Notes under the pieces: model-generated
The model's database searches: none
Told to the model about the DNA's origin: nothing
Seen by the model: only the letters and a program-made list of their open reading frames with translations
Shown: piece by piece, positions 1-64,000 of the stretch
How positions within the stretch are numbered: position 1 is the stretch's first letter
Layout of the letters: every line of letters starts with the position of its first letter
Program-made: the position numbers and the translations under genes
Assembly (NCBI RefSeq): GCF_017948455.1
Contig: NZ_JAFFSU010000005.1
Coordinates: 186,001 to 250,000 of the forward strand
Reading direction: 5' to 3'
DNA length: 64,000 nt
DNA from: Streptomyces sp. GESEQ-4
GTDB taxonomy: Bacteria; Actinomycetota; Actinomycetes; Streptomycetales; Streptomycetaceae

Positions 1-1015
1 GCTCCAGCGTCCCGATGGCGGGATCGTCGTATCCGAGCACCCGATGCCCGCGTACGACACTCACCACCAAGTCCTCCGTCTGCCGTGGGCTCTTGCCCAC
101 CTCGGCCTTTATGACGGGCCGTTCGATGATGTCGAGCCCGCTGCCCTGCTGGATGAGGTCCTCCATCACCATGCCGGCGGCGGGGCTGAGTACCGAGAGG
201 CCGAGCAGCCGGCCGGCCGCGCTGGCGCTGGTGATGACCGCGTCGGCGCCGGACTGCTTCAGCAGCGGTGCGTTCTCCTCCTCCCGCACCGCGGCCACGA
301 TCTTGGCAGCGCGGTTGAGCTGCCGGGCCGTCAACGTGACCAGGACGGCCGTGTCATCGCGCTGCGTCGCGATGATGACCTTCCGCGCCTTGTGCACCTC
401 AGCCCGCTTCAGCACATCGCTGCGTGTCGCGTCGCCCACGATCCCCGCATACCCCTCGGCCGTCGCGGCGTCGATCGCCTTGGAGCTGGGGTCGACCACA
501 ACAACCTGCTCCGCCTTGACCCCCGACGCGCACACGGTCTGGATCGCCGAGCGCCCCTTCGTCCCGAATCCGACGACAACAGTGTGATCACGCAAGGTGG
601 ACCTCCAGCGGGCCAGGCGCCATTCGTCCCGGGTCCGTTCGGTGAGGACCTCGAGGGTGGTGCCGACCAGGATGATCAGGAACATCACGCGCAGTGGCGT
701 GACGACGAAGATATTGGTGAGCCGGGCGGCATCGCTGACCGGGGTGATGTCGCCGTATCCGGTGGTGGAGAGGGTGACGGTCGCGTAGTACCAGGCGTCG
801 AGAAAGTCGACGGAACCGTCGGAGTTGTCGTTGTAGCCCCCGCGGTCGGCATAGACGAGCAGCGCGGTCACCACCAGGACCAGCAGGGCCAACGCCAGCC
901 GCTTGGCGACCTGCCGAAAGGGGTGCGTCACCACCTTCCGCGGAAGCCTCACCCGATGGGTTGTCAGATGTTCACCCGCCTCGCGGGCGATCACGTCATG
1001 GCCCGGTTGTTTCAC
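1..1015 (-). CDS. Potassium channel family protein with RCK/TrkA-N domain (C-terminus beyond window)
   Basis: Two-transmembrane K+ channel fused to a cytosolic TrkA-N (RCK) regulatory domain, expected in the cytoplasmic membrane. Read from position 1015 downward, the frame gives a basic N-terminus, a hydrophobic segment at about residues 38-54, the selectivity filter TTGYGD near residues 84-89, a second membrane helix, and the nucleotide-binding motif VVVGFGTKG near residue 145. The C-terminus runs off the window. The start chosen is GTG at 1015, because it overlaps the moeA stop as GTGA; an in-frame GTG at 1024 is an alternative. It is the last visible gene of the moeA side of the operon, so translation is probably coupled to moeA. 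A perfect parS sequence spans this start codon. Confidence 0.85.
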   Translation of the reverse strand, partial: MKQPGHDVIAREAGEHLTTHRVRLPRKVVTHPFRQVAKRLALALLVLVVTALLVYADRGGYNDNSDGSVDFLDAWYYATVTLSTTGYGDITPVSDAARLTNIFVVTPLRVMFLIILVGTTLEVLTERTRDEWRLARWRSTLRDHTVVVGFGTKGRSAIQTVCASGVKAEQVVVVDPSSKAIDAATAEGYAGIVGDATRSDVLKRAEVHKARKVIIATQRDDTAVLVTLTARQLNRAAKIVAAVREEENAPLLKQSGADAVITSASAAGRLLGLSVLSPAAGMVMEDLIQQGSGLDIIERPVIKAEVGKSPRQTEDLVVSVVRGHRVLGYDDPAIGTLE

Positions 1016-1022
1016 GTGAAAC
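1009..1022. other. parS: parS site (perfect GTTTCACGTGAAAC)
   Basis: Exact 14-bp palindrome GTTTCACGTGAAAC, the Streptomyces ParB-binding consensus. It lies over the moeA stop codon and the GTG start of the potassium channel gene, so it is coding in two frames at once. Confidence 0.85.
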
Positions 1023-2370
1023 ACACCTCGATACCGGCGAACGCCCAGGGCAGATCGAGCAGTTCCACCTCCTGCCCCGGTCGGGCACCGCCCGGTGGTA
1101 CGACGGCCAGCGCGTCGGCCGCCGCGATGCCCCGCAGCATCGCCGGGCCGTTGTAGTGCAGCGGAACAGCACTGTCGACGCGCAGCGCCACGGGGATGAG
1201 CCGGGTGTCGTACGGATGCCCGTGCGCCGCGTCCTGGAGCGGCAACGCCAGCGGCTCGGGGGCGGGACGGGCGGCGAGGGTGCGCAGCAGCGGTTCGGCG
1301 AGCGTGAGCAGGCCGGAGACGGCCGCGAGGGGGTTGCCGGGCAGGCCGACTAGGTGCTGGTCGTCCTTGATACGGGCCAGCAGCATGGGGTGGCCGGGGC
1401 GCACCTCGACGCCGTTGACCAGCAGCTCCGCGCCGATACGGCTCAGAGTGGGGTGGACGTGGTCGACGGGGCCGGAGGCGGTGCCGCCGGTGGTGACGAT
1501 CAGGTCGGCGTCGGAGGAGGTGATGGCCTTGCGCAGGGCCTTCGCGTCGTCGCCGATCCGGCGCACCGCGATGACCTCGGCGCCAAGCCCTCGCAGCCAG
1601 GGGGGCAGCATCGGGCCGAGCGCGTCCCGGATCAGCCCGTCGTGCGGCAGCCCTTCCGTCAGCAACTCGTCGCCGAGGATCAGGACTTCGGCGCGGGGGC
1701 GGGGGACCGCGGTGACGGTGTCGTATCCGGCCGCCGCGGCGAGCCCGAGCACGGCCGGGGTGACCAGGGTGCCGACGGGGAGGAGTTGGTCGCCGGTACG
1801 GCATTCCTGGCCGCGTGGGCGGATGTCCTGGCCGTGGCCCACCTCGCGGGTCGCGTGCAGGCGGCCCTGGGTGTCCGTGCGGCCGTGCTCGCTGCGGATG
1901 ACGGCGGTGGTGTCCAGGGGGATGCGGGCACCGGTGGCGATCCGGACGGCCTCGCCGTCGGTGAGCGGTTCGGGCTCGGCGTGCCCGGCCAGCACGCCCT
2001 CGTCGCGTACGTCCCAGGGTCCGGGCCCGGCGACCGCCCAGCCGTCCATCGCGGAGGTGTCGAACGAGGGCAGGTCGGTGAGGGCGGTGAGGGGAGCGGC
2101 CAGGGTGAGGCCGAGGGCGGCGTCGAGGGTGACGGAGACGGGGGCGCGGCGGGCCCCCGAGCGGCCCGCGCGCTCGGCGATCCTCCGAGCCTCGGACCAT
2201 GGCGTGGCCTGGTGGCGAGGGTGTGCCGAGGATGCCGGGGACGCCGCGGCACTCTGCGGGGCGGGCACGGCGTGGTCCTCACGACCGCTGTCTTCCTTCA
2301 CGAGGGCCAGCACCTCCTCGACGTCGAATTCCTCGGCGTCGTCGCCGGTCCGGACGGAGCGGGCGGTCAT
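1012..2370 (-). CDS. moeA: Molybdopterin molybdenumtransferase MoeA-like protein
   Basis: About 452 residues. MoeA inserts molybdenum into adenylylated molybdopterin in the last step of molybdenum cofactor synthesis. Seen: an acidic N-terminal extension of about 45 residues (EEFDVEEVLALVKED), the MoeA N-terminal region with FDTSAMDGWAV, then the MoCF-binding domain with ILGDELLTEG and TTGGTASGPVDH, and the C-terminal stretch GLPGNPLAAV. The start is ATG at 2370, overlapping the mobA-like stop as ATGA; the open frame upstream is shadow. The gene is sandwiched between a MobA-like protein and the channel gene with 4-bp overlaps on both sides, so the three are probably cotranscribed. Confidence 0.88.
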   Translation of the reverse strand: MTARSVRTGDDAEEFDVEEVLALVKEDSGREDHAVPAPQSAAASPASSAHPRHQATPWSEARRIAERAGRSGARRAPVSVTLDAALGLTLAAPLTALTDLPSFDTSAMDGWAVAGPGPWDVRDEGVLAGHAEPEPLTDGEAVRIATGARIPLDTTAVIRSEHGRTDTQGRLHATREVGHGQDIRPRGQECRTGDQLLPVGTLVTPAVLGLAAAAGYDTVTAVPRPRAEVLILGDELLTEGLPHDGLIRDALGPMLPPWLRGLGAEVIAVRRIGDDAKALRKAITSSDADLIVTTGGTASGPVDHVHPTLSRIGAELLVNGVEVRPGHPMLLARIKDDQHLVGLPGNPLAAVSGLLTLAEPLLRTLAARPAPEPLALPLQDAAHGHPYDTRLIPVALRVDSAVPLHYNGPAMLRGIAAADALAVVPPGGARPGQEVELLDLPWAFAGIEVCFT

Positions 2371-3305
2371 CCGGCGTCCGGGGTGCGGTCGGGTTCGCCG
2401 GCGCTCGAGGTACTCCCGGGCTCGGCGGCCTCCTTCGCGGCGTCTGTCTCGGCCTCTTCGGCCCAGCGCAGCGCCAGCGCGGCGGCCTTGCGCGCGGCCT
2501 CCGCGACGGCTTCGGGGCCTCCTCCGGCCTGCGCCGCCGCGTAGCCGACGAGGAAGGTGGTCAGCGGCGCCGCGGGCCTGGCCACTCCGTGGGCGGCGTC
2601 GCGCGCTAGGTCGAGCAGGACGCCTTTGTCGACGTCGAGGTCGAGGCCCAGCTCGTCCTTGACTGCGGAAATCCATTCATCCAACACGTGCCCATGCTCC
2701 CTGATACGTGCCCTGGCAGTGGCGATGTCGTCCCAGGTGTCGCAGTCGAAGGACGCGACGGGGTCCGGGACGCGGGTGAGGTCGAGCCCGCCGGTCAGCC
2801 GGCGCAGAGGCAGACCGGTGAGGCCGCCGTGCTCCCGGGTGAGCGCGGCCAGCCCACGGCGCAGCGCCCGCGCCTGGTAGGCCGCCACCAGCGGCTGGTC
2901 GCGGCCGTCGGGGTCGGTCAGGACCGCGCCGTCGGCGGAGCCGTCCCACAGCGTCGCCAGCAGCCGCCCGACGGTCCGCTCGCCGAGGAACGGCAGATCG
3001 GCGGAGAGTACGACGACGTACGGAGCCGTGGTGTGCCGCAGCCCGGCGTCGAGCGCGGCGAGCGGTCCGCCGCCGGGAGGGTCCTCGCGGGCCCAGGTCA
3101 CGGCCCGCACGGTGGGGCGGGGATCGGCGACGACGACGGTGCTCCGCGCCCCGGCGCAGGCCGTCAGCACCCGGTCGAGCAGCGCCCGCCCGCCGACCCG
3201 CACCCCGGGTTTGTCCACACCGCCGAGCCGGCGTGCGGCGCCGCCGGCGAGGACGACGGCGTCGTACGCGGCGCCGGGTTCGCTGGAGGGCTCGTACGCG
3301 GTCAC
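2367..3305 (-). CDS. MobA-like nucleotidyltransferase fused to DUF6457
   Basis: About 312 residues. The N-terminal half is an NTP-transferase of the MobA type (molybdenum cofactor guanylyltransferase): VVLAGGAARRLGG near residue 14 with a following DKPG, and LSADLPFL. The C-terminal third, from LDEWISAVKDELG onward, matches the DUF6457 module often fused to actinobacterial MobA, and is Ala/Glu rich. The role is probably to attach GMP to molybdopterin, next to moeA. The GTG at 3305 is chosen because homologues remembered from Streptomyces begin MTAYDAVVLAGG; a longer GTG start at 3347 (MAVPSDHDG) is possible. The gene overlaps moeA by 4 bp. Confidence 0.8.
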   Translation of the reverse strand: MTAYEPSSEPGAAYDAVVLAGGAARRLGGVDKPGVRVGGRALLDRVLTACAGARSTVVVADPRPTVRAVTWAREDPPGGGPLAALDAGLRHTTAPYVVVLSADLPFLGERTVGRLLATLWDGSADGAVLTDPDGRDQPLVAAYQARALRRGLAALTREHGGLTGLPLRRLTGGLDLTRVPDPVASFDCDTWDDIATARARIREHGHVLDEWISAVKDELGLDLDVDKGVLLDLARDAAHGVARPAAPLTTFLVGYAAAQAGGGPEAVAEAARKAAALALRWAEEAETDAAKEAAEPGSTSSAGEPDRTPDAG

Positions 3306-3344
3306 TCCCCGAGTATGCGTGCCGTCATGATCGGAGGGAACGGC

Positions 3345-3376
3345 CACGTGCCTTTCTCACCACGTGCCTTTCTCAC
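3345..3376. repeat. Exact 16-bp tandem duplication
   Basis: The unit CACGTGCCTTTCTCAC occurs twice back to back (3345-3360 and 3361-3376). It covers the stop codon of the E2 gene and the leader of the mobA-like gene. Confidence 0.9.
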
Positions 3377-4950
3377 ATGGTGCGCAGCAGCACCGCCGGC
3401 TGTTCCACGCAGTCCGCCACATGCCGGAGGAAGCCGCCGGCCGTGCCGCCGTCGCACACCCGGTGGTCGAAGGTGAGCGAGAGCTGGACGACCTGCCGCA
3501 CCGCCAGCTCGCCCTGGTGCACCCAGGGCTTGGGGACGATACGGCCGACGCCGAGCATGGCCGCCTCGGGGTGGTTGATGATCGGCGTGGAGCCGTCGAC
3601 CCCGAACACCCCGTAGTTGTTCAACGTGAAGGTCCCGCCCGTGAGTTCCGCGGGCGTCAGCGTCCCCGTCCGGGCCGCCTCCGTCAGCCGGGCGAACTCC
3701 GCGGTCAGCGACTCGGCGTCCCGCGCGTGCGCGTCCCGTACGACGGGCACGACGAGCCCGCGCTCGGTCTGCGCGGCGAAGCCGAGATGGACCTGGTCGA
3801 GCCGGACGATCTCCCTGGCCTCGACATCGACCGTGGAGTTGAGCTCGGGGAACCGGGCGAGGGCGGCCGTGCAGATGCGTGCCAGCAGGGCGAGAAGGGA
3901 GATCTTCGTCCTTCCGGCCCCGTTCATCGCTTCGCGCGCCCGCATCAGCTCCGTCGCGTCGGCGTCCACCCAGCAGGTCGCGTCCGGTATCTCCCGCCGA
4001 CTGCGCGACAACTTGTCGGCGACCGCGCCCCGAATGCCCTTGAGGGGGATACGGGTGCCGCCGGGCGTGGAGGTGACCGGGGCCCCGGCGGGCGCGTGCG
4101 TCACCCGGGCGACGAGCGATTCGGCGGGCGTGTGAGCGAGGGGGGAGTCGGCGGGGGCGCACGGGGCGGCGGCCGTCGGGGCGGCCGAGGAAGGTGTGGT
4201 GGCGGACGGCTCGGTCGCGGACGACATGGCCGTACGCGGCGACGGTCGGGCGGGCGACGCGGCGGCCGCCCGCAGCGCGTACTCCACATCGGCCCGCAGG
4301 ATCAGCCCGTCCGGTCCCGAGCCCGTCAACTCCCGCAGATCCAGCCCGTTCTCCCGAGCGAGCCGCCGCACCAGGGGCGAGATCACGGCGACGGGACCGT
4401 CGGCCCGGTGGCCGTTGCCGGAATCGGGCGCGATGTCTGTGGTGGCGTGGGTGATGTCGAGGGCGTCGGGCGTCGGCGAGGCCGCACTCGTACGAGCGGA
4501 CGGATCCGTCGGAGCCGTACGAGCCGTCGGCCGTACCCTCCGGCGGCGGGCCGGGGCGGCGCCGGTGCCGTAGCCCACGAGCACGTTGCCTGAGCCTTCG
4601 TGGGGGTGCCCAGCCGAGCCGCTGCGCGTGCCCTCACCGGAACCCACACGCGCGTCCTCACGCGAGCCCTCGTCCGATCCCGTGGCCGGACCGCCGGAGG
4701 CCGCCGCCCCCACGGCCACCGTCAACAGCGGCGCCCCCACGGGAAGCTCCGTGCCCTCCTCGCCGAAGCGGGCCGTGACGACGCCGCCGTACGGGCAGGG
4801 CACCTCGACCATTGCCTTGGCCGTCTCGACCTCGACGACCGGCTGATCGACGGTGACGACGTCGCCGACCTGGACCAGCCAGCGCACGATCTCCGCCTCC
4901 GTGAGCCCTTCGCCGAGGTCGGGAAGCTTGAACTCCAACACCTGTGCCAT
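3373..4950 (-). CDS. bkdC: Branched-chain 2-oxoacid dehydrogenase E2 (dihydrolipoyl acyltransferase)
   Basis: About 525 residues. E2 core of the complex that converts branched-chain 2-oxoacids from Val, Leu and Ile to acyl-CoA, feeding branched fatty acid and polyketide starters. Domains in order: lipoyl domain (residues 1-80, lipoylated Lys in ETAKAMVEV), Ala/Pro/Ser-rich linker, E3-binding domain (SPLVRRLARENGLDLREL), a second long Ala/Thr linker, then the catalytic acyltransferase domain ending in FDHRVCDGG with the active His and Asp. The ATG at 4950 shares one base with the E1 beta stop (TGATG), so an upstream ATG at 4968 is less likely. Last gene of a three-gene operon; no E3 (lipoamide dehydrogenase) is in this window. 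Confidence 0.9.
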   Translation of the reverse strand: MAQVLEFKLPDLGEGLTEAEIVRWLVQVGDVVTVDQPVVEVETAKAMVEVPCPYGGVVTARFGEEGTELPVGAPLLTVAVGAAASGGPATGSDEGSREDARVGSGEGTRSGSAGHPHEGSGNVLVGYGTGAAPARRRRVRPTARTAPTDPSARTSAASPTPDALDITHATTDIAPDSGNGHRADGPVAVISPLVRRLARENGLDLRELTGSGPDGLILRADVEYALRAAAASPARPSPRTAMSSATEPSATTPSSAAPTAAAPCAPADSPLAHTPAESLVARVTHAPAGAPVTSTPGGTRIPLKGIRGAVADKLSRSRREIPDATCWVDADATELMRAREAMNGAGRTKISLLALLARICTAALARFPELNSTVDVEAREIVRLDQVHLGFAAQTERGLVVPVVRDAHARDAESLTAEFARLTEAARTGTLTPAELTGGTFTLNNYGVFGVDGSTPIINHPEAAMLGVGRIVPKPWVHQGELAVRQVVQLSLTFDHRVCDGGTAGGFLRHVADCVEQPAVLLRTM

Positions 4951-5954
4951 CAGCTCTGGGCCTCCCATTGCAGACGCCCCACGGCGTCCAGGATCCGGTC
5001 CACGCCAGGCAGGTGGTGACGCTCCAGCATCGGCGGCGGGTAGGGGATGTCGAACCCGGCCACACGCAGCACCGGCGCTTCCAGGTAGTGGAAGCAGCGC
5101 TCCGTGACACGGGCCGCGATCTCCCCGCCCGGGCCGCCGAACCCGCCCGACTCGTGCACGACCACCGCGCGCCCGGTCCGCCGCACCGAAGCGGAGACCG
5201 TCTCGTCGTCGAACGGCACCAGGGAGCGCAGGTCGACGACTTCGAGGTCCCAGCCCTCGGCCCGCGCCGCCTCGGCGGCTTCGAGGCAGACGGGTACGGA
5301 CGGCCCGTACGTGATGAGCGTGGCGCTCCGGCCCGAGCGCCGCACCACCGCGCGGCCTATCGGTTCAACGGCCGTCGGCTCCTCGGGGTTCCAGGACTCC
5401 TTGGACCAGTACAGCCGCTTGGGTTCGAGGACGACGACCGGGTCGTCGGAGGCGATGGCGGCGCGCAGCAGGCCGTAGGCGTCGGCGACGGTGGCGGGCG
5501 TGACGACATGGAGCCCCGGAGTCGCCATGTAGTACGCCTCGGAGGAGTCGCTGTGGTGCTCGACGCCGCCGATGCCTCCGCCGTAGGGGACCCGGATGGT
5601 GATCGGAAGCGGCATCGTCCCGCGTGTGCGGTTGCGCATCCGGGACACATGGCTGATCAGCTGCTCGAAGGCGGGGTAGGCGAACGCGTCGAACTGCATC
5701 TCCACGACCGGCCTGAGGCCGTACATCGCCATGCCGACCGCCGTGCCGAGGATGCCCGCCTCGGCCAGCGGCGTGTCCGTGCAGCGGTCCTCGCCGAACT
5801 CCTTGGCGAGCCCGTCGGTGACCCGGAAGACCCCGCCGAGGGTGCCGACGTCCTCGCCCATGACGTGCACGGCGGGGTCGGCGGCCATGGCGTCGCGCAG
5901 CGCGCGCGTGAGGGCCTGCGCCATGGTCGCGGGTTTGAGGGCGACGGTGGTCAT
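4950..5954 (-). CDS. bkdB: Branched-chain 2-oxoacid dehydrogenase E1 beta subunit
   Basis: 334 residues, the normal length for E1 beta. Starts MTTVALKPATMAQALTRALR. The transketolase pyrimidine domain is seen with GEDVGTLGGVFRVTDGL and EAGILGTAVGMAMYGLRPV, and the C-terminal domain with VVHESGGFGGPG. With E1 alpha it makes the thiamine diphosphate-dependent decarboxylase of the complex. ATG start overlaps the E1 alpha stop as ATGA, and its own stop overlaps the E2 start, so all three subunits are translationally coupled. A pyruvate dehydrogenase-type assignment cannot be fully excluded from sequence alone, but the genomic context with a divergent Lrp-type regulator favours the branched-chain enzyme. 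Confidence 0.9.
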   Translation of the reverse strand: MTTVALKPATMAQALTRALRDAMAADPAVHVMGEDVGTLGGVFRVTDGLAKEFGEDRCTDTPLAEAGILGTAVGMAMYGLRPVVEMQFDAFAYPAFEQLISHVSRMRNRTRGTMPLPITIRVPYGGGIGGVEHHSDSSEAYYMATPGLHVVTPATVADAYGLLRAAIASDDPVVVLEPKRLYWSKESWNPEEPTAVEPIGRAVVRRSGRSATLITYGPSVPVCLEAAEAARAEGWDLEVVDLRSLVPFDDETVSASVRRTGRAVVVHESGGFGGPGGEIAARVTERCFHYLEAPVLRVAGFDIPYPPPMLERHHLPGVDRILDAVGRLQWEAQS

Positions 5955-7087
5955 CGGTGCGTCCCTTCCCGTTCGGCCTCCAGCTCCGCCGCCAACTGCT
6001 CCCGCTGCTCGCGCAGTTGCGGTGTGGGCTCGGCGTACACGTGGGCGAACAGGTCCATGGGGTCGAGCGCCGGGTCCTGGTTCATGTGCTCGCGCAGGTC
6101 GGCGGCGAGCCGCTCGGCGTCCTCGCGCGCGTGCCGGATGCCGTCCTCGTCGATCAGGCCCCGCTCGGTCAACTCCCGCTCCAGGAGGGCGATCGGGTCG
6201 TGTGCGCGCCAGGTCTCGACCTCGGTGTCGGCGCGGTACCGCTTGTCGTCGTCGGCGTTCGTGTGGGCCTCGATGCGGTACGTCACGGCCTCGACCAGCG
6301 TCGGACCGCCGCCCGCGCGCGCGTGCCGTACGGCGTCGCTGAGGACCTCATGCACGGCGGCCGCGTCGTTGCCGTCGACCAGGCGGCCGGGCATGCCGTA
6401 ACCGACGGCCTTGTGGGCCAGCGACGGGGCCGCGGTCTGCTTGGCGAGCGGGACGGAGATCGCGAAGCCGTTGTTCTGGACCAGGAAGACGACCGGGGCC
6501 TGCCATACGGCGGCGAAGTTGAGCGCCTCGTGGAAGTCGCCCTCGCTGGTGCCGCCGTCGCCGACCAGCGCGAGCGCGACCACGTCGTCGCCCTTGAGGC
6601 GGGCGGCGTGCGCGAGGCCCACGGCGTGCGGGAGCTGGGTGGCGAGCGGGGTGCACAGGGGGGCGACGCGGTGCTCGTGCGGGTCGTAGCCGGTGTGCCA
6701 GTCACCGCGCAGAAGCGTCAGAGCCTGCACGGGGTCCACGCCACGGGCGACGGCGGCCAGCGTGTCGCGGTAGCTCGGGAAGAGCCAGTCGCGCTCCTCG
6801 AGGGCGAGCGCGGCGGCCACCTCGCAGGCCTCCTGGCCGGTGCTGGAGGGGTACACGGCGAGGCGGCCCTGCTTGGTGAGGGCGGTGGCCTGCGCGTTGT
6901 ACCGGCGTCCGCGCACCAGATGGGCGTAGAGCCGGCGCAGCAGGGCTGGGTCGGCCTTCGCGGCGGCGTCCGTGCCGAGCACGCGGTACGGCTCCGCGTC
7001 GGGCAGCAGCGGCGCGGGGTCCGTACGGGGCTGCCAGGCGGGCGGCGGCGTTGGCCGATATGCGCCCCGCTGCTCCATGACCGTCAT
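5951..7087 (-). CDS. bkdA: Branched-chain 2-oxoacid dehydrogenase E1 alpha subunit
   Basis: About 378 residues. The ThDP-binding motif region GDGGTSEGDFHEALNFAAVW and NGFAISVP is clear, as are YPSSTGQEACEVA and IEAHTNADD. First gene of the bkdABC operon. ATG at 7087 is preceded by GAGGAGGTGCC, an excellent ribosome binding site; the GTG directly before it (7090) is an alternative. The promoter lies in the 175-bp region shared with the divergent Lrp-type gene. That region holds an ACCGA-N4-TCGGT operator (7148-7161) and a 10-bp inverted repeat (7192-7221). Confidence 0.9.
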   Translation of the reverse strand: MTVMEQRGAYRPTPPPAWQPRTDPAPLLPDAEPYRVLGTDAAAKADPALLRRLYAHLVRGRRYNAQATALTKQGRLAVYPSSTGQEACEVAAALALEERDWLFPSYRDTLAAVARGVDPVQALTLLRGDWHTGYDPHEHRVAPLCTPLATQLPHAVGLAHAARLKGDDVVALALVGDGGTSEGDFHEALNFAAVWQAPVVFLVQNNGFAISVPLAKQTAAPSLAHKAVGYGMPGRLVDGNDAAAVHEVLSDAVRHARAGGGPTLVEAVTYRIEAHTNADDDKRYRADTEVETWRAHDPIALLERELTERGLIDEDGIRHAREDAERLAADLREHMNQDPALDPMDLFAHVYAEPTPQLREQREQLAAELEAEREGTHR

Positions 7088-7147
7088 CACGGCACCTCCT
7101 CATGGGAGTGGCTTGGAGAGGCGCGTCGGATGTGATGCGCCTCACCT

Positions 7148-7161
7148 ACCGATTGTTCGGT
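7148..7161. promoter_or_regulatory. ACCGA-N4-TCGGT operator in the bkd promoter region
   Basis: ACCGA TTGT TCGGT, a 5-bp perfect inverted repeat with 4-base spacer. It lies about 60 bp upstream of bkdA. The same half-sites and spacing occur at 9935-9948 and 14715-14728, next to phenylacetate genes, which suggests one TetR-family regulator for all three. Binding is inferred. Confidence 0.55.
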
Positions 7162-7191
7162 CGTCGGCACATTTTGGCTACAGGCACCTTC

Positions 7192-7221
7192 AGGCTGTGG
7201 ACAAACGGTTCTCCACAGCCT
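7192..7221. promoter_or_regulatory. 10-bp inverted repeat carrying two DnaA-box-like sequences
   Basis: AGGCTGTGGA at 7192-7201 pairs perfectly with TCCACAGCCT at 7212-7221. The arms contain TGTGGACAA (7196-7204, a perfect Streptomyces DnaA box on the minus strand) and TTCTCCACA (7209-7217). It sits just upstream of the Lrp-type gene, so it may instead be that regulator's autoregulatory site. Confidence 0.4.
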
Positions 7222-7262
7222 GAGATGGACGCAGTACGTCCATGGTAGAGAGGCGGGGGGAC

Positions 7263-7760
7263 ATGGCACCTGAACAAATGGCCGAAGGTCCCGAGGGCGG
7301 CCCCCTGCCGCCCGCGCGGCCCCTCGACGCCATCGATCAGGACATCCTGCAGATGCTCCAGGCGGACGGCCGCGCGTCGATACGGTCGGTCGCCGAACGT
7401 GTCCATGTCTCGCGCGCCAACGCCTACGCGCGCATCAACCGCCTCATCGAGGACGGCGTCATCCGCGGCTTCGGGGCCCGCGTGGACCATGAACGCGCGG
7501 GCCAGGGGACATCGGCGTACATCACCCTGAAGATCGTCCAGAACACCTGGCGCACGGTGCGCGAGCAGCTCAAGCAGCTCCCCGGGGCAGCCCATATCGC
7601 CCTGGTGGGCGGAGACTTCGACGTGCTGCTGCTCGTGCACACGTCCGACAACCGGGCGCTGCGGGAGCTGGTACTGACCCGCATCCAGGCGATCCCCGAG
7701 GTGCTCAGCACCCGCACGCTGCTGGTGTTCGAGGAGGAGGACCTGGAGCCGCAGGGCTGA
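7263..7760 (+). CDS. Lrp/AsnC family transcriptional regulator
   Basis: About 165 residues. N-terminal winged helix-turn-helix of the AsnC type (LDAIDQDILQMLQADGRASI, then VSRANAYARINRLIEDGVI) and a C-terminal RAM ligand-binding domain (HIALVGGDFDVLLLVHTSD). Proteins of this family sense amino acids or their 2-oxoacids. Placed divergently from bkdABC, it is the likely regulator of that operon, like BkdR in other bacteria. ATG at 7263 follows AGGCGGGGGG; an in-frame ATG at 7242 has no comparable ribosome binding site. Confidence 0.88.
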   Translation: MAPEQMAEGPEGGPLPPARPLDAIDQDILQMLQADGRASIRSVAERVHVSRANAYARINRLIEDGVIRGFGARVDHERAGQGTSAYITLKIVQNTWRTVREQLKQLPGAAHIALVGGDFDVLLLVHTSDNRALRELVLTRIQAIPEVLSTRTLLVFEEEDLEPQG

Positions 7761-7773
7761 CCCGGACGTCGGT

Positions 7774-8364
7774 CTAGGAGGACTTGCGCAGTCCCCCGAA
7801 CACCAACTGCGCGACCGCGTCGGCCACTTCGCGCTCGTTCATGCCGCGCCCGTCCGGCCGGTACCACTCGACGATCGAGTTGATCATCCCGAAGACCAGC
7901 CGGGTCGCCAGACGCACCTCCACATCACCGCGCACATCCCCGTCGGCGGCTGCCGCCTTCAGCAGCTCGGCGACCCGGTGGTCGAAGTCGCGGCGCTGCT
8001 CCAGGGCCCACCGCTCGGTGTCCGTGTTGCCGCGCACGCGCAGCAGCAGCGTCACATACGGCAGTTCGGCGATCAGCACCTCGACCATGCGCCGCACGAC
8101 GTACTCCAGGCGCTCGGCGGCACGCCCCACGCGCGCGTGCTCCTCGTCGAGGATCCCGAAGAGCCCGTCCAGCGCCCGGCTCACCGCGCGGCGCAGCAGC
8201 TCCTCCTTGCCGGCGACGTGGTGGTAGATCGACGACTTGGAGATGCCGGCCGCTTTGGAGAGGTGCTCCATGGAGGTGCCGTCGTAGCCGCGCTCGTTGA
8301 AGACCCGCACGGCGACGGTGAGCAGCGACTCCGGGGTGTACGTGTCCCGCTTCGCGGTGGTCAT
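7774..8364 (-). CDS. TetR family regulator, candidate phenylacetate repressor (PaaR-like)
   Basis: 196 residues. N-terminal TetR helix-turn-helix: SLLTVAVRVFNERGYDGTSM, then LSKAAGISKSSIYHHVAGKE. The C-terminal ligand domain is helical. ATG at 8364 overlaps the stop of the 3-hydroxyacyl-CoA dehydrogenase gene (ATGA), so the two are cotranscribed. In Corynebacterium a TetR protein, PaaR, represses phenylacetate genes in response to phenylacetyl-CoA; the location here inside a paa block makes the same role plausible. Its likely operator is ACCGA-N4-TCGGT, found at 9935, 14715 and 7148. The long open frame reading through upstream is a shadow of the neighbour. Confidence 0.85.
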   Translation of the reverse strand: MTTAKRDTYTPESLLTVAVRVFNERGYDGTSMEHLSKAAGISKSSIYHHVAGKEELLRRAVSRALDGLFGILDEEHARVGRAAERLEYVVRRMVEVLIAELPYVTLLLRVRGNTDTERWALEQRRDFDHRVAELLKAAAADGDVRGDVEVRLATRLVFGMINSIVEWYRPDGRGMNEREVADAVAQLVFGGLRKSS

Positions 8365-9878
8365 GACGTGCTGCCCTCCCGCCTGTCGGTGGCGTACGCA
8401 TGGCGGTAGAGCGCGAGCGAGGGCGCGTAACGTCCCGAGGGGTCGCGCATATGCAAGTCGTCGAGGAGGGCGTACGCCCAGTTGCGGCCGAGTCTGCGGC
8501 TCCATTCGAAGGGGCCCAGGGGGTAGTTCACGCCCAGCCGCATCGCGGTGTCGATGTCCTCCTCGGTGGCCACCCCCTTGGCGACGGCGTCGTGCGCCAG
8601 GTCGACGATCCGCGCGACCGTGCGGGCGACGATCATGCCGGGTACGTCGCCGATGACGCTGACGTCCTTGCCGAGTGCCTGGAACAGGCCGATCGCCTCG
8701 GTGAGGGTCTGCGAGGCGGTGTCCTGGGAGGCGGACAGGGCGATACGGGTGGCCCTGCGGTAGTCGAGCGCGAGGTCGAAGTAGACGACGTCCCGGAACT
8801 CCACGGAGGTCTGGCCGTCGGCGAGCGCCAGCTGTCCGCCGCCCGGCAGCACCAGGCGGGTGCCGTGGTCCTCGTCCTCCTCGCGGACGGCGATGCCCGC
8901 CTCGCGTATCAGCGCGAGCAGTTCGGCGGCGGGGCCCAGGTCGCCCTCGGCGACGACGTACGCGGGCGGCTGGGCGCGTTCCGCGGTGTGCGGCTCGGCG
9001 GGCTCGGCGCCCTCCTGGTAGTCGTACCAGCCCTGTCCGGTCTTGCGGCCGAGCCGGCCCGACTCGACCAGGCGCCGCTGGGCGAGCGAGGGCGTGAAGC
9101 GCACGTCCTGGAAGAAGGACTGCCACACGGAGTGCGTCACCGACTCGTTGACGTCCTGGCCGATGAGGTCGGTCAGCTCGAAGGCGCCCATCTTGAAGCC
9201 GCCGGACTCGTGCAGGATCGCGTCGATGGTGGCGGGGTCGGCGCCCTGGGCCTCGTAGACCGCGAAGGCCTCGGCGTAGAAGGGCCGTGCGATGCGGTTG
9301 ACGATGAAGCCGGGGGTGTCGGCGCAGGCGACCGGGGTCTTGCCCCAGGCGCGCGCCGTCTCGTACGCGCGCGTGGCCATCGTGACGTCGGTGGCGTGCC
9401 CGGAGACGACTTCGACCAGCGGCAGCAGCGGGGCCGGGTTGAAGAAGTGCAGGCCGACGAGACGGCCGGGGTTGCCGAGCGCGCCGCCGATGGCCGTCAC
9501 CGACAGGGACGAGGTGTTGGTGGCGAGCAGACAGTCCGCGCCGACGATGCCTTCCAGCTCGCGGAAGAGGTCCTGCTTGACGTCGAGCCGCTCCAGGACG
9601 GCCTCGACGACCAGGGCACAGTCCGCGAGGTCGGTGAGGCTCTGGGCGGGCAGCAGACGGGCGCGTGCCGCGTCCCGGTCGGCGGCGGTGAGCCGGTCCT
9701 TCTCGACGAGCCGGTCGAGGCGGGCGCCGATCGCGGCGGACGCCTCCTGGGCCCGCCCGGGGACGGTGTCGTACAGCCGCACGGGGTGGCCGGCGACCAG
9801 CGCGACCTGGGCGATGCCCTGGCCCATGGTGCCGGTGCCGACGACGGCCACGGGGCTGCTGAGGTCGAGTGCTGTCAT
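8361..9878 (-). CDS. paaH: 3-hydroxyacyl-CoA dehydrogenase, phenylacetate pathway type
   Basis: 505 residues, the length of PaaH (PaaC in some nomenclatures), which oxidises 3-hydroxyadipyl-CoA in the lower phenylacetate pathway. The Rossmann motif VVGTGTMGQGIAQVAL is at residue 12, ATNTSSLSVTAI in the middle of the NAD domain, and two C-terminal dehydrogenase domains follow (FIVNRIARPFYAEAF and MIVARTVARIVDLAHDAV). Linker region between them is poorly conserved. ATG at 9878. Divergent from paaN over a 148-bp region with an ACCGA-N4-TCGGT operator. The TetR gene overlaps its 3' end. Function within phenylacetate degradation is inferred from family length and neighbours. Confidence 0.85.
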   Translation of the reverse strand: MTALDLSSPVAVVGTGTMGQGIAQVALVAGHPVRLYDTVPGRAQEASAAIGARLDRLVEKDRLTAADRDAARARLLPAQSLTDLADCALVVEAVLERLDVKQDLFRELEGIVGADCLLATNTSSLSVTAIGGALGNPGRLVGLHFFNPAPLLPLVEVVSGHATDVTMATRAYETARAWGKTPVACADTPGFIVNRIARPFYAEAFAVYEAQGADPATIDAILHESGGFKMGAFELTDLIGQDVNESVTHSVWQSFFQDVRFTPSLAQRRLVESGRLGRKTGQGWYDYQEGAEPAEPHTAERAQPPAYVVAEGDLGPAAELLALIREAGIAVREEDEDHGTRLVLPGGGQLALADGQTSVEFRDVVYFDLALDYRRATRIALSASQDTASQTLTEAIGLFQALGKDVSVIGDVPGMIVARTVARIVDLAHDAVAKGVATEEDIDTAMRLGVNYPLGPFEWSRRLGRNWAYALLDDLHMRDPSGRYAPSLALYRHAYATDRREGSTS

Positions 9879-9934
9879 GTGCGCGATCCTCCCGCACGGG
9901 GTTTTCCACAGATGCGGCGGACCCCCTTGTCCCG

Positions 9935-9948
9935 ACCGATCGTTCGGT
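9935..9948. promoter_or_regulatory. ACCGA-N4-TCGGT operator between paaH and paaN
   Basis: ACCGA TCGT TCGGT in the divergent promoter region. The surrounding 16-mer CCGACCGATCGTTCGG (9932-9947) recurs as its exact reverse complement upstream of paaA, so the two paa operators are essentially the same sequence. It is a likely TetR-type binding site. Confidence 0.65.
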
Positions 9949-10026
9949 TACTCTAACTCTGTCCGGCTGTTTCCGCCCAGGTCATGAGCTCAAAGAAGAG
10001 TTCTTGAGACGAGGAGTTGGTCCCGT

Positions 10027-11718
10027 ATGGCCGCCGAACTCACCGCGCACCAGCTGATCGCCGCTCACCGGCCCACCCTCGACCAGGCGCTGGAAGCGAT
10101 CCGCACGCGCGCGTACTGGTCTCCGCACCCCGAGCACCCCAAGGCCTACGGCGAGCAGGGCAGTCTGGACGCGGCAGCCGGCAAGGCCGCCTTCGACGCC
10201 CTTCTGGGCACCCGCCTCGACCTCGGCCAGCCCGGCACGGACGGCTTCACGGGCGGCGAGGTCTCGCCGTACGGCATCGAGCTGGGCGTCACGTATCCGC
10301 ACGCGGACATCGAGGTCCTGCTGCCCGCGATGAAGGCCGGTCAGCGCGCCTGGCGGGACGCCGGCGCGGAGATCCGGGCCGTGGTGTGCCTGGAGATTCT
10401 CAAGCGCATCAGCGACCGGACGCACGAGTTCGCGCACGCGGTCATGCACACCTCCGGCCAGGCGTTCATGATGGCGTTCCAGGCGGGCGGCCCGCATGCG
10501 CAGGACCGTGGCCTGGAGGCGGTGGCGTACGCGTATGTGGAGCAGGTCCGCACCCCCGACACCGCGGAGTGGACCAAGCCCCAGGGCAAGCGCGACCCGC
10601 TCGCGCTCACCAAGCAGTTCACGCCGGTCCCGCGCGGGATCGCCCTGCTGATCGGCTGCAACACCTTCCCGACGTGGAACGGCTATCCGGGCCTGTTCGC
10701 CTCCCTGGCCACCGGAAACGCGGTCCTGGTCAAGCCCCACCCGCGCGCGGTGCTGCCGCTCGCGCTCACCGTGCAGGTCGCGCGCCAGGTGCTGGCCGAG
10801 GCGGGCTTCGACCCCAACCTGGTGGCGCTGGCCGCCGAGCGCCCTGACGAGGGCATCGCCAAGACCCTGGCCGTGCGCCCGGAGATCCGGATCATCGACT
10901 ACACCGGTTCGACGGCCTTCGGTGACTGGCTGGAGGCCAACGCCCGCCAGGCGCAGGTCTACACGGAGAAGGCGGGCGTCAACTCGGTGCTCGTGGAGTC
11001 GACCGGCGACTACAGGGGGATGCTGTCCAACCTGGCCTTCTCGCTGTCCCTGTACAGCGGTCAGATGTGCACCACCCCGCAGAACCTGCTCATCCCGCGC
11101 GACGGCATCCGCACCGAGGAGGGCCCCCGGACCTTCGACGAGGTCGTCGCCGACCTCGCCCGCGCGGTCGACGGCCTGCTCGGCGACGACGCGCGCGCCA
11201 ACGCGCTGCTCGGCGCGATCGTCAATCCCGATGTGAAGGCTCGTCTGGAGGCGGCGGCGAGCCTCGGCGAAGTCGCCCTCGCCTCACGGGAGATCAGCAA
11301 CCCGGAGTTCCCGGACGCGGTCGTCCGTACGCCGGTGATCGTGAAGCTGGACGGGACCAAGCCGGACGCCGAGGCCGCGTACATGAGCGAGTGCTTCGGG
11401 CCCGTCTCCTTTGCCGTCGCGGTCGACTCGGCGTCCGATGCGGTGGAGTTGCTGCGGCGGACGATCCGCGAGAAGGGTGCGATGACCGTCGGTGCGTACA
11501 CCTCTGACGAGGAGGTCGAGCAGGCGGTTGTCGAGGTCTGCCTGGAGGAGTCGGCGCAGTTGTCGCTCAACCTCACCGGTGGGGTGTATGTGAACCAGAC
11601 GGCCGCGTTCTCCGACTTCCATGGGTCGGGGGGCAATCCGGCGGCGAACGCTGCGTTGTGTGATGGGGCGTTCGTGGCCAACCGGTTCCGGGTTGTTGAG
11701 GTGCGGCGGGAGGCCTAA
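10027..11718 (+). CDS. paaN: Phenylacetic acid degradation aldehyde dehydrogenase PaaN
   Basis: 563 residues. An aldehyde dehydrogenase superfamily protein of the PaaN type, which has no MaoC-like hydratase domain, unlike E. coli PaaZ. Seen: YTGSTAFGDWLEANA in the NAD region, EKAGVNSVLVES with the general-base Glu, and the catalytic Cys in SGQMCTTPQNL. The likely role is oxidation of the semialdehyde formed after ring opening; substrate is inferred. ATG at 10027 with an upstream GAGGAGTTGG ribosome binding site. The gene is monocistronic, ending in a region with a GCGCCCC palindrome, and is divergent from paaH. Confidence 0.85.
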   Translation: MAAELTAHQLIAAHRPTLDQALEAIRTRAYWSPHPEHPKAYGEQGSLDAAAGKAAFDALLGTRLDLGQPGTDGFTGGEVSPYGIELGVTYPHADIEVLLPAMKAGQRAWRDAGAEIRAVVCLEILKRISDRTHEFAHAVMHTSGQAFMMAFQAGGPHAQDRGLEAVAYAYVEQVRTPDTAEWTKPQGKRDPLALTKQFTPVPRGIALLIGCNTFPTWNGYPGLFASLATGNAVLVKPHPRAVLPLALTVQVARQVLAEAGFDPNLVALAAERPDEGIAKTLAVRPEIRIIDYTGSTAFGDWLEANARQAQVYTEKAGVNSVLVESTGDYRGMLSNLAFSLSLYSGQMCTTPQNLLIPRDGIRTEEGPRTFDEVVADLARAVDGLLGDDARANALLGAIVNPDVKARLEAAASLGEVALASREISNPEFPDAVVRTPVIVKLDGTKPDAEAAYMSECFGPVSFAVAVDSASDAVELLRRTIREKGAMTVGAYTSDEEVEQAVVEVCLEESAQLSLNLTGGVYVNQTAAFSDFHGSGGNPAANAALCDGAFVANRFRVVEVRREA

Positions 11719-11760
11719 GAGCTCGGGGGTTCGGTGATCGCGCGGCTGCCGGTGCGTTGT

Positions 11761-11798
11761 GGCTTGTCGCGCAGTTCCCCGCGCCCCTATAGGGGCGC
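11761..11798. terminator. Dispersed intergenic repeat with hairpin between convergent genes
   Basis: Contains CGCGCAGTTCCCCGCGCCCC followed by a palindrome GCGCCCCTATAGGGGCGC (11781-11798). It lies between convergent paaN and trmH-like genes and overlaps the last codons of the latter. The same GCGCAGTTCCCCGCGCCCC core reappears at about 21200. This element is common between convergent Streptomyces genes and probably works as a bidirectional terminator. Confidence 0.6.
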
Positions 11799-12542
11799 TT
11801 CCGTGCCCGTGCTCCAGTGGTAGAGGGTCATTCCCACGCTCGTCGCCAAGTTGTAGCTGGAGACCTGCGGGCGCATCGGCAGGGAGAGCAAATGGTCGGT
11901 ACGCGCGCGTAGGTCGGCCGACAGGCCGCTGCGCTCGGAGCCGAAGGCGAGAACGGCGTCGTCCGGGAGCTTCACGCCCCGGATGTCGTCGCCCTCGGGG
12001 TCCAGGGCGAACAGCGGCCCGGACGGCAGTTCGTCGACGGTCAGCCGCTCCACGGCGGTCGCGAAGTGCAGGCCCGCTCCGCCGCGTACGACCGTGGGGT
12101 GCCACGGGTCGAGGGTGCCGGTGGTGACCACTCCGGTCGCGCCGAAACCGGCGGCCAGACGGATGACGGCGCCCACGTTGCCGAGGTTGCGCGGGTTGTC
12201 GAGGACGACGACGGGTGCGGTGCGGGGTGAGTGCGCCAGCTTCTCCAGGTTGGCGGCACGGGGCGGTCGTACGGCCAGGGCCGCCACCGCGGTCGGATGC
12301 GGGCGCGGCACGAGGGACCTGTACGTCGGCTCCGGGACCTGCGTGAGCAGCGCGGCCAGGGTGTCTCGTACGTCCGGAGCCAGCTCGTCGGCCAGGGCGA
12401 GTGTGGCCGCCCGGTCGACGGCCACCGCCACCGGGACAGCGGCTTTGAAACGCACCGCGTGCTTGAGGGCATGGAAGCCGTCGAGCAGGACGGAGGCGTC
12501 GGCGAGCCGGTGCCAGGAGGTCACGGGATCGGCGGCGGTCAT
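11787..12542 (-). CDS. TrmH/SpoU family RNA 2'-O-methyltransferase
   Basis: 251 residues. The C-terminal half is a SPOUT methyltransferase with the three family motifs: NPRNLGNVGAVIRLAAGFG (motif 1), FGSERSGLS (motif 2) and LPMRPQVSSYNLATSVGMTL (motif 3, slightly divergent from the usual SLNVS). The enzyme transfers a methyl group from SAM to a ribose 2'-OH of tRNA or rRNA; the target is unknown. The N-terminal domain lacks a recognisable L30e-like motif. ATG at 12542 overlaps the stop of the HTTM gene (ATGA), making it the third gene of a DUF5819-HTTM-TrmH operon. Confidence 0.85.
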   Translation of the reverse strand: MTAADPVTSWHRLADASVLLDGFHALKHAVRFKAAVPVAVAVDRAATLALADELAPDVRDTLAALLTQVPEPTYRSLVPRPHPTAVAALAVRPPRAANLEKLAHSPRTAPVVVLDNPRNLGNVGAVIRLAAGFGATGVVTTGTLDPWHPTVVRGGAGLHFATAVERLTVDELPSGPLFALDPEGDDIRGVKLPDDAVLAFGSERSGLSADLRARTDHLLSLPMRPQVSSYNLATSVGMTLYHWSTGTEAPL

Positions 12543-13783
12543 GCCGTGAAGCCTACGTGCGTGTGCTCGGGGTTCTCCGGGTTGTCCGGGTTGTCAGGGG
12601 CTGACGCGTCCCCGGTCCGCTGGCCCGGCACCTTGGGGCCGTCCTTGCCCCGGAACACGCGTCCACGCGCGCGTGCGGCCCAGTCGCCCAGCCGACGCAG
12701 GAACGACGTCGGCAGGAATACCGCGTCCGCCGCGATCATCGCCAGGGAGAAGAAGGGCAGTCCGAGGACGACGGCGATCACGGCGTGCTCGGTGATCATC
12801 GCGGCGAGCAGGACGTTCTTGACGCGTCGATGGAACAGCGTGAACGGGAAGGCGACCTGGACGGCCACGGTGCCGTATGTCACGAGCATCACCGCCGTGC
12901 CGCTGGCCGACAGCAGGTCGGCGAGGGCGGGCCAGGGTGAGAAGTAGTCGAGGTGCAGGGGGTAGTAGACGGCGGTGCCGTCCTGCCAGCGGGAGCCCTG
13001 GATCTTGTACCAGCCGGCCGTCGCGTAGATCAGACAGGCCTCGGCCATGATCACGAGCAGGGCGCCGTTGTGGACGATGTTGCCGACCACATCGAGCAGG
13101 ATCCGCGGCTCGTCACTCCTGGCCAGGCGTCCGACGACCCACCACACGGCCAGGGCTACCCACACAGCCCAGATGATCACCGGCACGGTCAAGTCGCCGT
13201 CGAGCTGGCCCGCCGCGGTCACCACCACCAGCACCAGCCCGAGCGCCCCCCACAGGGCGGGCCCCACCCGGTCCACCACACGCTCTCCACGCGCGCGTGC
13301 CGCACGCACGCGCCGTTCCCGGCGCTCGTCCAGCGACCACACCTGGCCACAGCGCGTGAAGACGAGGTACATGCACATCAGGTGCAGGACGTTGTCGCCG
13401 CCGTCCCCCATGAAGATGCTGCGGTTCTGCAGCGAGAGCACGCCGACCATGAAGAGCACGGACATGGTGCGGGTGCGCCAGCCCAGCAGCAGCAGGACGC
13501 TCGTGAGGACGGCGAGCGCGTACACGGCCTCGAACCAGAGCCGGCCGTCGGACCACATCAGGGCCGTGAAGGCGCCGTTCGTCGAGATCAGTTGCTCGGC
13601 GAGTCCAAATGTCCAGGGGCCGTCGGGGCCGTACAGCTCCTGGCGGTGGGGCAGCTCCCGCAGCAGGAAGAGCAGCCAGGTCGCGCTGAACCCGATGCGG
13701 ATGACGGCGGTCTGGTACGGGCCGAGGGCGGCCCCGGTGACACGGGCGATGCCGCCCGACACGGCCTGCGCGTAGCGGTTCAC
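12539..13783 (-). CDS. HTTM domain membrane protein (vitamin K gamma-carboxylase-like)
   Basis: About 414 residues, many hydrophobic helices. The family is the horizontally-transferred transmembrane (HTTM) domain related to vitamin K-dependent gamma-carboxylase. Seen: RIGFSATWLLFLLRELPHR at the first helix, WSDGRLWFEAVYALAVLTS, GDNVLHLMCMYLVFTRCG, and AGWYKIQGSRWQDGTAVYYP. The C-terminal tail is soluble and Pro/Asn rich. The GTG at 13783 overlaps the DUF5819 stop (GTGA), so the longer open frame is not used. Bacterial HTTM proteins have no established general role; a redox or maturation activity in the membrane is inference. Confidence 0.8.
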   Translation of the reverse strand: MNRYAQAVSGGIARVTGAALGPYQTAVIRIGFSATWLLFLLRELPHRQELYGPDGPWTFGLAEQLISTNGAFTALMWSDGRLWFEAVYALAVLTSVLLLLGWRTRTMSVLFMVGVLSLQNRSIFMGDGGDNVLHLMCMYLVFTRCGQVWSLDERRERRVRAARARGERVVDRVGPALWGALGLVLVVVTAAGQLDGDLTVPVIIWAVWVALAVWWVVGRLARSDEPRILLDVVGNIVHNGALLVIMAEACLIYATAGWYKIQGSRWQDGTAVYYPLHLDYFSPWPALADLLSASGTAVMLVTYGTVAVQVAFPFTLFHRRVKNVLLAAMITEHAVIAVVLGLPFFSLAMIAADAVFLPTSFLRRLGDWAARARGRVFRGKDGPKVPGQRTGDASAPDNPDNPENPEHTHVGFTA

Positions 13784-14529
13784 CGGGCGCCTCCCCCGAG
13801 GTCGCCGGCCGAGACCGACCACCAGGGCAGCACCCGGAACACCGGCTGGTCGGAGACCTGCTCCGCGCTCCACTCGGGCGGGCGGACGTTGGTGGTGCGG
13901 GAGCGCAGCTGGACCCGCTCGATCGTCTCGCCCCGCCCGGCCGCGTTGTCGCGGTCGAGGCGCAGCAGCACGATCCGGCGCAGATAGGTCTCCGAGAGGG
14001 CGCCGCGCAGGCCCGACGGGCGGTTCTCGGCGTCGTGGGTGGCGAGGAAGAAGTCCCACGCGCGACGCAGTTCGTTCTGCTGGGTGTGGCTCGGCAGCAG
14101 ATTGCCGTCGATGGCCCGGCCGTCCTGCGCGGACAGGTCGTACCAGCCGGTGGTCTCCCTGCCGCCGTCGGGCCTGCCGATCTGGGCGCGGACCTGGACG
14201 GCGATGTTCTGCTGCAGCGGGTTGGGCGCGAAGAGCTTCCAGTTCTGCTCGAACTCGGGGTAGATCCAGTCGTCTATCGCGCGGCCGTGCTGCTTGGTGA
14301 CCGTGTTCGACGGGGCGACGTGCAGGAACACCATGCCGATGTGGACACAGACGGCGACCGCGACGCAGGCGAGCGCGAGCGCGACGCCGATCTGGTAGCG
14401 GAGGGAGAGCGCGGCGAGAGCGGTGCGGGGGCCGGCGGCCGGTTCGCCGGACGTCTCGCGCCCGTCCGGTTCGACCACCCCGCCCGCCCCGTCCGGGGCG
14501 TTCGAGCCACCGTCGTACGCGTCGTCCAT
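13780..14529 (-). CDS. DUF5819 family protein
   Basis: About 249 residues. N-terminal acidic cytoplasmic segment, one hydrophobic helix (IGVALALACVAVAVCVHIGM) at about residues 53-75, then an extracytoplasmic domain with WIYPEFEQNWKLFAPNPLQQ and a Trp-rich pattern. ATG at 14529 is preceded by GGGGCGG. The family pairs with HTTM proteins, as here with a 4-bp overlap, which suggests that they form one membrane unit. The domain resembles the C-terminal soluble part expected of larger HTTM proteins; that comparison is inference. Function unknown. The gene is divergent from paaA. Confidence 0.75.
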   Translation of the reverse strand: MDDAYDGGSNAPDGAGGVVEPDGRETSGEPAAGPRTALAALSLRYQIGVALALACVAVAVCVHIGMVFLHVAPSNTVTKQHGRAIDDWIYPEFEQNWKLFAPNPLQQNIAVQVRAQIGRPDGGRETTGWYDLSAQDGRAIDGNLLPSHTQQNELRRAWDFFLATHDAENRPSGLRGALSETYLRRIVLLRLDRDNAAGRGETIERVQLRSRTTNVRPPEWSAEQVSDQPVFRVLPWWSVSAGDLGGGAR

Positions 14530-14636
14530 TCCGCCCCGTTCCCGATTCCGCTCAGTCTTCCGGCCACCTGGACGGGAACGGTACTCAGCCCCGCGCGCCC
14601 GGCACACCCCATCGGCCCGTCCGCCGGTCGGGCCGG

Positions 14637-14669
14637 TTGTCCACAGGTGGTCCCGGCAGGTTATCCACA
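14637..14669. promoter_or_regulatory. Two DnaA boxes upstream of paaA
   Basis: TTGTCCACA (14637-14645) and TTATCCACA (14661-14669), both on the plus strand, 24 bp apart. They match the Streptomyces and E. coli DnaA-box consensus respectively. They lie in the divergent DUF5819/paaA region. Confidence 0.5.
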
Positions 14670-14714
14670 GCGGTTGACACCTTACGGCGGCCGTCACACC
14701 ATGGAATCGCACGA

Positions 14715-14728
14715 ACCGAACGATCGGT
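14715..14728. promoter_or_regulatory. ACCGA-N4-TCGGT operator upstream of paaA
   Basis: ACCGA ACGA TCGGT, 42 bp before the paaA start codon. The 16-mer around it is the exact reverse complement of the operator between paaH and paaN. It probably binds the TetR protein encoded at 7774-8364. Confidence 0.65.
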
Positions 14729-14770
14729 CGGGAGCAGGTTCCAGGCAGAGCCCAAGGTCGAGGGGGCCCC

Positions 14771-15795
<1,025 letters not shown>

Positions 15796-15799
<4 letters not shown>

Positions 15800-16083
15800 C
15801 GAATACCGACTGGCCCCTGTGGGAGGTCTTCGTACGCTCCCGCCGCGGTCTCTCGCACACCCACGCCGGCAGCCTGCACGCGCCGGACGCGGAGCTCGCC
15901 CTGCGCAACGCGCGCGATCTGTACACCCGGCGCGGCGAGGGAGTCTCGATCTGGGTCGTGCCGTCGTCCGCGATCACGGCGTCCTCACCGGACGAGAAGG
16001 ACCCGTTCTTCGAGCCGGCCGCCGACAAGCCGTACCGGCACCCGACGTTCTACGAGATCCCGGAAGGGGTGAAGCACCTGTGA
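15796..16083 (+). CDS. paaB: Phenylacetyl-CoA epoxidase subunit PaaB
   Basis: 95 residues, standard length. Small subunit that bridges PaaA-PaaC heterodimers in the epoxidase complex. Typical start of the family is seen: [20 protein letters not shown], followed by [23 protein letters not shown] overlaps the paaA stop as ATGA, and its stop overlaps the paaC GTG, so stoichiometric translation by coupling is likely. Confidence 0.93.
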
Positions 16084-16799
16084 CCGTCGCCGTTCCCACC
16101 ACGGCCGCGCTCGCCCTCGGCGACGACGCGCTGGTGCTCTCCCACCGCCTGGGCGAGTGGGCGGGCCACGCGCCCGTGCTCGAGGAGGAGGTCGCCCTCG
16201 CCAATATCGCCCTCGACCTGCTGGGCCAGGCCCGGATCCTGCTGTCGATGGTCGGCGACGAGGACGAGTTGGCCTATCTGCGCGAAGAGCGCGCCTTCCG
16301 CAACCTCCAGCTGGTCGAGCAGCCGAACGGCGACTTCGCCCACACCATCGTCCGCCAGCTGTACTTCTCCACCTACCAGCACCTGCTCTACGCCCGCCTC
16401 GCCACCGCGGACGGCCCCTTCGCGCCGCTCGCCGCGAAGGCCGTCAAAGAGGTCGCCTACCACCGCGACCACGCCGAGCAGTGGACCCTGCGGCTCGGCG
16501 ACGGCACTGAGGTCAGTCATGAGCGGACGCAGCACGCGTGCGAGGCGCTGTGGCGGTTCACCGGCGAGATGTTCCGGCCGGTCGAGGGCCTGGATGTGGA
16601 CGCCGACGAGCTGCAGGCCGCCTGGCTGAAGTCCGTGTCAAGCATCCTCGACCGCGCCACCCTGACCGTCCCCGAAGGGCCGCGGTCCGGTGCGTGGGCC
16701 GCCGGGGCGGGCCGTCAAGGCCTGCACACCGAGCCCTTCGGGCGGATGCTCGCCGAGATGCAGCATCTGCACCGCAGCCACCCGGGGGCGTCATGGTGA
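16080..16799 (+). CDS. paaC: Phenylacetyl-CoA epoxidase subunit PaaC
   Basis: 239 residues. Structural, catalytically inactive ferritin-like subunit paired with PaaA. Motifs: DDALVLSHRLGEWAGHAP, LEEEVALANIALDLLGQAR and EVAYHRDHAEQWTLRLGDGT. GTG at 16080 overlaps the paaB TGA as GTGA, which rules out the longer open frame upstream. The paaD start lies inside its last codons. Confidence 0.93.
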   Translation: MTVAVPTTAALALGDDALVLSHRLGEWAGHAPVLEEEVALANIALDLLGQARILLSMVGDEDELAYLREERAFRNLQLVEQPNGDFAHTIVRQLYFSTYQHLLYARLATADGPFAPLAAKAVKEVAYHRDHAEQWTLRLGDGTEVSHERTQHACEALWRFTGEMFRPVEGLDVDADELQAAWLKSVSSILDRATLTVPEGPRSGAWAAGAGRQGLHTEPFGRMLAEMQHLHRSHPGASW

Positions 16800-17308
16800 C
16801 CCTCACCGCCCTGGAGGCGGAACTCCTCGAGGTCGCCGGTGCGGTGCCCGACCCCGAACTGCCCGTGCTCACCCTCCAGGAGCTGGGCGTCCTGCGCGCG
16901 GTGCACGTCCGCGGCACGGACTCGGTGGAGGTCGAGCTGACCCCGACGTACACCGGCTGCCCGGCGATCGAGGCGATGTCCCTGGACATAGAGCGGGCGC
17001 TGCACGAGCACGGCATAGGGCAGGTGTCGGTCCGTACGGTGCTCTCGCCCGCCTGGTCGACGGACGACATCTCGGCCGAAGGGCGCCGCAAACTGCGGGA
17101 GTTCGGCATCGCACCGCCGCGGGTGCGTGAGGCGGCCGAGCCGATGCTGATCGAGCTGGGCCCGACCCGCACCACGGATCCCGTTCTCTGCCCGCACTGC
17201 GGATCGGCGGACACCGAGCTGCTCAGCCGGTTCTCCTCCACCGCGTGCAAGGCGCTGCGGCGGTGTCTGTCCTGCCGCGAACCGTTCGACCACTTCAAGG
17301 AGTTGTGA
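16793..17308 (+). CDS. paaD: PaaD, iron-sulfur/maturation protein of the phenylacetyl-CoA epoxidase
   Basis: 171 residues. The N-terminal MIP18/DUF59-like domain contains VPDPELPVLTLQELGVLR and TPTYTGCPAIEAMSLDI; the C-terminal part carries a four-Cys zinc-type knuckle, CPHCGSAD with a second pair in CLSCREPFDHFK. PaaD is needed for epoxidase activity, probably by helping metal or Fe-S assembly. ATG at 16793 overlaps the end of paaC; the adjacent GTG at 16796 is an equally coupled alternative. Confidence 0.92.
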   Translation: MVTLTALEAELLEVAGAVPDPELPVLTLQELGVLRAVHVRGTDSVEVELTPTYTGCPAIEAMSLDIERALHEHGIGQVSVRTVLSPAWSTDDISAEGRRKLREFGIAPPRVREAAEPMLIELGPTRTTDPVLCPHCGSADTELLSRFSSTACKALRRCLSCREPFDHFKEL

Positions 17309-18366
17309 TGGCCCGCTTCCACACGCTCCCGGTGGCCGCCGTCGACCGGCTCACCGACGACTCGGTGGCCCTCACCCTCACCGTGCCGCCGGAACTGCGG
17401 GAGGAGTACCGCCACGCCCCCGGCCAGCATCTCGCGCTGCGCCGCAGGGCCGACGGTACGGAGATACGGCGCACCTACTCGATCTGCTCCCCGGCGCCCG
17501 GCCCCGAGGGTCCACGGACCCTGCGGGTGGGGGTGCGGCTGGTGGAGGGCGGGGCCTTCTCGACGTACGCGCTCAAGGAGATCAACGTCGGTGACGAGCT
17601 GGAGGTGATGACCCCGGCGGGCCGTTTCACGCTGGAGCCCGCGGCCGGCCTGTATGCCGCGATCGTGGGCGGCAGTGGCATTACCCCGGTTCTGTCGATC
17701 GTCTCGACACTGCTGGCGCGTGAGCCCGGGGCCCGGTTCTGCCTGATCCGCAGCGACCGTACGACCGCGTCGACGATGTTCCTGGAGGAGGTCGCCGACC
17801 TGAAGGACCGCTACCCCGAGCGGTTGCAGCTGGTGACGGTGCTCTCCCGGGAGGAACAGCAGGCGGGTCTGCCGTCCGGGCGGCTCGACCAGGACCGGCT
17901 CACCGGGCTGCTGCCGGCGCTGCTGCCGGTGGACGACGTGGCGGGCTGGTTCCTGTGCGGGCCGTACGGGCTGGTGCAGGGGGCCGAGCGGGCCCTGCGC
18001 GGACTCGGAGTGGCGCGGACCCGTATCCACGAGGAGATCTTCCACGTGGACCCCTTGACCACCCTCGCGACTCAGGTCCCGGCCCCCGCCCACAGCGCCG
18101 TGACGGCACGGCTCGACGGCCGCGGCGGAACCTGGCCCGTCCAGGACGGCGAGTCCCTGCTGGAGACGGTCCTGCGCAACCGGCCCGACGCGCCCTACGC
18201 CTGCAAGGGCGGGGTGTGCGGGACATGCCGGGCCTTCCTGGTCTCCGGCGAGGTGCGGATGGACCGCAACTTCGCGCTGGAGCCGGAGGAGACGGAGTCG
18301 GGGTATGTGCTGGCGTGCCAGTCGCATCCGGTGACGGAGAAGGTGGAGCTGGACTTCGACCGCTGA
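17308..18366 (+). CDS. paaE: Phenylacetyl-CoA epoxidase reductase PaaE
   Basis: 352 residues. Delivers electrons from NADPH to PaaA. Domains: FAD-binding barrel with RRTYSICSP (RxYS motif), NAD(P)-binding domain with GGSGITPVLSI, and a C-terminal plant-type [2Fe-2S] domain CKGGVCGTCRAFL with the last Cys in YVLACQSHP. The ATG shares one base with the paaD stop (TGATG). Last gene of the operon; a GCCCC-TTC-GGGGC hairpin follows 17 bp after the stop. Confidence 0.94.
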   Translation: MARFHTLPVAAVDRLTDDSVALTLTVPPELREEYRHAPGQHLALRRRADGTEIRRTYSICSPAPGPEGPRTLRVGVRLVEGGAFSTYALKEINVGDELEVMTPAGRFTLEPAAGLYAAIVGGSGITPVLSIVSTLLAREPGARFCLIRSDRTTASTMFLEEVADLKDRYPERLQLVTVLSREEQQAGLPSGRLDQDRLTGLLPALLPVDDVAGWFLCGPYGLVQGAERALRGLGVARTRIHEEIFHVDPLTTLATQVPAPAHSAVTARLDGRGGTWPVQDGESLLETVLRNRPDAPYACKGGVCGTCRAFLVSGEVRMDRNFALEPEETESGYVLACQSHPVTEKVELDFDR

Positions 18367-18382
18367 GCGCTCCGCGAGCTGT

Positions 18383-18395
18383 GCCCCTTCGGGGC
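18383..18395 (+). terminator. Short GC hairpin after paaE
   Basis: GCCCC TTC GGGGC stem-loop 17 bp after the paaE stop. There is no T-run, as usual for Streptomyces terminators. Confidence 0.4.
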
Positions 18396-18462
18396 GCTGC
18401 CCGGCCGTTCCTTCGTCAGGGCCGTCACCCTTACCCGGCGCCGCCCGCCCGTTCCCTTCTCC

Positions 18463-18476
18463 TAGAACCTGTTCTA
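18463..18476. promoter_or_regulatory. KstR-like palindrome upstream of acyl-CoA dehydrogenase
   Basis: TAGAACCTGTTCTA is a near-perfect palindrome matching the mycobacterial KstR consensus TNNAACNNGTTNNA at every fixed position. It lies 47 bp before the GTG start, where a promoter would be. KstR represses steroid-catabolism genes in mycobacteria; whether Streptomyces uses this site the same way is inference. Confidence 0.55.
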
Positions 18477-18523
18477 TCTTGACGCTCCGTCAGATCAGCG
18501 GATCCGCCGGAGGGACAGGGACT

Positions 18524-19657
18524 GTGGACTTCACCTTCACCGAGGAGCAGCAGGCGGCGGCCGAGGCGGCGCGGGGAGTGTTCGGCGGGGTCGCGCCGGA
18601 TGCCGTGCCCAGCCCGGCGCTCACCCTGGGCGCCGTGGCCGACGACTTCGACCGGGAGCTGTGGGCCAGGCTCGCCGACGCGGACCTGCTGAGCCTGCTC
18701 CTCGCCCCGGAGTACGGCGGGGCGGGCCTCGACGCCGTCGCACTGTGCCTCGTCCTGCGGGAGTCGGCGAAGGTGCTGGCGAGGGTGCCGCTGCTGGAGA
18801 GCTGCGCGGCCGCCGCGGCCGTACAGGCTTATGGCAGCGAGGAGTTGAGGTCCGAGCTGCCGGCGCGGGCGGGCCGGGGTGAGGTGGTCCTGACCGTCGC
18901 CGCCGCCGGCCGTACCGGGCACGACCCGGCCGAACTCGCCGTCACCGCACGCCATGAAGGCGACCACTGGACGCTGGACGGGCTGCAGACGGCGGTGCCC
19001 TGGGCGTACAACGCGGACTTCGTCCTCGTACCGGCCCGGACGGACGCCGACCGGACCGTCCTCGCGGTGGTGCCCCGGGTCCACGAGGGGGTCGCGCTCG
19101 CCGAGCAGTTCTCCACGAACGGGGAGCGGCTGGCCGAACTGCGCCTGGACTCCGCGCGGATCGTGGCCCGCGATGTCATCGACGCCGACGGCGCCTGGGA
19201 GTGGCTGCGCGATCTGCTGGCCACCGGGACCTGCGCGCTGGCCCTCGGGCTCGGCTCCCAGGTACTGCGGATGACCAGTGAATACACGGGCAAGCGCGAG
19301 CAGTTCGGGTTCCCGGTGGCCACGTTCCAGGCGGTCGCCGTGCAGGCCGCCGACCGCTACATCGACCTGCGCGCGATGGAGGCCACGCTGTGGCAGGCCG
19401 CATGGCGGATCGCGTCGGGGGCACCGGGGGCGCTACCTGCCGCCGGGGACGTGGCCGTCGCGAAGATCTGGGCGGGGGACGGCGTACGGCGGATCGTGCA
19501 GACCGCGCAGCATCTGCACGGCGGTTTCGGTGCAGACACCGACTATCCACTGCACCGGTACCACGCCTGGGCCAAGCACCTGGAACTGTCGCTCGGCCCG
19601 GCGTCGGCACACGAGGAGGCACTGGGCGATCTACTGGCGGCGCATCCCCTGGGCTGA
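18524..19657 (+). CDS. Acyl-CoA dehydrogenase family protein
   Basis: 377 residues. FAD-dependent acyl-CoA dehydrogenase fold: N-terminal helical domain beginning VDFTFTEEQQAAAEAAR, a middle beta domain, and a C-terminal helical domain with YTGKREQFGFPVATFQAV and QHLHGGFGADTDYPLHRYHA. The substrate cannot be read off; the related actinobacterial enzymes are the short FadE partners of cholesterol side-chain degradation, and the KstR-like box upstream supports a steroid or branched acyl-CoA. GTG at 18524 follows GGAGGGACAGGGACT. The longer open frame from 18479 lacks a ribosome binding site. A 1-gene unit, downstream of paaE but with its own promoter. Confidence 0.83.
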   Translation: MDFTFTEEQQAAAEAARGVFGGVAPDAVPSPALTLGAVADDFDRELWARLADADLLSLLLAPEYGGAGLDAVALCLVLRESAKVLARVPLLESCAAAAAVQAYGSEELRSELPARAGRGEVVLTVAAAGRTGHDPAELAVTARHEGDHWTLDGLQTAVPWAYNADFVLVPARTDADRTVLAVVPRVHEGVALAEQFSTNGERLAELRLDSARIVARDVIDADGAWEWLRDLLATGTCALALGLGSQVLRMTSEYTGKREQFGFPVATFQAVAVQAADRYIDLRAMEATLWQAAWRIASGAPGALPAAGDVAVAKIWAGDGVRRIVQTAQHLHGGFGADTDYPLHRYHAWAKHLELSLGPASAHEEALGDLLAAHPLG

Positions 19658-19792
19658 CCCGCCGACACGGCTGCCCGAGCAGCGCTACCAGGACGACCGC
19701 CGCGCCCACGTCATGGAGCCCGAAGGCCCGGAGCCCGAACGCCAGGAACCCGAGGACCCCCAGCCCCAGCGCCTGTTCCTGCGGGCCGGCCC

Positions 19793-20140
19793 CTAGAGGA
19801 CGTACCCGGGCTGTCCCTGGTCCGTCACGACCGGTCGGCCCGCGTGGGCCCACATCTCCATGCCGCCGTCGACGTTCACGGCGTCGATGCCCTGCTGGAC
19901 GAGGTACATCGTGACCTGGGCCGAACGTCCGCCGGAACGGCAGATCACATGGACCCGGCCGTCCTGCGGCGCCGCCTCGGTCACCTCGCCGTACCGGGCC
20001 ACGAACTCGCTGATGGGGACGTGCAGTGCCCCTTCGGCGTGACCCGCCTGCCACTCGTCGTCCTCGCGGACGTCCAGCAGGAAGTCGCCGTCCTTGAGGT
20101 CTGAGACCTCGACCGTGGGCACACCAGCTCCGAAACTCAT
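19793..20140 (-). CDS. Rhodanese-like domain protein
   Basis: 115 residues, a single rhodanese domain. Seen: VSDLKDGDFLLDVREDDEW, HVPISEF and the active-site loop CRSGGRSAQV with its Cys near residue 71. Single-domain rhodaneses carry sulfane sulfur as a cysteine persulfide in the cytoplasm; the acceptor here is unknown. ATG start at 20140. It stands alone, downstream of the J-domain-like gene on the same strand with a 40-bp gap, so cotranscription is possible. Confidence 0.88.
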   Translation of the reverse strand: MSFGAGVPTVEVSDLKDGDFLLDVREDDEWQAGHAEGALHVPISEFVARYGEVTEAAPQDGRVHVICRSGGRSAQVTMYLVQQGIDAVNVDGGMEMWAHAGRPVVTDQGQPGYVL

Positions 20141-20180
20141 GCCCCCGACGCTACCGGACCGCCCGCACGGCCCGACGCGG

Positions 20181-21125
20181 CTACGGCAGCAGCTCCGCCA
20201 GCTTCGCCTCGCGCTCGGCGACCTGGGCCAGCAGTTGCTCGGCGACCTCCTCCAGAAGGCGGTCGGGGTCGTCCGGGGCGATCCGGAGCATGGCGCCGAT
20301 CGCGCTCTCCTCCAGTTCGCGGGCGACGACCGCGATCAGTTCCTTGCGCTGGGCGAGCCATTCGAGGCGGGCGTAGAGCTCCTCGGCTGGGCTCGCCTGC
20401 CGCTCCTCGGGGACCGGTCCGGCGGCCCACTCCGCGGCCAGCTCCCGCAGCAGCGCCTCGTCGCCACGGGCGTAGGCGGCGTTGACCCGCGTGATGAACT
20501 CCTCACGCCGTTTGCGCTCGCCCTCCTCCTGCGCCAGGTCGGGGTGGGCCTTGCGGGCCAGCTCACGGTAGAGCTTGCGGGCCTCGTCGCTGGGGCGCAC
20601 CCGCTGCGGAGGCCGTACCTGCTGCTCGGTGAGCATCGCGGAGGCCTCCGGGGACAGCCCGTCCCCGTCCATCCAGCCGTGGAACAGCTCCTCGACGCCC
20701 GGCATCGGCATGACGCGCGCCCGCGCCTCGTCCGCCTTGCGCACGTCCTCGGGATCGCCGGTGCGGGCGGCCACGGCCTCGGCGATCTGCGCGTCCAGTT
20801 CGTCGAGCCGGGCGTACATCGGGCCGAGCCTTTGGTGGTGCAGCCGCGAGAAGTTCTCCACCTCCACCCGGAAGGTCTCCACCGCGATCTCATACTCGAT
20901 GAGCGCCTGTTCAGCAGCCCGCACGGCCCGCTCCAGCCGCTCCTCGGGCCGGGGAGCGGCGTCTTCGGACGCGGCACCAGTGTCTTCGGACGCGGCACCG
21001 GCGTCTTCGAGCCCGGCCGCACTGTCCTCGGCCTCGGGCAGCCCGTCCTGCGGCGTCACCCCCGCCTCTCCGGCGACGCCACCCTGCTCAGCTTCCGACC
21101 TCGTCACGCGACCAGCGTAGGCCAC
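20181..21125 (-). CDS. J-domain-like protein
   Basis: 314 residues. N-terminus Ala/Glu rich with duplicated GAASEDTGAASEDAAPRPE units. A long predicted coiled-coil follows (about residues 55-125, RAVRAAEQALIEYEIAVETF onward). A degenerate DnaJ-like segment is SDEARKLYRELARKAHPDLA near residues 185-205, with the HPD motif intact. The C-terminal helical part is charged. HPD suggests that it stimulates a DnaK ATPase, but no zinc fingers or substrate domain are present. The start is either GTG 21125 or GTG 21107 (VTRSEAEQ); neither has a strong ribosome binding site. Function unassigned. Confidence 0.7.
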   Translation of the reverse strand: MAYAGRVTRSEAEQGGVAGEAGVTPQDGLPEAEDSAAGLEDAGAASEDTGAASEDAAPRPEERLERAVRAAEQALIEYEIAVETFRVEVENFSRLHHQRLGPMYARLDELDAQIAEAVAARTGDPEDVRKADEARARVMPMPGVEELFHGWMDGDGLSPEASAMLTEQQVRPPQRVRPSDEARKLYRELARKAHPDLAQEEGERKRREEFITRVNAAYARGDEALLRELAAEWAAGPVPEERQASPAEELYARLEWLAQRKELIAVVARELEESAIGAMLRIAPDDPDRLLEEVAEQLLAQVAEREAKLAELLP

Positions 21126-21189
21126 GCCCCGGCCGACCCCGACGGCCTCAGCGCTCCGCTGGATATGCGGTTCGTTCCCCGCGGGCCGA

Positions 21190-21226
21190 TGGGGGCTGAT
21201 CGCGCAGTTCCCCGCGCCCCTTGCGG
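21190..21226. repeat. Second copy of the dispersed GCGCAGTTCCCCGCGCCCC element
   Basis: GATCGCGCAGTTCCCCGCGC followed by CCCTTGCGG lies downstream of the DUF2252 gene. It shares its core with 11770-11787 and is probably part of the same widespread Streptomyces intergenic repeat. Confidence 0.5.
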
Positions 21227-21233
21227 AGCGCGG

Positions 21234-22688
21234 TCACACCCCTGTCTCCGCCTTGAGCCGCCCCGCCCGCACCGCCGCCACCAGCTCCGCGTGGTCCGCC
21301 TCCGTGCGGTCGGCATAGGCCACCGCGAACGTCGCCATCGCCTCGTCCAGCTCCTCGTTCTTGCCGCAGTAACCGGAGATGAGGCGGGGGTCGGCGCTGT
21401 GGGAGTGGGCGCGGGCCAGGAGGGCGCCGGTCATGCGGGCGTAGTCGTCTATCTGGTCGGTGGAGAGGGCGGCGGGGTCGACGCTGCCCTTGCGGTTGCG
21501 GAACTGGCGTACCTGGAAGGGCCGGCCGTCGACCGTCGTCCAGCCCAGCAGGATGTCGCTGACGACCTGCATCCGCTTCTGGCCCAGCACCACACGGCGG
21601 CCCTCGTGGTCCACCTGGGGCGCCTCGAACCCCGCCGTCACCAGGTGCGGAACCAGCACTGAGGCCCTGGCCTCCTTCACCTGCAGCACCAGCGGCTCGC
21701 CCCGGTGGTCCAGCAGCAGGACGACGTACGACCGCGTGCCCACGCTGCCCGTGCCGACCACCCGGAAGGCCACGTCGTGCACCGTGTGCCGGGCCAGCAG
21801 GGGGAGGCGGTCCTCGGAGAGCGTCGTCACATACTCCTCCAGGGACACCGCCACGGCCGCCGCCTCCGCGTCCGGCACCTGCCGCAGCACCGGAGGGGCG
21901 TCGACGAACCGCCGTCCGCCGTCCTCGGTCGGCACCGTCGACCGCTCCGCGAAGCGCCCGCTGGTGTTGGCACGTGCCTTTTCGGAGACCCGCTCCAGCG
22001 TGCCGAGCAGGTCATGGGCGTCGGTGTGGGAGACGAGCTCCTCGTCCGCGATGGCGTGCCACGCGTCCAGGACCGGGAGCTTGGCCAGCAGCCGCATGGT
22101 GCGGCGGTAGGAGCCCACCGTGTCGTGCGCCGCCTTGCGGCAGGTGTCCTCGTCGGCGCCCGCCTCCCGGGCCGCGAGCACCAGTGAGGCGGCGAGCCGC
22201 TTGAGGTCCCACTCCCAGGGGCCGTGGACCGTCTCGTCGAAGTCGTTCAGATCGATGACCAGGCGGCCGCTCGCGTCGCCGTACAGACCGAAGTTGGCCG
22301 CGTGGGCGTCTCCGCAGATCTGGGCGCGGATCCGGGTCATGGGGGTGCGGGCCAGGTCGTAGGCCATCAGGCCCGCGGAGCCGCGCAGGAAGGCGAAGGG
22401 GGTCGCCGCCATGCGGCCGATCCGCAGCGGCGTCAGTTCGGGAAGCCGGCCGCGGCTGGACTCCTCGACCGCGCTCACCGCGTCGGGGCGGGAGCCGTCC
22501 AGGTCGAGCGCGGCGTGTGTGCTCCGCGGAACCAGCCTGCGCAGCGCCTTGCCCTCTTCCTTCGGCGACTGCGCCCCCGCGGCGGACCACTGGGCGAAAC
22601 CCCGCACGCGCGGCAGCCGGCGCGCCGCCCCGGCCTCCACGGCAGCCTCCTGGACCGCCTCAGCCATACCCGCATCCACCTGGGTCAC
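21234..22688 (-). CDS. DUF2252 family protein
   Basis: About 484 residues. The family is remotely kinase/phosphotransferase-like. Conserved-looking segments: MAATPFAFLRGSAGLMAYDL, ICGDAHAANFGLYGDASG and DLNDFDETVHGPWEWDLKRL, which resemble the catalytic loop (GDxHxxN) and the metal-binding acidic motif (DxxD) of aminoglycoside/choline-kinase-like enzymes. No substrate is known. GTG at 22688 is chosen because GGGGGAGGCGGTCGTT stands directly before it; ATG at 22667 is an alternative with no ribosome binding site. The long open frame upstream to 23168 is a shadow of the HxlR gene. Confidence 0.8.
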   Translation of the reverse strand: MTQVDAGMAEAVQEAAVEAGAARRLPRVRGFAQWSAAGAQSPKEEGKALRRLVPRSTHAALDLDGSRPDAVSAVEESSRGRLPELTPLRIGRMAATPFAFLRGSAGLMAYDLARTPMTRIRAQICGDAHAANFGLYGDASGRLVIDLNDFDETVHGPWEWDLKRLAASLVLAAREAGADEDTCRKAAHDTVGSYRRTMRLLAKLPVLDAWHAIADEELVSHTDAHDLLGTLERVSEKARANTSGRFAERSTVPTEDGGRRFVDAPPVLRQVPDAEAAAVAVSLEEYVTTLSEDRLPLLARHTVHDVAFRVVGTGSVGTRSYVVLLLDHRGEPLVLQVKEARASVLVPHLVTAGFEAPQVDHEGRRVVLGQKRMQVVSDILLGWTTVDGRPFQVRQFRNRKGSVDPAALSTDQIDDYARMTGALLARAHSHSADPRLISGYCGKNEELDEAMATFAVAYADRTEADHAELVAAVRAGRLKAETGV

Positions 22689-22766
22689 AACGACCGCCTC
22701 CCCCGCACACGCACGAACATCAACTCGTGCCGACCGTACAACCGGCAGCCAGAACGCGTCAGACCC

Positions 22767-22830
22767 TGTGGACAACTCCACAACTGTGGAAAACCCGTCA
22801 TCCGCGAACTGTGGAAACCCGTCATCCGCG
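22767..22830. repeat. DnaA-box-like direct repeats upstream of DUF2252
   Basis: AACTGTGGAAAACCCGTCAT (continuing CCGCG) at 22782-22806 is followed directly by a near-identical copy, one A shorter, at 22807-22830. Each carries a TGTGGAAA box, and a perfect minus-strand DnaA box TGTGGACAA precedes them at 22767-22775. It lies between the DUF2252 and HxlR genes, both transcribed leftward. Confidence 0.55.
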
Positions 22831-22837
22831 CCCGGGG

Positions 22838-23200
22838 CTAACAGCCACCGCCCCGCTCGCTCTCCGGCAGATGCTTCTCCGCCCACTCGCCGAGCTCCCG
22901 CAGGGCGGGCCCCAGCGCCGCTCCCGCCTCCGTCAGGCGGTACGACACCCGCAGCGGCGGGCCTTCGTCGACCTCGCGCACCAGGAGTCCCGCGGTGGCG
23001 AGTTCGGTGAGCCGGTCGGAGAGCATGCGCTCGCTGATCCCGGGGACGGCCCGGCGCAGATCGGCGAAGTGCGTGGGCTGTTCCACCAGCACGGACACGA
23101 TCGGGCCGGTCCAGCGCTTGCCGAGCAGCTGGAAGACACGGCTGATGCCGCCGTCCACCTGCTTGCACGTCGACTCGTCGTGAATCCGCTCACCCGCCAT
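22838..23200 (-). CDS. HxlR family transcriptional regulator
   Basis: 120 residues. A single winged helix domain: ISRVFQLLGKRWTGPIVSVL, then PGISERMLSDRLTELATAGL. A Cys near the N-terminus (STCKQV) stands at the position of the redox-sensing Cys of YodB and HypR. A C-terminal GGGC adds another Cys. Those relatives sense electrophiles and quinones and repress azoreductase genes; this one is divergent from an azoreductase gene, which fits. ATG at 23200. Confidence 0.87.
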   Translation of the reverse strand: MAGERIHDESTCKQVDGGISRVFQLLGKRWTGPIVSVLVEQPTHFADLRRAVPGISERMLSDRLTELATAGLLVREVDEGPPLRVSYRLTEAGAALGPALRELGEWAEKHLPESERGGGC

Positions 23201-23232
23201 GGGCTCAGGGTACTGCCCCGACGTATAGGGAT

Positions 23233-23262
23233 GAAAAAAAGTAAGTACCTGTGTTATCCATA
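23233..23262. promoter_or_regulatory. Candidate HxlR operator between hxlR and azoR
   Basis: The A-rich stretch ATGAAAAAAAGTAAGTACCT is strikingly A+T rich for this genome. It contains GTAAGTA, which is also the core of Bacillus YodB operators (TTTGTAAGTAACTT). It lies about 70 bp upstream of azoR. Confidence 0.4.
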
Positions 23263-23322
23263 GTCGAGTACGAAAACTTAGCCCGCCGTTCCCGTGCGGG
23301 CACCGCTCTCTTTGGAGACCCC

Positions 23323-23976
23323 ATGGCCACGCTGCTCCACATCGACTCGTCCGTGTTCCCCAGCGGCGCCTCCGCGTCCCGCGCCGTCACGGACGCCTTC
23401 CGCAAGACCTGGGAGGAACAGCACCCCGAGGGCACGGTGATCTATCGCGATCTCTCCGTGAGCCCCGTGCCGCACATCACCGCCGACGCCCACACGGCCG
23501 GCTTCGCCGACCCGGCCGCGCACAGCCCCGAGCAGGCGGACGCCTTCGCGGAGCGCCTGCGGCTGATCGAGGAGTTCGAGCAGGCGGACGCCGTGCTGAT
23601 CGGCGCCCCGATGTACAACTACGCGATCCCGTCCACCCTGAAGGCCTGGCTGGACCACGTGATCCTGATCGGCCGCACCGCGCGCGCCGAGGACTCGAAG
23701 GTCAAGGGCACCCCGGTCACCGTGGTCGCCAGCCGCGGCGGCTCCTACGCCCCGGGCACCCCGCGCGAGGGTTCCGAATATGTACAGAACTACCTGTCGG
23801 CGATCTTCGCCGAGACCCTCGCCATGGACCTCGACTTCATCGTCCCGGAGCTCACCATGGCCCCGCACAACCCGGCGATGGCCGAGCTGGTCCCCCTCTT
23901 CGAGGCCTCCCGCGAGCGTGCCCTCGACGACGCCGCCACCAAGGCCAAGAAGCTGGCACAGCGCTTCGCCGCGTAA
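23323..23976 (+). CDS. azoR: FMN-dependent NADH-azoreductase
   Basis: 217 residues. Flavodoxin-like fold; reduces quinones and azo compounds with NADH by two-electron transfer. Seen: LLHIDSSVFPSGASASRAVT at the N-terminus (FMN phosphate site), APMYNYAIPSTLKAWLDHV, and ASRGGSYAPGTPRE. Length is typical of AzoR. ATG at 23323 is preceded by TTTGGAGACCCC; the longer open frame from 23251 has no ribosome binding site. It ends before a strong hairpin at 24063-24097. Divergent HxlR gene is the likely regulator. Confidence 0.9.
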   Translation: MATLLHIDSSVFPSGASASRAVTDAFRKTWEEQHPEGTVIYRDLSVSPVPHITADAHTAGFADPAAHSPEQADAFAERLRLIEEFEQADAVLIGAPMYNYAIPSTLKAWLDHVILIGRTARAEDSKVKGTPVTVVASRGGSYAPGTPREGSEYVQNYLSAIFAETLAMDLDFIVPELTMAPHNPAMAELVPLFEASRERALDDAATKAKKLAQRFAA

Positions 23977-24062
23977 CGGCCTTCGAGGGCGTCCACAGGG
24001 CGATTCCGCGGTGTGATTGTCCTCTCACCCGCGGCCCCTCGTCCCGCCCGTCCGGGGAACGC

Positions 24063-24097
24063 AAAAGCCCCGCAGGTCCAAGACCTGCGGGGCTTTT
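24063..24097. terminator. Strong bidirectional terminator between azoR and tRNA-Leu
   Basis: Perfect 16-bp stem AAAAGCCCCGCAGGTC / GACCTGCGGGGCTTTT with a 3-nt loop. The T-run at both ends lets it terminate both azoR (plus) and tRNA-Leu (minus). Confidence 0.9.
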
Positions 24098-24105
24098 GTC
24101 TGATG

Positions 24106-24189
24106 TGCGCGAGGGGGGAGTTGAACCCCCACGCCCTTGCGGGCACTGGAACCTGAATCCAGCGCGTCTGCCTATTCCGCCACCCGCGC
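24106..24189 (-). tRNA. tRNA-Leu (anticodon CAG)
   Basis: 84-nt tRNA on the minus strand. Seven-base acceptor stem GCGCGGG pairing with CTCGCGC, discriminator A, D arm GGCGGAATAGGCAGACGC, anticodon stem-loop CTGGATTCAGGTTCCAG (loop TTCAGGT, anticodon CAG), a long variable arm as in class II tRNAs, and TpsiC arm GGGGGTTCAACTCCCCC. CCA is not encoded. Confidence 0.95.
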
Positions 24190-24661
24190 ATTGGGTGTGT
24201 CCTCGGGGCTTTCCCCCATGGGTTCGGCGCCCTCCGACACGCAGAACATTAGCACGCGCACCAGGGTGGGTTCACATCCCTTATCCCGGGGAAGCCGCCG
24301 ACCAGCGACGTCTGTGCCGTCGGCCGGACCGGGCGGCAAACCTCCGAACCCCGGGCTACGTATCAACGTGTACCGGTTCACGTATCAACCTCGTACCGGT
24401 ACCGCCCGTCTCCCCAGGAGCCGGTCGGGGTCCACAGTCAGGTGCGGGACACTTGTCTGCGGCCGCCTCTACGATCCTTGGCAGGACTGTGTCCCCGAGG
24501 GAGTTCGAAGGGGACCTGTGGAGGGAACTTCGTCAGGCGTCGACAACCGCCGACTGGGCCGACAGGGGGAACCAGCCGATTCACCGGCGCGTGGATACGA
24601 TCAGTAAGCAGTACCAGGTAAGAAGCAGTACACAGGACGACAGCCTAGGAGGAGGTGCCCC
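24190..24661. other. Long leader region upstream of the fhaA operon
   Basis: 472 bp without a supported gene. It carries a pair of imperfect direct repeats, ACGTATCAACGTGTACCGGT (24358-24377) and ACGTATCAACCTCGTACCGG-T (24380-24400), in a GC-rich background. The promoter of the fhaA-pbpA operon is expected here, but I could not place a convincing -35/-10 pair. A GGAGGAGGTGCCCC ribosome binding site precedes fhaA. Confidence 0.5.
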
Positions 24662-25522
24662 ATGGGAGTCCTGAAGAAGTTCGAGCAGCGTCTCGAAGGT
24701 CTGGTCAACGGCACCTTTGCCAAGGTCTTCAAGTCCGAGGTGCAGCCCGTGGAGATCGCGGGCGCGCTCCAGCGTGAGTGCGACAACAACGCCACCATCT
24801 GGAACCGCGACCGCACCGTCGTACCCAATGACTTCATCGTGGAACTGAGCACGCCCGACTTCGAGCGGCTCAGCCCCTACTCCGGCCAGCTCGGCGACGA
24901 GCTCGCCGGCATGGTGCGCGACTACGCCAAGCAGCAGCGCTACACCTTCATGGGCCCCATCAAGGTCAACCTGGAGAAGGCGGACGACCTCGACACCGGC
25001 CTGTACCGGGTGCGCAGCCGTACGCTCGCGTCCTCCACCGACCAGCAGGCCCCGGCAGGCGCCCCCGCGGCCCCGCCGGCCGCCGGACGCCCCGGCGGCG
25101 GGTACGGCTACCCGCAGCCCGCCGCGCCCGCGGGCGCCCCGCCCATGCCGGCCGCGCCGCCGCCCGGCGGCCGCCCCGGCGGTTACGGCTACCCGCAGCC
25201 CGCGGGCGGCCAGCGTCCCGCCGCCCCCGCGGCCGGCGGCCGCACCCGCTACTGGATCGAGATCAACGGCACCCGCCATCAGATCTCCCGCGCGACGCTG
25301 GTGCTGGGCCGCAGCACCGAGGCCGACGTGCGGATCGACGACCCCGGCGTCTCCCGCCGGCACTGCGAGATCCGGACCGGAACGCCCTCGACGATCCAGG
25401 ATCTCGGGTCCACCAACGGCATCGTGGTGGACGGGCAGCACACCACCCGCGCTACGCTCCGCGACGGCTCGCGGATCGTCGTGGGCAGTACCACCATCAT
25501 TTACCGGCAAGCCGAAGGGTGA
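24662..25522 (+). CDS. fhaA: FhaA-like FHA domain protein (DUF3662)
   Basis: 286 residues. N-terminal DUF3662 domain (about residues 1-120; MGVLKKFEQRLEGLVNGTFA), then a Pro/Gly-rich linker with repeated PGGGYGYPQPA units, and a C-terminal FHA domain (LVLGRSTEADVRIDDPGVSR and LGSTNGIVVDG) that binds phosphothreonine. In mycobacteria FhaA binds the pseudokinase MviN and is phosphorylated by PknB; both partners' relatives lie in this cluster or elsewhere. First gene of the cell-wall signalling operon. ATG at 24662 has GGAGGAGG just upstream. Confidence 0.9.
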   Translation: MGVLKKFEQRLEGLVNGTFAKVFKSEVQPVEIAGALQRECDNNATIWNRDRTVVPNDFIVELSTPDFERLSPYSGQLGDELAGMVRDYAKQQRYTFMGPIKVNLEKADDLDTGLYRVRSRTLASSTDQQAPAGAPAAPPAAGRPGGGYGYPQPAAPAGAPPMPAAPPPGGRPGGYGYPQPAGGQRPAAPAAGGRTRYWIEINGTRHQISRATLVLGRSTEADVRIDDPGVSRRHCEIRTGTPSTIQDLGSTNGIVVDGQHTTRATLRDGSRIVVGSTTIIYRQAEG

Positions 25523-25532
25523 AGCGGGGGCA

Positions 25533-26051
25533 ATGTCAGAGCTGACCCTCACGGTCATGCGGCTGGGTTTCCTGGCCGTACTGTGGCTGTTCGTGATCGT
25601 GGCCGTGCAGGTCATCCGCAGCGACCTGTTCGGAACGCGCGTCACGCAGCGCGGCTCACGGCGGGAAGCGGGCCGGCAGCAGCAGGCCGCCGCCCGTCAG
25701 GCGGCGCCTCCGCAGCAGCGCCAGCAACCCGCCACCGGCGGTCGCAGGGGCCGTAACGCCCCGACGAAGCTCGTCGTGTCCGAGGGCACCCTCACCGGCA
25801 CGACCGTCGCGCTGCAGGGCCAGACCATCACCCTGGGCCGGGCGCACGACAGCACGATCGTGCTGGACGACGACTACGCCTCCAGCCGTCATGCCAGGAT
25901 CTACCCGGACCGCGACGGCCAGTGGATCGTCGAGGACCTGGGCTCGACCAACGGCACGTACCTGGACCGGTCCCGGCTGACGACCCCCACACCGATCCCG
26001 CTGGGCGCGCCGATCCGCATCGGCAAGACCGTCATCGAGCTGCGGAAGTAG
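25533..26051 (+). CDS. fhaB: FhaB-like FHA domain protein
   Basis: 172 residues. N-terminal transmembrane segment LGFLAVLWLFVIVAVQVI, a Gln/Ala/Arg-rich linker, and a C-terminal FHA domain (ITLGRAHDSTIVLDDDYASS and LGSTNGTYLDRS). Corresponds to FhaB/FipA of mycobacteria, a substrate of PknB-type kinases involved in division and peptidoglycan synthesis. ATG at 25533, 10 bp after fhaA. The fhaA-fhaB-pstP-ftsW-pbpA-pknB order matches the mycobacterial operon next to oriC. Confidence 0.88.
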   Translation: MSELTLTVMRLGFLAVLWLFVIVAVQVIRSDLFGTRVTQRGSRREAGRQQQAAARQAAPPQQRQQPATGGRRGRNAPTKLVVSEGTLTGTTVALQGQTITLGRAHDSTIVLDDDYASSRHARIYPDRDGQWIVEDLGSTNGTYLDRSRLTTPTPIPLGAPIRIGKTVIELRK

Positions 26052-26135
26052 TACGACAATGAGCGAGCGGAGCGAGCACGCAGCGGCGGTCCACACCCCG
26101 GACCCCGGCGCGCTCCCGACCGGAGGGTGGGCACC

Positions 26136-27710
26136 GTGCGGATGTACCCGGAGCCGACGGGCGAGGTGCGCATGAGTCTGTCACTGCGCTTCGCCGCCGG
26201 ATCGCACAAAGGCATGATCCGGGAAGGCAACGAGGACTCCGGATACGCCGGGCCCCGGCTGCTCGCCATCGCCGACGGCATGGGTGGCGCCGCGGCCGGC
26301 GAGGTCGCCTCCTCCGAGGCGATCTCCACGATCGTCGCCCTCGACGACGACGTCCCCGGCTCCGACATCCTCACCTCGCTCGGCACGGCCGTACAGCGCG
26401 CCAATGACCAACTGCGCGCGATGGTCGAAGAGGACCCGCAGCTGGAGGGCATGGGGACCACCCTCACCGCCCTGCTGTGGACCGGGCAGCGGCTCGGTCT
26501 CGTACACGTCGGCGACTCGCGCGCGTATCTGCTCCGCGACGGCGTCCTCACCCAGATCACCCAGGACCACACCTGGGTGCAGCGACTGGTCGACGAAGGC
26601 CGCATCACCGAAGAGGAAGCCACCACCCACCCCCAACGCTCCCTGCTGATGCGGGCGTTGGGCAGCGGCGACCACGTCGAGCCCGACCTCTCCATCCGCG
26701 AAGTCCGCGCCGGCGACCGCTACTTGATCTGCTCCGACGGCCTCTCCGGCGTCGTCTCCCACCAGACGCTCGAGGACACCCTCGCCAGCTACCAGGGCCC
26801 CCAGGAGACCGTGCAGGAGCTGATCCAGCTCGCACTGCGCGGCGGCGGCCCCGACAACATCACCGTCATCGTCGCCGACGTCCTCGACCTGGACACCGGC
26901 GACACCCTCGCCGGGCAGCTCTCCGACACCCCGGTCGTGGTCGGCGCGGTCGCCGAGAACCAGCACCAGCTGAACGACAACGGCATCATGCAGACCCCGG
27001 CCGGACGCGCCTCAGGCCTCGGCCGTCAGGTCCCCGGCCAGGGCGGCGGCGAGTTCGGCCCGCCCGGCTCCGGCGACACCACCGGCTACGTCCCCGAGGG
27101 CAGCTTCGGGGACTACACCGACGACGACTTCATCAAGCCGCGTCGGCGCGGCAGGTGGCTGAAAAGATCCCTCTACGGCGTCCTCGCGCTGGCCGTCATC
27201 GGCGGCGGGCTCTACGGCGGCTGGCGCTGGACGCAGACGCAGTACTACGTCGGCGTCAACGACGAGCATGTCGCCCTGTACCGCGGCATCAGCCAGGACC
27301 TGGCCTGGGTCTCGCTGTCGGACGTGGAGAAGGACCACCCCGAGATCGAACTCAAGTACCTGCCGCCGTACCAGCAGAAGCTCGTCGAGGGCACGATCGC
27401 CGAGGGCGACCTGAAGCAGGCCCAGAAGAAGATCGACGAACTGGCCGTGCAGGCGTCCGCGTGCAAGAAGCGGTCCGAGCAGCAGGCGACCGAGAGCACG
27501 AACAACTCCAAGACAGGCGAGGGCGAGGCCGGAGGCACCACGGGAACCACCCGTTCCTCCTTCACGTCCAAGGCGACACCGACACCCACCAATCCGCCGG
27601 GGACTACGGCTCCGAATCCATCAACGTCCCCGACCGCACCCACCCCCACGCCCGGCCCGACTCTCTCGGAGGAAGAGCAGAAGGTCGTCTCGCAGTGCGG
27701 TACGCAGTAG
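26136..27710 (+). CDS. pstP: PP2C-type Ser/Thr protein phosphatase PstP
   Basis: About 524 residues. PP2C domain at residues 10-250 with the metal ligands in GNEDSGY, ADGMGG, HVGDSRAYLL, SDGLSG and GGPDNIT. Then a linker, one membrane helix (SLYGVLALAVIGGGLYGGWRW), and an extracytoplasmic part of about 170 residues ending in a Thr/Pro-rich tail. It reverses the phosphorylation by PknB-type kinases. Several starts are possible; GTG at 26136 sits 8 bp after GGAGGG, ATG at 26142 and 26172 are alternatives. The 84-bp gap to fhaB holds no obvious terminator. Confidence 0.9.
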   Translation: MRMYPEPTGEVRMSLSLRFAAGSHKGMIREGNEDSGYAGPRLLAIADGMGGAAAGEVASSEAISTIVALDDDVPGSDILTSLGTAVQRANDQLRAMVEEDPQLEGMGTTLTALLWTGQRLGLVHVGDSRAYLLRDGVLTQITQDHTWVQRLVDEGRITEEEATTHPQRSLLMRALGSGDHVEPDLSIREVRAGDRYLICSDGLSGVVSHQTLEDTLASYQGPQETVQELIQLALRGGGPDNITVIVADVLDLDTGDTLAGQLSDTPVVVGAVAENQHQLNDNGIMQTPAGRASGLGRQVPGQGGGEFGPPGSGDTTGYVPEGSFGDYTDDDFIKPRRRGRWLKRSLYGVLALAVIGGGLYGGWRWTQTQYYVGVNDEHVALYRGISQDLAWVSLSDVEKDHPEIELKYLPPYQQKLVEGTIAEGDLKQAQKKIDELAVQASACKKRSEQQATESTNNSKTGEGEAGGTTGTTRSSFTSKATPTPTNPPGTTAPNPSTSPTAPTPTPGPTLSEEEQKVVSQCGTQ

Positions 27711-27737
27711 GCAAGCCGTGAGAGGCCCCGTCACACG

Positions 27738-29174
27738 ATGAGCAGTTCTCCCAACACGTCGACGCACCACACGTCCACGATCGGCTCGATCGGCACCCCG
27801 AGCCGGCGCAACACCGAGCTCGCCCTGCTGGTGTTCGCCGTCCTCATCCCGGTCTTCGCCTACGCCAACGTCGGCCTCGCCATCAACGACGAGATCCCGG
27901 CCGGCCTGCTGAGCTACGGCCTGGGCCTCGGCCTCCTGGCCGGCGTCGCCCATCTCGTCGTACGCAAGTTCGCACCGTACGCGGACCCGCTGATGCTGCC
28001 CCTGGCCACGCTGCTCAACGGACTCGGGCTCGTCGCGATCTGGCGTCTTGACCAGTCCGAGATGCTGAACGAGATCGGCGTGGCCGGCGGCAAGGCGACC
28101 AACCAGCTGCTGTACACGGCCATGGGCATCGCCCTGTTCGCCGTCGTGATGATCTTCCTCAAGGACCACCGGGTCCTGCAGCGCTACACCTACATCTCCA
28201 TGGTCGGCGCGATCATCCTGCTGCTCCTGCCGCTCGTCCCGGGCCTCGGACTGGACGTCTTCGGCGCCAAGATCTGGATCAAGATCGGCTCCTTCACCAT
28301 CCAGCCCGGTGAGTTCGCGAAGATCGTCCTCGCGGTCTTCTTCGCCGGCTACCTGATGGTCAAGCGGGACGCGCTCGCCCTCGCCAGCCGCCGTTTCATG
28401 GGCCTGTACCTGCCGCGCGGCCGCGACCTCGGCCCGATCCTCGTCGTCTGGGCGATCTCGATCCTCATCCTGGTCTTCGAGACCGACCTCGGTACGTCGC
28501 TGCTGTTCTTCGGAATGTTCGTCATCATGCTGTACGTCGCCACCGAGCGGACCAGCTGGATCGTCTTCGGTCTGATGATGTCCGCGGTCGGCGCTGTCGG
28601 CGTGGCCAGCTTCGAGCCCCACATCCAACAGCGCGTCGACGCCTGGCTCGACCCGATGCGGGAGTACACACTCAGCCAGGAGGGCGTCGTCGGCCACTCC
28701 GAGCAGGCGATGCAGGCGCTGTGGGCCTTCGGCTCCGGCGGCACCCTCGGCACCGGCTGGGGCCAGGGCCACTCCGAGCTCATCCGGTTCGCCGCCAACT
28801 CCGACTTCATCCTCGCCACCTTCGGCGAGGAACTGGGCCTGGCCGGCGTCATGGCGCTGCTGCTGCTGTACGGCCTGATCGTCGAGCGCGGTGTGCGCAC
28901 CGCGCTCGCCGCCCGCGACCCGTTCGGCAAGCTGCTCGCCATCGGCCTGTCCGGCGCCTTCGCGCTGCAGGTCTTCGTCGTCGCCGGCGGCGTCATGGGC
29001 CTGATCCCGCTGACCGGTATGACCATGCCGTTCCTGGCGTACGGCGGTTCCTCCGTCATCGCCAACTGGGCGCTCATCGGCATCCTGATCAGAATCAGCG
29101 ACACCGCCCGCCGCCCGGCCCCGGCCCCCGCACCCAACCCCGACGCCGAGATGACCCAGGTGGTTCGACCGTGA
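27738..29174 (+). CDS. rodA: FtsW/RodA/SpoVE family peptidoglycan glycosyltransferase
   Basis: 478 residues, about 10-12 membrane helices. SEDS-family glycosyltransferase that polymerises lipid II, paired with a class B PBP as here. Motifs: FGAKIWIKIGSFTIQPGEFA, with the conserved KIGSFTIQPGE element, DLGTSLLFF (SEDS catalytic Asp region) and LPLTGMTMPFLAYGGSSV-type element at residues 410-435 (IPLTGMTMPFLAYGGSSVIA). ATG at 27738. Its stop overlaps the pbpA GTG by 4 bp. In Streptomyces this pair is used for sporulation or apical wall growth; which one is not decidable here. Confidence 0.92.
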   Translation: MSSSPNTSTHHTSTIGSIGTPSRRNTELALLVFAVLIPVFAYANVGLAINDEIPAGLLSYGLGLGLLAGVAHLVVRKFAPYADPLMLPLATLLNGLGLVAIWRLDQSEMLNEIGVAGGKATNQLLYTAMGIALFAVVMIFLKDHRVLQRYTYISMVGAIILLLLPLVPGLGLDVFGAKIWIKIGSFTIQPGEFAKIVLAVFFAGYLMVKRDALALASRRFMGLYLPRGRDLGPILVVWAISILILVFETDLGTSLLFFGMFVIMLYVATERTSWIVFGLMMSAVGAVGVASFEPHIQQRVDAWLDPMREYTLSQEGVVGHSEQAMQALWAFGSGGTLGTGWGQGHSELIRFAANSDFILATFGEELGLAGVMALLLLYGLIVERGVRTALAARDPFGKLLAIGLSGAFALQVFVVAGGVMGLIPLTGMTMPFLAYGGSSVIANWALIGILIRISDTARRPAPAPAPNPDAEMTQVVRP

Positions 29175-30640
29175 ACAAGCCCCTGCGCCGGATCGCGCTC
29201 TTCTGCGGACTGCTGATCCTCACCCTGCTCATCCGGGACAACTGGCTGCAGTACGCCCAGGCCGACAGCCTCAGGGAAGACCCCAAGAACCGCCGCGTCG
29301 CCATCGAGCGCTACGCCACCCCGCGCGGCGACATCATCGTCGACGGCAAGGCCATCACCGGCCACGCCACGACCAAGGGCGACTTCAAGTACAAGCGCAC
29401 CTACAAGGACGGCGCCATGTGGGCGCCCGTCACCGGCTTCGTCTCCCAGGCCTACGGTGCCAACCAGCTGGAGTCCATCGAGGACGGCATCCTCACCGGC
29501 AACGACGACCGGCTCTTCTTCCGCAACACCCTCGACATGATCACCGGCAAGCCGAAGGAGGGCGGCAATGTCGTCACCACCCTCAACGGCGCCGCGCAGA
29601 AAGCCGCGTACGACGGTCTGAAGGCCCAGGGCGGCAAGGGCGCCGTCGCCGCGATCGAACCGTCCACCGGCAAGATCCTGGCGCTGGCCTCCTTCCCGTC
29701 GTACGACCCCTCGACGATCGCCGGTGGCAGCACCTCGGACGAAGAGGCGTGGAAGAAGCTCCAGAAGAAGGCGAACCCCGACGACCCGATGCTGAACCGG
29801 GCGCTGCGCGAGGTCTACCCGCCCGGCTCCACCTTCAAGGTCGTCACCGCCGCCGCCGCGCTGGAGAACGGCCTGTACACGGACCCCGACGGCAAGACGG
29901 ACACGCCGCTGCCGTGGACCATGCCGGGCACCACCACCGTGCTGAAGAACGACGGGAACATCCCCTGCAAGAACGCGACGCTCCGGGTCGCCCTGCAGTG
30001 GTCCTGCAACACCGTCTTCGGCAAGATCGGTTCCGACCTCGAGAACGAGAAGATGCTGGAACAGGCCAAGAAGTTCGGCTTCAACGAGGAGCAGTTCACG
30101 CCGGTCCGCACCAGCGCCTCCGTCTTCTCCGACGACATGAACAAGTCGCAGACCGCGCTGTCCTCCATCGGCCAGTTCAACACCGCCACGAGCCCGCTGC
30201 AGATGGCCATGGTCGCCTCGGCCGTGGCCAACGACGGTGAGCTGATGAAGCCGTACATGGTCGACGAACTCCAGGCGCCGAACGTCGACCCCGTCGAGAA
30301 GACCGAACCCGAGCCGATGAGCCGCCCGCTGTCGGCGAAGAACGCCCAGATCCTCCAGTCGATGATGGAGACCGTCGTCTCCGAAGGCACCGGCAAGAAC
30401 GCACGGATCGACGGCGTCACCGTGGGCGGCAAGACCGGTACCGCCCAGCACGGCGTCGGGAACAGCAAGAACCCGTACGCCTGGTTCATCTCCTACGCCA
30501 AGACCGACGAGGGCTCACCGGTCGCCGTGGCCGTGGTCATCGAGGACGACAACGCCGTCCGTGAAGACATCTCCGGTGGTGGCCTCGCGGCGCCCATCGC
30601 GAAGAGCGTGATGGAGGCGGTCATCAACAGCAAGCGATGA
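29171..30640 (+). CDS. pbpA: Class B penicillin-binding protein PbpA
   Basis: 489 residues. Short cytoplasmic tail, signal-anchor helix IALFCGLLILTLLI, then the PBP dimerisation domain and the transpeptidase domain. Active-site motifs: PPGSTFKVV (SxxK), QWSCNTVFG (SxN) and VGGKTGTAQ (KTG). Cross-links peptidoglycan together with the SEDS protein encoded just upstream. GTG at 29171 overlaps the rodA stop (GTGA). The homologous mycobacterial PbpA is phosphorylated by PknB, the next gene. Confidence 0.92.
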   Translation: MNKPLRRIALFCGLLILTLLIRDNWLQYAQADSLREDPKNRRVAIERYATPRGDIIVDGKAITGHATTKGDFKYKRTYKDGAMWAPVTGFVSQAYGANQLESIEDGILTGNDDRLFFRNTLDMITGKPKEGGNVVTTLNGAAQKAAYDGLKAQGGKGAVAAIEPSTGKILALASFPSYDPSTIAGGSTSDEEAWKKLQKKANPDDPMLNRALREVYPPGSTFKVVTAAAALENGLYTDPDGKTDTPLPWTMPGTTTVLKNDGNIPCKNATLRVALQWSCNTVFGKIGSDLENEKMLEQAKKFGFNEEQFTPVRTSASVFSDDMNKSQTALSSIGQFNTATSPLQMAMVASAVANDGELMKPYMVDELQAPNVDPVEKTEPEPMSRPLSAKNAQILQSMMETVVSEGTGKNARIDGVTVGGKTGTAQHGVGNSKNPYAWFISYAKTDEGSPVAVAVVIEDDNAVREDISGGGLAAPIAKSVMEAVINSKR

Positions 30641-30758
30641 GAACCCCGTCACGTCGCCTTCACATCGGCGCACGGTGCGATACCGGTCCTGTATCGGCTG
30701 ACGGGCTTGGCCAGGTCACACAAAGCGAGCCGGGTACGGTAGGCCCGGACGGCAGCCT

Positions 30759-30784
30759 CCGATCCGCACACGAGTGCGGATCGG
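30759..30784. promoter_or_regulatory. 11-bp inverted repeat just upstream of pknB
   Basis: CCGATCCGCAC, ACGA loop, GTGCGGATCGG: a perfect 11-bp hairpin ending 29 bp before the pknB ATG. A second, shorter inverted repeat, CGATAC-N7-GTATCG, is at 30679-30697. No T-run follows, so it may be an operator or an mRNA leader structure rather than a terminator. Confidence 0.5.
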
Positions 30785-30813
30785 GACCGACGGAGAGGGC
30801 TGGTAGGTAGCTT

Positions 30814-32814
<2,001 letters not shown>

Positions 32815-32835
32815 TCCCCAAGTCCGAGACATACG

Positions 32836-32876
32836 AGAGCCCCGCCCCCTCTGCACGAGGGAGCGGGGCTCTTTCT
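32836..32876. terminator. Bidirectional terminator between pknB and the sortase operon
   Basis: Stem of AGAGCCCCGCCCCCTC against GAGGGAGCGGGGCTCT, then a short T-run. It separates two convergent operons. Confidence 0.85.
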
Positions 32877-32908
32877 CTACGGCGATGGAGCTCCCGCAAC
32901 GAGCTCAG

Positions 32909-33673
32909 TCAGCGCAGCTCCTCCGGCGGCGTCCGCTCCGCATCCACCTTGTCCACCCGCTCCAACTCCCCCCACACCACATACCGATACCGGGACGTGA
33001 ACACCGGCGTGCAGGTCGTCAGCGTGATGTACTTGCCGGCCTTCTCCTTGCCCGACTCCCTCGGGATGGGCGAGAGCACCTTGACGTTGTACTTCGAGGT
33101 CTCGGGCAGGACGGCGTAGACCTTGTAGACGTACCACTTGTCCTTCGTCTCGAAGACGATCGGGTCGCCCTTCTCGATCTTGTCGATCTTGTGGAACTTG
33201 GCGCCGTGGCCGTCACGGTGGGCGGCGAGGCTGAAGTTGCCGTTCTTGCCGCTGGTGGGGAGCGTGGCCTTGACGGGGTCGACGTAGTAGCCGGCGACGC
33301 CGTCGTTGAGGTTCTTCGAGGACGTGCCCTTCTCGACGAGGATCTCGCTCTTGCTCATCGCGGGGACGTGCAGGAAGCCGATGCCGTTCTTGCTGTCGAA
33401 GGCGACGGGGCCGGAGTCTCCGTCACGGGCCCAGGTGTCGCGGACCTTGTCGGCCTGCTTGTCGGCCTCCCGGTCCGCGATGACGTTCGTCCACCACAGC
33501 GAGTAGACGACGAACAGACCGAGCACCAGGCCCGCGGTGATGAGGAGTTCACCGAAGACACTCACCGCCATGGCGATCCGCCCGGGCCCGCGGCGGCCCG
33601 GGGCGGGCGCGGATCGGGACGCGTCGGTGCGCTCTGCGTGCTCGGTGTCGTCAGTGGTCGCTGCCACGTTCAT
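32909..33673 (-). CDS. srtE: Class E sortase
   Basis: 254 residues. N-terminal cytoplasmic tail, one signal anchor (VSVFGELLITAGLVLGLFVVY), then the sortase barrel. Catalytic residues: His in LAAHRDGHG, Cys in ITLTTCTPVF, Arg in RYRYVVWG. Class E sortases attach LAXTG-type proteins to peptidoglycan; in S. coelicolor two of them anchor the long chaplins and are needed for aerial hyphae. Last gene of a six-gene operon, 6 bp after the next sortase gene. ATG at 33673. Assignment as the specific srtE1 or srtE2 is not made here. Confidence 0.92.
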   Translation of the reverse strand: MNVAATTDDTEHAERTDASRSAPAPGRRGPGRIAMAVSVFGELLITAGLVLGLFVVYSLWWTNVIADREADKQADKVRDTWARDGDSGPVAFDSKNGIGFLHVPAMSKSEILVEKGTSSKNLNDGVAGYYVDPVKATLPTSGKNGNFSLAAHRDGHGAKFHKIDKIEKGDPIVFETKDKWYVYKVYAVLPETSKYNVKVLSPIPRESGKEKAGKYITLTTCTPVFTSRYRYVVWGELERVDKVDAERTPPEELR

Positions 33674-33679
33674 CCGCCC

Positions 33680-34921
33680 TTACGAGACGAGCGCATCCGG
33701 CTTCCCCTTGCTGCGCGGCCGTTCCTCGACCATCTTGCCCCAGACGATCATCCGGTACTTACTGGTGAACTCCGGCGTGCACGTCGTCAGCGTGATGTAG
33801 CGGCCGGGCGCGGTGAAACCGCCGGCCTTGGGCACGGGGTCCAGCACGCTCACATTGCTCGGCGCGGTCACCGGCAGAATCGACGCCATCTTGTAGACGT
33901 AGTACGTGTCCTGCGTCTCGACGACGATCGGATCGCCCGGCTGAAGCTTGTTGATGTACCGGAACGGCTCGCCATGCGTGTTGCGATGCCCCGCCAGCCC
34001 GAAGTTGCCGGTCTTCGCACTGGGCATCGCCGTCTTCAGCGCGCCCTCGGCGTAATGGCCGACCATCCCCTTGTCCAGCACCTTCTTGTTGCTGATGCCC
34101 TCGGCGATCGGCACCACCACGTCCAGCTTCGGGATGTACAGAAGGGCGAAGCCCTGCCCCGGCTCGAAGCTCCCCGGGGCGCGTTTCCCGCTCGCCCAGT
34201 CCTGCTGGAGGTTGCTCGCCGCCTTCCCGGCCTGCGCATGCGCCCGGACGTTCGTCCACCACAGCTGGTAGGTGACGAACAGCAGCATCAGCACGCCGGT
34301 GGTGATGAACACCTCACCGATCGCCCGGCTGGCCATGACACCGGCGCTCGGCTTGGTCGCCCGCGCCCGCCGACGAGCCTCCACGCGCGACAGCGGCCGC
34401 TCGCCCTCCGCCTCGGCCGGTGACGCCGCCTCCTGCGGCTCCCGCGCCCCGCCATGCCGCCCGTGACGGCGCTTGGCTGCCTTTCTGCGGGCCGCTCGGC
34501 CGCCCAGGGCGGGTCCGGTGGCCGACGATGCCGAGGAAGCGCCAGAAGCCGATATGGACGCGCCGCCGGCTGTCGGAGGCGGATCGGGTATCCGCAGGGC
34601 GACGGTCTCGTCATCGACGGGAGGCAGAAAGGCCTCACCGCCCGGCGGCTCCTGCGCCGCGTAGGCCTGCGTTTCCTCCACCCCGTAGGCCTGCGTCTCC
34701 CCGGCCCCGTACGCCTGCGGCCCCTGGCCGTACCCCTCCTGCATTCCCTGGCCGTACGTCCCCTGCCCGCCCTGCCAGTCCTCGCCCTGCCGGTTCTCGC
34801 CCTGCCAGTCCTCGAACGCACCCGGCGCCTCGTACGGCTGCTCGCCGTACGAGGTCCCCTGGTCGCCGGCGTTGCCGTAAGCGGCCGCGCCGGACTCGCG
34901 CTCGGGGCGCAGGGCGGTCAC
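33680..34921 (-). CDS. srtE: Class E sortase with long Gln/Gly-rich N-terminal extension
   Basis: 413 residues, much longer than most sortases because of a cytoplasmic extension of about 200 residues rich in Gly, Gln, Tyr (repeats such as GENRQGEDWQGGQG and ETQAYGVEETQAYA) and Lys/Arg before the anchor. The membrane segment (AIGEVFITTGVLMLLFVTYQ) is followed by the sortase barrel with His in FGLAGHRNTHG, Cys in ITLTTCTPEF and Arg in SKYRMIVWG. The extension is low-complexity and of unknown use, perhaps for localisation at tips. ATG overlaps the GATase stop (ATGA). Confidence 0.9.
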   Translation of the reverse strand: MTALRPERESGAAAYGNAGDQGTSYGEQPYEAPGAFEDWQGENRQGEDWQGGQGTYGQGMQEGYGQGPQAYGAGETQAYGVEETQAYAAQEPPGGEAFLPPVDDETVALRIPDPPPTAGGASISASGASSASSATGPALGGRAARRKAAKRRHGRHGGAREPQEAASPAEAEGERPLSRVEARRRARATKPSAGVMASRAIGEVFITTGVLMLLFVTYQLWWTNVRAHAQAGKAASNLQQDWASGKRAPGSFEPGQGFALLYIPKLDVVVPIAEGISNKKVLDKGMVGHYAEGALKTAMPSAKTGNFGLAGHRNTHGEPFRYINKLQPGDPIVVETQDTYYVYKMASILPVTAPSNVSVLDPVPKAGGFTAPGRYITLTTCTPEFTSKYRMIVWGKMVEERPRSKGKPDALVS

Positions 34922-35556
34922 GCCGAGGCCCTGCCCACCACCGGGGCGAGCCCCGCCGACCTCGCCACCGCACCCTGGTCACCGCACTCCACCAGCCAGT
35001 TGGCCAGCATCCGGTGACCATGCTCGGTCAGCACCGACTCGGGGTGGAACTGCACACCCTCGACCGGGAGTTCACGGTGACGCAGGCCCATGATGATGCC
35101 GTCGTGCGTACGGGCGGTGACCTCCAGCTCGGCCGGGACCGTCTCCGGCTCCGCCGCCAGGGAGTGGTAGCGGGTCGCCGTGAAGGGCGACGGCAGGCCC
35201 GCGAAAACGCCCTCGCCACGATGCTCGACCAGCGACGTCTTGCCGTGCAGCAGCTCGGGCGCCCGGTCCACGACACCGCCGTACGCCACCTGCATCGACT
35301 GCATGCCGAGGCACACGCCGAAGACGGGCACCCCGGTGGCGGCGCAGTGGCGGACCATGTCCACACAGACCCCGGCGTGCTCCGGCGTACCCGGGCCCGG
35401 CGACAGCAGCACCCCGTCGAAACCGTCCTGGGCGTGCGCCGTCGACACCTCGTCGTTGCGCAGGACCTCGCACTCGGCGCCCAGCTGGTACAGGTACTGG
35501 ACCAGGTTGAAGACGAAGCTGTCGTAGTTGTCGACGACGAGAATGCGCGCGCTCAC
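34918..35556 (-). CDS. pabA: Class I glutamine amidotransferase (PabA/TrpG type)
   Basis: 212 residues. Glutaminase subunit that feeds ammonia to anthranilate or aminodeoxychorismate synthase. Seen: VVDNYDSFVFNLVQYL, LLSPGPGTPEHAG, the nucleophile Cys in VFGVCLGMQSMQ and the His-Glu pair in VQFHPES. ATG at 35556 overlaps the stop of the small membrane protein gene. Standing in a sortase operon is unexpected, but the same arrangement occurs near oriC in other actinomycetes, so it is likely conserved. Which synthase partner it serves (TrpE or PabB) cannot be told. Confidence 0.88.
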   Translation of the reverse strand: MSARILVVDNYDSFVFNLVQYLYQLGAECEVLRNDEVSTAHAQDGFDGVLLSPGPGTPEHAGVCVDMVRHCAATGVPVFGVCLGMQSMQVAYGGVVDRAPELLHGKTSLVEHRGEGVFAGLPSPFTATRYHSLAAEPETVPAELEVTARTHDGIIMGLRHRELPVEGVQFHPESVLTEHGHRMLANWLVECGDQGAVARSAGLAPVVGRASA

Positions 35557-35714
35557 TGGTTGTCCACCGTCACATCGTTGAAGGGAAGCAGCGGTTCAGC
35601 CCACGGAAAGACGTACTGGAAAAGGACGTAGACCACGGCCACGACCAGCATGAGCGAGATCAGCGCCTTCACCCATGCGTTCCCCGGCAGATGCCGCCAG
35701 ATCCAGCCGTACAT
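35553..35714 (-). CDS. Small single-pass membrane protein
   Basis: 53 residues. One hydrophobic helix (LISLMLVVAVVYVLFQYVF) at about residues 19-37, flanked by a basic-aromatic N-terminus (MYGWIWRHLPGNAWVK) and a short acidic C-terminal tail. ATG at 35714 is well placed after GGAAGGGACGGC; a longer open frame upstream has no ribosome binding site. Its stop overlaps the GATase start by 4 bp. Family unnamed; the conserved position between a sortase and a GATase suggests a role in cell envelope assembly, which is inference. Confidence 0.65.
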   Translation of the reverse strand: MYGWIWRHLPGNAWVKALISLMLVVAVVYVLFQYVFPWAEPLLPFNDVTVDNQ

Positions 35715-35766
35715 GCCGTCCCTTCCGTCGCACCACGGCACCAGACTCACGCCGTACCGCACCAGA

Positions 35767-36459
35767 CTAACGGCGCAGGGCTTCTGGTTTCCCGGCCTCC
35801 ACAGGCTGGGTGGAGTCGAGGTGAGCCCAGACGATCAGCCGGTGACTGCTTCCCCACTCCGGATCGCAGGTGGTCAGCGTGAGATAGCGGCCCGCACGTG
35901 TGTACCCCGATTTACGTGGCACAGGATCGATCACCTCAACGTCGGTGGGAACGGTTTTGTAGGGCCCTTTGTCGATCCTGTACGTGAACCACGTCGCCCC
36001 GTCCGTCAGCACCACCGCATCTCCCGCCCTCAGCTCGGGAAAGTCCTTGAACGGGTCTCCATACGTGCGCCGATGCCCCGCGACCGAGAAGTTGCCCTTC
36101 TGACCGAGCTGGGCGGTGCGCGCGTAGTGACCGAGGCCCTTCTTGAGCGTGCCGGTGGCGGTGCCCTCGAGCACGGGCTTGTTCCACGTGAAACCAAGAC
36201 GCGGGATGTACATGATCGCGAAAGGCTTGCCGCTCTTGTACGGCGCCGGCTCCGCCGGGGTGGCCGAAGCGCCGGGGGCCGCCGACGGCGCGGGCTGCAC
36301 CGCTCCGCGTGCCCACTGCTCCTCGAGCTGGTCGATCTGGTCGCCCATGACGTTGTCGGCCTTCACGCCGATCCAGAACAGCACATAGACGACGAACAGG
36401 ACTATCAGGGTGCCTACGGTGATACAGAGCTCGCTGACCGCCCTGACGACGACACGCAC
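35767..36459 (-). CDS. Class E sortase (third copy)
   Basis: 230 residues. Signal anchor ELCITVGTLIVLFVVYVLFW directly at the N-terminus, then a short Pro/Ala linker (PSAAPGASATPAEPA), then the sortase barrel with His in VAGHRRTYGDPF, Cys in LTLTTCDPEW and Arg in SSHRLIVWAHL. It lacks the long cytoplasmic extension of the neighbour. A parS-like 14-mer (36181-36194) lies inside its coding sequence. ATG at 36459, 19 bp after the DUF881 stop, so probably the second gene of the operon. Confidence 0.9.
   Translation of the reverse strand: MRVVVRAVSELCITVGTLIVLFVVYVLFWIGVKADNVMGDQIDQLEEQWARGAVQPAPSAAPGASATPAEPAPYKSGKPFAIMYIPRLGFTWNKPVLEGTATGTLKKGLGHYARTAQLGQKGNFSVAGHRRTYGDPFKDFPELRAGDAVVLTDGATWFTYRIDKGPYKTVPTDVEVIDPVPRKSGYTRAGRYLTLTTCDPEWGSSHRLIVWAHLDSTQPVEAGKPEALRR
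36181..36194. other. parS-like site within third sortase gene
   Basis: GTTCCACGTGAAAC differs from GTTTCACGTGAAAC by one base. It is placed in coding sequence, as many Streptomyces parS are. Confidence 0.55.
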
Positions 36460-36478
36460 CGGCAGCTCCCGAACAGAC

Positions 36479-37258
36479 TCACTCCACGGGCTGGGCGTAC
36501 TGCAGATCCACTGTGCCCGAGTAGCCGGGCAGAGTCACCGCCCCGTCCTCCTCGACTTTCCAGCCGAGCCCGTACACGTTGACGTACACCATGTAGTTCT
36601 GGATCGCCGGGGACGCGGTGAGCGCCTTCTGCAGCTTCTCCGGGTCCCCGACCGCCGTGATCTTGTACGGCGGTGAGTAGACGCGGCCCTGAAGAATCAG
36701 GGTGTTGCCCACACAACGCACGGCGCTGGTGGAGATCAGCCGCTGGTCCATGACCTTGATGCCCTCGGCGCCGCCCTGCCAGAGGGCGTTCACCACGGCC
36801 TGGAGGTCCTGCTGGTGGATGACCAGGTAGTCGGGCTGCGGCTCGGGATAGCCGGGGAGCTTGGCGGTGGCGTCCGGCGGAGCGTCGTTGAGGGTGACCG
36901 TGATCGCCTCACCGGTGAGCTTCTGGGTGCCCGCGTTCTTCTCCAGGCCCGCCAGCCTGGCGTCCTCGGCCTTGCTGCTGCCGTCGTCCCGCTCGGCGAG
37001 CGCGTCGATGTCGTCCCGCAGGCCCGCGTTGGACTCATCCAGCTCGCCGTTGTTGTGGCTGCGCTCCTGAATCAGGTCGGACAGCTTCAGCAAGGAGTCA
37101 TCCGTACGGATATTGGTGCCTTTGGCAGTATTGAAACTGGTGAAGAAAATGAGCCCCGCGAGAGCGAACACACCCGCCGTGAGCACCCGCACCGGGCGGA
37201 AACGGCGTCCGCGGGCAGGGCTGGATCCCGTCCCGGGGAAGTCGGCAGAATTGCTCAA
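36479..37258 (-). CDS. DUF881 family membrane-anchored protein
   Basis: 259 residues. Short basic N-terminus, a membrane helix VLTAGVFALAGLIFFTSFNT, a coiled-coil (DESNAGLRDDIDALAERDDG region) and a globular C-terminal domain with PDYLVIHQQDLQAVVNALWQ and VGNTLILQGRVYSPPYKITA. This is the division-associated DUF881 family found next to crgA and sortases in actinomycetes. Function unclear. It probably starts the six-gene operon; ATG at 37258. Confidence 0.85.
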   Translation of the reverse strand: MSNSADFPGTGSSPARGRRFRPVRVLTAGVFALAGLIFFTSFNTAKGTNIRTDDSLLKLSDLIQERSHNNGELDESNAGLRDDIDALAERDDGSSKAEDARLAGLEKNAGTQKLTGEAITVTLNDAPPDATAKLPGYPEPQPDYLVIHQQDLQAVVNALWQGGAEGIKVMDQRLISTSAVRCVGNTLILQGRVYSPPYKITAVGDPEKLQKALTASPAIQNYMVYVNVYGLGWKVEEDGAVTLPGYSGTVDLQYAQPVE

Positions 37259-37400
37259 CGTACCCTTATCTCCTTCGGCGCCGCGGAAGCACTACGCTAA
37301 CGGACGCCCGGGGGAGCACTAAGAGTCCCCTTGTACGCAGCCCCGGAGCCCGCCCCAGTTCCCTGCGCGGCCACGCAGCGCATCGACAGGAGAGACCCTC

Positions 37401-37655
37401 GTGCCGAAGTCACGTATCCGCAAGAAGGCCGACTACACGCCGCCGCCGGCGAAGCAGGCGACCTCCATCAAGCTCACCAGCCGCACCTGGGTCGCGCCCG
37501 TCATGCTGGCCATGTTCCTCCTCGGCCTGGCATGGATCGTGGTGTTCTACGTCACCGACGGCTCGCTGCCCATCGACAGTCTCGACAACTGGAACATCGT
37601 CGTGGGCTTCGGCTTCATCGCCGCGGGATTCGGTGTTTCGACCCAGTGGAAGTAG
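37401..37655 (+). CDS. crgA: Cell division protein CrgA
   Basis: 84 residues. Two membrane helices ([18 protein letters not shown] and [16 protein letters not shown]) and the typical N-terminus [18 protein letters not shown] (GTG start). CrgA coordinates division at the septum; in Streptomyces overproduction blocks sporulation septation by inhibiting FtsZ-ring formation, and in mycobacteria it recruits PBPs. Divergent from DUF881 over a 142-bp region. It is followed by a cluster of DnaA boxes. Confidence 0.95.
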
Positions 37656-37702
37656 CGGCCACGGGCCGGTGAACACAGTTCTGCCCAGGGCTATCCGCTG
37701 AG

Positions 37703-37903
37703 TTATCCACAGCGTCGTCCACAGTGTGGAAAGAACGACGATCTGTGGATAACCCATCGAGTGTTGACGCCGGTGTGACAGACCTACCGGCAACCGAAAG
37801 CACGTTCGCCCCCTGTGCCTGACCTGCGGAAACGCAGCTCGGGCACAGGGGGCGCAGCCATTCCCGCACAGCGTGCACTAGATCCGCCACAGACTGTGGA
37901 CAA
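37703..37903. promoter_or_regulatory. DnaA-box cluster downstream of crgA
   Basis: Five boxes in 200 bp: TTATCCACA (37703-37711), TCGTCCACA (37715-37723), TGTGGAAAG (37725-37733), TGTGGATAA (37744-37752), TGTGGACAA (37895-37903). The first four are within 50 bp and alternate in orientation. They lie in the otherwise empty region between crgA and the rhomboid gene, about 18 kb from oriC. A DnaA-titrating cluster near oriC is known in Streptomyces, and this may be it. Confidence 0.65.
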
Positions 37904-37913
37904 CGCTGGGGAT

Positions 37914-38816
37914 TCAAGTGAGCTGGGCAGTCCTCAACAGAGTCACTCCGACGATCACGACCAGCAGCAGCACACAGCTGCCGTACTGGACGAGGTTCCG
38001 CCGCTCGCGGGGGGCGTGGACCATGGCGTAGCCGATCAGGAGGCCGCCGACGAGCCCGCCGATGTGGGCCTGCCAGGCGATGCTGCTCCAGCCGAAGGTG
38101 AAGATCAGGTTGATCACCAGGAGGGCGATGATCGGCCGCATGTCGTAGTTCAGGCGGCGGACGAGGACGGCGGTGGCGCCGAAGAGGCCGAAGATGGCGC
38201 CGGATGCGCCGAGCGAGGCCGTGGTCGGGGACTCGAGCAGATAGGTCAGGGCGCTGCCCGCCAGGCCCGAGACCAGGTAGAGGGAGATGTAGCGGGCTCG
38301 GCCGAGGGCGGCTTCGAGGGGGCCGCCGAGCCACCACAGGCTGAGCATGTTGAAGGCGATGTGCCAGATTTCCTCGTGCGTGAACATCGAGGTGAACAGG
38401 CGGTACCACTCGCCTGCCGCGACGCCTTCGGTGGGCGTGAAGGGGGCCGGGGGCCATTCGCCGATGAGGAACAGGTCGCCCAGGAGCGTCGACGATGACT
38501 GGACGGCGATGAAGACCGCGAGGTTGATCCCGATGAGGATCTTGGTGAGCAGTCGGGGGTCGGCAGTGACCGTGCCGCCGGCGATGGTGCGGGGCCGGGA
38601 CGCGGTGGGCGAGACGCCGGTGCCGGTGCCTTCGCGGACGCAGTTGGGGCATTGGAAGCCGACTGAGGCGCTGACCATGCACTCGGGGCAGATGGGGCGC
38701 TCGCAGCGGGTGCAGCGCACGCCGGTCTCGCGGTCCGGGTGCCGGTAGCAGACAGGTGCGCTCTGCGCGGGGCCCTGGTCCTCTGGGCCCTGTGGGCTGC
38801 CTGGCGCCTGGTCCAT
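37914..38816 (-). CDS. Rhomboid family intramembrane serine protease
   Basis: 300 residues. N-terminal zinc-binding B-box-like part with CYRHPDRETGVRCTRC and CPNC, then six or more membrane helices. The catalytic Ser is in GASGAIFGLFG, the His in WQAHIGGLVGG, and TSMFTHEEIWHIAFNML matches the conserved HxxxN region. It cleaves membrane-spanning substrates within the bilayer; substrate unknown. ATG at 38816 has GAGGGGATCCC before it, so the longer open frame is rejected. Codes leftward, convergent with crgA. Confidence 0.9.
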   Translation of the reverse strand: MDQAPGSPQGPEDQGPAQSAPVCYRHPDRETGVRCTRCERPICPECMVSASVGFQCPNCVREGTGTGVSPTASRPRTIAGGTVTADPRLLTKILIGINLAVFIAVQSSSTLLGDLFLIGEWPPAPFTPTEGVAAGEWYRLFTSMFTHEEIWHIAFNMLSLWWLGGPLEAALGRARYISLYLVSGLAGSALTYLLESPTTASLGASGAIFGLFGATAVLVRRLNYDMRPIIALLVINLIFTFGWSSIAWQAHIGGLVGGLLIGYAMVHAPRERRNLVQYGSCVLLLVVIVGVTLLRTAQLT

Positions 38817-38847
38817 GGGATCCCCTCGTCTCGTACGCAGCTGAACC

Positions 38848-38890
38848 GCCCCGCCCATCCTTACGGATGAGCGGGGCGTTTGGTTCCCTG
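38848..38890. terminator. Hairpin between rhomboid and cyclophilin genes
   Basis: CGCCCCGCCCATCC stem against GGATGAGCGGGGCG, followed by TTTGGTT. It probably terminates the cyclophilin transcript (minus strand) ahead of the rhomboid gene. Confidence 0.65.
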
Positions 38891-38926
38891 CGGGAGGTAC
38901 CGGGCCCTTCGGACCCGGGCTCTGTC

Positions 38927-39460
38927 CTAGCCTTCGCGGGTCTCGACGACGACCGACTCGATGACGACGTCGTTGACCGGGCGGTCGGTGCGCGGGTTGG
39001 TCTGCGCGGACACGATGGCGTCGATGACCTTCTGGCTCGCACCGTCGATGACTTCGCCGAAGATGGTGTGCTTGCGGTTCAGCCAGGTCGTCGGGGCGAC
39101 CGTGATGAAGAACTGCGAGCCGTTGGTGCCCGGACCGGCGTTGGCCATGGCCAGGAGGTAGGGCTTGTCGAAGGAGAGGTCCGGGTGGAACTCGTCCTCG
39201 AACTGGTACCCGGGTCCACCGGTGCCGTTGCCCAGCGGGTCACCGCCCTGGATCATGAAGCCGCTGATCACCCGGTGGAAGACCGTGCCGTCGTAGAGCT
39301 TGTTGGTGGACCGCTCGCCGGTGGCGGGATTGGTCCATTCACGCTCGCCCTTGGCGAGCTCGACAAAGTTCTGGACCGTCTTGGGCGCGTGGTTCGGCAG
39401 GAGCCGGACTTCGATGTCGCCGTTGTTGGTCTTCAGGGTGGCGTAGAGCTGCTCAGCCAC
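38927..39460 (-). CDS. ppiA: Peptidyl-prolyl cis-trans isomerase, cyclophilin type
   Basis: 177 residues, no signal peptide, so cytoplasmic. Cyclophilin motifs: FHRVISGFMIQGGDPLGNG, MANAGPGTNGSQFFIT, and WLNRKHTIFGEV. Catalyses prolyl isomerisation in protein folding. GTG at 39460 follows GGAAGGCAGATC, giving VAEQLYATLKTNNGD; the longer open frame has no ribosome binding site. Confidence 0.94.
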   Translation of the reverse strand: MAEQLYATLKTNNGDIEVRLLPNHAPKTVQNFVELAKGEREWTNPATGERSTNKLYDGTVFHRVISGFMIQGGDPLGNGTGGPGYQFEDEFHPDLSFDKPYLLAMANAGPGTNGSQFFITVAPTTWLNRKHTIFGEVIDGASQKVIDAIVSAQTNPRTDRPVNDVVIESVVVETREG

Positions 39461-39779
39461 GATCTGCCTTCCGTTGTCTTCCTGTGACCCCCTGATCCTC
39501 GCATGGTCCACGCCGTACGTCGCCCGTCGCCCGGTTCCGCACCGGTTTGCCTGCGTGTCGCTGGGGAGAAATCCGGGCGAGTGGCCTCGGGGCGGGGGCG
39601 CGAAGCGGCGATCCGTGGCATTGTCGACGACAAGCTCCTGTTGCCCCGTATTCATCCGCTATTGCACTTGATTCATGACCCGGATGCCCGCCCTCACATG
39701 CTCAAGGGCTGCCTTGCAGGCATGATCCGTAAAAGGGTGGATAGCCGAAATACCGTACGCCACCGAGGAGGAGGATCCC
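39461..39779. other. Divergent intergenic region, no clear content
   Basis: 319 bp between divergent ppiA and the DUF5324 gene. It must hold two promoters. A TAAA-N10-GCCGAAAT sequence near 39730-39751 resembles a WhiG promoter but with wrong spacing. Nothing else supported. Confidence 0.4.
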
Positions 39780-40481
39780 GTGACCCGCATCGACAGCGTG
39801 CGCGCCGCGACCGGCTCGGCGAAGGACAGCGTGCTGCACGCCGCGGAAGTGGTGGCGCCCTACGCCGACACGGCCAAGGACAGGGCCACGCACTATGCGC
39901 ACGAGGCACGCGTACGGCTCGCGCCGAAGGTGTCGCTGGCCGCCGAGCAGGCGCGCGCTCAGTACGGCACGCATGTCGTGCCGCGTCTGGAGCAGGCCCG
40001 CACCCATGTACCGCCGAAGGTCGACCATGCCGCCCATGAGGCCGCCGTCCGCACCCGCAAGGCCGCTCGGCAGGCCGCCGACTACTCCAAGCCGCGGCTT
40101 GAGCAGGCGGTGGCTGCGGCCGCGCCCGTCAAGGACGAGGCCGCTGCCCGGAGTGCCGCCGCGTTGGCTGCACTACGCAGCCATGTCTCGGCCAAGGACA
40201 TCCAGAAGTTGGCCCGTCGGCACGAGCGGCGTGCTCGAGTCGGCCGGGTCGCCAAGGCGCTGGCGGTTCTCGGCGTGTTGGCGGGCGGTGCTTTCGCCGC
40301 CTGGAAGTGGTGGGACAAGCAGGCCAACCCGGACTGGCTGGTCGAGCCGCCCGCCGCGACGGAGGTGCCCGAGGGTGGCCGGCTGACCTCGGTGGACGGC
40401 AGCGGTCAGGACGTGCTCGATCCCGAGGTGCAGGCCAAGGAGGCTGAGGAGGAGGCCGCCAAGCGCGACGAAGGTCGGTGA
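39780..40481 (+). CDS. DUF5324 family membrane-associated protein
   Basis: 233 residues. Long helical N-terminal two thirds rich in Ala, His, Arg and Glu with repeating APYADTAKDRATHYAHEAR-like blocks, reminiscent of LEA or apolipoprotein-type amphipathic helices. A short hydrophobic helix (AKALAVLGVLAGGAFAAWKW) follows at about residues 155-175, and the C-terminal tail is acidic. Family members are Streptomyces-specific and uncharacterised. GTG at 39780 has GAGGAGGAGGATCCC before it. A terminator hairpin and a parS-like site follow. Confidence 0.8.
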   Translation: MTRIDSVRAATGSAKDSVLHAAEVVAPYADTAKDRATHYAHEARVRLAPKVSLAAEQARAQYGTHVVPRLEQARTHVPPKVDHAAHEAAVRTRKAARQAADYSKPRLEQAVAAAAPVKDEAAARSAAALAALRSHVSAKDIQKLARRHERRARVGRVAKALAVLGVLAGGAFAAWKWWDKQANPDWLVEPPAATEVPEGGRLTSVDGSGQDVLDPEVQAKEAEEEAAKRDEGR

Positions 40482-40510
40482 GCGTTCCGGCCGGTCGCGC
40501 CAACTGTGCG

Positions 40511-40544
40511 GTGGGGCGGGAGACTTGAGGGTCTCCCGCCCCAC
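40511..40544. terminator. Strong hairpin after the DUF5324 gene
   Basis: 14-bp stem GTGGGGCGGGAGAC / GTCTCCCGCCCCAC with a 6-nt loop TTGAGG. Confidence 0.8.
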
Positions 40545-40550
40545 TGTGAT

Positions 40551-40564
40551 GTTTCACGTGGAAC
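40551..40564. other. parS-like site
   Basis: GTTTCACGTGGAAC, one base from the palindromic parS consensus. Intergenic, 6 bp after the DUF5324 terminator. Confidence 0.6.
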
Positions 40565-40823
40565 ATGCGTCGAGCCCGGGCACGTGTTTACACACGCCGC
40601 TCCCGATGACGTTTGCAACGGCCCGGTTGTGCAGGTTCGGCACAGACTTCCTTAACGGAACGTATTCCTCTGGCTACCTGGAACCGTTCCCACCAGCTCA
40701 CACGGCCTGCACGCCGGAGCGCGCTCCCTCATACGCCGTCGGTCACGGTCGGCGACCACTGTGCCGCCCTCGCCGGCCCCATCTGTTTGCGCAAAGAACT
40801 GCAACGCCATCGGACCGCCCCAC

Positions 40824-40837
40824 GTGACGCACGTCAC
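40824..40837. promoter_or_regulatory. Candidate Crp site
   Basis: GTGACGCACGTCAC is a perfect inverted repeat fitting the Streptomyces Crp consensus GTG-N6-GNCAC. It stands in a 298-bp non-coding stretch (40565-40862) that shows no other content, and its distance to any start is large. Confidence 0.35.
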
Positions 40838-40862
40838 CCCTGGAAACGGGCCCAACAAAAGA

Positions 40863-40895
40863 ACCGGCCAGGCGCCGCTGAGGCACCTGGCCGGT
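40863..40895. terminator. Terminator of tRNA-Ala
   Basis: Stem ACCGGCCAGG / CCTGGCCGGT, directly after the 3' end of tRNA-Ala on the minus strand. Confidence 0.7.
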
Positions 40896-40903
40896 CCGAG
40901 GTG

Positions 40904-40976
40904 TGGAGCCTAGGGGAGTCGAACCCCTGACATCTGCCATGCAAAGACAGCGCTCTACCAACTGAGCTAAGGCCCC
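40904..40976 (-). tRNA. tRNA-Ala (anticodon TGC)
   Basis: 73-nt cloverleaf on the minus strand: acceptor GGGGCCT/GGCTCC with discriminator A, D arm AGCTCAGTTGGTAGAGC, anticodon loop CTTTGCATG with TGC, TpsiC arm AGGGGTTCGACTCCCCT. CCA is not encoded. A wobble G-T in the acceptor stem is seen. Confidence 0.95.
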
Positions 40977-41158
40977 GGAAGATGAGCGTCCGACCGGAAG
41001 AACCACATACCGGCGGGCGCCGCAGACCAGAGTACCGGGTCGCCCCCCGTATCTCGCAAAAAGATTGGGGGTCCCGATGGACCGCCACTCTCCGTAAGAT
41101 GCTCGGCGTGGTTCGCGACAGCGAACCGCCGTTTTGGGGAAAGCGATGGGGAGACGCA

Positions 41159-41707
41159 ATGGACGCCGCACAGCAGGAAGCCACCGCAAGAGCGCGGGAA
41201 CTGCAGCGGAACTGGTACGGGGAGCCGTTGGGGGCGCTCTTCCGTAAGCTGATAGACGATCTTGGTCTCAACCAGGCTCGTCTCGCGGGGGTACTGGGCC
41301 TGTCCGCACCGATGCTGTCGCAGCTGATGAGCGGCCAGCGGGCGAAGATCGGCAATCCCGCCGTGGTCCAGCGGGTGCAGCTGTTGCAGGATCTGGCGGG
41401 GCAGGTCGCGGACGGCAGCGTGAGTGCGGCCGAGGCGACCGAGCGCATGGAAGAGATCAAGAAGTCGCAGGGGGGCTCGGTGCTCAGCAACACCACGACC
41501 ACGACCAGCAGTTCGGGGGCGCCCACGGTCAAGCGGGTGGTCCGCGAGATCCAGTCGCTGCTGCGCTCGGTGGCAGCGGCGGGAGACATCATCGAGGCGG
41601 CGGACACCCTCGCCCCGACCCACCCGGAACTGGCAGAGTTCCTCCGGGTGTACGGCGCGGGCCGCACCTCTGACGCGGTCGCGCACTACCAGTCCCACCA
41701 GAGCTGA
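41159..41707 (+). CDS. XRE-type helix-turn-helix DNA-binding protein
   Basis: 182 residues. N-terminal HTH: LIDDLGLNQARLAGVLGLSA followed by PMLSQLMSGQRAKIG. The middle is a Ser/Thr/Gly-rich linker (SNTTTTTSSSGAP), and the C-terminal part is a helical segment with VREIQSLLRSVAAAGDIIEA and HPELAEFLRVYGAGR. Highly conserved in Streptomyces close to oriC, but the targets are unknown. ATG at 41159 follows GGGGAGACGCA. An open frame from 40982 overlaps the tRNA-Ala end and is not used. The second Ser/Thr kinase gene follows after 193 bp. Confidence 0.8.
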   Translation: MDAAQQEATARARELQRNWYGEPLGALFRKLIDDLGLNQARLAGVLGLSAPMLSQLMSGQRAKIGNPAVVQRVQLLQDLAGQVADGSVSAAEATERMEEIKKSQGGSVLSNTTTTTSSSGAPTVKRVVREIQSLLRSVAAAGDIIEAADTLAPTHPELAEFLRVYGAGRTSDAVAHYQSHQS

Positions 41708-41900
41708 ACCGGCGCCCCGGTCACCGAAGGGGGTTCGGTAGCCGGGTCGACGGCCGAGGAGTCAGCGCAAGGGTTCGTGGAACACGGGGGGCCGCGATCC
41801 ACGGGGGTATCGCTCATCGCACAGGGGGCGGCAGGAGTCGTGTCGCTCATCGAGGGGGAAGCAAGGGGGACAGGCTGAGGGGGAGGAGCGACGCACAGCC

Positions 41901-43487
41901 ATGGGTGAGGTCTTCGCCGGCCGGTATGAACTGGCCGACCCGATCGGACGCGGCGGCGTGGGCGCTGTGTGGCGTGCCTGGGATCACCGCAGGCGCCGCT
42001 ATGTCGCCGCCAAGGTGCTGCAACAGAGCGACGCGCACTCGCTGTTGCGCTTCGTGCGGGAGCAGGCGTTGCGGATCGATCACCCTCATGTGCTCGCGCC
42101 GGCCAGCTGGGCCGCTGACGACGACAAGGTCCTGTTCACCATGGATCTGGTCGCCGGCGGTTCGCTGGTCCATCTGATCGGGGACTACGGTCCCCTGCCG
42201 GCGCCCTTCGTCTGCACCCTGCTCGACCAGCTCCTGTCGGGGCTGGCCGCGGTGCACGCGGAGAACGTCGTGCACCGCGACATCAAGCCCGCCAACGTCC
42301 TGTTGGAGGCCACCGGCACGGGCAGGCCGCGGCTGCGGCTGTCCGACTTCGGTATCGCCATGCGCCTGGGCGAGCCGCGGTTGACGGAGACCAATCTCGT
42401 GGTGGGCACGCCCGGTTATCTGGCGCCCGAGCAGATGATGGGCGCGGAGCCGGACTTCGCCGCGGACCTGTTCGCCGTAGGGCTGGTGGCGCTGTATCTG
42501 CTGGAGGGTGCCAAGCCGGATGCCAAGGCCCTCATCCAGTACTTCGCGGAGCACGGGACTCCGGGGGCGCCGAAGGGCATTCCCGAGCCGCTGTGGCAGG
42601 TCGTGGCCACGCTGCTGCAGCCGGATCCACAGGCGCGCTTCCGCACGGCCACGGGGGCGCGCAAGGCCCTCGCCTCGGCCGCGGAGCTCCTTCCGGAGGG
42701 CGGCCCGGACGACGAACTGATCGAGATCTTCGACCAAATCGGCCCGCTTCCCCCGGGGTTCGGCCCCGAAGGCCCACTCAAGCCGGCAAGGGGAGTGGAG
42801 CCGGCCAGGGGCGGGCCGGGCTCGGCTGCCGAGCGGGGCGAAACGGGCTACGTGCCGGACGGCTCTGATACGGACTCCGGGCCGCACAGCTCCGGCACGG
42901 GTTCTGGTCCGACCGACGCGGACGCAGCCGTCGTACGGGGTGATCTGCGGCAGGAGACCGATGCGCGGCAGCCGACGGGGTCGCAGCCGCCCAGCATGTC
43001 GGACACCGGCAGCTTCCATCTGCCGCCCCCTCAGCCCACCGGCGCCTCCCCTCGGCCGCAGCAGGTGGATGCCCAAGCCCAGCGGCGCCCCCAGCACCAG
43101 CCACAAGCGCAAGCTCAGCCGCAGCCACAACTGCACCAGCACCCGCATTCGCAGCCCTCGCCACCCCAGGGCAGCCACCACAGCCCCGCCCCCTTCTCCC
43201 CCTACGACTCCACGCATGTCCTGTCCTCCCCCCAGCCGCCCACGCCGCCGCGCCACTCCCCTCAGGCCCTGACACCGGCATCGCATCACCGCGCCGATGC
43301 CTCTACTGCTTCGTACACCGCTCAGGACCCGCAGGTTCCACCTTCCGCGCAGGCAATTTCGCAGCCGCGCCACCGGGCAGCGCGCCGACCCCGCCGTCCC
43401 GGCCCGCCGGCGAAGGTGGCCGTCCCGCTGCTGCTGCTCGCGCTGGCCTGTTACGCGGTGGGGTTCTGGGCGCTGACCCGCATCTGA
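41901..43487 (+). CDS. Ser/Thr protein kinase with single C-terminal membrane helix
   Basis: 528 residues. Kinase domain at residues 1-275: GRGGVGAVWRAWD, AAKVLQ, HRDIKPANVLL, SDFGIAMRLGE and a VVGTPGYLAPEQM activation end. Then a long Pro/Gln/His-rich low-complexity part (about residues 290-500), and a C-terminal hydrophobic tail anchor (VPLLLLALACYAVGFWAL). No PASTA or other sensor domain, so input is unclear. Both kinases in the window are membrane-bound, this one facing the cytoplasm only. ATG at 41901. Convergent with a secreted protein gene. Confidence 0.9.
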   Translation: MGEVFAGRYELADPIGRGGVGAVWRAWDHRRRRYVAAKVLQQSDAHSLLRFVREQALRIDHPHVLAPASWAADDDKVLFTMDLVAGGSLVHLIGDYGPLPAPFVCTLLDQLLSGLAAVHAENVVHRDIKPANVLLEATGTGRPRLRLSDFGIAMRLGEPRLTETNLVVGTPGYLAPEQMMGAEPDFAADLFAVGLVALYLLEGAKPDAKALIQYFAEHGTPGAPKGIPEPLWQVVATLLQPDPQARFRTATGARKALASAAELLPEGGPDDELIEIFDQIGPLPPGFGPEGPLKPARGVEPARGGPGSAAERGETGYVPDGSDTDSGPHSSGTGSGPTDADAAVVRGDLRQETDARQPTGSQPPSMSDTGSFHLPPPQPTGASPRPQQVDAQAQRRPQHQPQAQAQPQPQLHQHPHSQPSPPQGSHHSPAPFSPYDSTHVLSSPQPPTPPRHSPQALTPASHHRADASTASYTAQDPQVPPSAQAISQPRHRAARRPRRPGPPAKVAVPLLLLALACYAVGFWALTRI

Positions 43488-43512
43488 GCCCCGGCCCGCA
43501 GGCACAGCCGCT

Positions 43513-44886
43513 CTACCAGGCCCCGGCCCGCCTCCGCGCCACGAGCGTCCACACCCCGAGCACCGCCACCAGCACCGTGCCCGCGCCGATCCCGCCCACG
43601 GCGATCACCGTCATCGCGGCGTCGCCGCTCCCGGATACCCCGGAGCCGCCCCCGATGACGGCCTCCTGGCCCTGGGCCGTGACGTCGAAAAGGCTTGGTG
43701 GCTCGGCTTTCCCCGCATAACCGGGCTCGGCCTCGGCCGCACCGCTGACACGGATCCGCAGGGTCAGTCCGAAGGGCCCGTCGCCGAACTGTTCGGCCAC
43801 CTGCTCCGCGAGATGGACGACGAGGTAGTACGAGCCCGCGAACCGCATGCCGCTGACCGGGTCGGAGCGACCGGCATAGCGGTTGACGTAGGCGACCGGC
43901 GGCAGCGGATCGATCGACTCCGCCTTCTGGCTGCCGTTGTAGTGCAGGCTGACGTCGTCGACATGGGCGCGGACGGGGTTGTAGAGGGACATGTCCAGGG
44001 CGGCGGCCACGAGGCTGCCGTCGCCGCTCGTACTGCCCAACTCGGCGGTGGCGTAGAGCTGCTGTCCCCAGTCGACCGGCACCTTGTAGAAGAGGGTCTG
44101 CCCGGGCCGCAGGTCGTCGCGCCAGACGCCTTGACCGATGGATGCGGCCCGGGTGAATCCACCGCCGCCGTCGCGGTCCTCGGCCTCGCTCAGCAGCGGT
44201 GAGGGCGAGGCGGAGTTCCAGTCCTTGGGTGCTTCGGTCTCGGTCGCATCGGTCTGCCTCAGCCGTGGTTCCGAGACGGGAGCCAGCTCCAGGTCCCAGG
44301 CGTCGGGTGAGGAACCGCTCCGGTCGACGCGCTCGATGACCACGTAGTAGGTGCCCACGCCTTCGCAGGAGGAGGCGCTCGTGGCGGCCTCACGCTCTGC
44401 CCAGGCGGCGATCGGGTGCGGGCTGCGACTTCCGAAGGTGGCGGTGTCGTACGAACAGGAGCGGCCGTTGGCGTCCTGCACCGACACCTTGAGACTGTCG
44501 GTGGGGGTCACTGTGGTGCCCGCGCGCGGGACGGCGGTCACGGAGACGTACACGTCCGACGTGGCGTCGAGTTCGAGGCGGTAGAAGAGCTTGCCGCCCT
44601 GGGGGAGGGAACTGCGGTACGTCGTGGCCACGTCCAGCCGGTCGGCCTCCGTGGTGACTGCCGCCCCCTCGACGGACCGGGCGTCCTCGTCGAAGGCGTA
44701 CGAGCCGGGCGCCCCGAAGGCATTGGAGCCGGGCGTCGCCCCTGCGGCGAGCGCCGCGCCCCCCGGCAGAACCGTCACCGCGCACAGGACGGCTGCCACG
44801 ACAGCCACGCGCGCGTACCGCGGCGGACAGGGTCGACGACCGGGCCATCCCCTCGCACGCCCCCACGTCGTACGCCGCCGCCCCAT
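43513..44886 (-). CDS. Secreted, membrane-anchored protein of unknown function
   Basis: About 457 residues. Arg-rich N-terminus then a signal sequence (ARVAVVAAVLCAVTVLPGGA) and a long extracytoplasmic domain with two related halves: KLFYRLELDATSDVYVSVTA and TLFYKVPVDWGQQLYATAEL look like paralogous beta-sandwich modules. A C-terminal membrane helix (AVGGIGAGTVLVAVLGVWTL) and RRRAGAW form a stop-transfer end. A sortase signal of LAXTG type is absent. ATG at 44886 is preceded by GAGGGGTGGCGTGTC. Convergent with the kinase above. No function recognised. Confidence 0.7.
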   Translation of the reverse strand: MGRRRTTWGRARGWPGRRPCPPRYARVAVVAAVLCAVTVLPGGAALAAGATPGSNAFGAPGSYAFDEDARSVEGAAVTTEADRLDVATTYRSSLPQGGKLFYRLELDATSDVYVSVTAVPRAGTTVTPTDSLKVSVQDANGRSCSYDTATFGSRSPHPIAAWAEREAATSASSCEGVGTYYVVIERVDRSGSSPDAWDLELAPVSEPRLRQTDATETEAPKDWNSASPSPLLSEAEDRDGGGGFTRAASIGQGVWRDDLRPGQTLFYKVPVDWGQQLYATAELGSTSGDGSLVAAALDMSLYNPVRAHVDDVSLHYNGSQKAESIDPLPPVAYVNRYAGRSDPVSGMRFAGSYYLVVHLAEQVAEQFGDGPFGLTLRIRVSGAAEAEPGYAGKAEPPSLFDVTAQGQEAVIGGGSGVSGSGDAAMTVIAVGGIGAGTVLVAVLGVWTLVARRRAGAW

Positions 44887-45050
44887 GACACGCCACCCCT
44901 CGTCGTCGCCGGACCCGGGACCGTGGCCCATCCTGCCCCGCTCGGGGGTATGTCATCCGCGCAATCCGTACGAGCGGCCGAAACGCCCGCCTCGAAGGCA
45001 CCTGGTGGCACATCGCATCCCCTCACACATCCGGGGATGTCCCGCAACAC

Positions 45051-45081
45051 AAAACCCCGACCGCTCGGCGGCCGGGGTTTT
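45051..45081. terminator. Hairpin after DLW-39 gene
   Basis: AAAACCCCGACCG stem with CGGCCGGGGTTTT (one mismatch), with T-runs on both sides. Confidence 0.8.
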
Positions 45082-45100
45082 CAGAATCCGATGTCGATAC

Positions 45101-45229
45101 TCACGAACCCGTGGGCACGGAGTCAGTCGCCTCCGTCCACAGATCCTGCTCGGCGCGATCCGCCTGGATCTGGCGGTACACGAGGAGCCCGCCGATGGCG
45201 GCCAGTGCGACCAGGAGAAGCTTCTTCAC
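45101..45229 (-). CDS. DLW-39 family small protein
   Basis: 42 residues: a basic start VKKLLLVALAAIGGLLVYRQ forming one membrane helix, then a short acidic-polar tail containing the family's name motif QDLW. Too short for most ORF callers. GTG at 45229 follows GAGGTCGCGCG. Conserved in actinomycetes near gyrA; function unknown. Promoter region shows TATAGT (45275-45280) and an inverted repeat at 45288-45303. Confidence 0.8.
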   Translation of the reverse strand: MKKLLLVALAAIGGLLVYRQIQADRAEQDLWTEATDSVPTGS

Positions 45230-45556
45230 CGCGCGACCTCGTCTTTCCTTGACGTAGGGGACCTCTGCCGCCCGACTATACACACCGACCGATATCGATC
45301 GGTGACCTGCGTCCGCAGCCAACTCCCGTCCGGAACACCGCAGTAGAAGCGGATGACATCGCTCCGATCGGAGGGTGATCACACCGACACGGACGGCGAC
45401 TTTATGACCCTCCTTGCGCTTTTCATCCCCTCTGCACCCATTCGTGTGGTGTTGATCGGAACATCGATGCGCAAGGGGCGTCGGTCCACCACTTCGCGGC
45501 CCACATAAACATCATGAGGAAAGTACGCAAATCGCCCAACCCGAAAGTGAGGGGCC
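45230..45556. other. Divergent promoter region with an ACCGAT-N4-ATCGGT repeat
   Basis: 327 bp between DLW-39 (minus) and DUF6344 (plus). ACCGAT ATCG ATCGGT at 45288-45303 is a 6-bp inverted repeat, close to but not the same as the ACCGA-N4-TCGGT operators (core spacing here is 6). It covers the position of a -35 element for a TATAGT -10 at 45275-45280 on the minus strand. No gene in the rest. Confidence 0.45.
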
Positions 45557-45892
45557 ATGGCCAGGAACAAGGTCATGAAGCTGTGGACCGCCATCGTCAC
45601 CGCCTTCCTCGCGCTGTGCACGGCGCTCGGATTCGCCACCACGACCGCGAACGCGGCCGTACCGCAGTCCGAGGCCACGAGCAACAGCGTCACGCACGTG
45701 ACGGCGCCGCCGATCCCCTGGGCCTGGTCCCGCTCGCTGCCCCCCACCATGAAGCAACGCATCCGCGCCGAGGCCCACGGAAAGTCCCCCAGCTGCCGGC
45801 ACCGACCGCAGACGGACACGGTCGCGGACGCGGCACTCGAAGCCGCCGCCCTCTGCGACCCGGCCGAGCCCCTCACGCCCCTCCAGCGCTGA
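45557..45892 (+). CDS. DUF6344 small secreted protein
   Basis: 111 residues. Signal peptide of about 33 residues (KLWTAIVTAFLALCTALGFA followed by TTTANAA cleavage). The mature part is small, polar, with a PPIPWAWSRSLPP motif and two cysteines (PSCRHRP and AALCDP) that could form a disulfide outside the cell. ATG at 45557 follows GTGAGGGGCC. Secreted; role unknown. Confidence 0.65.
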   Translation: MARNKVMKLWTAIVTAFLALCTALGFATTTANAAVPQSEATSNSVTHVTAPPIPWAWSRSLPPTMKQRIRAEAHGKSPSCRHRPQTDTVADAALEAAALCDPAEPLTPLQR

Positions 45893-45957
45893 CCCGCGGC
45901 GCGCTTCTTCCTCCCCCATCCCGCAACGGCGAACTTGCGTACAGCACCGCCCGGACC

Positions 45958-45993
45958 AAGGCCCGGCCGCTCGACTCGAGCGGCCGGGCCTTT
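45958..45993. terminator. Terminator after DUF6344
   Basis: AAGGCCCGGCCGCTCGA pairs with the following CGAGCGGCCGGGCCTT-like arm around a short palindromic centre and is followed by TTTCTT. Confidence 0.85.
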
Positions 45994-46041
45994 CTTACGA
46001 ACACGTCACGGGGCAGTAGCGGGATACCAAGATCTACACAT

Positions 46042-46080
46042 GCAGAAGCCCGGTAGATCCTGGAGATCTACCGGGCTTCT
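46042..46080. terminator. Terminator of tRNA-Ile
   Basis: AGAAGCCCGGTAGATC / GATCTACCGGGCTTCT stem with a short loop, just after the 3' end of the minus-strand tRNA. Confidence 0.8.
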
Positions 46081-46100
46081 CACCTGGCGCTGTGCCGCTG

Positions 46101-46174
46101 TGGGGCTAACAGGATTTGAACCTGTGGCCTCATCCTTATCAGGGATGCGCTCTAACCAACTGAGCTATAGCCCC
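46101..46174 (-). tRNA. tRNA-Ile (anticodon GAT)
   Basis: 74-nt cloverleaf on the minus strand: acceptor GGGGCTA/TAGCCCC with discriminator A, D arm AGCTCAGTTGGTTAGAGC, anticodon loop CTGATAAGG with GAT, TpsiC arm ACAGGTTCAAATCCTGT. CCA is not encoded. Next to gyrA, as in many actinomycetes. Confidence 0.95.
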
Positions 46175-46298
46175 GCCGCGCTCTGCGGTGTACGTCCCGC
46201 GCGCTGACCCCTGAAGATTAGCGCACGACGTGGGCAGTCCCAAAATCGATAGTCAGAGGACCGTCGACCGAGGTTTGAAGCGGCGTTGCCGGTTAATG

Positions 46299-47087
46299 TC
46301 ACTCGTCCTCGGCGAGCGTCAGCTCGACGCCGCCCACGAAGCCCGCCGACAGGTTGTAGATGAACGCGCCGAGGGTCGCCAGGGCCGTCGCGAGGACGAC
46401 GTCGATGACCGCGATGATCGACGTGAACATCAGGACGTTCGGGAGGGACAGGAAGGACTGGAGGTCGAAGCCGTTCGACTCGTTCGAGCCGGTGGCCTCG
46501 GAGATCGTGCCGCCGACGGTCGAGAAGACGCCCATCGCGTCCATGACCATCCACAGCACCGCCGACGCGACGATCGTGCAGATACCCAGGGCGATGGAGA
46601 GCAGGAAGCTCACCTTCATGACCGACCAGGGGTCGGCCTTCGCCACGCGCAGCCGGGCCTTGCGGGTGCGGGGCGTCGTACGCGCGCCCGTTCGGGGTCG
46701 GCGTACGGCACCGGCGGGCGCCGCCGCCGGCGGGTAGGCCTGCGGCGGGTGGTACGGGCCGGCGGGCTGCTGTGGCTGGCGCTCTCCCGGCAGCGGAGAG
46801 GCCGACGGCTGCTGCGCCGCCTGGGCGGCTTGCCGGTCCGACGGCCGGGGCTGGGAGCCCGGAGCGGCCGAGCCCGCCCCAGCCGCGTGCTGCTGGGTCT
46901 GCGAGCCACGGGTGTCCGTCACAGTTCCCCCCTGGGATCCATGAGTGTCAGGCGAGTGCGAGTCGGTCGGGGACGACTTGATCGCTTGCAGATTGGTCGT
47001 GTGCGAGTCCGTCACACGCGCGGCGGAGCCACTGCCGCCGCCGTCCGTGTCCGTACCGGTCGGTCCGGCGCCCGTGGCTCCGCTCAC
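46299..47087 (-). CDS. DUF3566 family membrane protein
   Basis: 262 residues. Long polar Gly/Ser/Pro/Gln-rich cytoplasmic N-terminal half, then two membrane helices (VSFLLSIALGICTIVASAVL and TSIIAVIDVVLATALATLGA) enclosing an extracytoplasmic segment. The position directly downstream of gyrA is conserved across actinobacteria (Rv0007 in M. tuberculosis, from memory). No assigned function. ATG at 47087, 17 bp after the gyrA stop, so cotranscribed with gyrA. An open frame on the opposite strand covering it is a shadow. Confidence 0.85.
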   Translation of the reverse strand: MSGATGAGPTGTDTDGGGSGSAARVTDSHTTNLQAIKSSPTDSHSPDTHGSQGGTVTDTRGSQTQQHAAGAGSAAPGSQPRPSDRQAAQAAQQPSASPLPGERQPQQPAGPYHPPQAYPPAAAPAGAVRRPRTGARTTPRTRKARLRVAKADPWSVMKVSFLLSIALGICTIVASAVLWMVMDAMGVFSTVGGTISEATGSNESNGFDLQSFLSLPNVLMFTSIIAVIDVVLATALATLGAFIYNLSAGFVGGVELTLAEDE

Positions 47088-47104
47088 GATGACTCACTCC
47101 TCGC

Positions 47105-49699
<2,595 letters not shown>

Positions 49700-49741
49700 T
49701 GCTGGTGAAGATCCTTCCTGGTGCGGTCAGCTGAGACCGAC

Positions 49742-52189
<2,448 letters not shown>

Positions 52190-52732
52190 TCACCCATAGG
52201 TGTCGCCGGGGCCCGTGCTGCCCGGAGCACGCAGCGGACCGTAACGGCGGGGCGGACCACCAGGGCCGTTCACCTTGATCAACCGCACCGTGCCATGGCC
52301 CAGATCCTCGTTCAGCCGGGCGACCAGCGTGGGGGCGAGCAGACGCAGGTTCGTCGCCCAGGCCGTGGAGTCGCAGCGCACGATCAGCACATGCTCGTCC
52401 TCGTCGTACCGCTCCGGCACACAGTGCTTGGCGACGTCCTCGCCGACGATCTGCGGCCAGCGGCCCATCACCCCGCCCACCGCGGCCGGGGCCTCCCAAC
52501 CCCGCTCGGTGATCAGGCGGTTGATCGCGGCGCCGAGCGCCATGGGGTCGCGTCCATCGGCACCCGCGCCGGAGCGCAGGCCACCGCGACGCGCCTGCTT
52601 CTTCTGCTGCACGGCATCGCCACGCGCGCGTGCCTGTTCCTTCGCCGCGCGCAACGCCACGCGCGCGAGGTCCACCCCGGACGGCTCGGGTGCCCCCTGC
52701 TCGGCTGCCTTCTTGGGATCGTCGGTCGTCAT
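52190..52732 (-). CDS. dciA: DciA (DUF721), replicative helicase loader
   Basis: 180 residues. The DUF721/DciA family loads DnaB helicase in bacteria without DnaC/DnaI. A basic N-terminus with coiled Ala/Lys stretches ([15 protein letters not shown]) precedes the conserved core [20 protein letters not shown] and [20 protein letters not shown], and [20 protein letters not shown] at 52732 overlaps the recF stop (ATGA). The gene lies between gyrB and recF, the position typical of dciA in actinobacteria. The loader role was shown in other species; here it is from family membership. Confidence 0.9.
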
Positions 52733-53850
52733 GCGCGCTCCACCGTCCCGTCCGACACCGTGTACCGCGTCCCCGTCAGCACGTGCGGTACGTCGTCGTC
52801 CACCGCGGCCGTCACCAGCACCTGCTCACCGGGTGCCACCAGTTCGGCCAGCCGCTCGCGCCGCCGGGTGTCCAACTCGGCGAACACATCGTCGAGGATC
52901 AGCACCGGCTCATTGCCCTCGGCCCTGAGCAGGTCGTACGACGCCAGCCGCAACGCCAGCGCAAACGACCAGGACTCACCGTGGGACGCGTATCCCTTGG
53001 CCGGCATCTGACCCAGTTTGAGATTCAAATCGTCTCGATGAGGCCCTACGAGGGTGACGCCCCGCTCGATCTCCTGCTTGCGCGCATCGGCGAGCGCCAT
53101 CATCACCTGCGCGTAGAGGTCCTCGCGCGTGTGCGCCTCACCCGGCGCCGACGGCTTGTACTCCAGGGCCACCGGCCCGCCACCGGGCGCCAGTTGCTCG
53201 TACGCCTTGTCGGCCAGCGGCTGGATCGCGGCTATCAGATCCAGGCGCTGAGCAAGCAACTCGGCGCCCGCGCCCGCAAGGTGCTGATCCCAGACGTCGA
53301 GGGTCGACAGATCCATCGAACGACCGCCGTGCCGACGAGCCAACGCAGCACTTTTCAACAGGGTGTTCCGCTGCTTGAGGACCCGCTCGTAGTCCGAGCG
53401 CACACCGGCCATACGCGGAGACCGGGCGGTGATCAGCTCGTCGAGAAAGCGGCGCCGCTCCCCGGGATCGCCCTTGACCAGAGCGAGGTCCTCGGGCGCG
53501 AACAGCACAGTCCGTACGATGCCCAGCACATCACGGGGTCTGACCTGCGAGGACCTGTTGATGCGAGCGCGGTTCGCCCTGCCCGGGTTCAGCTCCAGCT
53601 CGACCAGCTGCTGCCGCTCGCCCTGCTTGACCTGCGCGCGGATGACCGCACGGTCGGCGCCCATCCGGACGAGAGGGGCGTCGGAGGCGACACGGTGACT
53701 GCCCAGAGTGGCGAGGTAGCCGATCGCCTCGACGAGGTTCGTCTTGCCCTGCCCATTGGGGCCGACGAAGGCGGTGACGCCCGGGTCGAGCGGAACTTCG
53801 ACCCGGGCGTACGAGCGGAAGTCGGCCAGCGACAGATGCGTGACGTGCAT
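52729..53850 (-). CDS. recF: DNA replication and repair protein RecF
   Basis: 373 residues. SMC-like ATPase that helps RecA filament loading at ssDNA gaps. Walker [19 protein letters not shown], an ABC-signature region near [14 protein letters not shown], and Walker [15 protein letters not shown] at 53850. Stop overlaps dciA by 4 bp. 52 bp separate it from gnd. Confidence 0.96.
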
Positions 53851-53902
53851 GGTCGTTCGCCGACCTCCCCCAGTGTCGTGGACCGCTCAGCGGCCCTGTG
53901 GA

Positions 53903-54778
53903 TTACTTCGTCTCGACCGCGTGGCCACCGAACTGGTTCCGCAGCGCCGCGATCATCTTCATCTGCGGAGAGTCCTCCTGCCGCGAGGCGAACCGCGCGA
54001 ACAGGGACGCCGTGATCGCCGGCAGCGGCACGGCGTGGTCGATGGCGGCTTCCACAGTCCAGCGGCCTTCCCCGGAGTCCTGTGCATAACCGCGCAGCTT
54101 CTGAAGGTGCTCGTCCTCGTCGAGGGCGTTCACCGCGAGGTCGAGCAGCCAGGAGCGGATGACCGTGCCCTCCTGCCAGGAACGGAACACCTCCCGGACG
54201 TCGGTCACGGAGTCGACCTTCTCCAGGAGCTCCCAGCCCTCGGCGTAGGCCTGCATCATGGCGTACTCGATGCCGTTGTGGACCATCTTCGCGAAGTGGC
54301 CGGCACCGACCTTGCCGGCGTGCACCGCACCGGAGTCGCCCTCGGGCTTGAGGGCGTCGAAGACCGGCTGCACCTTGGCGACATTCTCCGCGTCGCCGCC
54401 GTACATCAGCGCATAGCCGTTCTCCAGGCCCCAGACGCCGCCGGAGACACCGCAGTCGACGAAGCCGACGCCCTTGGCGGCCAGCTCCTCCGCGTGCCTC
54501 TCGTCGTCCGTCCAGCGCGAGTTGCCGCCGTCCACGACGACATCACCGGGCTCCAGCAGTTCGGCCAGCTCGTCGATGGTCGACTGGGTGGGCGCACCGG
54601 CCGGGACCATCACCCATACGACGCGCGGGCCCGCGAGCTTGCCCACAAGCTCTTCCAGGCTGTGGACATCGGCCAGATCCGGGTTGCGGTCGTATCCGAT
54701 GACGGTGTGGCCTGCGCGGCGGATCCGCTCGCGCATGTTGCCGCCCATCTTGCCGAGGCCGACGAGACCGAGCTCCAT
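53903..54778 (-). CDS. gnd: NAD-dependent 6-phosphogluconate dehydrogenase (GndA/GntZ type)
   Basis: 291 residues, the short form of 6-phosphogluconate dehydrogenase. Rossmann motif GLVGLGKMGGNM at residue 4, VDGGNSRWTDDE, CGVSGGVWGLENGYALMYGG and the catalytic KMVHNGIEYAMMQAYAEG with Lys and Glu. Decarboxylates 6-phosphogluconate to ribulose 5-phosphate. Conserved between dnaN and recF in Streptomyces. ATG at 54778. Confidence 0.95.
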   Translation of the reverse strand: MELGLVGLGKMGGNMRERIRRAGHTVIGYDRNPDLADVHSLEELVGKLAGPRVVWVMVPAGAPTQSTIDELAELLEPGDVVVDGGNSRWTDDERHAEELAAKGVGFVDCGVSGGVWGLENGYALMYGGDAENVAKVQPVFDALKPEGDSGAVHAGKVGAGHFAKMVHNGIEYAMMQAYAEGWELLEKVDSVTDVREVFRSWQEGTVIRSWLLDLAVNALDEDEHLQKLRGYAQDSGEGRWTVEAAIDHAVPLPAITASLFARFASRQEDSPQMKMIAALRNQFGGHAVETK

Positions 54779-54918
54779 CAGTTGTTCCTTAGGTTGCTGT
54801 GTGGCGTGTGAGGCACCTTCGTACCCATGTCCGAGCCTAAACCCGGACTCTCACGCACACCTGTGGGCATACGCGCTCAAACGTATGCCCCGACCTGCGG
54901 TGTTCTCGTCGGCCGCGG

Positions 54919-56049
54919 TCAGCCGCTGAGGCGGACCGGCATGATCAGGTACTTGTAGGCCTCGTCCGCCTCGGCGTCCAGCGCCGGCTTGCCGCTGAGC
55001 AGCGCGGGCTTGGTGGACGTCGTGAAGGACAGCTGCGCGACCGGGGAGTCGATGGCGCTCAGGCCGTCCAGCAGGAAGGTCGGGTTGAAGGCGATCGACA
55101 CGTCATCGCCCTCCAGCTGCGCGTCCACCCGCTCCACAGCCTGTGCGTCGTCGCTGGAACCGGCCTCCAGGATCAGCACGCCCTGCTCGAAGCTCAGCCG
55201 CACAGGAGTGTTGCGCTCGGCGACCAGGGCCACGCGCTTGACGGCCTCCACGAAGGGGGCGGTCTCGATCACGGCGACCGAGTTGAACTCTGTCGGGAAC
55301 AGCGAGCGGTACTTCGGGAGGTCGCCCTCCAGCAACCGCGTCGTCGTACGTCGGCCGGCGCCCTCGAAACCGATCAGGCCCTCGCCCGCGCCCGAGCCGG
55401 ACAGCGCCAGGATCACGCTGTCGCCGCTGGTCAGCGCCTTGGCGGTGTCCAGGAGCGTCTTGGCGGGGACCAGGGCGACCGCGGACGCCTCCGGGTTCTC
55501 CGGCTTCCACAGGAACTCACGGACCGCGAAGCGGTAGCGGTCGGTGGAGGCCAGGGTGACCCGGTCGCCCTCGATCTCGATGCGCACACCGGTGAGGACG
55601 GGAAGCGTGTCGTCACGGCCTGCGGCGATGGCCACCTGGGAGGCGGCGGAGGCGAAGACCTCGCCGGGGACGGTGCCGGTCGCCGACGGCATCTGCGGCA
55701 GCGCCGGGTACTCCTCCACAGGCAGTGTGTGGAGTGTGAACCGGGAGGAGCCGCAGACCACCGTCGCCCGTACACCGTCTGTGGAAATCTCCACCGGGCG
55801 GTTGGGCAGGGCGCGGGAGATGTCGGCGAGCAGCCTGCCGGAGACGAGGACCGTGCCCTCCTCCTCGACCTCGGCCTCCACCGACACGCGTGCGGAGACC
55901 TCGTAGTCGAAGCTGGACAGGCTCAGCTGGCCGTCCTCGGCCTTCAGCAGCAGGCCGGCGAGGACAGGCGCCGGCGGACGGGCCGGGAGGCTGCGCGCCG
56001 CCCAGGCCACTGCCTCCGCGAGTACGTCGCGTTCCACCCGGATCTTCAC
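54919..56049 (-). CDS. dnaN: DNA polymerase III beta sliding clamp DnaN
   Basis: 376 residues, three-domain clamp. Starts VKIRVERDVLAEAVAWAARS. Internal motifs LLKAEDGQLSLSSFDYEVS and VLTGVRIEIEGDRVTLASTD are typical, and the C-terminus ends KYLIMPVRLSG. GTG at 56049 lies 9 bp after GGAGG. The longer open frame from 56376 runs into oriC and is rejected. Confidence 0.96.
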   Translation of the reverse strand: MKIRVERDVLAEAVAWAARSLPARPPAPVLAGLLLKAEDGQLSLSSFDYEVSARVSVEAEVEEEGTVLVSGRLLADISRALPNRPVEISTDGVRATVVCGSSRFTLHTLPVEEYPALPQMPSATGTVPGEVFASAASQVAIAAGRDDTLPVLTGVRIEIEGDRVTLASTDRYRFAVREFLWKPENPEASAVALVPAKTLLDTAKALTSGDSVILALSGSGAGEGLIGFEGAGRRTTTRLLEGDLPKYRSLFPTEFNSVAVIETAPFVEAVKRVALVAERNTPVRLSFEQGVLILEAGSSDDAQAVERVDAQLEGDDVSIAFNPTFLLDGLSAIDSPVAQLSFTTSTKPALLSGKPALDAEADEAYKYLIMPVRLSG

Positions 56050-56159
56050 TGTTGCCGCCTCCTGCTGTTGCCGGCGCTTCTCGGCCTGCCTGGCTTCGTC
56101 GTCTGTCTCGGTGTGCTCGGTCCCTGTGAGGGGAACGACACCGGGGAACAGTCTGACGC

Positions 56160-56850
56160 ACGGCACTGACAGTAGGTGCCTCTCGGGGTCAAGTCGTGAC
56201 GAGGGGCAGTCGGGCGCCGAAGAGCGAGTTGTGCACAGGACCCACTTCGAAGCGAATTCCGCTCTCTCTCTAGTTGGGAGTAGTAGTAGGGCCTGTGGAT
56301 ACCGTGGATAACCCTGTTTTCCCAGGTCAGCGGCAAGATTTTGTCCACGGACCCTGTGGGTGACACCGGTGGACAACTAGGCGAATCTGTGGAGAACGGA
56401 AAGTTCTGCACACCCCATGCACAGCCTGGGGTGACTTCTCCCCAGGGCTGTCCCCAGCTTTACCCAGCTTTCCCACAGACCAACCCGGCAGCTTGATGTG
56501 ACGCCTTTCACTCGTCCCGGTGAGGAGGCGCGTCGCGTTGCCGAACAGTGGACAGCGGTGTGGAGAAGCGGGCCATCCTTGGGGACAACTGGCCCCAGCC
56601 TGTGGGTTGCCGGTGGACAACTTCGTGCACACCCTGTGGATCTTTTCGCTGTCCACAGTCTGTGGAGATCGTTCGTCCACCGATCCACAACCACGTGAGC
56701 TGGCTTGATGGTCTGTCAGCGGAGTCTGCTGTGGACAGGATCTGGACAACTCCCCAGTCCCCAGGGTGTGGACGGCAGAAACTCACCGAATCTGTGGAGA
56801 GTGGCCGTAACCCGGCACGTAATCGAACACCAGGTGGCTGCGGCATAACG
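56160..56850. other. oriC: Chromosomal origin of replication oriC
   Basis: The non-coding region between dnaN and dnaA holds about 20 DnaA boxes in both orientations. Examples: TGTGGATAC 56294, TTGTCCACG 56341, GGTGGACAA 56368, TGTGGAGAA 56388 and 56559, GGTGGACAA 56612, CTGTCCACA 56649, TGTGGAGAT 56661, CGATCCACA 56681, TGTGGACAG 56730, TCTGGACAA 56741, TGTGGACGG 56767, TGTGGAGAG 56793. They fit the Streptomyces consensus TTGTCCACA and its reverse complement with one or two mismatches. No AT-rich 13-mers like those of E. coli are seen, as usual for Streptomyces. Confidence 0.95.
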
Positions 56851-56886
56851 AAGGGCGCCCTCCGGATCTCCTCCGAAGGGCGCCCT
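56851..56886. terminator. dnaA terminator
   Basis: GGGCGCCCTCCGGA and TCCGAAGGGCGCCC arms form a hairpin just downstream of the dnaA stop (minus strand) and bound oriC. Confidence 0.75.
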
Positions 56887-56908
56887 CGGTGCCGTGACCT
56901 TGTGGTCG

Positions 56909-58819
56909 TCAGCCGTTTTTGATGCGGTTCGTCAGCTCGGTCACCTGGTTGTAGATGGAGCGCCGCTCGGCCATCAGATTGCGGATCTTGCGGTCGGCGT
57001 GCATCACCGTCGTGTGGTCGCGGCCGCCGAACAGCGCGCCGATCTTCGGCAGCGACAGGTCCGTGAGCTCGCGGCACAGGTACATGGCGATCTGGCGGGC
57101 TGTGACGAGCTGGCGGCCGCGCGAGCTGCCGCACAGATCCTCGACCGTGAGCCCGAAGTAGTCGGCGGTCGCGCTCATGATGGCCGTCGAGGTGATCTCC
57201 GGCGTCGAGTCCTCACCGCCGGGGATGAGGTCCTTGAGGACGATCTCGGTCAGGCCCAGGTCCACCGGCTGCCGGTTGAGCGACGCGAACGCCGTCACCC
57301 GGATCAGCGCGCCCTCTAGCTCGCGGATGTTGCGCGAGATCCGGGAGGCGATGAACTCGAGCACCTCCGGCGGGGCGTTGAGCTGCTCCTGCACCGCCTT
57401 CTTGCGGAGGATGGCGATACGGGTCTCCAGCTCGGGCGGCTGGACGTCGGTGATCAGGCCCCACTCGAAACGGTTCCGCAGCCGGTCCTCCAGGGTCACC
57501 AGCTGCTTCGGCGGCCGGTCGCTGGAGAGCACGATCTGCTTGTTGGCGTTGTGGAGGGTGTTGAAGGTGTGGAAGAACTCCTCCTGCGTCGACTCCTTGT
57601 CCGCGAGGAACTGGATGTCGTCGACGAGCAGGATGTCCATCTCGCGGTACCGCTTGCGGAAGCTGTCGCCCTTGCCGTCGCGGATGGAGTTGATGAACTC
57701 GTTGGTGAACTCCTCCGAGCTCACGTACCGCACGCGCGTGCCCGGGTAGAGGCTGCGCGCGTAGTGCCCGATCGCGTGCAGCAGGTGCGTCTTGCCGAGC
57801 CCCGACTCCCCATAGATGAAGAGGGGGTTGTACGCCTTCGCCGGCGCCTCGGCGACGGCCACTGCGGCCGCGTGCGCGAAGCGGTTGGAGGCGCCGATGA
57901 CGAACGTGTCGAAGAGGTACTTCGGGTTCAGGCGTGCGGTCGGCTCGCCGGGGCCGGTCGCCGGCGCGGGCTGCGCGGCCAGTGGGCCGGGGGCGCCGGT
58001 CGTGGGGAGCGTGGGTCCGACCGGTCCGCCGCGATGCACATGCCCGGACCCGGACGGCGGCTCGGGCCGCTCCCGGCGGGCGTCACGCTGGTCGTAGTCG
58101 GAGCGGGACTGCTCGTAGTCGGAGCGCTGCGTGTCGTAGGAGGGGCGCTCCATGGACTGCGGACGGTAGTCCTGGGAGGGCTGGTGGTACGAGTCCTGGG
58201 ACGGCGGGGAGTACGAGTCCTGTGAGCCGTAGGAGTCCTGGGACCGGTACGAGTCCTGTGACGGTGACGCGTACGGGTCGCGCTCCGGGAAACCGAGCCG
58301 CTGCTGCTGCCAGCCGTAGTCGTCCTGGGATCCGCGGGGCCAGGCGCCGGGTTCGGGGCGCTGGTATTCCGAGGGGTACGCGGGGCGGGCCGTCGGGAGC
58401 TGGTCCGTGCGGGGCGGGGGCAGCTGGTCGCTCGGGGTGCCGGAGCGGTCGTCGGCGCGGTGGCGGCCGTAGCCCTCGTACTGGGAGGAGGGGAGTTCCG
58501 GTTCTTCGTAACGGGGGCGCGCGGGCGGGGCCGGGGGTTCGCCGACGGAGTCGTCGACGGTGATCGCGATGCGGATCGGGCGGCCGCATTCGCGGCTCAG
58601 CGTCTCGCTGACGATCGGTGCGAGACGGCCCTCCAGTACGCCCTTCGCGAATTCGTTCGGTACGGCGAGCAGGGCGGTGTCCGCGACCAGTGCCAGGGGC
58701 TGGCAGCGGCGGATCCAGCGCTCGTCCTTCGCTTCGACGCCCTGCCCGCGGCCCTCCCCGAGGAGTTGCTCCAGTACTCGTGGCCACACTGCGGCAAGAT
58801 CGGCAGGTACGTCAGCCAC
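56909..58819 (-). CDS. dnaA: Chromosomal replication initiator DnaA
   Basis: 636 residues, larger than E. coli DnaA because domain II is very long. Domain I ([20 protein letters not shown]) binds DnaB; domain II is Pro/Tyr/Ser/Gln-rich with repeated QDSY units at about residues 185-220; domain III is AAA+ with [17 protein letters not shown] and DDIQFLADK; domain IV has [20 protein letters not shown] and [11 protein letters not shown] for DnaA-box binding. GTG at 58819 is the start; the longer frame from 58912 contains the -10 region (58911-58916) and cannot be translated in full. Autorepressed by two DnaA boxes at the promoter. Confidence 0.97.
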
Positions 58820-58910
58820 AGGGCACGCTCTCTCGTGGGTCCCACGAACGTGTGGTTGTGGGACGGATTGGGATTCACATCGGATGGGACGGGCGAATCG
58901 GAGTCCAGCC

Positions 58911-58965
58911 AAGGTAGTCAGGGCGACGGGTGCGGTTCAAGTTGTTGTCCCCAGGCTGTGGATAG
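58911..58965 (-). promoter_or_regulatory. dnaA promoter with two DnaA boxes
   Basis: On the minus strand TTGAAC (58940-58935), 18-bp spacer and TACCTT (58916-58911) form a good HrdB-type promoter about 92 bp before the GTG. Two DnaA boxes, TTGTCCCCA (58945-58953) and TGTGGATAG (58957-58965), lie just upstream of the -35 and suit autoregulation, as described for S. lividans dnaA. Confidence 0.75.
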
Positions 58966-58988
58966 TGTCTCCTGTGAGCCCTTGGTTT

Positions 58989-59018
58989 GACCGGATGGCG
59001 TAGCCCCGCGTACCGTGA
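58989..59018 (+). promoter_or_regulatory. rpmH promoter
   Basis: TTGACC, 18-bp spacer, TACCGT on the plus strand, about 165 bp before the rpmH start. Fits HrdB-type promoters of Streptomyces ribosomal genes. Confidence 0.6.
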
Positions 59019-59182
59019 CCAGGTCGAGTTGTCGATGGCTGCTGCCGCCTGCCTCCGATGGGCACAGATCGCTGAAGGTGATCGGGAAGCGGTGCACTCG
59101 GGCGTGATGCGAGCTACTCGTGGGCGCACGGTGACAGCCAGGACGGCACCCGCCACCACCGATTGATTTCTGGAGCCCCCGA

Positions 59183-59320
59183 GTGAGCAAGCGCACCTTC
59201 CAGCCGAACAACCGTCGTCGCGCGAAGACCCACGGCTTCCGGCTGCGTATGCGCACCCGTGCCGGCCGCGCGATTCTCGCGTCCCGCCGTGGCAAGGGTC
59301 GCGCCCGTCTGTCCGCCTGA
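59183..59320 (+). CDS. rpmH: 50S ribosomal protein L34
   Basis: 45 residues, all positively charged: [20 protein letters not shown], then [20 protein letters not shown] and ARLSA. L34 of the large subunit. It is too small for an ordinary ORF search. GTG at 59183 after TCTGGAGCCCCC. Head of the rpmH-rnpA-yidD-yidC-jag-rsmG operon. Confidence 0.97.
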
Positions 59321-59341
59321 TCCCGGTCAGGTCATGACGTC

Positions 59342-59713
59342 GTGCTGCCCACCGAGAACCGGCTGAGGCGGCGCGAGGACTTCGCGACCGCGGTACGACG
59401 AGGACGCAGGGCCGGACGCCCGACTCTCGTCGTCCACCTTCGAAGCGGTGCCACGGACCCGCACGCGCCTGGGGAGAGCGCTCCCCCGACGCGTGCGGGT
59501 TTCGTCGTGAGCAAGGCGGTGGGCGGCGCGGTCGTCCGGAACAAGGTGAAGCGCAGACTCCGTCATCTGATGCGGGAGCGAGTCGCCCTGTTGCCCCCCG
59601 GTAGCCTGGTAGTCGTACGAGCGTTGCCCGGCGCGGGCGACGCCGACCATGGACAACTGGCCCAAGACCTGGATGCCGCTCTGCGGCGGCTGCTGGGAGG
59701 GGGCGCACGATGA
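59342..59713 (+). CDS. rnpA: Ribonuclease P protein component
   Basis: 123 residues. Protein subunit that assists the RNase P RNA in 5'-maturation of tRNAs. The family's RNR motif is in [16 protein letters not shown], and the N-terminus is [16 protein letters not shown] at 59342, 21 bp after rpmH. Overlaps yidD by 4 bp (ATGA). Confidence 0.95.
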
Positions 59714-60063
59714 AGTACCCGCTACTGGCTCTGATCAAGCTCTACCAGTGGACGATCAGTCCGCTGCTCGGGCCGGTCTGCAAGTACTACCCGTCGTGCT
59801 CCCACTACGGCTATACGGCCATCGACCGGCACGGTGCGATCAAGGGAACGGCACTTACCGCCTGGCGCATCCTGCGGTGCAATCCGTGGTCGCTGGGCGG
59901 TGTGGACCATGTCCCGCCGCGCAAGCGCCCGCGGTGGCACGAAATGCTGCGTGACGCCTGGCGCACACGCAGGGGCGGGAACTCCGCCGCCGTAACGGCC
60001 ACCGAGGGGCAGACTCCTTCGAGCCCGGCCGCAGAGACCCCGTCCCATGCCCAAGGAGCATGA
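59710..60063 (+). CDS. yidD: YidD membrane-protein insertion efficiency factor
   Basis: 117 residues. Small membrane-associated protein that improves YidC-dependent insertion. Conserved core [20 protein letters not shown] and [20 protein letters not shown], with the CxxxPSCS-like cysteines. Its C-terminal 40 residues are variable. ATG overlaps rnpA. Confidence 0.93.
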
Positions 60064-60066
60064 TTA

Positions 60067-61338
60067 GTGGACACGATTGCCAGCTTCTTCAGCTTCATCA
60101 CGACACCTGTCTCCTGGGTCATCGTCCAGTTCCACACGGTGTACGGCGCCATCTTCGGCGATGACACCGGGTGGGCCTGGGGCCTGTCCATCGTGTCCTT
60201 GGTGATTCTGATCCGTATCTGCCTGATCCCGCTCTTCGTGAAGCAGATCAAGGCGACCCGGGCGATGCAGACGCTGCAGCCCGAGATGAAGAAGATCCAG
60301 GAGCGCTACAAGAACGACAAACAGCGTCAGTCCGAAGAGATGATGAAGCTGTACAAGGAGACGGGTACCAACCCGCTCTCCTCGTGCCTTCCCATCCTGG
60401 CGCAGTCGCCGTTCTTCTTCGCTCTGTACCACGTGCTCAACAGCATCGCGAACAACGACACCATCGGTTCCATCAACCAGAACCTGCTGGACAGCGCGCA
60501 GAAGGCGCACATCTTCGGCGCTCCGTTGGCCGCGAAGTTCACCGACAGCGCCTCGGACGTCGCCGCCCTCGACGCCTCGCTGACCACTGTCCGCATCATC
60601 ACCGCGGTCATGATCGTCATGATGTCGGCGTCGCAGTTCTACACGCAGCGCCAGCTGATGACGAAGAACGTCGACACCACGGTGAAGACGCCGTTCATGC
60701 AGCAGCAGAAGATGCTGATGTACATCTTCCCGGTCATGTTCGCCGTCTTCGGCATCAACTTCCCGGTCGGTGTCCTCCTCTACTGGCTGACCACCAACGT
60801 GTGGACCATGGGCCAGCAGATGTACGTGATCCGCAACAACCCGACTCCGGGTTCCAAGGCGCAGGCCGCGTACCTGGAGCGCCTGTACAAGCACGTCACG
60901 CACCACGGCAAGACGCGTGGCCGCGGTGAGAAGGCCATCGTCAAGGCCATCGTGGCCAAGGGCCGTGACCGCAACGAGTACGAGCGGAAGTTCATCAACG
61001 GCCTGAGCAAGGCGGGCCTCGCGGCTCAGGCGGACGGCACCGTGGTGAAGGGCGAGACCGCGACCGTCGTGCAGACGGAGGACGGTACGCCGACGACCGC
61101 CACCCCCAGGCGCCAGCAGCCGAAGCGGCAGTCCAAGTCCCAGCGGCAGGCCGGCGCAGCAAAGCCGGCCGGTGAGTCCTCCGAGCCGAAGACGTCACTG
61201 AGCAAGTCCGATGAGCCCGAGGACGCCAAGCCCGCCGCGAAGAAGGCCGCGCAGAAGCCCGGTGGCGGTGGCCGCAGCAAGGCCCAGTCCGGGCAGCGCA
61301 AGGGTCCGCAGCGGCCCAAGTCCCCGACCAAGAAGTAA
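60067..61338 (+). CDS. yidC: YidC/Oxa1 membrane protein insertase
   Basis: 423 residues. Inserts membrane proteins, alone or with Sec. N-terminal helix, then [20 protein letters not shown] with the hydrophilic groove Arg, a coiled cytoplasmic loop ([20 protein letters not shown]) and further helices ([49 protein letters not shown]). Long Lys/Pro/Ser-rich C-terminal tail that may bind ribosomes. GTG at 60067. Confidence 0.95.
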
Positions 61339-61353
61339 GAAGGAGTCCATCCC

Positions 61354-61866
61354 GTGACGGAAGGCACCACCTCCGCCGCTGCCGAGGGCGCAGACACCCT
61401 GACCCGCCTGGAGCAGGAGGGCGAGATCGCGGCGGACTACCTTGAGGGTCTGCTGGACATCGCCGATCTCGACGGCGACATCGACATGGATGTCGAGGCG
61501 GACCGCGCGGCTGTGTCGATCATCAGCGACTCCGGGACCCGTGACCTGCAGAAGCTGGTCGGCCGTGACGGTGAGGTGCTGGAGGCGCTCCAGGAGCTCA
61601 CGCGGCTGGCCGTGCACCGGGAGACCGGGGACCGCAGCCGCCTGATGCTGGACATCGCGGGCTACCGGGCCAGGAAGCGTGCGGAGCTCTCCGAGCTGGG
61701 CGCGAAAGCGGCTGCTGAGGTCAGGAGCAGCGGTGAGCCCATGAAGCTGAAGCCGATGAGTCCTTTCGAGCGCAAGGTCGTGCACGACGCGGTCAAGGCC
61801 GCGGGTCTGCGCAGCGAGTCCGAGGGCGAGGAGCCGCAGCGGTTCGTCGTTGTACTGCCCGCCTGA
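61354..61866 (+). CDS. jag: Jag/KhpB-like KH-R3H RNA-binding protein
   Basis: 170 residues. KH domain (VSIISDSGTRDLQKLVGRDG) and C-terminal R3H domain (SPFERKVVHDAVKAAGLRSE). The Jag_N domain of Firmicutes proteins is missing. Related KhpB binds RNA and affects cell division. GTG at 61354, 15 bp after yidC. Confidence 0.9.
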   Translation: MTEGTTSAAAEGADTLTRLEQEGEIAADYLEGLLDIADLDGDIDMDVEADRAAVSIISDSGTRDLQKLVGRDGEVLEALQELTRLAVHRETGDRSRLMLDIAGYRARKRAELSELGAKAAAEVRSSGEPMKLKPMSPFERKVVHDAVKAAGLRSESEGEEPQRFVVVLPA

Positions 61867-61884
61867 TCGGTCCCTGCGGTTCTC

Positions 61885-61913
61885 CGGCCCCGTCTGCCCG
61901 GCAGGCGGGGCCG
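61885..61913. terminator. Hairpin between jag and rsmG
   Basis: CGGCCCCGTCTGCC and GGCAGGCGGGGCCG arms with one mismatch, followed by AACTTTG. Possible terminator; rsmG then needs its own promoter. Confidence 0.6.
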
Positions 61914-61992
61914 AACTTTGTCAGCCTGATAGTTCTGGTGGTTCTCGTGGTCGGCGTTCGGTGCGCCGAGGCGGTACGGAAGGACGGTCCCC

Positions 61993-62709
61993 GTGACGGA
62001 GGCAGTGGAGCTTCCCCCTGCGCCGGAGCAGGCGCGCGAGGTGTTCGGCGATCGCTTCGCTGATGCCGTGCGCTATGCCGAGTTGCTCGCCCAGGCGGGC
62101 GTGCAGCGCGGTCTGATCGGCCCGCGCGAGGTGCCCCGGCTGTGGGAGCGGCACCTGCTGAACTGCGCTGTGCTCTCCGAGGTCGTGCCCGAGGGGGTGA
62201 CCGTGTGCGATGTCGGCTCGGGCGCAGGCCTGCCCGGCATTCCTCTGGCCCTCGTCCGGGAGGACCTGAAGATCACGCTGCTGGAGCCGCTGCTGCGCCG
62301 CACCACCTTCCTGACCGAGGTCGTGGAGTTGCTGGGGCTCGATCACGTGACGGTGGTGCGCGGCCGAGCCGAGGAAGTCATGGGGAAGCTGACGCCGGTG
62401 CATGTCGTGACAGCGCGGGCCGTGGCGCCACTGGACCGATTGGCCACGTGGGGCATCCCGCTGCTGCGCCCGTACGGCGAGATGCTCGCGCTCAAGGGTG
62501 ATGCGGCCGAGGAGGAGCTGAAGAGCGCGTCCACGGCGCTGAGCAAGCTCGGAGCCGTGGAGACGTCCATCCTCCATGTGGGCGAGGGAGTGGTGGATCC
62601 GATGTCCACCGTCGTCCGGGTCGAGGTCGGGGAGAGCCCTGGAGGTGTGCGCTTTGCGGCGAAGCGTGCGAAGGCGGCCCGGACGGGGCGGGCACGTCGA
62701 CGCCGTTGA
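61993..62709 (+). CDS. rsmG: 16S rRNA (guanine527-N7)-methyltransferase RsmG
   Basis: 238 residues. SAM-dependent methyltransferase; loss gives low-level streptomycin resistance and can raise antibiotic production in Streptomyces. SAM site VCDVGSGAGLPGIPLALVRE, and LLEPLLRRTTFLTEVVELLG. C-terminal tail basic. GTG at 61993. Confidence 0.95.
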   Translation: MTEAVELPPAPEQAREVFGDRFADAVRYAELLAQAGVQRGLIGPREVPRLWERHLLNCAVLSEVVPEGVTVCDVGSGAGLPGIPLALVREDLKITLLEPLLRRTTFLTEVVELLGLDHVTVVRGRAEEVMGKLTPVHVVTARAVAPLDRLATWGIPLLRPYGEMLALKGDAAEEELKSASTALSKLGAVETSILHVGEGVVDPMSTVVRVEVGESPGGVRFAAKRAKAARTGRARRRR

Positions 62710-62832
62710 GATGAGTGGGCGCGTGAGGTGCGCCGCTGATCCGTCCTGACGACGACACGTACGCCACACAAGCTGCCAAACCTACGCATGCCGGAGTGTC
62801 GCGACACTCCGGCCAGGGCTGCTGTGCATCGT

Positions 62833-62846
62833 GTTTCACGTGAAAC
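62833..62846. other. parS: parS site (perfect)
   Basis: GTTTCACGTGAAAC, exact consensus, intergenic between rsmG and parA. Confidence 0.95.
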
Positions 62847-62983
62847 GTCGCTCATTGCTGCACGGCATCATCAGTCGCGGCCGCGCCGCGGCCGAACCTC
62901 GCGACCGAAAGCCTCTCGGATCACTCGGTGAGGCGCCAGCTTCCGATTCCGGCGGCTCTCGGTCCCCCTCAGGGGGCACGGAG

Positions 62984-63010
62984 TTGTCCACAGAGGTGGA
63001 ATTCTCCACA
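62984..63010. promoter_or_regulatory. DnaA boxes upstream of parA
   Basis: TTGTCCACA (62984-62992, exact consensus) and TTCTCCACA (63002-63010), 9 bp apart. They sit in the parA leader. The surrounding intergenic stretch 62710-63046 otherwise shows only the parS site. Confidence 0.55.
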
Positions 63011-63046
63011 GAACAACAGGCCTCACTGGTTCACGACCCCGAAGAC

Positions 63047-64000
63047 ATGGGAGGCTCTGTTCATTGCGAGCCTGAAGTCGAGGAGAGTGAATCCTTGCGG
63101 TCCGACGCCAACATCGCGGGACCGATGACCGATCCGGTCCCCGGTCCCCGTACCGAGTCGATGGGGGACGATGTTTCACGTGAAACACCGCCCCCGATGG
63201 ACGACACTCCCATCGGTCGTGCTGCCCAACTGGCGGTGGAGGCTCTGGGCCGCGCCGGCGAGGGCCTGCCACGGCCTGAGCAGACCCGGGTCATGGTGGT
63301 CGCCAACCAGAAGGGGGGCGTGGGCAAGACAACGACGACCGTCAATCTTGCCGCTTCGCTGGCCTTGCATGGCGGCCGTGTCCTGGTGATCGACCTCGAC
63401 CCCCAGGGCAATGCGTCCACCGCCCTGGGAATCGACCATCACGCCGAAGTTCCTTCCATCTACGACGTGTTGGTCGAGAGCAAGCCGCTCTCGGAAGTCG
63501 TCCAGCCGGTCCCTGATGTCGAGGGCCTCTTCTGTGCACCCGCCACGATCGATCTCGCCGGTGCGGAGATCGAGTTGGTCTCCCTGGTGGCACGAGAGAG
63601 CCGGCTGCAGCGGGCCATCCAGGCCTACGAGCAGCCGCTGGACTACATCCTCATCGACTGCCCGCCCTCGCTCGGCCTCTTGACCGTCAATGCGCTGGTG
63701 GCCGGCGCGGAGGTCCTCATCCCCATCCAGTGCGAGTACTACGCACTGGAAGGCCTGGGCCAGCTGCTGCGCAACGTCGACCTGGTGCGGGGGCACCTCA
63801 ACCCCAATCTGCATGTATCGACGATCCTGCTCACCATGTACGACGGCCGGACGCGCCTTGCGTCCCAGGTCGCGGACGAGGTGCGCAGCCACTTCGGGGA
63901 CGAGGTGCTGCGGACGAGCATTCCCCGCTCGGTCCGTATCTCCGAGGCGCCGAGCTACGGGCAGACGGTGCTGACCTACGATCCTGGATCGAGCGGTGCC
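63047..64000 (+). CDS. parA: Chromosome partitioning ATPase ParA (C-terminus beyond window)
   Basis: At least 318 residues visible, 3' end outside. Walker-type ParA: VVANQKGGVGKTTTTVNLAA (deviant Walker A), DLDPQGNASTALGID and DYILIDCPPSLGLLTVNALV. It moves ParB-parS complexes and organises the chromosome in sporulating hyphae. Start uncertain: ATG 63047 (MGGSVHCEPEVEESES, no strong ribosome binding site), TTG 63095 (best site, GAGGAGAG), ATG 63125 or ATG 63161. A parS (63173-63186) is inside the coding sequence as DVSRET. The parB gene would follow to the right. Confidence 0.93.
   Translation, partial: MGGSVHCEPEVEESESLRSDANIAGPMTDPVPGPRTESMGDDVSRETPPPMDDTPIGRAAQLAVEALGRAGEGLPRPEQTRVMVVANQKGGVGKTTTTVNLAASLALHGGRVLVIDLDPQGNASTALGIDHHAEVPSIYDVLVESKPLSEVVQPVPDVEGLFCAPATIDLAGAEIELVSLVARESRLQRAIQAYEQPLDYILIDCPPSLGLLTVNALVAGAEVLIPIQCEYYALEGLGQLLRNVDLVRGHLNPNLHVSTILLTMYDGRTRLASQVADEVRSHFGDEVLRTSIPRSVRISEAPSYGQTVLTYDPGSSGA
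63173..63186. other. parS: parS site within parA (perfect)
   Basis: GTTTCACGTGAAAC, exact consensus, in the N-terminal coding part of parA. Confidence 0.95.

Follow-up and report, generated by a model that had tools for sequence, protein, structure and literature searches.

Why should a palindrome that marks two phenylacetate (paa) promoters also stand in front of bkdABC, an operon for a 2-oxoacid dehydrogenase? The question arises from a stretch of 64,000 nucleotides of Streptomyces sp. GESEQ-4 (hereafter the window), for which a sequence-only reading had reported the pattern ACCGA-N4-TCGGT at the bkd promoter, between paaH and paaN and ahead of paaABCDE, and had assigned all three copies to a single TetR protein encoded nearby. 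The copies occur exactly where it had placed them (7148-7161, 9935-9948 and 14715-14728), and they are arranged among the genes as follows.

3373 to 4968, minus strand: bkdC, E2.
4950 to 5954, minus strand: bkdB, E1-beta.
5951 to 7090, minus strand: bkdA, E1-alpha of 2-oxoacid dehydrogenase.
7148 to 7161: bkd operator ACCGATTGTTCGGT (reverse complement ACCGAACAATCGGT), between bkdA and bkdR.
7177 to 7182, minus strand: putative -10 of the bkdA promoter, TGTAGC, at a fixed offset to the operator and to TTGTCC.
7199 to 7204, minus strand: putative -35 of the bkdA promoter, TTGTCC, at a conserved offset to the operator.
7263 to 7760, plus strand: bkdR, Lrp/AsnC-family regulator, divergent from bkdA; first in-frame ATG at 7242.
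7774 to 8364, minus strand: paaR, TetR-family repressor, SCO3833 orthologue.
8361 to 9878, minus strand: paaH, 3-hydroxyacyl-CoA dehydrogenase.
9927 to 9932 and 9949 to 9954: putative paaN promoter, -35 TTGTCC and -10 TACTCT respectively.
9935 to 9948: paaH/paaN operator ACCGATCGTTCGGT, between the putative -35 and -10 of paaN.
10027 to 11718, plus strand: paaN, aldehyde dehydrogenase of the paa pathway (TIGR02288, above cut-off), divergent from paaH-paaR.
14674 to 14679, plus strand: putative -35 of the paaA promoter, TTGACA.
14715 to 14728: paaA operator ACCGAACGATCGGT, just downstream of the putative transcription start.
14771 to 18366, plus strand: paaABCDE, phenylacetyl-CoA epoxidase operon.

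The genes for E1-alpha, E1-beta and E2 thus lie together in one operon, divergent from bkdR, and since the end of paaH overlaps the start of paaR these two were read as one operon as well. SCO3829-3832 are bkdC2, bkdB2, bkdA2 and bkdR (PMC12323332), and by gene order we took the bkdR of the window as the SCO3832 orthologue. Given a -35 of TTGTCC and a -10 of TGTAGC, the bkd operator would fall at about +10 to +23. The same intergenic region also carries, at 7190-7223, an inverted repeat (TCAGGCTGTGGACAA / TTCTCCACAGCCTGA) with 15-nt arms set 4 nt apart, which is strongly conserved in Streptomyces and is lost in some distant genera, where the TTGTCC part alone is left.

A further repeated element of the window is the DnaA-box-like TTNTCCACA, found 15 times between 3211 and 63010 against 0.56 expected, and present also at all three operator promoters. 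Its copies are often paired (7196/7209, 14637/14661, 22767/22785, 37703/37744 and 62984/63002). The oriC region, at about 56.2-56.9 kb, is flanked by dnaN (54919-56376) and dnaA (56909-58912); in S. coelicolor, clusters of DnaA boxes are reported around oriC.

Within the window ACCGA-N4-TCGGT occurs four times, compared with 0.10 expected in shuffled sequence. The fourth copy (17353-17366) was dropped as an operator, as it sits inside the coding sequence of paaE and is missing in most of the relatives' loci. The two paa copies had been said to share a 16-mer as exact reverse complements: exact they are, and the shared stretch is longer, 20 bases (9930-9949 on the plus strand and 14714-14733 on the minus strand). 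When all operators are read on one strand, the bkd site is ACCGAACAATCGGT and both the paaH/paaN and paaA sites are ACCGAACGATCGGT.

Whether such a pattern could be a common motif of GC-rich DNA, arising by chance, depends on how strictly it is defined. A genome scan, which the sequence-only reading had proposed as a check on this point, counted 30 places for the loose N4 form over the 9.24 Mb of the genome and 5 for a reversed-letter control; in that form the pattern is indeed common elsewhere, and because most of the 26 places beyond the window's four fall within coding sequence (as called by a simple GC-frame caller) we rejected it as a genome-wide regulon marker. The tight core ACCGAACRATCGGT, in contrast, occurs exactly three times in the 9.24 Mb, at the bkd, paaH/paaN and paaA promoters. 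Allowing one-base variants of this core added two places only, one inside a small ORF resembling a secreted protein (C5:169057) and one that precedes a WhiB-like ORF by about 450 bp (C34:19469); no aromatic or branched-chain gene follows either of them, and both were dropped as extra sites.

The bkd site proved to be a family-wide feature. All 80 Streptomyces loci having this TetR gene carry ACCGAACAATCGGT in the bkdA-bkdR intergenic region, and the paaH/paaN site is ACCGAACGATCGGT in every one of them but one, the nearest relative. Across 200 Streptomycetaceae genomes (17 genera) the bkd 14-mer was found in 191, nearly always as a single copy, while a reversed control gave zero; a PaaR orthologue is encoded in 192 of these genomes, and in 387 of 395 in a wider draw. 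The 20 sites retrieved from roughly a dozen further genera all lay between bkdA and bkdR, upstream of bkdA; these sequences were picked by the exact 14-mer, so that its invariance among them is by construction. Their flanks have diverged, the commonest base at a position being shared by a mean of 56% of the sequences. The uniqueness of the core, its conservation across the family and the divergence of the flanks exclude a chance origin of the palindrome, for which the 30 loose matches would be the only point in favour and to which we assign next to no probability. The presence of the bkd site throughout the family is largely due to shared ancestry.

Moreover, the distance from the operator to the bkdA start codon varies from 29 to 159 nt (20 distant sites and six further loci), whereas the upstream TTGTCC stands 43 nt from the operator in each of the 81 close relatives, and all but one of the 27 distant members have it at 43 or 44 nt. 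A spacing that is fixed to the promoter and variable to the start codon is the expected look of a promoter operator.

As for the protein that would bind these sites, the product of 7774-8364 matches the solved structure of S. coelicolor SCO3833 (2iai) over its full length (E 2e-103) and has the domains TetR_N and TetR_C_24, i.e. an N-terminal DNA-binding domain and a TetR-type C-terminal one. Its NCBIfam matches are all under cut-off and none is named PaaR. The gene is linked to paa genes both here and in distant genomes, and the paa promoters of its own locus contain ACCGA-N4-TCGGT. Judged by operator and neighbourhood, this is a PaaR-type repressor. Other actinomycete families have PaaR orthologues of about 45-63% identity, often encoded next to paaA; ACCGAACATTCGGT-type sites lie upstream of paaA in five loci (L146, L148, L150, L155 and L157) and of paaN in a sixth (L149), and in one genome (G242) such a site precedes paaK, the phenylacetate-CoA ligase gene. 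Up to 10 kb from the PaaR orthologues of these families, no gene for a bkd dehydrogenase turned up. Orthology, half-sites, conservation and joint loss (described below) lend good support to the proposal that this one TetR protein would serve all three sites.

In the arrangement that we consider very probable, PaaR would bind one 14-bp palindrome at three promoters and repress the bkdABC 2-oxoacid dehydrogenase operon together with paaABCDE and the divergent paaH-paaR and paaN units, the latter implying autocontrol of PaaR. The operator would lie just downstream of the transcription start at bkdA and paaA, and between -35 and -10 at paaN. Phenylacetyl-CoA would release PaaR from all three promoters, and BkdR would act separately, so that bkdABC would receive two inputs, branched-chain amino acids through BkdR and phenylacetyl-CoA through PaaR. 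We infer binding, repression and effector at these sites from sequence comparison. The centre of the bkd site is always CA/TG while that of the Streptomyces paa sites is CG, and given this difference the affinity of PaaR for the bkd site may differ from that for the paa sites; CA-centred sites occur upstream of paaA in other families.

The most obvious competitor for the bkd palindrome is BkdR itself. BkdR, of the Lrp type, is a reported regulator of the bkd operon, known from S. coelicolor and S. albus (PMC8176718), and the palindrome is situated between its gene and bkdA; likeness to the paa sites would then be due to convergence or shared ancestry. This hypothesis has to accommodate the recurrence of the core at two paa promoters, with no further copy in the genome, and similar sites beside PaaR in families without a bkd dehydrogenase gene within 10 kb. 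It also meets a telling exception: the one genome found with bkd but without PaaR (G010) keeps bkdR and bkdA side by side, with a BkdR of 76% identity, yet its operator is cut down to one half-site, GAAGCATCCTCGGT. No PaaR or PaaA match was found in this genome, which is 93% complete, and on the contig PaaR is absent from the place beside bkdR that it usually occupies. BkdR is thus an unlikely binder of the palindrome, and we give this explanation very little weight. It is also conceivable, if rather doubtful, that PaaR acts on the plus-strand promoter of bkdR and not on bkdA, for the divergent region holds a single operator. However, the fixed spacing is to the putative promoter facing bkdA, and no conserved bkdR promoter was located; PaaR control of both genes is possible. 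The preferred reading of direct PaaR control of bkdABC agrees with the spacing and with the loss in G010.

Other unusual genomes delimit the association. One genome (G174) has PaaR and keeps a one-mismatch bkd site, and three (G015, G018 and G029) are without PaaR, PaaA and a close bkdABC orthologue. Two genomes that seemed to have the site without PaaR (G004 and G031) were rejected as such, their 14-mers being unrelated repeats with no paa or bkd gene nearby; in G004 the operator-like 14-mers belong by chance to an array of repeats of about 138 bases each (L205, 9603-10716). Two loci come from genus g5: in G020 the genes bkd, bkdR, paaR and paaN follow one another, yet bkd lacks the site, while in G031 paaN directly continues bkdABC on one strand (L201, 8888-14086), an operon-like join of both pathways. 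These g5 loci indicate that linkage of the genes extends further than the operator does, and that the bkd-PaaR link is not universal.

Control of paa genes by PaaR in Streptomyces is already known. In S. pristinaespiralis, PaaR (SSDG_03033; Zhao et al. 2015, cited in PMC10933834) is described as a TetR repressor of paa, in the same genus as the strain studied here; the putative site listed for it in that review is 5'-AACGA-N4-TCGGT-3', probably ACCGA, and the review, as far as its account of this regulator goes, names no bkd target. The sequence-only reading knew of no described link between bkd and a PaaR-type repressor, and a full-text literature search, with Zhao et al. 2015 outside its scope, likewise gave no description, so a PaaR site at bkd appears undescribed.

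Outside the genus, the operator of Burkholderia cenocepacia PaaR, ACCGACCGGTCGGT, lies in the core promoter and was proven by mutation to be required for repression (PMC2770484). That protein is also a TetR repressor and its half-sites equal those found here, but its described targets are paa promoters and its operator centre is CCGG (PMC2770484). Phenylacetyl-CoA releases PaaR in B. cenocepacia and Thermus thermophilus (PMC9493321). The PaaR of T. thermophilus HB8, TetR-type and with phenylacetyl-CoA as effector, has a different consensus as quoted in that article, CNAACGNNCGTTNG. Another TetR protein of T. thermophilus, PfmR (TTHB023), has the predicted site or consensus TACCGACCGNTNGGTN and was proposed to control phenylacetate and fatty-acid genes jointly (PMC7022988), although there the second pathway is another one and the organism is distant. 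On the branched-chain side, PccD of Saccharopolyspora erythraea is mentioned in PMC8176718 as a TetR-type regulator directly controlling a BCDH operon, but it is tied there to propionyl-CoA, and the site listed for it (T/ATGACGG/CTGT/CTGT/A, PMC10933834) is unlike the operator described here. For S. coelicolor an MtrA site has been predicted upstream of bkdA2 (GTCACACCCGTGGCGA, PMC12323332); it was set aside, being a different sequence from the bkd operator.

What the cell might gain from placing bkdABC under PaaR leads to the enzyme. Around a second bkd cluster (bkdFGH, C45:175311), whose E1-alpha is 42% identical, a search of 18 kb (168001-186000) allowing two mismatches gave no operator. 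Compared with solved structures, the E1-alpha of bkdABC reaches 206 bits with pyruvate dehydrogenase and a lower score, 180 bits, with BCKDH. In the pristinamycin pathway the pyruvate-dehydrogenase-like PglB/PglC were suggested to convert phenylpyruvate to phenylacetyl-CoA (PMC7089894). By analogy, bkdABC might (also) act as a phenylpyruvate dehydrogenase, producing phenylacetyl-CoA from phenylalanine and so feeding the paa pathway, a tentative proposal to which we give somewhat less than even chances. No phenylacetate-CoA ligase PaaK passed the TIGR02155 cut-off in the strain's own genome, though paaABCDE is present; its best relative (C1:226702-227931, L240) reaches 145/646 bits. Since 44 of 61 family genomes have PaaK, its absence here says little in general for the phenylpyruvate route. 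If BkdABC did make phenylacetyl-CoA, PaaR would control both the supply and the degradation of its own effector, and this would account for Streptomyces having two bkd clusters with a PaaR operator at one only.

The bkd operon supplies acyl-CoA precursors for polyketides, and the control proposed here would add a keto-acid dehydrogenase operon to the targets of a known aromatic-acid repressor in nearly a whole family of antibiotic producers. It also makes an old puzzle directly testable, namely why Streptomyces retains two "branched-chain" dehydrogenase clusters.

Follow-up and report, generated by a model that had tools for sequence, protein, structure and literature searches.

The non-coding gap between crgA and a convergent rhomboid-family gene, close to the replication origin of a Streptomyces chromosome, carries a cluster of DnaA boxes that is real and stands far above chance. 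The conservation of these crgA-side boxes extends past Streptomyces to other families and classes, and many actinobacteria show a similar arrangement at this position, which suggests that an ancient element controls when chromosomes are copied. Judging from sequence comparison, we favour with moderate confidence the reading that the gap is an origin-proximal, non-coding control locus that would bind DnaA and limit its availability at origins; titration of DnaA is probable and a DARS-like activity is possible. To our knowledge, the control of DnaA in actinobacteria is still poorly understood. A DnaA-box locus found at one place in many families of the phylum, with a recurring geometry and a likely co-factor site, makes this control tractable.

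The window is the whole stretch of 64,000 nucleotides that was analysed, corresponding to positions 186001-250000 of C45, the 386-kb contig that contains oriC in this 9.24-Mb draft genome, whose closest relatives by crgA belong to Streptomyces. In window coordinates, the features are the following.

37401-37655, plus strand: crgA (Pfam CrgA, 3.9e-30).
37703-37711, plus strand: DnaA box A, TTATCCACA, exact, starting 48 bp after the crgA stop.
37715-37723, plus strand: DnaA box B, TCGTCCACA, one mismatch, 12 bp after A.
37725-37733, minus strand: weak DnaA box C, CTTTCCACA, two mismatches against TTRTCCACA, from a looser scan; head-to-head with B across a 1-bp gap.
37744-37752, minus strand: DnaA box D, TTATCCACA, exact, from the box scan.
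37764-37779, unstranded: conserved TTGACGCCGGTGTGAC, beside the box core.
37808-37853, unstranded: GC-rich inverted repeat with 12-bp arms, read from the sequence, with no T run; a possible 3'-end hairpin for crgA and the rhomboid gene.
37895-37903, minus strand: DnaA box E, TTGTCCACA, exact, 151 bp after D.
37914-38858, minus strand: rhomboid-family membrane protease gene (Pfam Rhomboid, 1.8e-37), convergent with crgA.
56229-56749, unstranded: oriC DnaA-box array, next to dnaA and about 18.5 kb from the crgA cluster.

The gap measures 258 bp (37656-37913) and contains all five boxes; since crgA and the rhomboid gene both end at the cluster, the boxes sit at two 3' ends. The dnaA domain is found at C45:243446-243931 (window 57446-57931). 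A preliminary description of the window had announced a group of four boxes within 50 bp and a further one, in a gene-free region adjoining crgA and 18 kb from oriC. The scans, the gene ends at 37655 and 37914, the CrgA domain match and the distance to the oriC array bear this out, with two of the five boxes (B and C) being degenerate. A second origin of the oriC type would combine many boxes with an AT-rich unwinding element; to the eye, this five-box locus shows no AT-rich stretch. Dinucleotide shuffles of 37656-37913 (n = 2000) averaged 0.003 exact boxes and, with up to one mismatch allowed, 0.127; the three exact boxes, or the four within one mismatch, observed in the gap were not equalled in any of the 2000.

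Conservation was followed in three sets of crgA loci: 80 named Streptomyces loci, which are the best 80 of 563 confirmed; 69 Streptomycetaceae loci from 150 genomes (29 best matches besides the window's own and 40 picked by hand), overlapping the former set (L127 with L087, L129 with L032); and, out of 190 crgA-bearing genomes, 68 further loci of the class, of which 28 are best matches and 40 were hand-picked. A further 40 loci of other classes come from 40 of 47 crgA-bearing genomes, and the loci outside Streptomyces form a non-random sample. Boxes A (plus strand) and D (minus strand) occur as exact TTATCCACA in 80/80 Streptomyces loci, soon after crgA and 29-66 bp apart, separated by a sequence that varies in both length and letters. 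The minus-strand position of box E, most often 149 bp further on (n = 80), is held by TTGTCCACA in 76 of the 80, by TTTTCCACA in three and by TTATCCACA in one. At least two boxes with at most one mismatch lie within 200 bp 3' of crgA in 80/80 Streptomyces, 65/69 Streptomycetaceae and 52/68 other class loci, and at least one in 62 of the latter 68. The mean number of exact boxes in these first 200 bp is 2.21 in Streptomyces (n = 80; shuffles 0.001), 2.22 in Streptomycetaceae (n = 69; shuffles 0.004) and 0.69 in the other loci of the class (n = 68; shuffles 0.003). Within 250 bp 3' of crgA in other classes, at least one box was found in 27/40 loci (control 4/40) and at least two in 18/40 (control 1/40), the other 13 of 40 having none within that distance. 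The first 200 bp are box-free in none of the 80 Streptomyces loci and in four of the 69 Streptomycetaceae loci (L116, L175, L183, L184), all four of which have boxes just past 200 bp or further; among the six such loci of the class (L144, L150, L221, L229, L230, L235), L150 alone has boxes just beyond that limit. The box-less loci of the class and of other classes indicate that the cluster is dispensable in some lineages.

The inverted exact pair TTATCCACA-N14-44-TGTGGATAA is present in 141 of the 150 Streptomycetaceae genomes, in most of them as a single hit (control 0). Eight of the nine genomes that lack it have a pair at the crgA locus that is too widely spaced or has one box altered, G010 being the sole one without such a pair. 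In six genomes inspected by eye (G006, G039, G032, G112, G082, G100) the pair adjoins crgA; in G015 the only place found is not at crgA. Among the matches listed, a number of genomes, chiefly in genera g14 and g3, have several, some of them overlapping. In the wider class, the palindromic pair TTNTCCMCANTGKGGANAA occurs in 40/197 genomes, once each (control 0), and its places in G187, G159, G161, G310, G210 and G170 adjoin crgA when compared by eye.

The locus is generally near the origin: crgA lies at a median of 22.5 kb from dnaA (range 12.8-177 kb; 32 genomes, G235 left out) and at 12.8-57 kb in 30 of the 32. In G239 it is 86 kb away and the locus (L229) has no box in the box listing. Genome-wide, the exact TTRTCCACA counts 73 occurrences against 11 for a reversed-pattern control, and 19 of the 73 stand on the oriC contig, as could be expected if boxes were dense everywhere near oriC and the cluster had no function of its own. 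We hold this explanation to be very improbable: when the surroundings of the crgA stop are divided into 15 bins of 200 bp, hardly any exact box falls outside the first two bins on the 3' side, whichever of the three locus sets is taken, and three boxes remain in G299 (L239), where crgA is 177 kb from dnaA. Moreover, the stretch that follows pheA (with serS assumed to be the next gene) has no exact box in any of 10 genomes of other families and a one-mismatch box in just one of them. These same 10 genomes all keep at least one box with at most one mismatch near crgA (G205 being locus L256).

The position between two 3' ends also lends itself to a transcriptional explanation, in which a DnaA roadblock or an RNA hairpin would end the convergent crgA and rhomboid transcripts and replication control would be incidental. 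The strand folds better than 200/200 shuffles (z -6.13), through the box arms and the separate GC hairpin, the box arms being complementary because the same site stands inverted. At base 3, the same letter stands in both members of the head-to-head pair in 22/46 cases, more than the 12.6 expected, and a 1989 paper deals, by its title, with DnaA boxes in transcription termination. At base 7, however, agreement falls to 14/46 against 19.5 expected if the boxes were independent, so that pairing is broken, as would be the case if a strong and a weak site had been retained. Of 150 Streptomycetaceae loci, including one from the window's own genome, 21 have unlike boxes at A and D, the GC hairpin at 37808-37853 stands apart from the boxes, and boxes also lie 3' of crgA in loci with no rhomboid match in the fetched stretch. 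We consider this explanation unlikely, and an RNA hairpin as the main function was rejected despite the strong fold, base 7 speaking against it and base 3 leaning in its favour. A scan of the crgA-rhomboid region gave no terminator-like hit. A small RNA using TTGACG as its -35 element was rejected as well, since no sigma-70-like promoter was found near the cluster and Rfam recognised only three tRNAs in the window.

The preliminary description had also linked the boxes, through crgA, to cell division. A link of this kind, with DnaA acting in cis on crgA expression and septation, could appeal to the start of box A just past the crgA stop and to the boxes following crgA in most loci examined. 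It is not supported by the arrangement of the locus, where the boxes occupy 3' ends with no sigma-70-like promoter nearby, nor by four genomes of one family (G302, G191, G275, G311). In these, the palindrome described below overlaps the end of the rhomboid gene and is followed by DnaA-like boxes, with one or two boxes within one mismatch in 80 bp (L264, L265, L266, L268); the rhomboid assignment comes from Pfam for L264 and L265, and the window's rhomboid matches all four. Their crgA genes lie about 40 kb from this module (contigs taken as circular, except for G311, where this is unneeded), and the 3.2 kb around them show no rhomboid match and no box cluster, the boxes nearby being one exact (L404) and one with a mismatch (L407), each about 750-800 bp off. 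The parting of the module from crgA argues against a crgA-specific role, and we give this link very little credence.

Beside the box core, the Streptomyces consensus TTGACGCCGGTGTGAC holds a 9-of-10 match to the palindrome TNACACNNGTGTNA; in the window, TGACGCCGGTGTGA (37765-37778) within it matches nine of the ten fixed positions. The distance from the core minus-strand box to the start of the motif TTGACRY is exactly 11 bp in 76/80 Streptomyces loci and within 40 bp in 77/80, and this latter distance is kept in 43/69 Streptomycetaceae loci (control 1/149). A palindrome like TTACACNNGTGTAA is present 3' of crgA in 29 of the 68 class loci when at least 10 of 12 positions must match (controls 0/68 and 0/64), and in 23 of these 29 the start of the palindrome is followed at 14-16 bp by that of a loose box match (hand count). 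The exact TTACACNNGTGTAA is rare, being found in 37/194 genomes (reversed pattern 6/194). A second DNA-binding protein probably occupies the palindrome and would shape or time the DnaA complex, a role held at datA and DARS2 of Escherichia coli by IHF.

Exact TTACACNNGTGTAA is also encountered upstream of nrdR and a class II ribonucleotide reductase gene (identified by Pfam on L258 and by likeness elsewhere). Among 26 readable nrdR loci out of 30, 18 have a DnaA-like box 0-2 bp after the palindrome (control 0/26). These nrdR palindrome loci belong to many families of the class (L248, L249, L250, L252, L253, L258, L260, L261; L318-L347). To the eye, the DnaA-like box overlaps the second of two NrdR-box-like repeats, which puts its status as a DnaA site in doubt; across six Streptomyces regions upstream of nrdR, the palindrome scored no higher than 6-7 of 10. 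DnaA regulation of nrdR was rejected on account of this overlap and of the six Streptomyces regions without the palindrome, and the palindrome itself was rejected as an NrdR box since it lies between the two repeats and differs from both (by eye). Besides nrdR, TTACACNNGTGTAA stands near WhiB-family genes (L246, L262), about 115 bp upstream of one of them in L262. A similar palindrome site beside a TTGACT-like hexamer was noticed by eye in L267 and L269-L274, where WhiB-like neighbours are suspected. The open-licence literature yielded neither the palindrome strings nor a match for nrdRJ together with DnaA.

The geometry of the core was counted with a loose box pattern in the same three sets of 80 Streptomyces, 69 Streptomycetaceae and 68 class loci. 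A same-strand spacing of 12 or 13 bp is the commonest in each set, and a head-to-head spacing of 10 bp recurs in 28/68 class and 18/69 Streptomycetaceae loci. The core thus tends to [+]12-13[+]10[-], and the window core, when reversed, reads [+]10[-]12[-]. The strict triplet [+]12/13[+]10[-] was recovered in 16/68 class, 14/69 Streptomycetaceae and 6/80 Streptomyces loci; in Streptomyces, the window included, box C is often too degenerate for this test.

This order of boxes recalls the DARS loci, which stimulate initiation in E. coli. Scanning intergenic stretches of MG1655 gave, besides many weak matches, the triplet [+]14[-]12[-] in the bioD-uvrB gap and a matching triplet upstream of mutH, which we take to be the neighbourhoods of DARS1 and DARS2, respectively. 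According to the passages concerned with these loci in PMC5742627, DARS box I is opposite to boxes II and III and the head-to-head contact is a prominent feature; DARS loci are located between oriC and terC, and DARS2 requires IHF and Fis. DARS1, DARS2 and the window have in common a three-box core in which, read on the minus strand here, box I (C) opposes the other two, II (B) and III (A), which stand 12 bp apart. DnaA-ADP might accordingly assemble head-to-head on the core and lose its ADP, and apo-DnaA would then reload ATP and promote initiation, a reactivation for which the recurrence of the 10-bp step also speaks. The head-to-head step, however, is 14 bp in DARS (5-bp gap) and 10 bp here (1-bp gap), the crgA cluster lies close to oriC, unlike the E. 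coli loci, neither D nor E has been matched to a box of DARS, and few Streptomyces loci carry the strict triplet. On the sequence, the core resembles DARS in box order and in one of two spacings, which does not amount to DARS membership, and reactivation of this kind appears rather improbable to us.

The datA locus of E. coli offers a second comparison. In the part of PMC5742627 that describes it, datA is an intergenic box cluster downstream of genes, with an IHF site and essential boxes all in one orientation. In E. coli, datA promotes the hydrolysis of ATP bound to DnaA and holds back untimely initiation. Both datA and the crgA cluster are intergenic, lie 3' of genes and have a site, putative at crgA, for a second DNA-binding protein, IHF in the case of datA. 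The boxes here are of mixed orientation, A and B on the plus strand against C, D and E on the minus strand, and with all five counted the sequence does not place the cluster with datA.

Streptomyces DnaA-box clusters named H69, H24 and D78 were reportedly described by Smulczyk-Krawczyszyn et al. in 2006 (J Bacteriol 188:6184), where D78 is said to have been tested in vivo. From positions on Streptomyces coelicolor cosmids, we presume that the crgA-rhomboid cluster is H69, and we take the pheA-serS cluster to be D78. These are intergenic clusters of near-consensus boxes around oriC, a description that also holds for the crgA cluster, and the three best non-oriC clusters of the contig (crgA-rhomboid, MATE-dnaB and serS-pheA) fit the three published ones. 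The comparison with a published cluster proposed in the preliminary description was apt: the crgA locus is probably one of them, and the crgA cluster as such has probably been published already for Streptomyces. Weighted scores on C45 reach 8 for serS-pheA (326482), 7 for both the crgA cluster and oriC, and 6 for MATE-dnaB (278608), which makes the crgA cluster second on the contig, tied with oriC. The boxes of the crgA cluster are nearer to the consensus than those of oriC, since the scan of the oriC array gives one-mismatch boxes only. The top cluster, also the strongest outside oriC (G000:C45:326452-326774; L004, L005), lies on the other side of oriC at 84 kb; PheA was identified by Pfam, and serS, the MATE-type transporter gene and dnaB were named by eye. 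The serS-pheA cluster is present in 11/11 Streptomyces, namely in the window's genome and in 10/10 others with two to four exact boxes each.

Streptomyces clusters and, in another Gram-positive, those of Bacillus subtilis (Okumura et al. 2012) are cited as repressing untimely initiation in the passages of PMC10950094, PMC4585315 and PMC5742627 that mention them. Titles and opening lines of abstracts retrieved from the open-licence literature with 'DnaA box' and crgA contained nothing concerning this cluster. Within the same literature, the partial texts among the matches listed gave no account of the conservation beyond Streptomyces, of the core geometry or of the palindrome.

Returning to the DnaA-limiting locus that we favour, we infer from these comparisons the occupancy by DnaA, the sign of its effect and the co-factor. 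DnaA would fill the high-affinity boxes A and D first, spread from them to B and C, which are weaker, and perhaps extend as far as box E some 150 bp away. In the manner of E. coli datA and of the published Streptomyces clusters, the locus would draw DnaA off new origins and so restrain re-initiation; its early duplication after initiation and its better consensus than oriC are the reasons why it should do so. With a box order nearer to DARS than to datA, the sign of the effect could also be the opposite, a stimulating one. That DnaA binds here and modulates initiation, as the preliminary description had proposed, gains indirect support from the exact boxes in every Streptomyces locus, the recurring geometry, the origin-proximal position and the published clusters; its crgA and division part finds no support.

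On a longer evolutionary scale, we would tentatively, and with more doubt than conviction, see in the module an ancestral actinobacterial DnaA-control element. It would combine a DARS-order core with a protein site of the TNACACNNGTGTNA type, also placed beside a DnaA-like box upstream of nrdR and coupling DnaA to dNTP supply; Streptomyces would have gained the pheA-serS cluster later. If true, such an element would be the counterpart of the roles played in E. coli by datA, DARS, IHF and Fis. Should serS-pheA be D78, the cluster most tested and probably the one of the published in vivo experiment would be the younger, and the crgA cluster the old one.

Other box arrangements came to light along with these. 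A further cluster, at G000:C45:278608-278870, lies between the MATE-type transporter gene and dnaB (by eye), and the window contains four smaller DnaA-box pairs with one or two exact boxes each (14637-14669, 22767-22793, 7196-7217 and 62984-63010). In genus g14 of the Streptomycetaceae, a second similar inverted pair of 56 bp, with an ATGATC...GTTCG-like middle, stands away from crgA (G077:C31:52330, G087:C1:4741641, G143:C1:3550998, G069:C1:3762023, G053:C21:1393 and G061:C6:1522).
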